Origin: Akkermansia muciniphila
Lineage (GTDB): Bacteria; Verrucomicrobiota; Verrucomicrobiia; Limisphaerales; SIBE01
Assembly: GCA_945861765.1 (NCBI GenBank)
Contig: CAMAWP010000030.1
Location: 1-33,824, forward strand
Length of the DNA: 33,824 bases
Direction of reading: 5' to 3'
This document shows positions 1-33,824 of this stretch, one piece after another. The position numbers and the translations under genes were made by a program. How positions within the stretch are numbered: position 1 is the first letter of the stretch; every line of letters starts with the position of its first letter. Under the pieces are notes generated by a model. The model had not been told where the DNA came from. It worked only from the letters and a program-made list of their open reading frames with translations, and did no database searches.

Positions 1-24
1 CTGAAGCCGGGACTACATGCGTGC
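1..24. repeat. Half-copy of a hairpin repeat found at the right window edge
   Basis: The first 18 bases match, with one difference, the right arm of the perfect hairpin at 33698-33757 (shared core AAGCCGGGACTACAT). Both sites continue after a short gap into CCAAAATGAGAA, so the homology extends beyond the stem. This is probably the truncated edge of a second copy of a dispersed palindromic intergenic repeat, cut by the window boundary. It is non-coding. Confidence 0.6.
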
Positions 25-178
25 CAAAATGAGAATTGCTGGGGTTAACGCGACATTTGTCACTATGACTTGTCATGAAGCTCGGCAGCGGTCCGACGCC
101 ATTGCGAAGCCCAAGCCGCTGCGGCCAGGATAGCGGCGCTGGAGCGTGGACCCTTGCGCGTCCTGCTTGAACCGAGGA

Positions 179-317
179 AGGCTTCCGACTTCCGTCTCCC
201 GGATGGGAGATTTGAGAATAGACCACTCTTTCAAGGGTGGGATTGTGTAGTAGAGAGCCCAAGTCCCGAAGGGACGATTGAATCGCTCCGACAAATCCCG
301 CGCATCGGCCTCGATGT
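179..317. repeat. Left part of an older, decayed hairpin-rich repeat, interrupted by the 467-bp element
   Basis: This stretch aligns by eye with the interior of the element copy at 9259-9720 (about 9366-9480) in the same orientation. It shares the TCTCCCGGATGGGAGATTT box, the CAAGGGTGGGATT box and the AGTCCCGAAGGGACG box in the same order. The continuation of this older copy is found at 785-887, on the far side of the 467-bp insertion. It is non-coding; the open frames here are incidental. Confidence 0.6.
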
Positions 318-784
318 GGTTCCCCGCTGTTTTCAATGGAATAGGTCAACAGCGGATGAAGACCTTTTTTTCATCCCACCGGGCTGACTGGAGTTTGGAC
401 CTATTAGCTACCTTCGTCTCCCGGAGGGAGATTCGAGAATAGCCCGGCAGTTGACTGCCGGGCTCGCACTAGCGATTGCATAAGTCCCGGAGGGACGGCC
501 GAATCCCCCTGTCCTACGTCAGATCCTATTCTCGCTGTCTGTTCAGGACAAAGGATCGCCCGAGAATAGTTCAACCGTCCCTTCGGGACTTTGGCTATTT
601 ACTCCCTAATCCCACCCTTGAAAGGGTGGGCTATTCTCGAATCTCCTCTCCGGGAGATGTCAGTCGGAAGCTTCATCGGTTACAACAGCACGCGGCCGGA
701 AAATGTCCAAACGCCAGGCACCCCTCCGGAGTGAGGCTTCCAGCCCGGACACGGAAATGATTCCACTGAAAACAGCGGGGAACC
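318..784 (-). mobile_element. 467-bp non-autonomous MITE-like element, copy 1
   Basis: The element begins GGTTCCCCGCTGTTTTCA and ends with its inverse complement. The terminal inverted repeats are 24 bp with one mismatch. The interior encodes no plausible protein. It is a chain of short perfect palindromes: 418-430, 441-464 (10-bp stem, 4-nt loop), 484-496, 577-589 and 611-630 (9-bp stem). The element at 9259-9720 is its reverse complement at roughly 90% identity by eye. No clear target-site duplication is visible here: the left flank ends CTCGATGT and the right flank begins GACACGAA. This copy may therefore be older or rearranged. The strand is assigned relative to copy 2. A mobile element is inferred from the structure; no transposase is present. 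Confidence 0.75.
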
Positions 785-887
785 GACACGAAGGGGGGAT
801 TCAGCCGTCCCTGCGGGACTTTTGCTATCACCAACCCAACCCAGCAGTGAACTGCTGGACTATTATCGGATCTCCCTCCGGGAGACG
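785..887. repeat. Right part of the older interrupted hairpin repeat
   Basis: This aligns with 9525-9623 of copy 2 in the same orientation: a GGGGGATTC box, the CCGTCCCTGCGG box, a CAGTGAACTG hairpin and TCTCCCTCCGGGAGACG. With 179-317 it reconstructs one diverged relative of the element, split by the insertion of copy 1. The hairpin at 841-858 carries a compensatory base pair (A843:T856) where copy 2 has G:C. The expected right terminal repeat is not present after 887. Confidence 0.55.
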
Positions 888-902
888 ATTGCCATTGAAT
901 GA

Positions 903-965
903 AGCTCCGGTTTCGGGGGCCGTTTTCCTAATCCTAATCCTAATCTCTTCGGTGTGATTTCTAAT
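903..965. repeat. Short repeat resembling the empty insertion site of element copy 2
   Basis: The sequence contains CGTTTTC, then three CCTAAT units, then CTCTTCGGTGTGATTT. It resembles what is obtained by joining 9222-9258 to 9729-9765 after removing element copy 2 and one 8-bp duplicate. It therefore looks like a related empty site, that is, another copy of the host repeat without the insertion. The alignment was made by eye and includes a gap of about 6 nt in the CCTAAT region. Confidence 0.4.
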
Positions 966-971
966 CCAGGG

Positions 972-1037
972 AGGCTTCGGACTTCCGTCGCCCGGATGGG
1001 AGACTTGAGAATAGCCCACTCGTTCAAGGGTGAGATT
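972..1037. repeat. Third fragment of the hairpin repeat family
   Basis: The sequence starts AGGCTTCGGACTTCCGTC and continues with a GCCCGGATGGGAGACTTGAGAATAG-type box and a CAAGGGTGAGATT box. It closely parallels 179-245 and part of copy 2 (about 9366-9433). It is a degraded fragment with no terminal repeats, lying immediately upstream of the promoter region of the cytochrome gene. Confidence 0.5.
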
Positions 1038-1085
1038 GTTTGTTCGAGGCCAGTAGCGCGCTTCGCGATTTTTCGAAATTCTCTG

Positions 1086-1115
1086 TTGGCAGAAGCGTCT
1101 TTAACGGAGTAGAGT
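1086..1115 (+). promoter_or_regulatory. Possible sigma-70-like promoter for the cytochrome/DUF1501 pair
   Basis: A TTGGCA box at 1086-1091 (5 of 6 to the -35 consensus) is followed, 18 bp later, by TAGAGT at 1110-1115 (4 of 6 to the -10 consensus). It ends about 45 bp before the chosen ATG at 1160. This is a consensus match only. Verrucomicrobial promoters are poorly characterised, so confidence is low. Confidence 0.25.
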
Positions 1116-1159
1116 CTGCGAATCAGCCGTTTTGGTTTTTTAGCAACGTGATCTCTCTC

Positions 1160-4100
1160 ATGAAACGCCTAGGTTACATCGCAGTTATTCTACCGGTCAT
1201 AGCTCAACTTCAACTCGTCGCAGCTCCGGAGAAACCGGGCGCCGACGCGAGCCCGCCGATCAGCTTCTACAAGCAAGTCCGCCCGGTTCTTCAGGCGAAC
1301 TGCCAAGGGTGCCATCAGCCCGCGAAACCCAAAGGCAGCTATGTCATGACCGAGTTCGAAAGGATGCTTGTACCCGGCGAAAGCGGGGAAAAGCCGGTCG
1401 TCGCCGGGAAACCCGAGGCCAGCTTTCTCGTCAAACAGATCACTCCGGTCAAAGGCGAAGCCGAAATGCCGAAAGGCAAACCGCCGCTCGCCGAACACGA
1501 AATCGAACTCGTGCGCCGTTGGGTGGCTGAAGGGGCCACGGACGACACGCCGCCGAATGCGCGCCAGCGCTACGATGCCGAGCATCCGCCGGTCTATACG
1601 CGACTGCCCGTGATCACCTCGCTGGACTATTCTCCCGATGGCAGCCTCATCGCCGTGGCTGGTTTCCACGAAGTGTTGTTGCATCGGGCCGATGGATCTG
1701 GCGTGGCTGGACGGTTGATTGGTCTGTCGGACCGCGTGCAGTCGGTTCGGTTTTCGCCCGATGGCAAACGTCTCGCCGTGGCCGGTGGCCAGCCGTCACG
1801 AGTCGGCGAAATCCAGGTATGGGATGTGGAGAAGCGGAAACTCCTGGTTTCAGTTCCAGTCGGGTACGACACCACGTATGGCGTTAATTGGTCTCCCGAT
1901 GGCAAACTCGTCTCGTTCGGATGCCCTGACAAAACCGTTCGAGCGATCGATGCCGCAACAGGCCAGCAAGTCCTTCAGCAAGGCTCGCACAACGACTGGG
2001 TGCTCGACACCGTGTTCTCGAAGGACGGCTCGCACATCATCTCAGTGGGTCGGGATATGTCGGTCAAACTCACCGAGACAGCCACTCAACGCTTCGTTGA
2101 CAACATCACCTCGATAACGCCTGGCGCCTTGCGGGGAGGTATTCAGACCGTGGCCCGCCATCCCACGAAGGACGAAATCCTCGTTGGCGGTTCCGATGGG
2201 ATTCCTCAAATCTACCGGGTCTTCCGACAGACGGCGCGAAAGATCGGTGACAATGCCGCCTTGATCCGGCGATTTCCGGCGATGGAAGGCCGACTCTTCA
2301 GCGTGGATTACAGCGCGGACGGAAAGCGCGTCGCGGCTGGCGCTGCGTTGGACACCCATGGCACCCTGAACATTTACAGCGCGGAGTTTGATTCGACTTT
2401 CCCGACGAATCTCGTCGCCGCCCTGGAAAAAGAGGTCTCGGGGCAAACCCCGGAACAAAAGGCGGCGATTGAAAAATATATCACATCGGACGTGAAGCTA
2501 ATCGCTTCGGTGACGTTTTCCAACGTGACAGTCTATGCCGTCGGCTTTAGCCCCGATGGCACACGCGTGGCTGCTGCTGGCAGCGATGGCCAAGTGCGGT
2601 TGATTGACGCCTCGTCCGGCAGCATCGTGAAACAGTTCGCGGCCGCGCCTTTGACTGGAACGGCCCCCGAGCCCGCGCTGATGGAAGTCGCGGCGGGAAA
2701 CGCCAAGCCTCCGGAAAACTTCCTGGAATCGCTTCCGAAAGGCGCCGAGGTCACCAGTATTGCCGTCCAGCCGTCACAAATCCGGCTCGCGAGCCGCAAC
2801 GAACACGCTCAGTTGATCGTGAGCGCCAAGCTGGCCTCGGGCGATGAGGCGGATGTGACACGGATGGCGTCGTTTTCTGTCAGCTCGGATCTCGGTGACG
2901 TCTCGGAGCGCGGGCGGTTCACGGCGAAGAAAGGCGGCTCGGGTTCTGTCACGGTGACGTTTGCGGGAAAGACAGCGACAGTTCCAGTCGAGCTGGCGGA
3001 GATGAAGTCCGCTTTTACCGCGGATTTTGTGCGTGATGTCAACCCGCTGTTGGCGAAGCTCGGATGCAACGCCGGCACGTGCCATGGTTCCCGTGAAGGG
3101 AAGAACGGATTCAAACTGTCGCTGCGTGGCTACGACCCTATTTTTGATGTTCGCGCTTTCGCTGACGATCACGCGTCTCGACGTGTCAATCTCGCTTCGC
3201 CAGATGACAGCTTGATGCTTCTCAAATTAACAGGAGCGGTGCCTCACGAAGGAGGACAACGGACGACAATGGAATCCGAACAATACACCATTCTCCGTCA
3301 GTGGATCACCGAGGGAGCCAAACTGAACCCTGACTCGACGCGCGTCAGCAGAATCGAAATATTCCCAAAAAACCCCGTTGTCCAAGAGATCGGCGCCCGA
3401 CAGCAAATGCGAGTCGTGGCGGCGTACACCGATGGCCGCACCCGCGATGTGACATCGGAAACCTTCATCGACAGCGGCAACGGCGACATCGTGGCGACGG
3501 ATGCGGCGGGTTTGGTCACGACGTTGCGGCGCGGCGAGGCTCCCGTCTTGGCTCGATACGAGGGAGCTTACGCGGCGACCACAGTTACCGTGATGGGCGA
3601 CCGAGCTGGCTTCGTTTGGAAAGATCAGCCAGCCAACAATCGGATCGATCAATTCGTCGCGGCCAAGTGGAAGCGGATGAAGATCGTGCCAAGTGATCTT
3701 TGCACCGATGCGGAATTTATCCGGCGAGTCTTCCTCGATCTGACTGGCCTGCCTCCGACCGCCGGTGAGGTACAACAGTTCGTGACTGACAACCGCGCGA
3801 AGCAAATCAAGCGAGACGCGCTAACCGAGCGGCTCATGTCCAGCCCGGAGTTTGTTGATCACTGGGCGAGCAAGTGGGGCGATCTGCTGCAAGTCAACCG
3901 TAAGTTCTTGGGAGAAGAAGGAACCCAACTCTTCCGCGACTGGATTCACAAAGAGATCGAGGACAACACGCCGTATGACGAGTTCGTCAGAAAGATTTTG
4001 ACGGCATCTGGCTCGAATAAGGAAAACCCTGCCGCCTCCTACTTCAAAGTGCTGCGCGGTCCGACGGACACGATGGAGAACACCACCCACCTATTTTTGG

Positions 4101-6271
4101 GCACGCGCTTCAATTGCAACAAATGTCATGACCATCCGTTTGAGCGCTGGACGCAGGATCAATACTACCACATGGCCGCGTTTTTCGCGCAGGTGGACCT
4201 CAAGAAGGATCCGGCGGGTGGAAATAAAATGATCGGCGGTTCCGCTGTCGAGGGAGCCAAGCCATTGTACGAAGTCGTGTCAGACAAGAGCGAGGGCGAC
4301 GTAAAACACGATCGCACCGGCAAGGTCACAGGGCCGGACTTTCCCTATCCGGCGAAATACACACCGGCGAGCACGAATGAAACGCGCCGGGCAAAATTGG
4401 CGGCCTGGATCACCTCGCCAGACAACCGGTACTTCGCCCTCAGCTACGTGAATCGCCTGTGGGGTTACTTGATGGGGGTCGGCTTGATCGAACCATTGGA
4501 TGACATCCGTGCCGGCAACCCGCCCAGCAACCCCGAGTTGCTTGAATATCTTGCGCGCGAGTTTGCGCAAAGCGGGTTTAACACGCGTCATGTTCTACGC
4601 CTGATCTGCCAATCGCGGGCCTATCAGCTTTCCCTCGCCACGCACAAATGGAATGTGGACGACAAGATCAACTACTCGCATGCAACCGCGCGGCGTCTCC
4701 CCGCCGAGGTGTTGCTCGATGCTGTTTTTCGCGTGACCGGCTCCGCCCCTAATTTCCCCGGGGTGAAACCAGGAACGCGCGCCGGACAACTCCTCGACTC
4801 CGGAGTCGATCTGCCGAGCGGTTTTCTGGCAAACCTCGGACGGCCACCCCGCGAGAGCGCGTGCGAATGCGAGCGAAACAATGATATCCGGCTCGGCTCC
4901 GTGATGGCGTTGCTGAGTGGTCCAGCCGTATCGGGAGCGGTGAACGATCCGCGCAGCGAGCTTGCGGCCCTCGTGAAGCATGAGCCAGACGATCGAAGGA
5001 TGGTTCAGCAAGTTTTTCTGCGAGTCCTCAGCCGCTCGGCCACGGACAAGGAAGTTGATTCCGTGATTTCCGAGATGGGCGGCTTGGAGAGCGAACATGC
5101 GAGCCTTGCCGCCAACCTCGCGAAAGCAGAAGCCGCCTGGTCAACCGTCAAAGCACAAAGAGAAAAAGAGCGACGAGAAGCGATGACGACGGCAGAAACG
5201 GCTCTGGTCGCTTATCTGACCGAGCGAGCGCCCAAGATCGCAGCCATGCAGCGGGCGCGGCACGAGAAAGTGGCCGCTGCCGAGCAAGCCGTTCAGGAAT
5301 TTGATCCAATCGTGCCCGCGAAGCTCACTGACTGGGAAAGCCATCTGACCGAAAACCAGTTTGCCACAACTTGGATTCCACTCGATATAAAGGAATTGAA
5401 GGGTAGCGGTTCCGTCAAACTCGAAAAATTGCCCGATGGCTCGATTCGATCGTCGGGAAGCAAAGGTGAGCTGCCGGATTACGTGGTGAGCGCGGAGACT
5501 CCGTTGAAGAAAATCACTGGCGTGAAACTGGAAGTTCTGCCTGACGAGAACCTCCCTTCCTTTGGACCCGGCTTCAAAGACGGCAACTTCTTCCTAAGCG
5601 AAATCGTCATCGAGGCCGCATCCAAGACAAACGCGGCGAACCTGGCGAAGACAAAGATCAAGGAGGCTCACGCTGATTTCATTGAGACTGGCTACGATTT
5701 GAAGGACCTGTTCAACGGACGCGGCGAGCAAGGCCGCGCTGAAGGCTGGACTATCGGGAAAGAAGTGGGCAAGCCTCACTGGGCCGCGTTCGCATTCGAC
5801 AAGGCGATCGAAGCGAAGGACGGGCTTGCGCTTCGAGTCACGTTGCAACACCGCTTTCAAGCGCCTTATGAGATAGGGCGATTCCGCCTCTGGGTCACTG
5901 CCAGTTCGCTGCCGGCTGCCGACGGTTTTCCTGCCGACGTCGCGGAAGCACTCAAAACCGCGGCTCCGTTAAGAACTCCCCAACAGCACGCGAAGCTGCT
6001 GGATCATTACCGGGAGCTTAACCCTGAACTCCGTAAGCTTGAGCAAGCCCTCGCGCTCGCGCGCAAGGCACTGCCTGAAGACCCCAAAGTCAAAGAGCTG
6101 GAAATGAGTCTGGCGCGAGCTTCCAAGCCAATCCAAACCGATGCAGCCCTGATTCAGCTTCGCCAAGACGCGGAGCTTAGCACCAAGCAACTGGCCAATC
6201 GGCGCCTCACGGGCGTCCAGGACTTGGCCTGGGCGCTGATCAACACGCCAGCATTCTTATTTAATCGGTGA
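1160..6271 (+). CDS. Exported cytochrome c/WD40/DUF1549/DUF1553 multidomain protein (Psd1 type)
   Basis: The encoded protein is 1703 residues. The ATG at 1160 is preferred over the upstream TTG at 1040 because a signal peptide starts there (hydrophobic stretch ending LVAA at about residue 22). Domains in order: a PSCyt1-type haem site CQGCH (48-52); about six WD40-like blades (150-495) marked by repeated SPDG motifs; a bacterial Ig-like domain (about 531-612); a second cytochrome-like motif CNAGTCH (636-642, CX4CH); another Ig-like segment (about 731-813); DUF1549 (from about 827) containing CNKCHDHPFE (986-995); and DUF1553 (from about 1067 to the end). A coiled coil (about 1310-1380) and a beta-rich, LamG-like insert (about 1390-1590) interrupt DUF1553, and the protein ends DLAWALINTPAFLFNR. 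Such proteins are abundant in Planctomycetes and Verrucomicrobia and are usually paired with DUF1501. Their reaction is not established, but periplasmic electron transfer linked to breakdown of complex substrates is a common suggestion. The DUF1501 gene follows after 59 bp. Confidence 0.92.
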   Translation: MKRLGYIAVILPVIAQLQLVAAPEKPGADASPPISFYKQVRPVLQANCQGCHQPAKPKGSYVMTEFERMLVPGESGEKPVVAGKPEASFLVKQITPVKGEAEMPKGKPPLAEHEIELVRRWVAEGATDDTPPNARQRYDAEHPPVYTRLPVITSLDYSPDGSLIAVAGFHEVLLHRADGSGVAGRLIGLSDRVQSVRFSPDGKRLAVAGGQPSRVGEIQVWDVEKRKLLVSVPVGYDTTYGVNWSPDGKLVSFGCPDKTVRAIDAATGQQVLQQGSHNDWVLDTVFSKDGSHIISVGRDMSVKLTETATQRFVDNITSITPGALRGGIQTVARHPTKDEILVGGSDGIPQIYRVFRQTARKIGDNAALIRRFPAMEGRLFSVDYSADGKRVAAGAALDTHGTLNIYSAEFDSTFPTNLVAALEKEVSGQTPEQKAAIEKYITSDVKLIASVTFSNVTVYAVGFSPDGTRVAAAGSDGQVRLIDASSGSIVKQFAAAPLTGTAPEPALMEVAAGNAKPPENFLESLPKGAEVTSIAVQPSQIRLASRNEHAQLIVSAKLASGDEADVTRMASFSVSSDLGDVSERGRFTAKKGGSGSVTVTFAGKTATVPVELAEMKSAFTADFVRDVNPLLAKLGCNAGTCHGSREGKNGFKLSLRGYDPIFDVRAFADDHASRRVNLASPDDSLMLLKLTGAVPHEGGQRTTMESEQYTILRQWITEGAKLNPDSTRVSRIEIFPKNPVVQEIGARQQMRVVAAYTDGRTRDVTSETFIDSGNGDIVATDAAGLVTTLRRGEAPVLARYEGAYAATTVTVMGDRAGFVWKDQPANNRIDQFVAAKWKRMKIVPSDLCTDAEFIRRVFLDLTGLPPTAGEVQQFVTDNRAKQIKRDALTERLMSSPEFVDHWASKWGDLLQVNRKFLGEEGTQLFRDWIHKEIEDNTPYDEFVRKILTASGSNKENPAASYFKVLRGPTDTMENTTHLFLGTRFNCNKCHDHPFERWTQDQYYHMAAFFAQVDLKKDPAGGNKMIGGSAVEGAKPLYEVVSDKSEGDVKHDRTGKVTGPDFPYPAKYTPASTNETRRAKLAAWITSPDNRYFALSYVNRLWGYLMGVGLIEPLDDIRAGNPPSNPELLEYLAREFAQSGFNTRHVLRLICQSRAYQLSLATHKWNVDDKINYSHATARRLPAEVLLDAVFRVTGSAPNFPGVKPGTRAGQLLDSGVDLPSGFLANLGRPPRESACECERNNDIRLGSVMALLSGPAVSGAVNDPRSELAALVKHEPDDRRMVQQVFLRVLSRSATDKEVDSVISEMGGLESEHASLAANLAKAEAAWSTVKAQREKERREAMTTAETALVAYLTERAPKIAAMQRARHEKVAAAEQAVQEFDPIVPAKLTDWESHLTENQFATTWIPLDIKELKGSGSVKLEKLPDGSIRSSGSKGELPDYVVSAETPLKKITGVKLEVLPDENLPSFGPGFKDGNFFLSEIVIEAASKTNAANLAKTKIKEAHADFIETGYDLKDLFNGRGEQGRAEGWTIGKEVGKPHWAAFAFDKAIEAKDGLALRVTLQHRFQAPYEIGRFRLWVTASSLPAADGFPADVAEALKTAAPLRTPQQHAKLLDHYRELNPELRKLEQALALARKALPEDPKVKELEMSLARASKPIQTDAALIQLRQDAELSTKQLANRRLTGVQDLAWALINTPAFLFNR

Positions 6272-6330
6272 TGGACTTAATCGCTCGAATGCTCATGCTC
6301 TCCCTGTTAACCCTCAACCAAAAATAACTT

Positions 6331-7800
6331 ATGCTCCGCATACCTGGTGAATTCTGCACGGACCTCTGTGACGCGAATCTGAAGATGACCCGCCGCGATC
6401 TGCTTCGCGTCGGTGGCTCTAGCATCCTCGGACTTTCGCTCGGCTCCTTGTTTCAACTCGGCGCTCGCGCCAGTGATGCGGGCATCAAAGGCGGCCCTGG
6501 TTGGGGCCGGGCCAAGAGCGTGATCATGGTCTATCTCCAAGGCGGGCCGAGCCATCTTGATCTCTGGGATCCCAAGGAGAATGTGTCGGATAAAATCAAG
6601 AGCCCATTCAGTTCGATTCCCACCAAGATCCCGGGCGTCCATTTCACCGAGATCCTCCCTCAGCTCGCGAAGGTGAATGACAAATTCACAATGATCCGGT
6701 CGATGAGTTATACGCCGAACGGATTGTTCAATCACACGGCGGCGATTTATCAGATCATGACCGGCTACACGACAGACAAGGTGAGCCCGTCCGGCCAGCT
6801 CGAGCCCCCGAGCCCGAAGGACTTCCCGAACTTCGGATCGAACGTCATCCGGATCAAACCGGTCACGGAGCCAATGCTCCCTTTCGTCATGCTCCCCCGA
6901 CCGCTGCAAGAGAGCAACGTCGTTGGGAAAGGCGGAACGGCCGGTTTTCTAGGCAAGGCATTCGATCCCTATTACCTCTATCCAGACGGCGACGATATGG
7001 ATATGTCCAAGATGGACACGGTCCGGACCGACGACCTCAAGCTGCCTCCTGAAGTGTTTGCCATGCGCCTCCAACGCCGCGCCCACCTCCGCGACACGCT
7101 GAATAAGGCAATGCCTGAGATCGAGAAAGCAGTCGAAAACTACAATCTTGATGAATACTACCAACGGGCTCTAAACCTCATCGTGTCTGGCCGCGCCCGT
7201 AAAGCATTCGATCTAGCCCAAGAACCAGACGTGATGCGGGACCGCTATGGTCGAAATACGTTTGGCCAAAGCTGTCTGCTCGCACGACGTCTCGTCGAAG
7301 CCGGCACACGGGTGGTGGAAGTGGTTTGGCCGAAAGTCGCCAACTCAGACAATCACTCGTGGGATGTCCACGTCGGCCTCGCGCAACGGATGAAAAACCA
7401 ATCCGGCCCGATGCTCGATCAGGGTCTCTCGGCGCTCTTTGAAGACCTCGACCAGCGTGGGATGCTCAGCGAAACACTCGTGGTGGCGATTGGCGAATTC
7501 GGCCGCAGCCCAGAGAAAGGCTTAAGCACCTCAGGCAACAGCAACAGCCCCGACGGCCGTGATCACTGGCCTTATTGCTACACCGCTGTGATGGGTGGTG
7601 CCGGAATCAAGCGCGGCTATGTCCATGGGAAATCCGACAAAACCGGATCGAGCCCGCTCGAAGAACCGGTCCATCCGATGGAAGTCTTGGCCACGCTATA
7701 TCACGCGTTTGGAATCGATCCCGAAACTATCGTGTATAACCATCTCAACCAACCGCGCGAGTTGGTGAAAGCGAAGGCTGTGTCGAAGCTGTTTGCCTAG
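6331..7800 (+). CDS. DUF1501 family protein with Tat signal
   Basis: The encoded protein is 489 residues. Homologues of this family usually begin MLRI..., so the start at 6331 is favoured over the internal ATG at residue 19. A twin-arginine motif (TRRDLLRVG, residues 20-28) followed by a hydrophobic stretch predicts folded export by the Tat system. The core motif [17 protein letters not shown] (about 66) and a GRDHW motif (about 409) place it in DUF1501, which belongs to the alkaline phosphatase/sulfatase-like fold group. The C-terminal segment ([19 protein letters not shown]) is also typical. It is 59 bp downstream of the DUF1549/DUF1553 gene on the same strand, the standard arrangement for this pair, so the two are probably co-transcribed and act together in the periplasm. 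The exact enzymatic activity is unknown for the family. Confidence 0.93.
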
Positions 7801-7810
7801 ATTCACAGAA

Positions 7811-7833
7811 CCGGTGTCAGGGCTTCACACCGG
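7811..7833. terminator. Hairpin between convergent genes, possible terminator
   Basis: CCGGTGT (7811-7817) pairs with ACACCGG (7827-7833) across a 9-nt loop, just after the DUF1501 stop and overlapping the last codons of the convergent HEAT gene. No T-run follows on either strand, so intrinsic termination is doubtful. Confidence 0.25.
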
Positions 7834-8653
7834 CTTTCGCGGCCGCATCGGGTGCGATCTGCTTCAATGCGGTGTAGGCGGATCGAGAAACGGCTCCCTG
7901 CTTATCTTTCGTCGTTTCCAGCAGCGGTAGGATCGCGCCCTGCGCTTGAGGACCGAACTCGCCGAGCGCCTGGGCAGTGAGGAGACGAACTTCGGCGTGG
8001 GCATCCTGGAGACTCTGGATGAGCGCTGGCACCACAACCTCCGGCTCGACGCCTATCTTACCGAGCGCTCGGGCAGCGTAAGCGCGCACCAAATCATCTT
8101 TATCTTTCAGGTTCGTGATAAGGTGGGGCACAAACGGCAAGCCGTCGGGCCCTTTGGATTCAATTCCTAATTCTATCTTTTGACGCAGCACGGGGTCTGA
8201 ATTTGTGAGCGCCTGGATCAACAACCGCGAACCTTCCGGTCGGATCTGCGACAAAGCCCGCGCTGTCGGCGTCGCTGTTTCCCCTTTGAGAAAGTTGGTC
8301 AATACTGGAATGGCCACTGGCCCCAAAGCCTGAAAAGCCCGGAGCGCCAGGTGTTGGTATTGCTCGGTTTGACTGGCCTGTCCGGTGCCTTCTCGTTGGG
8401 AAACGTAGGATGTGGCAGTGAGTATCTCCAAGAGAGGCGGCACTGCGTTGGTTCCCATCTGGCGCAGGGCCTCCTTGGCGCGGTCGGCGGCTTCCTTTGG
8501 GCCCGTGCTATCCAAGTCATCGAGCCATTCTGTCAATCGCTTTCCTTGATACTCGTGTTCACGAGGCCGTTGGACATAGAGCCCGATGGCACAAATACAG
8601 ATACCAAGTAGTATCGTGGGTGTTTTCCAATTGTTGGGATGGGGCTTATTCAT
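7817..8653 (-). CDS. Membrane-anchored HEAT-repeat protein
   Basis: The encoded protein is 278 residues from the ATG at 8653. An upstream ATG at 8713 would add 20 residues that look non-coding, whereas starting at 8653 puts a transmembrane segment (WKTPTILLGICICAIGLYV, residues 9-27) at the N-terminus. After the anchor comes YQGKRLTEWLDDL, a motif seen in many verrucomicrobial HEAT proteins. It is followed by about five HEAT/armadillo-type helical repeats, of which the ones ending in ARALGKIG, AQALGEFG and YTALKQIAP are the clearest. The repeats probably form a protein-binding solenoid on the outer face of the inner membrane. The partner is unknown. The gene converges on the DUF1501 gene and is divergent from the pilin-like pseudogene. 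Confidence 0.85.
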   Translation of the reverse strand: MNKPHPNNWKTPTILLGICICAIGLYVQRPREHEYQGKRLTEWLDDLDSTGPKEAADRAKEALRQMGTNAVPPLLEILTATSYVSQREGTGQASQTEQYQHLALRAFQALGPVAIPVLTNFLKGETATPTARALSQIRPEGSRLLIQALTNSDPVLRQKIELGIESKGPDGLPFVPHLITNLKDKDDLVRAYAARALGKIGVEPEVVVPALIQSLQDAHAEVRLLTAQALGEFGPQAQGAILPLLETTKDKQGAVSRSAYTALKQIAPDAAAKAGVKP

Positions 8654-8776
8654 TGTGACTTGCTTGCGGCACGATTCATATAATTGGGCATGGCGTAAAA
8701 GATGTTCGATCATACAACGCGGCTAGCACTTGGCAATTGGTGAACGCTCTGATTCATACTAATTCCAAGTTGCCTC

Positions 8777-9170
8777 TTGCTTCGTTCACACCGCGCACAA
8801 AAAAGGCTTCCTAGGAAAATCAAAAACAACCGTAAATCCGGCTTCACCCTGGTGGAAATCATGATCGTGGTTGCCATCATTGGACTGTTGGCCGCAATCG
8901 CCATTCCTAACTTCGTTAAAGCGCGCACTTCCGCCCAGAAGAACGCCTGCATCGCCAACATGCGACAGATCGAGGGCGCCAAAGAGCAATGGGCTTTGGA
9001 AAGCAAGAAGACTGAAGGCGCGGCGACGACGGGGGTCCGAAGCCGGTATCAATGCTTTTATCCGAGGCGGCAACACGCCGACCTGCCAAGGCGACGGGAC
9101 TTACACTTATGGAGTTGTCGGCGCGTCCGTGACGTGCAGCTTGGGCGCGGCGGCAGGACATACGCTGTAG
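8777..9170 (+). pseudogene. Type IV pilin-like gene broken by a one-base frameshift
   Basis: From a TTG at 8777 the frame reads a prepilin leader ending KSG, then FTLVEIMIVVAIIGLLAAIA (mature start at residue 23, Glu5 present) and PNFVKARTSAQKNACIANMRQ. The family sequence then breaks at about 9031-9035 (GGGGG). It continues in the next frame as GSEAGINAFIRGG...CQGDGTYTYGVVGASVTCSLG...GHTL, with a stop at 9168-9170. Removing one G from the run restores a continuous small pilin of about 130 residues with the disulfide-type C-terminal tail common in Verrucomicrobia. There is no ATG; the position where relatives usually start (before KNNRKSG) reads ATC (8819-8821). Either the gene is decaying or the G-run is a sequencing error. 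Without the fix the frame ends at 9214 with unrelated residues. Confidence 0.75.
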
Positions 9171-9250
9171 TTGAAAGTGCGCCCAAGTGGACAGCATTGC
9201 CCCACTGGCATTGAATTAAGCCCCGATTTCGGAGCGTCGTTTTCATACTC

Positions 9251-9258
9251 GTGATCCT
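9251..9258 (+). repeat. Target-site duplication, left copy
   Basis: GTGATCCT lies immediately outside the left terminal repeat of element copy 2. It is repeated exactly at 9721-9728, immediately outside the right terminal repeat. This is an 8-bp direct repeat of the kind made by transposition. Confidence 0.75.
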
Positions 9259-9720
9259 GGTTCCCCGCTGTTTTCAGTGGAACCATTTCCGTGTCCGGGC
9301 TGGAAGACTCACTTTAAAGAGCTGCCTGGAGTTTGGACATTTTCCGGCCGCGTGCTGTTGTAGCCGATGAGGTTTGCGACTCACATCTCCCGGATGGGAG
9401 ATTTCAGAATAGCCCACCCTTTCAAGGGTGGGATTAGGAAGTAAATAGCCAAAGTCCCGAAGGGACGGTTGAACTATTCTCGGGCGATCCTTTGTCCTGA
9501 ACAGCCAGTAGGAGCTGGCGTAGGACATTGGGGGATTCGGCCGTCCCTGCGGAACTTATGCAATCGCCAATGCGAACCCGGCAGTGAACTGCCGGGCTAT
9601 TCTCGAATCTCCCTCCGGGAGACGAAGGCAGCCAATAGGTCCAAACTCCCGTCAGCCTGGCGGGATGAAAAAATATCTTCCTCCGCTGTGGACTTATTCC
9701 ATTGAAAACAGCGGGGAACC
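9259..9720 (+). mobile_element. 462-bp non-autonomous MITE-like element, copy 2
   Basis: The reverse complement of this segment matches copy 1 (318-784) over its whole length at roughly 90% identity by eye. It has the same 24-bp terminal inverted repeats (GGTTCCCCGCTGTTTTCA... at each end) and the same chain of internal palindromes. It is flanked by the exact 8-bp duplication GTGATCCT. There is no coding potential. Element ends starting GG with 8-bp duplications are compatible with families such as ISL3, IS6 or IS1595, but no transposase is present to decide. It lies 88 bp downstream of the pilin-like pseudogene. Confidence 0.8.
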
Positions 9721-9728
9721 GTGATCCT
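9721..9728 (+). repeat. Target-site duplication, right copy
   Basis: This is an exact copy of GTGATCCT (9251-9258), directly abutting the right terminal repeat. The following 9729-9790 is a non-coding tail with imperfect TACTCGTAATC-like words on both strands and nothing else recognisable. Confidence 0.75.
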
Positions 9729-9838
9729 AATCGCAATCTCTTGGGTGTAAGTTTCTTGGTGAGTAAGAGTACGATTACGAGTAGGAATCAGCGAGAAAGC
9801 GCGAACTCCCCGGGATCTGGCACACGAGGAACACTCTC

Positions 9839-10342
9839 CTACTTCATCATCACAGCTATCACGCTCGGTGCCGAGTAAACCATCACTCCACCAACCGAGG
9901 TGTAGCGGGCAACAGCAGTGATCTTGTCTCCGGTCGGATTACCCTCGCCCCACCTGAGATCGATCTGATAGCCCGTCCCGATGGACGTCGTCATCTCGTA
10001 CCGTTTCAGGTCCTCGGCCTTCAAGCTCCAAGTGTGGCGGGGCTTGGCAGATGCTTCATCGCTCCGTGGCAATAGCCCATCGTACATGAGAAAGTCGAGC
10101 GTTCCGGTGACTATCGGAATCGGCTTGGGGTGCTTGCGATTTCCAGCGTAAATCTTGACCACAAATCCATCTGGACCAGGAACTCCATCGAAATTCACGA
10201 CGACCGGCATCGCCAGAAGATTGAGCTCGGTAATGACCGTTCCGGCCGGTTCATGGGCTGTCGTTGACTGGACCTTTTTCTTTTGCCCCGACATGCAGCC
10301 GAGCAAGAAGAACGGGAGCAGTGATAGCGTGAGAATTCGCAT
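9839..10342 (-). CDS. Small lipoprotein downstream of the secretin gene
   Basis: The encoded protein is 167 residues from the ATG at 10342. The longer frame to 10417 adds 25 residues of no clear character. The N-terminus (MRILTLSLLPFFLLGC) is a lipoprotein signal with a lipobox LLGC, Cys at residue 16, followed by a polar linker. The rest looks like a compact beta-rich domain. I do not recognise the family. It is the last gene on the strand of the T2SS cluster, 77 bp after the giant secretin stop. Secretins commonly need a small outer-membrane lipoprotein (pilotin) or an accessory lipoprotein, so such a role is possible. This is inferred from position and lipoprotein character only; it does not resemble the known GspS or AspS pilotins to me. 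Confidence 0.75.
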   Translation of the reverse strand: MRILTLSLLPFFLLGCMSGQKKKVQSTTAHEPAGTVITELNLLAMPVVVNFDGVPGPDGFVVKIYAGNRKHPKPIPIVTGTLDFLMYDGLLPRSDEASAKPRHTWSLKAEDLKRYEMTTSIGTGYQIDLRWGEGNPTGDKITAVARYTSVGGVMVYSAPSVIAVMMK

Positions 10343-10419
10343 TCGAAGTCTCAGGTCCCCTCCCCTTCCCCAAAGGAGAAGGCCCGGATGAGTGGTTCGT
10401 TCGAGAACATCGATCACAG

Positions 10420-13400
10420 TTAGGTTGAGTCGCCCTTTTTCTTCTGCTTCTCTGGTTCCACAGGAGGAGAATTGTTCCTTTGTTTTGCGTCCGGCGTTTC
10501 AAGTTTTCTATTGGGAAAGAGAGGGTCGAGGAGTTGATTGCGAAAGCCGTCGCGTTGGATTTGATCTTTGTCTTTGATGGAAGAGTGTTCCAACTGATCT
10601 TGAGTTACCTTCTTGGGATCCATGATCGTGGAATCTTCGACGGCGTTCACCAGGACTTGAGGAGTCAGGAGGATCAGCAGTTCCTTACGATCAGACACCT
10701 TCGATTTACTTCGAAAGAGCACGCCGAGATAGGGAATGTCGCCGAAGAAAGGCACCTTCTTGATCCGAGTGTCATCGGAGATGCTGATCAAGCCGCCGAT
10801 GATAATCGTCTGGCCACTTTGCACACTCACTGAAGTCGTGGCTCGGCGTTCGTTGATGATCGGCACGCGAACAGTTCCTCCTTTGGCGCTTGATCCGACA
10901 TCGACAGTGGCGCTGCTCAAGGCGCTATTGGTCGTGCTGATCTCCATCTTCACGGCGCCGTCCGCGCCAATGCGGGGAGTCACGGCGAGGTTTACACCCA
11001 CATTTTCATATCGGAAGGAGTTGATCGTATCTCCGAACTGCGTTACCCGGCTGTCGGTGATGAGCGGCACGCGCTGGCCCACGTTGATCGTGGCGGGCTT
11101 GTTATCCGAGGTCAGGATTTGCGGGCGGCTCAACACTTCCAGGCGTCCCTCGTTTTCGAGGGCGCGGAGAAGAAAATCATAGTTGCTGCCCGTAACGGCG
11201 GCCGAGAATCCTCCAAAGGTTTTCAAGTCGCTGAGTGCGCCCAGGCTCGTTCCGGTCGCGAGTCTGGCATCCTCCACAGTCTTGGTGACATTCCATTCGA
11301 TACCCAGGTCGCGGGTGGAATCGAGAGTCACTTCAGCTAATAATACCTGTATGAGCACTTGAGGCTGCGGCTTGTCCAGCTTCTCGATCAAGTCCTTGAC
11401 CTGGGCGAAATAGCGGCGGTCAGCCGAGAGGAGCAACGTGTTGCTGACTTGCTCAGCGACGATGGCCACCTCGTGCTCCAGCATGCGCTGAGCGGTGCCA
11501 ACCGCGTCCTGGCCGAGCACCTGGGTGACTCGGGTCCGTTCTTGATCAAGGAACGCGCGAACAGCCGTTTGGATCTCCCCGGCTTGCGCGTTCTTCAAAC
11601 GGTACACTTCTGATTTCCGTTCCTGCGCCGCGCTCGAGTCCAACGTCTGGATGATGTCGGAGACAAGCGCCACGTAATGCTCCGTGCCGCCCACCAACAA
11701 ACTGTTCGTCCGCGGATCGACCGTCACATGCAGGGCGTTCTGCTCATCGCTGCCAAGCACTGCCGAAGCCCCTTCGACCCCGTCTTCAGCCGTCGTCTCT
11801 TCCGGCCCGTCAGGCGCATGGGAGTTCGGCTTAATCAGTGTGTATTGAATCGATCTTTGGCTGCCGGCTGGCTGGCCCGCTGGCTGGAGCCGGAACAGGC
11901 CTGACAACAATTCCGCCATCTGCCGGGCATCCGCATTTATCAACTGGAACACCTTGATCTTAGCTTGTCGCGGCGAGCTCGAGTCCATGCGCGCAATGAT
12001 CTGCTCCAGGAGCCCGACATAGTCCGCCGGTGCCGAGATGACCAGCGCATTCATCCGTGCGTCCGGTGTAATCAGGACTCCTTCTTTCAAGGCGGACGCG
12101 ACCACGTCCTTGCCGTCTTCCGTCCGCGTGATGAATTGCAAAAGTGAAGCGCTGTTGGGATGTTGATCGGGCAATCCCGTCGGCTTCGTGTTCAGAGCCG
12201 TGTTCAAAATCGTGGAAAGCGATTCAGCTCTGGCAAAACGCAGCGGAACAATCCGGATCTCGGAAACGCGCCCGACTTGGTCTGTGTCGAGCTTCTTCAC
12301 CAGCTCCGTGATGCGTTTGATGTCGCCTTCCCCGGCCGAAAGCACGATCGCGTTCAAGCGCTCGTCAGCCGTCACAACCACTGGCGACGCAGCTCCCGTC
12401 CCCGGCGGACCTGAGCGATAAAGCCCTTGCACTGTGAGCGCGACTTGCCGGGCGTCCGCCTTGGCCAGGGGCAGCACCTGCACAGTTAAACCCTGCTGGC
12501 CTTGGTCGCTATCGAGCCGCTCGATGAGTGAGGAGACCATGGCCATATCCTCGACCGACGCACCGACAATCAACGCATTGGCCCACGCGTCCGCGACCAC
12601 TGTGATTGGCTCCAGAGGCTCACCCTTAGTCCGAGCCGGACGGTTGACGAAGAGTCTTTGCAACGTGTTCTGAAGCTTGCTCGCTGTTGTTTGTTTGAGA
12701 GGGAACACTTTGAAATTCATCCGAGCGACGGTGTCCTCGGCGTCCAATTGCTGGATAATCCGGTCGGTGACGTCGAAGCTTTCTTTGCCCCCGGTGACCA
12801 GCAAAATATTAACCCGATCATCGGGAATGACGACCACGGGAATGGAGCGTTCGGTCGCGTTGCCGCCCCCGCCGCCTCCTCCCCCACCCTCGCCGGTGCG
12901 TCTCGCCCGAAAGAACTGCTCCAACACCGTGGCGAGGCTGCTGGCTTTGGCGTGTTTCAATTGATAGAGCCGGACGTTTCCCATCTCGGCAAAACCTCTG
13001 GTATCGACTTGCTTGATCACTTCCTTGATGACGAGAAGGTTTGCCGGGCTGGCTGACACGATCAACGTATTGCTGCGCGGATCGACTGTCACCGCCATGG
13101 CTTCGCGCTGCGATTGGGACCGTGGACCTCCAGAAGAAGCCCCGGAGGCTCCTGGACGGTAGAGCCCCTGTTGCACGAGTGATCGCAGCATGTTGGCGAT
13201 GCGTTGCGCATCGGCAAACTCAAGCGTGAAGGTCTGCACGAGACCGTCCGCCGCGGTCGGTTCAACATCAATTTTCTCGAGTAATCCCTTCATGATCTCC
13301 AGGTTCTCCAGGCTGGAGGAGATGATGAGAGCGTTGTTCAAGCTGTCGGTCTCAATCGTCACTTGATCTCGAGGGGATGATGGCTGGCCAACTCCTGTTC

Positions 13401-16400
13401 GGGTTTTTAACCGAGCGGCAAAGATACCGTCAAGTGTCGTCGCCACTCTGGCGGCGTCATTATGCCGAAGTGACAGCACCGTGAGCGCCATCGACGGGTC
13501 ATCCAGCTTTTGGTCGAGCTTTTTCAACAGGTCGTCAATCATCTGATTGTCATCGACACCCGCGGCCACGAGCAGGCTGTTGCTCCTTGGATCGGAGATG
13601 ATGATCGGCTTGTTGCGCTGGACATCCGGCGATCTCGCGGCTTGGTATCGTTGATTAAAAAGATTAATCAACGACGTCGTGACGGCGCGGGCATCCGCGA
13701 ACTTCAGAGGGACGAGTCGAATTCGACCGCCCAAAGCCGTCGGAGCCCGATCCAATTCTTTAACAAGCGATTCCACCAGGTCGAAGCTGTCTTTGGATCC
13801 GGTGACCAGAAGGCTGTTGCTCCGCGGTTCGTCGATGATGAGCACGCGCATGGAATCCGCCTCCTGCTTGCTGAGCGCGCCTTTCTGGGCCACTCGAGCA
13901 TCGAGCAATCGTTGCAGCGTCGCGGCCACGACCGTAGCATCCGAATTCTCCAATGCCACAATGCGAATGTCGCGAAGATCGAACGGCAATTGCCTGTCGA
14001 GCTGGGCAAGCAGGCTGTCGATGATGGCAAACCCTTTCCCGTTCCCCGCCACGATTAATGCTCGGGTCCGTTCATCGACCGTTACGTTTGGCTTGTCTTC
14101 TGTTCGCAACTGCGCCGCGCGCGGCCCGGTGAAAATATCATTGATCACTTTCTGGACAGTGACCGGGTCGGCGTGATTAAGGGCATAGACGCGGATACTG
14201 TCCAAGCCTGAAGCTGAGGGAATGTCCAATTGGTTGATGACCGTTTCGATCAGCGGCAACATGTCGGTGCGAGCGGCGACGATGAGGAAATTGGAGGTGC
14301 TGTCCGGTTGAACTGTCAGCGCCGCCCGGGCCTTTGGTTGTTCGGCCACCTGGGGTCTTTCATCCGGCAAGCCAGCGCGAAGGCGGGTGACCTGCGTGTT
14401 CAACCCCTCGGTTCCCGGCACGGCTGGCCCTTCTGCGAACACCGATTGCAAGAGCGGAGCCAGTCGAGTGGCCGAGGCATGTTTGAGCCGGAAGAGCTTT
14501 ACCTCCGTCACAAACCGATCGAGCTTGCGATCGAGGTCGCTGATGATTTTTTGGGCGAGATCCAGCGATTCGACTTGCCCGCTAAGAATGAGTGTGTTGG
14601 AGCGCGGGTCCACTGCGACGTTCAAAGGATTAACGAGCGCCTTGCCGGCGGTGCCTTCAGGTTCTCCGCGGCCGCCTGGCCCGGTGGCGAGCCGCTGGCC
14701 TTGCGTGAAGATCGTGGTCAAGGTTTGGACGACGGTTGTGGCGTCCGCATGTTGCAGGTGAACCAGCCGGACGTTGACTCCTTCTGTTACGGGCACTGTG
14801 TCCATCATTTCCACCACCGCGGCCAACGCCTTAAGATTGTCCGAGGTGGAAGAAAGGATCAGGCGGTTGGCGCCGCCCTGCCCGCCCAACACCGTATCGG
14901 CCATCACTTTGATCGGCTTCGTCAGGTCGAGCAAAACAGTTTTGCCCTCGTCGTTCTGGATTTTGAGCCGCCGGATCTGCTCCTGCAGTTCGCGGGCGTC
15001 CGGGGTGAGCTGACCGGCGACTCCCGGTCGGAGCATATTCTGGAGCACGTTCGCAAGCTGGGGAGCGGTTGCCTTCTTAAGCGACACGACCAATACCTCG
15101 GCTTCCGCGAACGGAGAGGGTGTATCCAGCGAATGGATCATGCTGGCGATCTGGTTGAGGGCGGTGTCGCGCGCGATGACGAGCAAGCCGCGGGTGCGCG
15201 TGTCAACGATGACCGTGAGCGGCTCGCCTGGGCGAATAATATTCAGTTGCGTCACCATTTGTTGAACCAGAGGAATGATCTTTTCCGGCAGGGCGTTGGT
15301 GAGAGCCACGAGCCTATATTCGAGCTGGGAACTCACCCCGGCGACATCGATCTGTTTGATCAATAGCTCCATCAGAGTGAAATCAGTTTGTTTGGCTCGG
15401 ACGATCACGCTGCGGGTGCGTGGCTCGGCAACGACCGTGATCTTTGGCACCGGCGCGACGGGACGGACCTCGCCGGGCTTTTGTTGTTGCTGTTGCTGCT
15501 GCTGCTGTTGGAGCTGCTGCTGCTGTTGCGGAGTGAGCGGGTCAGGCTTGAACAGGTCGCTCAAAGTCCGGGCGACCATCACCGGGTCGGCTTCCTTCAA
15601 TGGAAAGATGCGAAACTCGGCGTCGCTGCTGATGTACGAAAAGGACAAGTCGGAAATGATGCGATCGATCTGGTCCAGCTCGTGGGTGGGGCCGGAGAGA
15701 ATGAGCGCATTGGCATTCTTATCGATGGCAATCACCACTTCGGGATCAGGCTGTGGCGGTGACTTCTCATCGGAGACGGCAGAAGGAGAAACGTCGGAGG
15801 CGGGCGGCTGCTTCGTCTGCGAGGGCGATGTGGGTCCCGCTGGTTTATTCGGCTTTGAGGCCGGTTGGATTTTTTCCACCATGCGGATTTGGCCTTTGGA
15901 CATTTGCGGGTAGATGTTTTGGAGCATACGCGCCATCTGATCCACCGGAACACGCGACACGGGACGAAAGCGAACCTGGAGGCTCGTGTCGGGGCTCGAT
16001 CCATCCAAACGCGCGATCAAATCCTGGATTTGCACAATGTCCGCTGTCTTCCCAATGATCGTGATGGAATTATTGAAGCTATCGGAGTCGATCACTGGTC
16101 GATCCTCTTTAGGCCGACTGGCAAATACGGCATCCAGTTTGAAGGCGACGTCGAAAGCTTTTGCGCTATTCAGCCAAACAAAATGAACGTCCCGCTCGGC
16201 TCGATCTGGCGCTTTGTCGAGTGCCTTCAGCAGTTGCTCCACCATCTTGAATTGCGATGTCGTCCCCGAGATAACGAGGCTGTTGGACCGTTCATCAACG
16301 GCCACGTTCGCTTGAGCGGCTCGGGTGCCGAGGGTGGACGTCGTCCCTCGCACGCGCCCTTGCCCTCGGGTCGCGCTTTGCAGGAGTTGCTGAATCACCG

Positions 16401-19400
16401 CCGAAACCTCCCTGGCCTTTCCATTCTCCAGTTTGTAGATATGCACGTTGATTTCGTCGTCCACGCTCTCCTGATCAAGTTCACGGATAACGTTCATCAC
16501 CTCCTGGACGGCGTCAGCGGGACCATTCAGCAGAAGGCTGTTCGGACCCACCACCGGCGTGACAGTCACGCGCTGCAGTCGCGTTTGAGGTCCCCGGCTG
16601 GCAATCGTCTTATTGACCGCCTCCGCCAGATTCTCCGCGTGCGCTTTTTTCAGATGCACCGTTTGAATGACGCTCTTGCCATCCGGCTCCTCCTTGTCGA
16701 GGGTCTGAATCAGTCTTTCCGCCAGCGTCAGTTTCTCGGGCGGGCCTTGCACAATCACCGCGTTCAGCGCAACGGCAGGAGCGACGCGAATGCCCTTCGC
16801 ATCCGATAGAGCCTGCATCCCGACCCCTGGCCGCCACTGTGTTCGACGCGGGCGCGACTGGCCGGGCTGAAGCGGCTCGTTATCTGTCAGCATCGATTGA
16901 AGGACATCCGCGATTTGGGTCGGATCACTGTTCTGAAGTTTGAACGTGCGGATTTCACTGGTGACTTGCGCGGTTTTCTTCAGGTCCTCAATCAGCTTAT
17001 CTATCTTCAGGAATTGGTCTTTGGTGCCAATCGCCATGAGAACGTTGGCGCTCGCGTCTGCCTCGAACCGCGGAGCCAAACCCGCCGAAGCGCGCCCTCC
17101 TTTTTCGGCGAACAACCGCGCCAGCGTCGGCGCCAGCTCCGCGGCGTGGCCATCGGGAACTTGATAGGTGCGGACTTCCGCTTTTCCGAGCGCTTCCTCG
17201 CCATCCAACGTCTTGATCAGTTGCTCGACCTTTTCAAGGGTCGGCGTCGTGGCATCCAGCACGAGAGTGCGATCGTCGGAGGCAGGCGTGACGACCAGTC
17301 GTTCGTTCGGGTCCTGGGTGGAGGTCTGTCGGCCAAATAATTGGGAGATCATCGTGGCAATGGATGCGGCGGAGTTGCGCTGGAGCACGATCACTCGCAG
17401 TTGCCGTAAGCTGCCCTCGGCAGTCTGCTGGAGCTGATTGACGATTTCCTCGATCGTTTTCATGTGGGATTCGCCCGCCGTGATGATGAGCCGGTTGCTC
17501 AACTCGTCTCCCATAATCAGCGCGTCGGCAAGGCCGCCTTGCGGTCGGCCTTTCATCTGGTCCTGATAAAGGCTCTTCACTTTCGCCGCCACTTCAGAAG
17601 CGACCCCGTTCTTGAGCTGGATCAGATGCATCTGGCGCGGTTCCTTGGCCAGGATCGCATCCATCTGCTCCACGATCACTGCCGCGGCTTGCAGGTCCTT
17701 CGCCTCGCCCGAGACGATCAAGACGTTGTTCTGTTTGTCGGTGCCGACACTGACTCGCGGGATATTCCGGCCAGACGGAGTAATCCGAGACAATGCAGTG
17801 GAGAGCACCAACGCGACTTGCTCTGCTTCAGCCATCTTGAGTTTGAACACACGGGTCGAGGCGCTCTGCGGGCTAACGCTGTCCAACTGCTTGATAATTC
17901 CTTCAACGACCTGAAGCTCGTTCGTTTCGCCCGAGACAATCAACCGGTTCGCCGACGCATCAGCCAATATCAGTGTATCGGGGGGAAGCGTTCCCAGCCG
18001 GCTCTTGGCTTGGTCTTGGTAAAGAGTGCGCACCGTATTGGCAAGATCGATGGCGATGGCATTCGTCAAATCGTAAACCTTCGTATCGCGCGTGTCGCTC
18101 GTCGGCTTGCCCGTGCTCAACTGATTGAGAATGGCTTCGATCTGATCGAGGTGCTCAGCCTTGCCTGTGACAATCAGCCGACCAGTGCGCGGATCCCCGA
18201 CGATCTGCGCGTCGGCTGGGTCAGCTTCGCCCTTGTCTTTCCATTGATCCTGGTAAAGCTGTCTGACCAATGGCAGCAGGCGTTGGACGTCGCTGGCATT
18301 GCCCACCTCAAACGCCCGGGTTCGGCGCGCCGGACGCTTCTCGGTCTCCAACGTCTCGATGATTTGTCGAATCGCCGTCACCTGGTCTGGGGCGCCGTAC
18401 ACCATGAGCCTCGAGCCGGAAGCGTGCGGATAAATCGTGGCTGGCTTGGTCGGTTTCCCTCTGGACTGCTCGGTGTAAATCCGGTTCACGGTCGTGAGCA
18501 ACTCCTGGGCGTTGGCATTCTTCAATTCCACGGTCTGGAGTTCGCGCGCTCCAGGATCAGACTTGGTGTCGAGGGTCGAGATGACGGTCTCCACCTGCGG
18601 AATCAGCGAGGGTGGCGCCAGCACGATCAGCCGCTTGCCCGAGGGCTCTGGCGTGATGCTGACGATGTTGGTGATGCTGCGACCGTTGCTTTGCGCCGCG
18701 AAAACTTTCATCGCCAGCGCCGCGAGCGTGTCTGGGTCGTCGGTCCGCACATCAATCACTTTCAAGCTGCGCCCTTTTTCGACCCCTTCGCGGTCCAACT
18801 TCTCAATGATCGTTTGAGCGTCTTGCAGGTCGGCGCGCGAACCGGAGACAGTAACGCTGTTGGATTCTTTGTCCGGCGACACCGAGACGCGGCGGATCGG
18901 CTGGTTGCGGGCGTCAAAGCGGAGCATCGCGTTCGACACGACCATCGCCACAGCGACGGGGTCTGCGAGGGTCAGTTTGAAAACCCGTGCTCCGCCAGCA
19001 CCTTCCGGGGCTTGATCCAACTGCTCCACCACGCCAGCCACGGTCTTCAGCTCATCCTTCGGACCCGTGACAATCAGGCGGTTCGCGGCGGCGTCGGGGA
19101 GAATCTTGATCTGGGAAACGTATTCCGGCCCGCGTTGATCCTTCGAGATTTCCGTGACGAGGGCGCTGACCATGGGCGCCACAGTATTGGCGTCGCCCTG
19201 CTTGAGCTCGATGATGCGGAGCTCGCGAGGCTGAACGTCCGACCTTGTGTCAAGCTGCTGGATGACCTGCGAGGCGGCCTCGACAGCGCCAGATTCACCA
19301 GTCAGAACCAGGCTGTTGCTCCGGGCATCGACCAGAACTTTGATCTGCCTGGACTGCGTCGTGAGGCTTTTCTCCACCAGACTCGCCAGATCCTGAGCCA

Positions 19401-21834
19401 AGCCGGCTTTGAGCCGAATGACGCGCGTTTCTTCCTTCGTGCCTTTCCGTCCTTCGGGGTCAAGCTGACGGACGACCGTCTCCACACGAGCAATCTCCTT
19501 TTCCGAGCCGCTCACCATAATACGATTGTTCTTCGTGTCGGCCAGGAGCGTGGCGGCACCGCCGGCGGGCTCGGAGACTCCCTTCAATTGCTCCTGATAG
19601 AGCTGCTGGACGAGAGCGGTCAGCTCGGCCGTATTGCGGCCAAACAATTCAATTCCTTTGGACTGGCGGCTGACGGCGGAGTAGGAGGCGCCGTCGAGTT
19701 GCTGAACCAAATTCGTAATCCGCTGAAAATCTTTGGCGGTGGCCAGAACGATGATCTGTTTGCCAGACGAGTCGGGAATAAGTTTGGGAGCGAGCTGAGG
19801 GTTGGTCTGATCCTCGCCCAGTTGCGTCATGAGCTGAGTCGTGAGGGCAATCAACTCAGAGGCGGACTTCGACCGAATCGGGATCACGCTCATCTCGCGT
19901 TTGGTCTTGTCCGGCGCGATATCAAGCGTGTTCACCACGTCCTGAACTTCCGTGAACTGCTCCTCGGTGGCGGTGACGAGAAGTCGGTTGTTCGCAGCGT
20001 CGGGCAACAGCAGCGGCTTGGCGAGAGCTTCAAACCGCCGGTCGCTCATTCGCTCCGCGACCAGGCTGTTGATGCTCGTGAGCGCGGCATCGATCCGGAG
20101 CTCTTTCAACGCAATAATCTGGAGGCGGCGCAACTGCGGTTTGCCCTTCTCGGCCTTCAGTTGTGTCACAATTTCCTCGATCCGTTTCAAGTGGTCCTGG
20201 CTTGCGGTGACGATCAGCCGCCCGCTTTCAACATCAACCATCATTTTCGCGTAAGCCGCTTGGCCGCCGAAACTGTTGGTCACCTGGCTGCGGTAGATTT
20301 GCTCGACCAGGGGAAGAATCCGTTTCGCTTCGGATACAGTCCCAACGTCGAGGAACTTCGTTTGCTGCGGCATTGAAGTCGTGGAACCGATCTCGAGTTG
20401 CGCAATAATATCGACAGCGGTCTGCACATCGCCGGGCGAACCTGTCACCACGACGCTCTGGCTGGTCGGCTCGAGCGTGACGTTGACCGCGGAGATCGTC
20501 GAGCCGTTCGGCAATCGCTTCGACAAAGCATCGGAAACGATCTTGGCCACGCTGGTGGCGTCGAGAGCACGGGGGCGAAAAACTTTGGTGACTTGAATCG
20601 TTTGCGAACGAGTGGGCTGCAAGTTCCCGCCATTCCCGTGAACAGGCCTGTCGAGTTTGTTGATCAGCAGCTCGATTTGATCGAGTTGGCCGGCGATCGG
20701 CGCGGCGACAATCAAGCGGTTTTGCTCGGGGTCCGCGATGACCCTGGCTTTGGTGGCCGCGGCAGCCGCAGTTTCCTTGGGGCCAGCCACGCCAGGGATG
20801 GCTTGGCGGATCATCTGCACCAATTCCTCGGCCTTGGTGATCTGCGGATAGTAAATCCGCACTTCGCCGGCGCCACCTTCTTTATCTTCGAATTTCGCAA
20901 CCAATTCTTCGGCCAGCCCCAGTCGATCACGCGGCCCGAATAAGACAAGGGTGCGCGACGCGTCGTCATACACCGCGGTCACGTAATCGTTCGGGTCGGC
21001 CGCGAGAGCTTCAAGCTGTTTCGTCTGAGGATTAAACTGCGTCTTCTTCGTCGCCGTGGCGGCCCCGAAAGTGCGGTTGATTAGATCGGCCACCACAGCG
21101 CCGGAAGCATGAACAAGCGTGTGGGCTTTCATTTGGCGCTCCGCCACGGCCTCGGTATCAATCGCGGTGAGCAGCGAGCGAATCCGCTGAATGTTCATCA
21201 GCCGATCGGTAATGATCAAACCTCGGCCTCGTGAAAGCGGCGCGATCGATCCGGCGGTGGAGAGCATCGAGACGACCGCTTCGCCCACTTCTTTTGTGTC
21301 CAGATTTTTAACTTCCAAAACGATCGTGACGATCTCGCCGGGCCGAACATCACCGGTGTTATCGAGTCCACGCAGGATTCTCAGCGGCATTTGGGGCAAT
21401 GTCTTAAACGGCACCAACCGCAGGTAATGGCCATCCTCCATCAGAGTCATTCCTTTCATCGACAGCATGAGGTTCAGCGTATCCAGGGCCTCCGGATAGC
21501 TGTAAGGCTTGGGATCATTGAACGTGAGCGTGCCTTGGAGATTGGTGTCGGTGACCAGCGGCTTGTTCGCCATTTGAGCAAAACGCTCCAAGACATCCGC
21601 GTAAGGAATGCCGTCGAACTGAAAGCGGATATTGCGTTGCGGAGCATTCGTAGCCGTTTCGGTGGCGCTCGCGGCGGATGGGATGGCGTTGGTCACCCGC
21701 TTGAGATCAGCCGCGGACGATGCGACGGTGCGGGTCTCCGACGCCGCTTGCGTCTTGAGGTCCTGCGCGAGGACGGAGGCTTCCGAGACGAGGGCGCAGG
21801 TCAATCCAATGAGAGTGATGCTAAATCGTGTCAT
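10420..21834 (-). CDS. gspD: Giant secretin (GspD family) with about 40 N1-type modules
   Basis: The encoded protein is 3804 residues in one uninterrupted frame. A signal peptide (residues 1 to about 24, ending VLAQ) is followed by an Ala/Thr-rich linker and an N0-type domain (about 68-143, NIRFQFDGIPYADVLERF). From about 165 to 3494 comes a tandem series of roughly 40 N1/secretin_N modules. Each has a beta strand of the type VRVFKLKxAxA, a helix, a strand pair of the type DxRSNSLLVTG and a helix ending IIxQLD. The C-terminal secretin domain (about 3495-3740) is conventional, with VLIQVLLAEVTLD, VPIINERRATTSVSVQSGQT, IIIGGLI and VPFFGDIPYLGVLFR. A charged Lys/Pro-rich tail closes the protein. 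Ordinary GspD has N0-N3 and about 600-750 residues. The secretin forms the outer-membrane channel of the T2SS. Notable insertions are a poly-Gln run, a Gly run and a Pro-rich linker. It follows the gspM-like gene after 51 bp. Confidence 0.95.
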   Translation of the reverse strand: MTRFSITLIGLTCALVSEASVLAQDLKTQAASETRTVASSAADLKRVTNAIPSAASATETATNAPQRNIRFQFDGIPYADVLERFAQMANKPLVTDTNLQGTLTFNDPKPYSYPEALDTLNLMLSMKGMTLMEDGHYLRLVPFKTLPQMPLRILRGLDNTGDVRPGEIVTIVLEVKNLDTKEVGEAVVSMLSTAGSIAPLSRGRGLIITDRLMNIQRIRSLLTAIDTEAVAERQMKAHTLVHASGAVVADLINRTFGAATATKKTQFNPQTKQLEALAADPNDYVTAVYDDASRTLVLFGPRDRLGLAEELVAKFEDKEGGAGEVRIYYPQITKAEELVQMIRQAIPGVAGPKETAAAAATKARVIADPEQNRLIVAAPIAGQLDQIELLINKLDRPVHGNGGNLQPTRSQTIQVTKVFRPRALDATSVAKIVSDALSKRLPNGSTISAVNVTLEPTSQSVVVTGSPGDVQTAVDIIAQLEIGSTTSMPQQTKFLDVGTVSEAKRILPLVEQIYRSQVTNSFGGQAAYAKMMVDVESGRLIVTASQDHLKRIEEIVTQLKAEKGKPQLRRLQIIALKELRIDAALTSINSLVAERMSDRRFEALAKPLLLPDAANNRLLVTATEEQFTEVQDVVNTLDIAPDKTKREMSVIPIRSKSASELIALTTQLMTQLGEDQTNPQLAPKLIPDSSGKQIIVLATAKDFQRITNLVQQLDGASYSAVSRQSKGIELFGRNTAELTALVQQLYQEQLKGVSEPAGGAATLLADTKNNRIMVSGSEKEIARVETVVRQLDPEGRKGTKEETRVIRLKAGLAQDLASLVEKSLTTQSRQIKVLVDARSNSLVLTGESGAVEAASQVIQQLDTRSDVQPRELRIIELKQGDANTVAPMVSALVTEISKDQRGPEYVSQIKILPDAAANRLIVTGPKDELKTVAGVVEQLDQAPEGAGGARVFKLTLADPVAVAMVVSNAMLRFDARNQPIRRVSVSPDKESNSVTVSGSRADLQDAQTIIEKLDREGVEKGRSLKVIDVRTDDPDTLAALAMKVFAAQSNGRSITNIVSITPEPSGKRLIVLAPPSLIPQVETVISTLDTKSDPGARELQTVELKNANAQELLTTVNRIYTEQSRGKPTKPATIYPHASGSRLMVYGAPDQVTAIRQIIETLETEKRPARRTRAFEVGNASDVQRLLPLVRQLYQDQWKDKGEADPADAQIVGDPRTGRLIVTGKAEHLDQIEAILNQLSTGKPTSDTRDTKVYDLTNAIAIDLANTVRTLYQDQAKSRLGTLPPDTLILADASANRLIVSGETNELQVVEGIIKQLDSVSPQSASTRVFKLKMAEAEQVALVLSTALSRITPSGRNIPRVSVGTDKQNNVLIVSGEAKDLQAAAVIVEQMDAILAKEPRQMHLIQLKNGVASEVAAKVKSLYQDQMKGRPQGGLADALIMGDELSNRLIITAGESHMKTIEEIVNQLQQTAEGSLRQLRVIVLQRNSAASIATMISQLFGRQTSTQDPNERLVVTPASDDRTLVLDATTPTLEKVEQLIKTLDGEEALGKAEVRTYQVPDGHAAELAPTLARLFAEKGGRASAGLAPRFEADASANVLMAIGTKDQFLKIDKLIEDLKKTAQVTSEIRTFKLQNSDPTQIADVLQSMLTDNEPLQPGQSRPRRTQWRPGVGMQALSDAKGIRVAPAVALNAVIVQGPPEKLTLAERLIQTLDKEEPDGKSVIQTVHLKKAHAENLAEAVNKTIASRGPQTRLQRVTVTPVVGPNSLLLNGPADAVQEVMNVIRELDQESVDDEINVHIYKLENGKAREVSAVIQQLLQSATRGQGRVRGTTSTLGTRAAQANVAVDERSNSLVISGTTSQFKMVEQLLKALDKAPDRAERDVHFVWLNSAKAFDVAFKLDAVFASRPKEDRPVIDSDSFNNSITIIGKTADIVQIQDLIARLDGSSPDTSLQVRFRPVSRVPVDQMARMLQNIYPQMSKGQIRMVEKIQPASKPNKPAGPTSPSQTKQPPASDVSPSAVSDEKSPPQPDPEVVIAIDKNANALILSGPTHELDQIDRIISDLSFSYISSDAEFRIFPLKEADPVMVARTLSDLFKPDPLTPQQQQQLQQQQQQQQQQKPGEVRPVAPVPKITVVAEPRTRSVIVRAKQTDFTLMELLIKQIDVAGVSSQLEYRLVALTNALPEKIIPLVQQMVTQLNIIRPGEPLTVIVDTRTRGLLVIARDTALNQIASMIHSLDTPSPFAEAEVLVVSLKKATAPQLANVLQNMLRPGVAGQLTPDARELQEQIRRLKIQNDEGKTVLLDLTKPIKVMADTVLGGQGGANRLILSSTSDNLKALAAVVEMMDTVPVTEGVNVRLVHLQHADATTVVQTLTTIFTQGQRLATGPGGRGEPEGTAGKALVNPLNVAVDPRSNTLILSGQVESLDLAQKIISDLDRKLDRFVTEVKLFRLKHASATRLAPLLQSVFAEGPAVPGTEGLNTQVTRLRAGLPDERPQVAEQPKARAALTVQPDSTSNFLIVAARTDMLPLIETVINQLDIPSASGLDSIRVYALNHADPVTVQKVINDIFTGPRAAQLRTEDKPNVTVDERTRALIVAGNGKGFAIIDSLLAQLDRQLPFDLRDIRIVALENSDATVVAATLQRLLDARVAQKGALSKQEADSMRVLIIDEPRSNSLLVTGSKDSFDLVESLVKELDRAPTALGGRIRLVPLKFADARAVTTSLINLFNQRYQAARSPDVQRNKPIIISDPRSNSLLVAAGVDDNQMIDDLLKKLDQKLDDPSMALTVLSLRHNDAARVATTLDGIFAARLKTRTGVGQPSSPRDQVTIETDSLNNALIISSSLENLEIMKGLLEKIDVEPTAADGLVQTFTLEFADAQRIANMLRSLVQQGLYRPGASGASSGGPRSQSQREAMAVTVDPRSNTLIVSASPANLLVIKEVIKQVDTRGFAEMGNVRLYQLKHAKASSLATVLEQFFRARRTGEGGGGGGGGGNATERSIPVVVIPDDRVNILLVTGGKESFDVTDRIIQQLDAEDTVARMNFKVFPLKQTTASKLQNTLQRLFVNRPARTKGEPLEPITVVADAWANALIVGASVEDMAMVSSLIERLDSDQGQQGLTVQVLPLAKADARQVALTVQGLYRSGPPGTGAASPVVVTADERLNAIVLSAGEGDIKRITELVKKLDTDQVGRVSEIRIVPLRFARAESLSTILNTALNTKPTGLPDQHPNSASLLQFITRTEDGKDVVASALKEGVLITPDARMNALVISAPADYVGLLEQIIARMDSSSPRQAKIKVFQLINADARQMAELLSGLFRLQPAGQPAGSQRSIQYTLIKPNSHAPDGPEETTAEDGVEGASAVLGSDEQNALHVTVDPRTNSLLVGGTEHYVALVSDIIQTLDSSAAQERKSEVYRLKNAQAGEIQTAVRAFLDQERTRVTQVLGQDAVGTAQRMLEHEVAIVAEQVSNTLLLSADRRYFAQVKDLIEKLDKPQPQVLIQVLLAEVTLDSTRDLGIEWNVTKTVEDARLATGTSLGALSDLKTFGGFSAAVTGSNYDFLLRALENEGRLEVLSRPQILTSDNKPATINVGQRVPLITDSRVTQFGDTINSFRYENVGVNLAVTPRIGADGAVKMEISTTNSALSSATVDVGSSAKGGTVRVPIINERRATTSVSVQSGQTIIIGGLISISDDTRIKKVPFFGDIPYLGVLFRSKSKVSDRKELLILLTPQVLVNAVEDSTIMDPKKVTQDQLEHSSIKDKDQIQRDGFRNQLLDPLFPNRKLETPDAKQRNNSPPVEPEKQKKKGDST
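12857..12889 (-). repeat. Glycine-codon run inside the giant secretin
   Basis: A GGN-rich tract on the coding strand encodes nine consecutive glycines in the loop of one N1 module (around residue 2985). It is a flexible surface loop by inference. Confidence 0.7.
15478..15533 (-). repeat. CAG/CAA microsatellite encoding poly-glutamine in the secretin
   Basis: The coding strand reads a run of CAA and CAG codons interrupted once by CTC, giving five Gln, one Leu, then ten or so Gln (residues about 2101-2118). It lies in the inter-strand loop of an N1 module. Such trinucleotide tracts can change length by slippage without breaking the frame. Confidence 0.85.
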
Positions 21835-21885
21835 AGTTTGGTTTCACAGCTTGGGAGTGATGACGCATGGATATAAATTCAAAAA

Positions 21886-22875
21886 TCAGTTCGAGAGCGC
21901 GGCGAGTTGTTCTGGCAATTTATCGCGCGAAAGTTTGTAGATATCCGCCAAAGTCCCACCACGCTCGACGGCCCAGTACTCGGCTTCAATTTTCACAATC
22001 ACACGGCTGAACGACTTCAACGCCTCATTGCCAGGCATCGGGAACGGACGGTAATCCACCATCACAATAGTGCCTCCGGCAAGCGTGTCGCCCGGTTTGT
22101 AACGGAAGGTTTTCTGACTGGTCAGATCTCGGATGTGGACTTCCGGCTGCCCCATCCATTCGGAGAGCGAGACAATGCGCAGGCTGACCGGTCCGGCGGG
22201 CGGATCGGATGTGTTCGCTTCGCCACCCGACGCATCCGAAGCTCGTTTGATGTAAGGCCGTAAAATATCGCGCGCCGCAATCGCATCGAAACTTCTCCGC
22301 TCGGGACCGTCGAGCGCGAACTTGGGCTGAGCGTTGGTGAGATCGACCATCGGCATCGGATCGATGACCAAGGTCAGATAACGAAATCTCACGTTCACCT
22401 GGGAAGGGACGTCGCTCGAAGAGAGGGTGAGGTTCTCCATCCGATGCAGGTAGGGAGAGTTTTGGACCAGGAAAAGCAGATTAAGGACATTGGTGAGCTT
22501 GCCTTCGCCATTCACGGTCCATCCGATTTCGATCGCGCCACGGAGCTTTCGCGGACCATTCGGCATGCGGCTGAAATCCGATTCGTGGAGACCACTGTGG
22601 AGGATCTGTTGGGTCAGCATTTCGCCGGATTTTGCGCTCGCTTGATCCACCTGATCGGAAACGGCGCGTTGCGCGAAGCGTTTAACCAGATCCTCGGCGG
22701 TGAAATAGGCGCGCCGTTCGGCTTTAATCTTTTCCAGCTTCTCGCGCAAAGCAGCGGTCTTCTTGTCGAGTTCCCGCAACGGTTTAATCACCACTGCTCT
22801 TGCGCCAAAAACCAGTGCAAAAAGCATAATCACACCGCCGACTACGAGGGCCATTGTCTTTTCGCGCTTGTTCAT
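21886..22875 (-). CDS. GspM/PilO-like assembly protein with a possible GspC/PilP-like C-terminal domain
   Basis: The encoded protein is 329 residues. A short cytoplasmic N-terminus precedes a transmembrane helix (about 9-28) and a charged coiled coil (about 33-60). A PilO/GspM-like periplasmic region (about 60-185) follows. From about 200 a second segment starts ARDILRPY. It runs through SLRIVSLSEWMGQPEVHIRD and KTFRYKPGDTLAGGTIVMVDYR, a small beta-barrel pattern resembling the HR domain of GspC and PilP, which contacts the N0 domain of the secretin. No separate gspC exists in this cluster, so a fusion would supply that link; this is inferred. It overlaps the GspL-like gene by 4 nt (ATGA), so translation is probably coupled, and it lies directly upstream of the secretin gene. 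Confidence 0.75.
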   Translation of the reverse strand: MNKREKTMALVVGGVIMLFALVFGARAVVIKPLRELDKKTAALREKLEKIKAERRAYFTAEDLVKRFAQRAVSDQVDQASAKSGEMLTQQILHSGLHESDFSRMPNGPRKLRGAIEIGWTVNGEGKLTNVLNLLFLVQNSPYLHRMENLTLSSSDVPSQVNVRFRYLTLVIDPMPMVDLTNAQPKFALDGPERRSFDAIAARDILRPYIKRASDASGGEANTSDPPAGPVSLRIVSLSEWMGQPEVHIRDLTSQKTFRYKPGDTLAGGTIVMVDYRPFPMPGNEALKSFSRVIVKIEAEYWAVERGGTLADIYKLSRDKLPEQLAALSN

Positions 22876-24647
22876 GGCCGGGCTCCTTTCCGGTTGCCTT
22901 TGCCGGGCGGGTCCGAGGAGGCATCGTCAGCCGGCCGGACAGGAGGATGAACTCCCGCGAGGTCGATCTTCATTTTTTCCGGAGCGGCCAGCTCAACGGT
23001 GGAACGAAAGTCATAACTAAATTTGTCGTTGCCTGGAACTATGGCCAACGGCTTGACATCGTATCCCGCCGCACGGAGTTGTTTGTCGAGCTTCGCCAAC
23101 ACCTCACCGCTGCGCGCCTGGACGGCGAAGCGAATCACCCCTTGGCCGCTGATGGCAAGCGAGGAGACATAGATCTCTTCGCTGCCGGGAAGAATGGCGC
23201 TTAGATAAGCGTAATGATCGAGCGTGTTGCTGCCGGCTTTTACCCATTCCTGGAGAGTTGTGGCCTGCAGCCGCATCTGGCGGAAGATAGGCCGTTTCTT
23301 CTCGGCCGCGGTCAAATCCGCTTGAACTTGGCGGTTGATCTGGACGCGCTGGTTCATGAGTCGCGAGCGCACGCCGAGCACACCGAACAACATTACGGCA
23401 ACCGCGGCAGCAGCGGCGATGATCCGGATACGCCGCATGTTTCTCTGCACTGCCGGGCGCTTCGGGTTCAGAAAATCGAAGGAAAGACCTTGCGGATCAC
23501 TTACTCCCAGGGCCAGACCAAGCGCCGAGATCGAGCCCGACGCATCTCCGCGCGAAACCTCCGGAAGACCGAGCGCGCTCGTTGGATCCAAAAGGTTGCA
23601 TGGAATGTTCAGCCGATTCTTGAGCGCCTCGACAACGGCAAGCTCTTGCCCAGTAGCCCCAGCCACGAACAGCTTCGACACTGGAAGGTGAGGTTCAATC
23701 CCCCCGTAACTGTGCAGGCTGCGGACGACTTCGATGGTGATCGTTTCAACGAAGGAGGCGGGCCCGACCATGGCGGGTGCTTCAGTTGGTGGAGGATTCA
23801 TCCTCCCCGCGTCCGGCAGTGGTGGCGCGGGAGACGTGGGAACGGGCTGTTCAGGCTCGGCCATCAGCTTGACCGACACGCCGCGGCTGAAGAGCAAAGT
23901 CTGCTTTGCTATGACATCGATGCCCACCTCATCGAGCCTCAGCGAAACCAGAGCCACCGCCTCGTCACCAGGGGCCACGCGGCAAGCTTCCACGCAGCGG
24001 GCGTGCGCGTCGGACGGCCAGCCTAACGCCACTAAGTTCAGTCCCGCGGCATCCGCGGTTTGCTGGAACGAACGCACGACGTCGCGCCTCACTGCCGCGG
24101 CCAGCACCTCGAGTTTTGGGAGCGCTGCGGCAGGGTCGGCCTTGTTCTCAGCGGATTGCGCGTAGGTTGGGTCGTTAGGTTCCAGCCGCGGAGGCGTGCT
24201 GACCTGGCGGCGGACTTTGAAGTCAATGACGGCATCCTCCAAGCGAATGGGAAGATCCTTTCCAATCTGGAAATGAACCATCGAGGCGAGCTCGCTGATG
24301 TCCTCGGTCGCGGGCACGGATAAGGTCCGGATCACGACCGACGCACGCGGCACACCCATGACGATCCCGGCGGGTTGGATGCCCAATCGGTCCAAAGCAT
24401 CCGCGATTGCCTTTCCTAGCGCTGCCGGATCCGAGCAATCGGTTCCGTTCGGAAAATCCAGGCGCTCCGTGGCGAGACGCGTGACGGCGCCACGGTTTCC
24501 GCGCGGCGCGGTTTGGACCACGCGCAAGACCTGCCCGTCCACATCAATCCCCGTGATAGCCCCTTGGTTGCCGAGACGAAGCTTTTTGCGGATCAACAGG
24601 CGGAGATCCTTCCAGGGAAAAAGCTTTGTTTGCGGACTGTCAACCAT
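22872..24647 (-). CDS. GspL-type protein: PilM-like actin fold fused to a PilN-like domain
   Basis: The encoded protein is 591 residues. The N-terminal part (to about 380) is a PilM/GspL actin-like ATPase fold. It has a GIDVDGQVLRVVQ phosphate-binding-type motif (about 33-45), a VIMGVPRASVVIRTLSVP strand-turn region, and later VSKLFVAGATGQELAVVEALKNR. A proline-rich linker lies at about 280-300. A single transmembrane helix (about 407-428) is followed by a PilN-like coiled coil and a periplasmic ferredoxin-like domain (LKKLD..., AISGQGVIRFAVQARSG). This is the cytoplasmic-to-periplasmic connector that recruits the GspE ATPase to the inner-membrane platform. It overlaps the gspM-like gene by 4 nt and follows gspK after 3 nt, so it is within one operon. 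Confidence 0.85.
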   Translation of the reverse strand: MVDSPQTKLFPWKDLRLLIRKKLRLGNQGAITGIDVDGQVLRVVQTAPRGNRGAVTRLATERLDFPNGTDCSDPAALGKAIADALDRLGIQPAGIVMGVPRASVVIRTLSVPATEDISELASMVHFQIGKDLPIRLEDAVIDFKVRRQVSTPPRLEPNDPTYAQSAENKADPAAALPKLEVLAAAVRRDVVRSFQQTADAAGLNLVALGWPSDAHARCVEACRVAPGDEAVALVSLRLDEVGIDVIAKQTLLFSRGVSVKLMAEPEQPVPTSPAPPLPDAGRMNPPPTEAPAMVGPASFVETITIEVVRSLHSYGGIEPHLPVSKLFVAGATGQELAVVEALKNRLNIPCNLLDPTSALGLPEVSRGDASGSISALGLALGVSDPQGLSFDFLNPKRPAVQRNMRRIRIIAAAAAVAVMLFGVLGVRSRLMNQRVQINRQVQADLTAAEKKRPIFRQMRLQATTLQEWVKAGSNTLDHYAYLSAILPGSEEIYVSSLAISGQGVIRFAVQARSGEVLAKLDKQLRAAGYDVKPLAIVPGNDKFSYDFRSTVELAAPEKMKIDLAGVHPPVRPADDASSDPPGKGNRKGARP

Positions 24648-24650
24648 AGG

Positions 24651-26189
24651 TCAGTTATTGTGAGCAGCAGCGCTGGCGTAGTCCAGGCTTACAAGTCTGG
24701 TGCGCTCCCGGATTCCAGGTAAATGACTCCTGCTTCGAAGCCTTGCAGTTCGCGCAGTCGGCTCCAGAGAAGCGATCGTTCTGTCATCGGCAACGGAGTC
24801 AATCTTTAAGGGCAAGCCCAGCCGCGTTATATCCCGAAGATACGCAATCGTCGGCTTGGGCGCGGCTAGATCAATAATCGCCTCCAGCACTCGAAAGCGT
24901 CCGGAAGGAATCCCATAGCCAATCACCTGGAGATGAAATTGAAAGCTGCGCGCGGTGAGATGCGGCGCAACCTTTTTGAAGAGGTCGGCGTTCACCAAAG
25001 CTTCTTGATACAGCCACGCAGGCGTCCGTCGCTGTTCCGGGCTCAAGCCACCTCTCGCCGCTACGATGGATTCAGCAAGAGCTTCATCGATCTCGGGGAT
25101 CGTCTGGAGCACGCGCGCGGAGGCGGTGTTGATGTTGATGAGTCCGGGCAATCGGCGTTCCGCCGTTGTCGTCAATCGATCCAGCACGTCGGGGAGTTCT
25201 GTTTTCCCAACTCCAGATGCCAGCTCAACTTCCGCGCCGTTTTCGTCCTTGAACTTTCCTTTTGCTTCGAGCAGATCAGCAGGATGAGCGACAGCGGTTT
25301 TGTTACGTCGGAGCGCTGCGATGTATTGGACTAGCGCGGGTGGAAAGCCGGAGTCGGGAAGCGTGGCCTTTGGGTCAACCAGTTGAATTCGAGCAACGCG
25401 GTTGATGTCTTCGTTCAAATCGTACGACGAAATTGTGAGATACTGGCGAAGCCCGAAGTCTAGCTTTCCATCTTTGTTATCAGGAGGAAATCGCTCGTCT
25501 CCATCATTTTCACCCGGGTCGAGCCGGAAGTTGAGATTTGAATCCTCGCCGTAAAGCAGAGATGGAGTAAACCCCCGCACAAGGAGCAATTCATCAAGCG
25601 TCGATAGCGATCTATTGAGAACTCCATAAGGACGGGACAGCGTGTCGTAATACTCCTGCTCAGCGCCTTCGGGGCGGGGCGTGCTGTCAGCATCCAGGAA
25701 ATCGAGCAACCCCTGGACGAGGTAGGGCGTCATTTTAGGCAGCTTGGTAAAATTCGTCTCGGTCGCTGTATTGAGGTTGAGCTTGCTTGACTCATCGGTG
25801 AGCCCGAACTGCATCTCCTCTTGATCTGGTTCGCCCATGGCATAGACCGAATAGTACCACTGGTCAGAGCCGTCATCGACCACGAGGCGGCCTCGAAACG
25901 CTTCCGAGTTATCTTTCCAGTCGAGTCCTCCAGGAACCGTTTGTCCCGCAACCCGCATCGCTTCATAGATCCCGCTCATGGCCGCGGCCCAGGCTTGCTC
26001 GGAACCAGTCCCGGCCGCGGTGGCAGTCTCTTCGGCTCGCACATGAAACATGAGGCTGAGGACCACCATGGACGCCAGCATAATCACAACTAGAACAGCA
26101 ACGAGAACGAAGCCGTGGCGAGGCGCGCGAGCACTCCTGGATGCCGGAGCGGCGTAACTGGACCTGCTGTCAGAGCCATTTTTGGTCAT
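24651..26189 (-). CDS. gspK: General secretion pathway protein K, minor pseudopilin
   Basis: The encoded protein is 512 residues. A long basic leader (to Gly26) precedes the hydrophobic helix FVLVAVLVVIMLASMVVLSL. There is no Glu at position 5, a known peculiarity of GspK among pseudopilins. The large globular part contains the GspK signature DESSKLNLNTAT and a helix-hairpin-helix-like segment (LININTASARVLQTIPEID, about 348-366), as in known GspK proteins. It also has an acidic stretch DSNLNFRLDPGENDGDE that could bind calcium. GspK sits at the tip of the pseudopilus with GspI and GspJ. The start codon overlaps the end of gspJ by 4 nt (ATGA-type junction). Confidence 0.92.
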   Translation of the reverse strand: MTKNGSDSRSSYAAPASRSARAPRHGFVLVAVLVVIMLASMVVLSLMFHVRAEETATAAGTGSEQAWAAAMSGIYEAMRVAGQTVPGGLDWKDNSEAFRGRLVVDDGSDQWYYSVYAMGEPDQEEMQFGLTDESSKLNLNTATETNFTKLPKMTPYLVQGLLDFLDADSTPRPEGAEQEYYDTLSRPYGVLNRSLSTLDELLLVRGFTPSLLYGEDSNLNFRLDPGENDGDERFPPDNKDGKLDFGLRQYLTISSYDLNEDINRVARIQLVDPKATLPDSGFPPALVQYIAALRRNKTAVAHPADLLEAKGKFKDENGAEVELASGVGKTELPDVLDRLTTTAERRLPGLININTASARVLQTIPEIDEALAESIVAARGGLSPEQRRTPAWLYQEALVNADLFKKVAPHLTARSFQFHLQVIGYGIPSGRFRVLEAIIDLAAPKPTIAYLRDITRLGLPLKIDSVADDRTIASLEPTARTARLRSRSHLPGIRERTRLVSLDYASAAAHNN

Positions 26190-26986
26190 GGAGCTACCTC
26201 AGTGGTAGAAGACCCTTTTGCTGAAAGATCCGAAGACAAAGCGCCGCTTTCGTCCAACCCACCGGCTGGCAAATAAATTATCCGACGAAACATTCCGGTG
26301 GGATATTCCGACGGCTCGGGCTCTTCCGACGCGGCTTCGGCTCCGAGACTTACCTCAACTCCTGTGGGCAACGCAGGCAGATTCCATGTCTCCTGCCAGG
26401 TGCTCCCATCCCAAAATCGAAACCGCGCGAATCGAATGCCTTCAAACTGAACCCCTTCGTTCCCGACTGGCGAAGCGGGTTTGGAGTCTTCCTCGACATC
26501 GATGGAACCCTTTGTGCCGATGACTCGCTGGGGTTCGACGAGCGGCTCCTCCGACCGGATCAGGCCGGTGATGTTCGTTCCGGTCGATGAGTTCAAACGA
26601 TAGCTCACCCGCTTCAAATCTGTCTCGGCCGAGACGGCTCTCCCGAAGGCTCCACCGCTCCACGCCGACTGCGAGGGGATATCTGTTTTGACGAACTGAA
26701 TGAAGTTCGACCCGCCGGTGAGTGGCTTCTGTAACAACGCGACCCGAGAGGCTGTTCTCAGCTCAGCCGTAATCCTGTCCATTAACAAGCGCACCGTGGA
26801 AATACGCTCGGTCTCCTCGATCAGTTGAGCCCGCAGAGTTGCTGCCTGCTGATAGAAGACCAGCGCGACCACTAAAAGCCCAATGGCAATCAAGATGGCC
26901 AGCACCACTTCTATCAAAGTAAAGCCCGCCGATCGAAGACGAGTCCGGCTCCTTATCGAAACGGCCATGTCGATGACGCAGTCCAT
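26186..26986 (-). CDS. gspJ: General secretion pathway protein J, minor pseudopilin
   Basis: The encoded protein is 266 residues. A leader ending SAG precedes FTLIEVVLAILIAIGLLVVAL (Glu5 present) and QQAATLRAQLIEETERISTVRLLMDRITAELR, the GspJ-type amphipathic helix. The C-terminal part is beta-rich and contains FEGIRFARFRFWDGSTWQETW, typical of GspJ. An internal ATG at residue 7 is an alternative start and would give a leader of more usual length. It is placed between gspI (22 nt upstream) and gspK (4-nt overlap), the canonical order. Confidence 0.88.
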   Translation of the reverse strand: MDCVIDMAVSIRSRTRLRSAGFTLIEVVLAILIAIGLLVVALVFYQQAATLRAQLIEETERISTVRLLMDRITAELRTASRVALLQKPLTGGSNFIQFVKTDIPSQSAWSGGAFGRAVSAETDLKRVSYRLNSSTGTNITGLIRSEEPLVEPQRVIGTKGSIDVEEDSKPASPVGNEGVQFEGIRFARFRFWDGSTWQETWNLPALPTGVEVSLGAEAASEEPEPSEYPTGMFRRIIYLPAGGLDESGALSSDLSAKGSSTTEVAP

Positions 26987-27008
26987 TGTTAATGCTCGCG
27001 GGCGGAAA

Positions 27009-27611
27009 CTAAAACGACGCGCTCATGATAGGCACTTTGGAGTCGTCGATCCGAATGACTTGGCTGAGTCGAAAAACGAGCGCCGAGTCGTCGTGCCGGA
27101 TCGTGACTTCAACTTTTTTAATCGGGCTTGCTTCAGACGATTCGGTGTCGAGTTCAGTCGTGAGAACCTCCCATGTCCATTCTTCAAAAGGCATCTCGAA
27201 CTGCTGAGGCCCCTCAAGATCGAGTCTCTTGATCCCGATCTGCACTTCCGAGAGAACGGAAACCGCGAGATTGGCGGCGTGCGTATTGAGTCGCAGACGC
27301 TCGACACTGTTGAGCGAGGCGTTTAATCCCGCAGTGATGATCGCAGCCGCGCTGACGAACAGGGCAAGGGCAACTAATACTTCCAACAATACGGTGCCGC
27401 GCTTGTCAGGGCAGCCACTGTAGCTACTCGGCGGGGTCAGCCCGGATGGCAGCGACAACTTGCGGTCTGCCGCCTCGCCGACGTTCAGCCGACAGGGCAT
27501 CCTCGGATTCACCGCGCCCGCGCCATCCGAGACGGCGCAGCATGCAACCCGGCGAGTTGGCAGATTGAAAATCCGCGCTCCGTTCACCAAATGTTGGGGG
27601 GCTAAACGCAT
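27009..27611 (-). CDS. gspI: General secretion pathway protein I, minor pseudopilin
   Basis: The frame encodes 200 residues. The pseudopilin helix TVLLEVLVALALFVSAAAII begins after KRG at residue 72. Thr occupies mature position 1 instead of Phe, and Glu5 is kept. The downstream LNASLNSVERLRLNTHAANLAVSVLSEVQ and the small C-terminal domain fit GspI. The 72-residue leader from the ATG at 27611 is far longer than usual prepilin leaders. A second ATG within it (residue 38) or a non-ATG start nearer the helix is possible, so the 5' end is uncertain. Position between gspH and gspJ supports the assignment. Confidence 0.82.
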   Translation of the reverse strand: MRLAPQHLVNGARIFNLPTRRVACCAVSDGAGAVNPRMPCRLNVGEAADRKLSLPSGLTPPSSYSGCPDKRGTVLLEVLVALALFVSAAAIITAGLNASLNSVERLRLNTHAANLAVSVLSEVQIGIKRLDLEGPQQFEMPFEEWTWEVLTTELDTESSEASPIKKVEVTIRHDDSALVFRLSQVIRIDDSKVPIMSASF

Positions 27612-27650
27612 GTTCTCCGAACGGGTCTGGGGTGCGCTGGGAACTGCCTA

Positions 27651-28388
27651 TTACTTGGGCTGCGGCGCACCATCGACTTCATCCAAATCCTCACTCTCCA
27701 CGGGACTTTCGCTATCGGCCAGAGGCATTGGATGATGAGAAATGGATCCTGTAAGTCCCACCAGACGCACCGCCATCTGATGATCATCGTCCAGAGCACG
27801 CGAGGCTAGGATGATCTCCGCTGAGTCGCTGGATCCGTCGGGATAGAACGTGATGGAGGAAAAAGGCTCGCTCAGCGATGCTTCCAGATTCTCTGAATCC
27901 ATCATTTCATCGCTCGATTTATAGGGGCATGTCTTGGCTCCCGTCGCCTCGAGCAACTGTACGTCCTTCACTTGCACCAGGTCGCTGAACCCCTGGACCT
28001 GCCCGGTGCCGTCCACCAGTTCCTCGTAACGCCCCGGTTGGTCGAGAGGATCCGGTTCCCAATTGAGCCGGATGTTGCCGCCCGTCGAGTCGGATGCGCT
28101 CGGTGTTTCCTGCTCGAAAACGATCTGCACCTTTCGTCCGCTATTGGCAGCCTGAGCGCGGGCGAACCGAATCACGGATTCCAACCGACCGGCACCTTCC
28201 TCCAATTGGGTGCTGCGCAGAAGGGTTGAAAAGCTAAAGACTAATACGCTCGCGAGCAAAAGGACCAGAGAGGTGGTCAGAAGCATCTCAACCAACGTAA
28301 AAGCTTGCCTGGCCCGTTTCGCATTGGGCCGAGCTAGCTTGGCAATTGAGGTCAGCCTCAATTTATTGATCGGTGGTTGTAGTCGCAT
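27651..28388 (-). CDS. gspH: General secretion pathway protein H, minor pseudopilin
   Basis: The encoded protein is 245 residues. A basic leader (ending KRARQA, residue 29) precedes FTLVEMLLTTSLVLLLASVLV (Glu5 present). Position -1 is Ala rather than the usual Gly. The helix continues into LRSTQLEEGAGRLESVIRFARAQAANSGRKVQIVFE, the signature region of GspH/FimT. The C-terminal part has SSITFYPDGSSDSAEIILAS, also GspH-like, and then an acidic tail. The ATG at 28388 lies 26 nt inside the end of gspG, so the two genes overlap and are probably translationally coupled. It lies 39 nt upstream of gspI. Confidence 0.88.
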   Translation of the reverse strand: MRLQPPINKLRLTSIAKLARPNAKRARQAFTLVEMLLTTSLVLLLASVLVFSFSTLLRSTQLEEGAGRLESVIRFARAQAANSGRKVQIVFEQETPSASDSTGGNIRLNWEPDPLDQPGRYEELVDGTGQVQGFSDLVQVKDVQLLEATGAKTCPYKSSDEMMDSENLEASLSEPFSSITFYPDGSSDSAEIILASRALDDDHQMAVRLVGLTGSISHHPMPLADSESPVESEDLDEVDGAPQPK

Positions 28389-28884
28389 CTTCGGCTTTGT
28401 CGCCTTCGGGGATTAACCGGATATCGTCTTCAGTGTCCGCCTGGCCATCAGGGCCGACAGAATAGAGCTTGTAAGGCGATCCGGCCTTATTCTCCTCGGC
28501 TGATCGGTCCACGATTTCGTACCGGATTTTATGGCCCCATGGGTCTTCCAACCTGGTACCGGGCTTGATGTAAGGTCCCTGCCATTTTTCCCCGAGGCGC
28601 GGATTCTCAAAGCTTGGCTTGGTGACCAGCGCGTTGAGGCCGCCCTCCTGCTCAGTGGGATAACGTCCCAGGTTGAGCCGGTAGGTATCGAGAGCAGTTC
28701 CCATCTGACTCAGCAATAGTCTTGTGGTGTTCTTCTCGGCGCCTTCCTGCTGCGGCAAGACAAACACAACCAGAGCGGAAGCCAGCAACAAGATAATCAC
28801 GATGACCAAGAGAATCTCAATCAACGTGAAGCCAGCGTTTCGGGGATGTCCCCGCCTGACCAACGGATGTTTGCGAATCGTCAT
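28363..28884 (-). CDS. gspG: General secretion pathway protein G, major pseudopilin
   Basis: The encoded protein is 173 residues. The leader ends RNAG (residue 18), followed by FTLIEILLVIVIILLLASAL. Family hallmarks follow: the segment ALDTYRLNLGRYPTEQEGG, LVTKP, GPYIKP, DPWGHKIRYE, and the C-terminal YSVGPDGQADTEDDI loop, which carries the calcium-binding acidic residues of GspG. It polymerises into the pseudopilus that pushes substrates through the secretin. It has an acidic, Thr-rich tail beyond the usual end. It is separated from gspF by 239 bp without a gene, so it may have its own promoter. Confidence 0.95.
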   Translation of the reverse strand: MTIRKHPLVRRGHPRNAGFTLIEILLVIVIILLLASALVVFVLPQQEGAEKNTTRLLLSQMGTALDTYRLNLGRYPTEQEGGLNALVTKPSFENPRLGEKWQGPYIKPGTRLEDPWGHKIRYEIVDRSAEENKAGSPYKLYSVGPDGQADTEDDIRLIPEGDKAEDATTTTDQ

Positions 28885-29123
28885 AAATCTATTCTAATGA
28901 GCAAGTCATGTTCTGATAGACGCCACATGTCTCTCCAAAATTCAAAGGAGAGCCTGCGAATTTCTATGCTCTTTTCAGCCAACCGCGGACAACTCAGGTC
29001 GAGTTCGGCCGAAAAGCTCATAATACAGCGTAATCGAGAGCCCTGGGCAAGGCAACTTTTACCCGTGGGATAAACTATCCACGCTGCAGCCAGATCGCGC
29101 GTTCGGCAGCCCAATGAAAGCCT
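28885..29123. other. 239-bp gap inside the T2SS cluster, no gene seen
   Basis: This is the only sizeable gap between gspE and the secretin gene. I see no reading frame with family character and no convincing terminator or promoter consensus. It separates gspE-gspF from the pseudopilin genes and would be the natural place for an internal promoter or processing site. Confidence 0.4.
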
Positions 29124-30332
29124 TCAATGTTTTCCCAGCGAACTGGCCATCGTAAAGATCGGCAACAAGAGGCCCAGCGCCAAGAAGCCGATGCCTGCCG
29201 CCACGGCGCACAAGATGACGGGCTCGATCAGGCGGACCGCTTGATCCACTTGACGGTTCGTCCGCCGCTCAACGGTGTCCGCGATTTGCAAAAGCACCTT
29301 ATCCAGTTTGTTGGATTCCTCGGCCACGGCGATCATTGCGAGGACTTGTTCAGGGACCAAGCCGCCGGTTCCCAAGGGCGCGGACAAGGATTCGCCTTCA
29401 CGCACACTTTCGGTGGCTTGGGCGATACGTTCCGCCAGCAAAGTGGAGCCGGTGGCGTTCTCGCTTATCTTCAGCGCTTGCAAGAGCGGGACACCGTTCG
29501 CCAGCATCGTCCCGAGAATCCGACAAAATCGGGTGATGGCAAGCATCTTGAATGCCGTTCCGACCACCGGAATCTTCATCCGGCAGCTCTCCATGAAACG
29601 TCGGCTCTTCACGCTGCTCAAGCTGGACCAGAAGAGCGCGGGGATTGCCGCCATCCCCAAGGCGATCAAGTACCAGTAACCCCGAACCGCTCTGCTCAGG
29701 GCAAAAAGGATCTCGGTGGGCAAAGGCTTCTGCGTCGCGCCCAGAAGAGGCTCGAACTTCGGCACGAAAAAAATCAATGCCGCAATCATGACACCGGTTC
29801 CGAGGACGGTCAGGAGCGTGGGATAAATCATCGCTCCGAGGACCTTCCCGCGCAGTTCATCGAGCCGCTCAAGAAAGTCGGAAAGACTTCGAAGCACTTG
29901 TTCGAGAAACGCAGCGCGTTCACCGGCTTGAACCATGGCGGTGTGCAATTGGGGGAAGACATCGGGGAACTGCCGCAGCGCTTCAGTGAACGATTTGCCG
30001 TCCGCAACCGAGGCTCGAACTTCCTTCAAAAGCTCACGCAAGTTCGGGTTGACGGTCGATTTAATCAGCGAATCCAGCGCGCGCAACAGCGGCACGCCCG
30101 AACCGATCAAGTCGGCGAGTTGTCCGTACATGATTCCGATGTAACGCGTCCGCACGCGTCGTCGGGCAGGCTTTTGTTGTTCACCCGTGATCCCCTTCCC
30201 TCCCTTCACCGAAACAGGAAAGAGCTTCCGGTCCTCCAGCAATCTTAAGAAAGCGGCTTCACTTTCAGCTTGGAGCACGCCGACAACCTTTTGTCCGGAT
30301 TCCGTCCTGGCTGTGTATTGAAACTCCAACAT
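29124..30332 (-). CDS. gspF: General secretion pathway protein F, inner-membrane platform
   Basis: The encoded protein is 402 residues, the usual GspF/PilC length. The N-terminus MLEFQYTARTESGQKVVGVLQAES is characteristic. Two homologous T2SSF domains (about 65-190 and 265-395) each carry a conserved helical core: QLADLIGSGVPLLRALD in the first and RILGTMLANGVPLLQALKISE in the second. Three hydrophobic segments (about 168-190, 215-235 and 372-395) are the membrane helices, and the Gly/Leu-rich one near the C-terminus ends PIFTMASSLG. GspF is the polytopic platform that couples GspE motion to pseudopilus assembly. The gene starts 9 nt after the gspE stop. Confidence 0.95.
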   Translation of the reverse strand: MLEFQYTARTESGQKVVGVLQAESEAAFLRLLEDRKLFPVSVKGGKGITGEQQKPARRRVRTRYIGIMYGQLADLIGSGVPLLRALDSLIKSTVNPNLRELLKEVRASVADGKSFTEALRQFPDVFPQLHTAMVQAGERAAFLEQVLRSLSDFLERLDELRGKVLGAMIYPTLLTVLGTGVMIAALIFFVPKFEPLLGATQKPLPTEILFALSRAVRGYWYLIALGMAAIPALFWSSLSSVKSRRFMESCRMKIPVVGTAFKMLAITRFCRILGTMLANGVPLLQALKISENATGSTLLAERIAQATESVREGESLSAPLGTGGLVPEQVLAMIAVAEESNKLDKVLLQIADTVERRTNRQVDQAVRLIEPVILCAVAAGIGFLALGLLLPIFTMASSLGKH

Positions 30333-30341
30333 GGTTACGGT

Positions 30342-32012
30342 TTAGATCGCCGTGCATTTCACCACTTCATCGACGGTCGTAATGCCTTGGCGAACTTTTG
30401 CCCACCCGTCCTCCCGAAGCAACCGCAACCCCACCTTCCGAGCCGCCGCGACAATCTCCGGCGAAGGAGCGCGCTCCATGATCTTGTCTGAAATGGATTC
30501 ATCCATCACCATCAATTCGTAAAGCCCGCTTCGGCCACGGAAGCCCTTTTTCCGACAATACTCGCAGCCGGCCCCTCGATACAAAACCTCTCCGGGCAGC
30601 AAGCCAAGATCCGGCGGCACTTCCTTCGGCTCCGGCCGATACTCGACCTTGCATTTCGGACAATTCTTCCGGACAAGCCGTTGAGCCATCGAGCCAATGA
30701 GCGTGCTGCTGACCAGATACGGTTCGACTCCCATATCGATCAACCGCATGGGCGCCGAGGCTGAATCGTTCGTGTGCAATGTGGATAGAACCAGGTGGCC
30801 GGTCAGTGAAGCCTGGATGGCGGCCCGAGCGGTTTCCAAGTCTCGTATCTCCCCGATCATCACGACGTCTGGGTCATGACGCAAAATCGCGCGCAGCCCG
30901 CGTTCGAATGTCATTCCGACATGCGAGTCAACGGGAATTTGGTTGACGCCTTGCAGGTGATACTCGACCGGATCTTCGATCGTCAGAACTTTGATATCGG
31001 CCCCGACGATGGCATTCAGCGCCGCATACAGAGTTGTCGTCTTGCCGCTACCGGTGGGTCCGGTGACTAATAGAATTCCGTGCGGCTGATCAATCAGCGA
31101 CTTGAATCGCTCGAAGGTCTCAAGATCCATACCCAGCTCTTGCAGGGTGAATAGGACATTCGCCTTATCGAGCAAACGCATGACGATGCCTTCACCAAAG
31201 AGCATCGGAATGACGCTGACGCGCACATCGATCTGCCGTCCGCCGACCTGGAATTTAATGCGGCCATCTTGGGGAACGCGCCTTTCGGCAATGTTCAGGT
31301 TCGCCAGGATTTTGATGCGGCTGATGATAGCCGCTTGATACCGGTGCATTCGCGCTGGAATGGAAGCTTCCTGCAGCACGCCATCGACCCGGTAACGAAT
31401 GGATAACTGGTGCTCGTAAGGCTCTATATGGATGTCACTGGCCCGCTCATTGACCGCCTCGAGGATGATCTCGTTAACCAGCTTGATGACGCTGGCTTCC
31501 TGGGCCATCTCGAGCAGATCTTCGCTGGCATCGCCGCCGCCACTGACCAGTTCCAGGTCATCGGCTCCCACCATTTCATCCAATGTATCGCCACCGAGGC
31601 CGTAGTGCGTCTTGATGAGCTTCTCGATCTCCTCCCTCGGTGCCAGCACAGGTTGGATGGTCAAACCGGTCAACAAGCGAAGCTCATCGAAGGCGTAGAG
31701 ATCGAAGGCATCGCTCGTTGCAACGTTCAATGTTCCGTTTTGTCGAGAAATCGGCACGAGCCGCTTGCGATAGACTATTCTGGCTGGCAGGGCGCGCAAA
31801 GATTCCGCGTCAATGGTCACTTCCGCCAAGCTGACCAAGGGCAAGTGCAACTCCTTGGCCATGATCTCAAGCAACTGCCGCTCAGTAAGGAAGCCCAACT
31901 GTACGATGGCGCGATCGAGGCGCAGCCCCTCCGACTGCTGCAGCGCCAGAGCTTCCTCCAATTGCGCAGGCACCAGCAATCCTCTCTCAAGCAATAACTT
32001 CGTGATGAACAT
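30342..32012 (-). CDS. gspE: General secretion pathway protein E, assembly ATPase
   Basis: The encoded protein is 556 residues. The N-terminal domain (1 to about 140, LLLERGLLVPAQLEEALALQ, then RAIVQLGFLTERQLLE) is of the GspE-N/MshEN type. The central part has SDIHIEPYEHQLSIRYRVDG. Catalytic motifs are GPTGSGKT (Walker A, about 318-325), TIEDPVEY (Asp box), VVMIGEIRD (Walker B) and a TGHLVLSTLHTN His box. A tetracysteine zinc site is present, CPKC (about 450) and CEYC. The protein powers the pseudopilus from the cytoplasm through GspL and GspF. It is the first gene of the cluster. A GAAGG sequence lies just upstream of the ATG. Some MshEN domains bind cyclic di-GMP, but the binding residues cannot be judged by eye here. 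Confidence 0.96.
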   Translation of the reverse strand: MFITKLLLERGLLVPAQLEEALALQQSEGLRLDRAIVQLGFLTERQLLEIMAKELHLPLVSLAEVTIDAESLRALPARIVYRKRLVPISRQNGTLNVATSDAFDLYAFDELRLLTGLTIQPVLAPREEIEKLIKTHYGLGGDTLDEMVGADDLELVSGGGDASEDLLEMAQEASVIKLVNEIILEAVNERASDIHIEPYEHQLSIRYRVDGVLQEASIPARMHRYQAAIISRIKILANLNIAERRVPQDGRIKFQVGGRQIDVRVSVIPMLFGEGIVMRLLDKANVLFTLQELGMDLETFERFKSLIDQPHGILLVTGPTGSGKTTTLYAALNAIVGADIKVLTIEDPVEYHLQGVNQIPVDSHVGMTFERGLRAILRHDPDVVMIGEIRDLETARAAIQASLTGHLVLSTLHTNDSASAPMRLIDMGVEPYLVSSTLIGSMAQRLVRKNCPKCKVEYRPEPKEVPPDLGLLPGEVLYRGAGCEYCRKKGFRGRSGLYELMVMDESISDKIMERAPSPEIVAAARKVGLRLLREDGWAKVRQGITTVDEVVKCTAI

Positions 32013-32354
32013 ACACCTTCAGTCGCAAACTTCAGCAAAGCAGAACCCGAGCCGAAGAAAGGCGACCTGCCGATCTTCACCGAAATTAGCGACTTGGAAT
32101 AAAAACCGTTCTATTAAGACGTCACGCGTCTCAATTCTGCGACAAACCGACCGCCCTATCAGGACCCTTTGACTCTTGTGATCCGAGGTGCATTCGAGAA
32201 ATTCTTCAATGCCGACACCATGGCAGAATCGTAACAATGAGGCTAGAACCGTAGTAAACCATACAATTTTGTAACAAATGAAACAGATTATTAACTGGCG
32301 TTGCTTCTCAGTTTTGCAGTAAGAGATGAGCCACAATCAAAAGCTAGGATTCAA
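32013..32354. promoter_or_regulatory. Divergent intergenic region between gspE and the prepilin-like gene
   Basis: This 342-bp region contains the 5' ends of two divergent transcription units, so promoters for both must be here or nearby. The right half (about 32230-32350) is A/T-rich and has a small inverted repeat TACAATTTTGTA (about 32262-32273). No pair of -35 and -10 boxes at good spacing convinced me on either strand. There is no coding frame with family character and no RNA gene recognised. Confidence 0.4.
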
Positions 32355-33218
32355 ATGAAGCTGCCAGCAAAACTCGGTCAGATCGCCCTGCTCAATTTAC
32401 CAGGACAGCAGAAGCCACGCTGCTTCGTCCGTGGTTTCACGTTGATCGAACTGTTAGTGGTTATTGCCATTATAGCCATTCTTGCGGGGATGCTGTTGCC
32501 AGCGCTGAGCAAAGCCAAGGAGCAGGGCAAACGCGCGAAGTGCATCAACAACCTCAAGCAGATTGGTCTGGCGGCGACGATGTACGCCGAGGATAACAAC
32601 AACTCGTTTTTTCACGTCAATGGGTCCATTCCGAACGACGGCCAATGGACGCTCAATCCAAAGTCCACGGTGATCCTGCCCCCAGGCCACCAGTATGCTT
32701 ATTGGGCGATCGGCTATTGGGCCTACTATGGCGGGGCTAAGGAAGTATTCGGCTGCCCAAGCGCCAAGACGGTGGATGAATGGCACGACGATAATCGGTA
32801 TTACCCAAAAGATTTCTGGAAGAATTCGACTTACGGCATGCCGAACAACCTGATCAGCCCATACAGCGGCGGATCTGGCGGCACCCTCAAAGTCACCGGT
32901 TACAAGAGTCCCCAGACGACGATTTTCTGCCAGGACGCCGCCGAGCAAAAAATGGAAGGACCGGATGATAGCATCGGTTTATTCCCTGGGAAAAAGCAAG
33001 TCCTTGAGCAGTGGATCGGCAATCCCCCTGGTAGCGGCGGTCTCGGCGTCTCACTTTACAATCGTTTTAAATTCGAATGGGAATGGTACCGCCACAACCG
33101 GGTTTGTAACACGCTTTGGGTGCCCGGCAACGTATCCGGGATCAAGTTCAACAATTACAAGGGCGTTGACTATCGTTGGTACACCGGCGATGAACCGCTC
33201 GAACAACCCAAGTTCTAA
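32355..33218 (+). CDS. Prepilin-like protein with N-terminal cleavage/methylation motif (DUF1559-like)
   Basis: The encoded protein is 287 residues from the ATG at 32355, preceded by AGGA at 32346-32349. The alternative TTG at 32301 has no such support. A leader ending CFVRG is followed by [20 protein letters not shown] and [33 protein letters not shown], which is the verrucomicrobial form of the type II pseudopilin N-terminus. The C-terminal domain (about 75-287) is rich in Gly, Tyr and Trp and resembles the large family of Planctomycetes/Verrucomicrobia prepilin-like proteins, whose function is unknown. It is divergent from the T2SS cluster. The protein may be processed by the same prepilin peptidase and use this or another system. 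Confidence 0.85.
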
Positions 33219-33252
33219 CCAAATCAAGTCACCCACCGCAGCATAGTTTCGT

Positions 33253-33645
33253 ATGACATTCACGTTGTTTGGCAAAGCGAATTCCATTCTGTGCATGGCT
33301 CTGGCCCTCGTCGGCTGCAGCAAAGACGCCGCGCCGCCGCCGCCTATTGCTGTGGAACAGGCCCCCGCCAAATTGGAGGAAGCCTTTAAGGAGAACAAAG
33401 GCAAACAAGTGGATCCCGAGGTCAAAAGGCTGATGGACGAATCCGTGGCGGCTCTTAATTCGAAGGATTACGCCAAAGCCCTGTTTACTCTGCAAAGTCT
33501 GTTGGCACGTTCTGATTTGACTCCTCCGCAAAGCGATCTGGCATCACGCTCCATGTTGGCCGTCAACAAGGCTTTGGACGAGCAGGCCAGCAACGGTGAT
33601 AAGAAGGCGCAAGAAGTTCTTCAGTTTCGACGAGCGACCAAATAA
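33253..33645 (+). CDS. Small lipoprotein of unknown function
   Basis: The encoded protein is 130 residues. The N-terminus MTFTLFGKANSILCMALALVGC is a lipoprotein signal with lipobox LVGC (Cys22). It is followed by a Pro-rich linker and a helical domain (about 45-125: VKRLMDESVAALNSKDYAKALFTLQSLL) that looks like a TPR-type helical pair. It lies 34 bp after the prepilin-like gene on the same strand and is probably co-transcribed. A similar prepilin-plus-lipoprotein arrangement recurs in this group as far as I know, but I cannot name the function. Confidence 0.78.
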   Translation: MTFTLFGKANSILCMALALVGCSKDAAPPPPIAVEQAPAKLEEAFKENKGKQVDPEVKRLMDESVAALNSKDYAKALFTLQSLLARSDLTPPQSDLASRSMLAVNKALDEQASNGDKKAQEVLQFRRATK

Positions 33646-33697
33646 AGGACTCGCGTGGTCCGAAGCGCAGAGCCTCAGCAATTCTCAGTTTGGGAGG

Positions 33698-33757
33698 TAT
33701 GTAGTCCCGGCTTTAGCCGGTCGCCCCGTGAAAACCGGCTAAAGCCGGGACTACATA
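33698..33757. repeat. Perfect 24-bp hairpin repeat
   Basis: The arm 33698-33721 (TATGTAGTCCCGGCTTTAGC...) is the exact reverse complement of 33734-33757, with a 12-nt loop. No T-run follows, so it does not look like an ordinary intrinsic terminator, although it lies 52 bp after the lipoprotein gene. A half-copy is present at 1-18, and both copies continue into CCAAAATGAGAA, marking a dispersed intergenic palindrome family. Nothing else is recognisable in 33758-33824. Confidence 0.85.
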
Positions 33758-33824
33758 CGGCGAACGGAAGGTGCCCTGGGCCAAAATGAGAACACCCCGA
33801 ACTTTGTGCGCGCATTGCGCCCTT

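Follow-up and report, generated by a model that had tools for sequence, protein, structure and literature searches.

The window considered here (the whole stretch of DNA that was analyzed, 33,824 nucleotides of contig CAMAWP010000030.1) contains one very large minus-strand open reading frame, which begins with ATG, has no internal stop codons, and encodes a secretin of 3804 residues (Table 1). The original prediction, made from the letters of this DNA alone, had described an uninterrupted frame with a signal peptide, an N0-like domain, about 40 tandem N1-type modules and an ordinary barrel, and all of these elements were recovered: the frame is intact, the signal peptide was recognized by eye, N0 was found with a profile of the N0-N1 region, and the barrel was found with PF00263. 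Pfam reported 37 Secretin_N stretches, a single Secretin barrel (E values of about 4.5e-50 to 4e-48), and a subthreshold match to N0 (1.4e-4). A custom module profile resolved 39 abutting modules, and an extra N1-like module seen by eye at about residues 160 to 227 (within the N0-N1 profile) brings the total to about 40; the contrary outcome, that profiles would match only a few N1 modules, is thus refuted. The same module profile gave no matches in 20 residue-shuffled copies of the protein or in its reversed sequence. When the N0-N1 region was represented by a profile of 26 orthologs (mean column identity, 73%), it matched the N0-N1 domains of GspD and PilQ in the PDB, with E values of 1.6e-8 to 3e-8. 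The protein also scored 1236 bits against the NCBIfam gspD model (cut-off, 351 bits), a score inflated by the repeats. Linkers between modules are mostly absent or short, long inserts are few, and Pfam found no domain other than Secretin_N in the array except for KH-like cross-matches. The computed mass of the mature protein is 409 kDa, such that a 15-mer would amount to 6.1 MDa. GC3 lies between 0.65 and 0.74 throughout the gene, and the window contains no Ns. An antisense open frame of 970 codons lies opposite the secretin (positions 17464 to 20376, plus strand) and is probably a by-product of codon bias.

The giant secretin is the last core gene of an operon with the order E-F-G-H-I-J-K-L-M-D-lipoprotein. 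Platform and pseudopilin genes beside D were assigned by Pfam (E, F, G, H, J and K), by PilM_2 (L), or by position (I and M). A pilMNOPQ context is absent, and the PilM-like gene instead occupies the GspL position in a GspE-to-GspM-like operon; no AMIN domains were found among the Pfam matches of the giant secretin, and no type III secretion genes were found among the window proteins scanned. We have very little doubt that the giant protein serves a type II secretion system (T2SS) as its secretin. No separate gspC was seen in the operon. In ordinary systems, the HR domain of GspC binds N0. We considered whether an HR domain might be fused to the GspM-position protein, in which motifs such as DILRPY, VSLSEWxGxPEVHVRD and KPGDxLAGG can be picked out by eye; Pfam, a PDB profile search, and hhalign comparisons with GspC and GspM of E. 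coli did not bear this out. The GspM-position protein has no Pfam or PDB family match, and its conserved C-terminal domain could serve as a substitute for GspC. The lipoprotein encoded after D is a candidate outer membrane partner, and it matched no known pilotin among structures or NCBIfam models.

Table 1. Features of the secretion operon and of the giant secretin (window coordinates)
Feature	Position	Strand	Basis
GspE-type assembly ATPase (T2SSE + MshEN), first gene of operon	30342..32012	-	Pfam T2SSE 3e-135
GspF inner membrane platform protein	29124..30332	-	Pfam T2SSF 5e-56
GspG major pseudopilin	28363..28884	-	Pfam T2SSG 4e-22 + N_methyl
GspH minor pseudopilin	27651..28388	-	Pfam GspH 4e-6
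Probable GspI minor pseudopilin, GTVLLEVLVALALF segment by eye	27009..27611	-	Position, kept in orthologs; no Pfam match
GspJ minor pseudopilin	26186..26986	-	Pfam T2SSJ 1e-5, slightly below curated cut-off; conserved in orthologs
GspK minor pseudopilin	24651..26189	-	Pfam T2SSK_1st 1e-11
GspL/PilM-like platform protein	22872..24647	-	Pfam PilM_2 1e-13; NCBIfam pilM 1e-19 (below cut-off)
GspM-position protein	21886..22875	-	Position; one N-terminal membrane segment, conserved C-terminal domain
Giant GspD-type secretin, 3804 aa	10420..21834	-	ORF, Pfam, NCBIfam
Signal peptide, residues 1-24, MTRFSITLIGLTCALVSEASVLAQ	21763..21834	-	By eye
N0 and first N1-type module, residues 65-232	21139..21642	-	26-ortholog profile against PDB
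39 abutting N-domain modules, residues 228-3490	11365..21153	-	Module profile; beta-alpha-beta-beta-alpha in models
Module 14/15 junction (relatives mostly with extra four-module blocks, window copy without)	17860..17890	-	Ortholog module comparison
Secretin outer membrane barrel	10651..11163	-	PF00263
Conserved lipoprotein, candidate outer membrane partner	9839..10417	-	Directly after secretin; invariant lipobox Cys

The operon adjoins a plus-strand stretch (1040 to 7800) that encodes a 1743-residue PSCyt1/WD40/PSCyt2/PSD1 fusion followed by a DUF1501 protein, a cytochrome-like pair common in PVC bacteria. On the other side, a DUF1559 pseudopilin-like protein (32301 to 33218, plus strand) is encoded divergently from gspE; it might be a filament subunit or be unrelated.

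Distribution and descent of the giant secretins

The last 351 residues of the giant were used to search 146 genomes of the order (Limisphaerales type). Orthologs were found in 43 of them, at 52 to 100% identity and E values of 1e-98 or better, and another giant was seen in G005, a genome of the same family. Intact ortholog frames run from 2646 to 5155 residues (shorter ones mostly stop at contig ends), whereas the next-best matches in the order reach at most 46% identity in frames of up to about 1300 residues. Following the survey of secretin lengths in Verrucomicrobiota that the original prediction had proposed, no further giant was seen in about 380 other Verrucomicrobiota genomes, nearly all from outside the order, among the up to five candidates scored per genome. 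By the module profile, the orthologs have 25 to 55 modules (24 to 55 over all counts), 42 and 46 being the commonest numbers when counting starts from module 1 of the window. Reciprocal best modules are nearly perfectly collinear, their order being kept over 45 to 80% identity; modules 1 and 2 and most of modules 20 to 39 are retained in nearly all orthologs, while a stretch of modules 3 to 15 is absent from the forms with 24 to 30 modules. Several records that carry giants (L050, L051, L052 and L061) are titled Klebsiella pneumoniae, Akkermansia muciniphila or Proteobacteria, titles which look wrong for these metagenome bins.

The operon arrangement is kept in the orthologs, and the lipoprotein gene, with its invariant lipobox cysteine, follows D in nearly all of them. 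The GspM-position protein likewise has orthologs in 43 of the 146 genomes, 40 of which are among the 43 that carry the giant secretin (Fisher P of 1e-28); the pairing is broken in six genomes, most of them incomplete, and in G045 and G104 the D genes reach contig ends. No operon with a complete short D was seen among the ortholog genomes of the order. Judged from this co-occurrence, giant D and operon are inherited together. One might suppose that the chain is cut after export and that array and barrel then act separately, perhaps with the array as the building block of a surface or matrix layer, and giant bacterial surface proteins are indeed often processed. Nevertheless, strong conservation extends over both the C-terminal modules and the barrel, which are joined in all complete orthologs, and we regard such a division of labor as very improbable.

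The genome from which the window comes also encodes seven other secretins, all of ordinary size (frames of 396 to 1126 residues), as well as many T2SSE ATPases. A second conserved secretin of about 390 to 510 residues (L001 and frames of about 400 residues in most genomes of the order), with at most one N module, is widespread there, so that the opposite extreme of secretin architecture is found in the same cells.

Giants also occur in Planctomycetota. A Secretin_N search found them in 2 of 59 genomes, and a search of 343 genomes with the barrel of one of these (L116) found nine, with frames of 3109 to 5073 residues, the next matches being below 1500 residues. L116, L117 and L119 to L124 have N0, 30 to 49 modules, and a barrel. 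Upstream of L116 lie F, G, more pseudopilins, K, and genes in the L and M positions, and L116 to L118 share an operon core of F-G-..-K-L-M-D-lipoprotein; in the upstream stretch that was read for the Planctomycetota giants, no ATPase E was found. In hhalign comparisons with the Verrucomicrobiota profiles, the M-position gene of L116 gave an E value of 7e-8 and the lipoprotein after the giant gave 4e-7. The Planctomycetota giants are about 25% identical to that of the window over the C-terminal half, the last 14 or so modules are in register between the two groups, and, in the reverse direction, the best match of the L116 barrel in 378 Verrucomicrobiota genomes is the giant of the window. Among 37 barrels placed in a tree, the 18 giants all fall on one side of a branch with support of 95/93, with limited sampling of ordinary barrels, and ordinary relatives have zero to four modules by the same module profile. 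These comparisons are most simply read as a single origin of the long array, which was already long when the two giant groups separated and has since been retained. One Planctomycetota genome (G635) carries a copy of the Verrucomicrobiota type (L123), with 27 modules collinear with those of the window; this copy was probably transferred between phyla, the alternative being a mis-binned contig. No giants were found in 35 Omnitrophota or 189 Myxococcota genomes.

Selection on the modules and growth of the array

A frame of this size invites the suspicion that it is an artifact of annotation or assembly, produced by fused genes or by repeats that were collapsed or expanded, and most of the carriers are in fact metagenome assemblies. 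However, the module copies are too divergent for misassembly, pairs within the giant secretin having a mean identity of 25.5% and a maximum of 43%; third-position identity is low in most of the block copies of relatives; and orthologs of similar size occur in dozens of independent assemblies, one of the Planctomycetota giants (G617) sitting in a single contig of 3.62 Mb. Nor does the window copy show recent tandem duplication, as no pair of blocks exceeded the cut-off. We therefore consider such an artifact, which the original prediction had named as one possible refutation, to be excluded for practical purposes, with a residual probability that is close to negligible.

Comparison with G004, a member of the same genus whose protein is 77% identical, showed that synonymous sites are saturated and that dN/dS over the array is about 0.07. 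pN ranges from 0.05 to 0.22 per module and is 0.10 for the barrel, which is therefore not special in this respect. Each module is, on this evidence, individually maintained by purifying selection.

Similar module pairs within proteins are mostly four modules apart (92 of 144), with 11 pairs eight apart and 15 two apart. The extra modules of the orthologs sit between window modules 13/14 and 15 and mostly come as four-module blocks, and the array grows mainly via such blocks at one site. The four-apart copies are 46 to 72% identical, and, given their mostly low third-position identity, most of these duplications are old. Two-module block repeats were also observed, in modules 28 to 35 of L010 and in L037 to L039; those of L038 and L039 are up to 89% identical, i.e., recent.

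These patterns bear on the possibility that the modules are a scaffold, each binding its own partner (substrates, peptidoglycan or envelope proteins), and that the protein is a hub instead of an extended pipe. Such a role would sit well with the fact that the module at a given position stays recognizable from one species to the next and that the modules are strongly unlike one another. On the other hand, an array that grows by copying four modules at a time is better explained by a structural repeat than by distinct ligands, and the scarcity of long inserts and of domains other than Secretin_N also speaks against it; we think this explanation rather improbable.

A proposed long tube or a possible tether

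Structure models were consistent with a secretin N-domain array. In a three-module model (pLDDT, 74; mostly 75 to 87 within modules), the modules matched the N domains of GspD, ExeD, EpsD and XcpQ. A model of residues 2694 to 3745, built from 23 sequences, has low overall confidence (pLDDT, 60; pTM, 0.38) yet shows, in successive modules, the beta-alpha-beta-beta-alpha order of ring-forming N domains; the PDB structures closest to it are T2SS secretins. TM-scores over several modules were low, since the model does not fix how the modules are positioned relative to one another. Together with the domain and profile matches, these folds bear out the view that the protein is a secretin and the best candidate at this locus for an undescribed secretion architecture.

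How long might such an array be if its modules stacked as rings? The f1 pIV secretin, with two N domains, measures 220 Å and fits the 210-Å periplasm of E. coli (PMC8563730), and Thermus thermophilus PilQ, with six stacked rings, reaches 350 Å, which takes it across most of a wide periplasm (PMC5745081). These lengths imply about 25 to 33 Å per added ring, from which N0 and 40 modules would extrapolate to a putative tube of about 41 rings and some 120 to 150 nm, compared with about 35 nm for the six-ring PilQ. A channel of that size would exceed the thickness of a normal cell envelope several times over.

We propose that the C-terminal barrel would sit in the outer membrane and that N0 would face the inner membrane platform (F, L, M and the ATPase E), the arrangement found in ordinary systems. 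In between, the two or three N-domain rings normally present would be multiplied to about 40 and stacked into a long periplasmic tube, of about 6.1 MDa if 15-meric, through which a pseudopilus of GspG-H-I-J-K would push substrates; four-module block changes at one site would make its length tunable while both ends stayed fixed. Such a tube would probably bridge a locally enlarged periplasm of PVC bacteria. Position-specific conservation, short linkers, the retention of both anchors, blockwise growth, and the precedent of PilQ all argue for stacking, and we would give the stacked tube about an even chance. Our judgment is just as finely balanced for the reading as a whole, namely, a T2SS GspD whose roughly 40 N-domain modules form a long stacked tube, probably across a locally enlarged periplasm. 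A more specific version, in which about 41 stacked 12- to 15-fold rings self-assemble into a tube of at least 100 nm that crosses such a periplasm, with four-ring blocks setting its length genetically as a lineage-fixed ruler of envelope depth, is offered tentatively, at somewhat short of even. The original prediction had rightly seen an extraordinary array between ordinary ends; it overlooked the T2SS operon, the old family of single origin spanning two phyla, and growth by four modules at a time.

PVC bacteria can have a greatly enlarged periplasm (PMC5394234), and strain Ellin514, of verrucomicrobial subdivision 3, has a compartmentalized plan (PMC2647929). Counting against the tube are the internal sheets of Gemmata, which are just about 20 nm wide (PMC3660258). 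The patchiness of the giant (43 of the order's 146 genomes and 9 of 343 in Planctomycetota) also counts against it, as the cell plan of PVC bacteria is considered widespread. That no separate gspC was seen in the operon, and the low overall confidence of the long model, weigh on the same side. Furthermore, with seven ordinary-length secretins in the same genome, the periplasm cannot reach a width of 100 nm throughout, and a uniformly expanded periplasm alone is thus a weak explanation of the array. This objection would not apply to a tube used at a special site (a pole or an invagination, for example), nor to a tether stacked along part of its length. We also considered the crateriform structures of planctomycetes as the visible machine and do not favor this, given that they are located where membranes touch (PMC5394234) and that giants are rare in Planctomycetota.

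The ordinary secretins of the same cell also lend weight to the main alternative, in which the T2SS secretin forms rings only next to the barrel, while the remaining modules, strung like beads and flexible or folded back, fit within a normal periplasm of about 25 nm and act as a tether or fishing line toward a distant or mobile inner membrane platform. Known secretin N domains are often disordered (PMC8563730), array length varies about twofold (24 to 55 modules), as that of a tether could, and, whereas almost every ortholog retains the C-terminal half, some lack entire stretches of the N-terminal half. However, a flexible string is harder to reconcile with linkers that are mostly short or absent, with purifying selection on every module about as strong as that on the barrel, and with a module order kept across divergent orthologs. 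We consider the tether unlikely, albeit the most serious competitor of the stacked tube.

Comparison with known secretins

Among secretins, a much-studied class of bacterial export channels, known members have one to about six N-domain rings, and a conserved family with 24 to 55 modules exceeds this range by almost an order of magnitude. We found no description of giant or many-domain secretins in the open-access literature, and a survey of huge proteins (PMC11573180) mentions no secretin. The family raises the question of how far apart the membranes are at these machines and whether a secretion tube can act as a ruler or pillar that sets this distance. It also offers a molecular marker for a trans-periplasmic structure in PVC bacteria, whose envelope has long been debated, a structure that should be visible by tomography if it exists. 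A modular repeat protein of this kind may, in addition, serve for building nanotubes of set length.

GspD secretins are 12- to 15-mer channels through which folded proteins are secreted. The giant resembles GspD (TIGR02517; PDB 5zdh, 6i1x, 5wq7 and 6hcg) in having a signal peptide, N0, N1-type modules and a barrel, and differs from it in having about 40 modules instead of N1 to N3 and 3804 residues instead of about 650. The order E-F-G-H-I-J-K-L-M matches the gsp operon of E. coli K-12, but D comes last in the operon of the giant and does not lie between C and E, and a separate gspC was not found. Thermus thermophilus PilQ shares the beta-alpha-beta-beta-alpha domains and, as we suppose for the giant, has added N rings that span a wide periplasm (PMC5745081); it has six rings and 757 residues and serves a type IV pilus and DNA uptake, compared with the approximately 41 putative rings and 3804 residues of the giant. 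Myxococcus PilQ (901 residues; PDB 3jc8), the longest secretin among the PDB matches listed, and other PilQ proteins share the N0-N1 profile match and the barrel, whereas the giant is without a pil operon context. Among the closest nongiant barrels are those of ordinary Omnitrophota and Planctomycetota secretins (L125 to L132; 632 to 910 residues; 38 to 44% identity), which have one to three modules by the same profile and fall outside the giant clade. The giant is thus a member of the GspD family by its domains and context and lies outside the known range of that family by its architecture.
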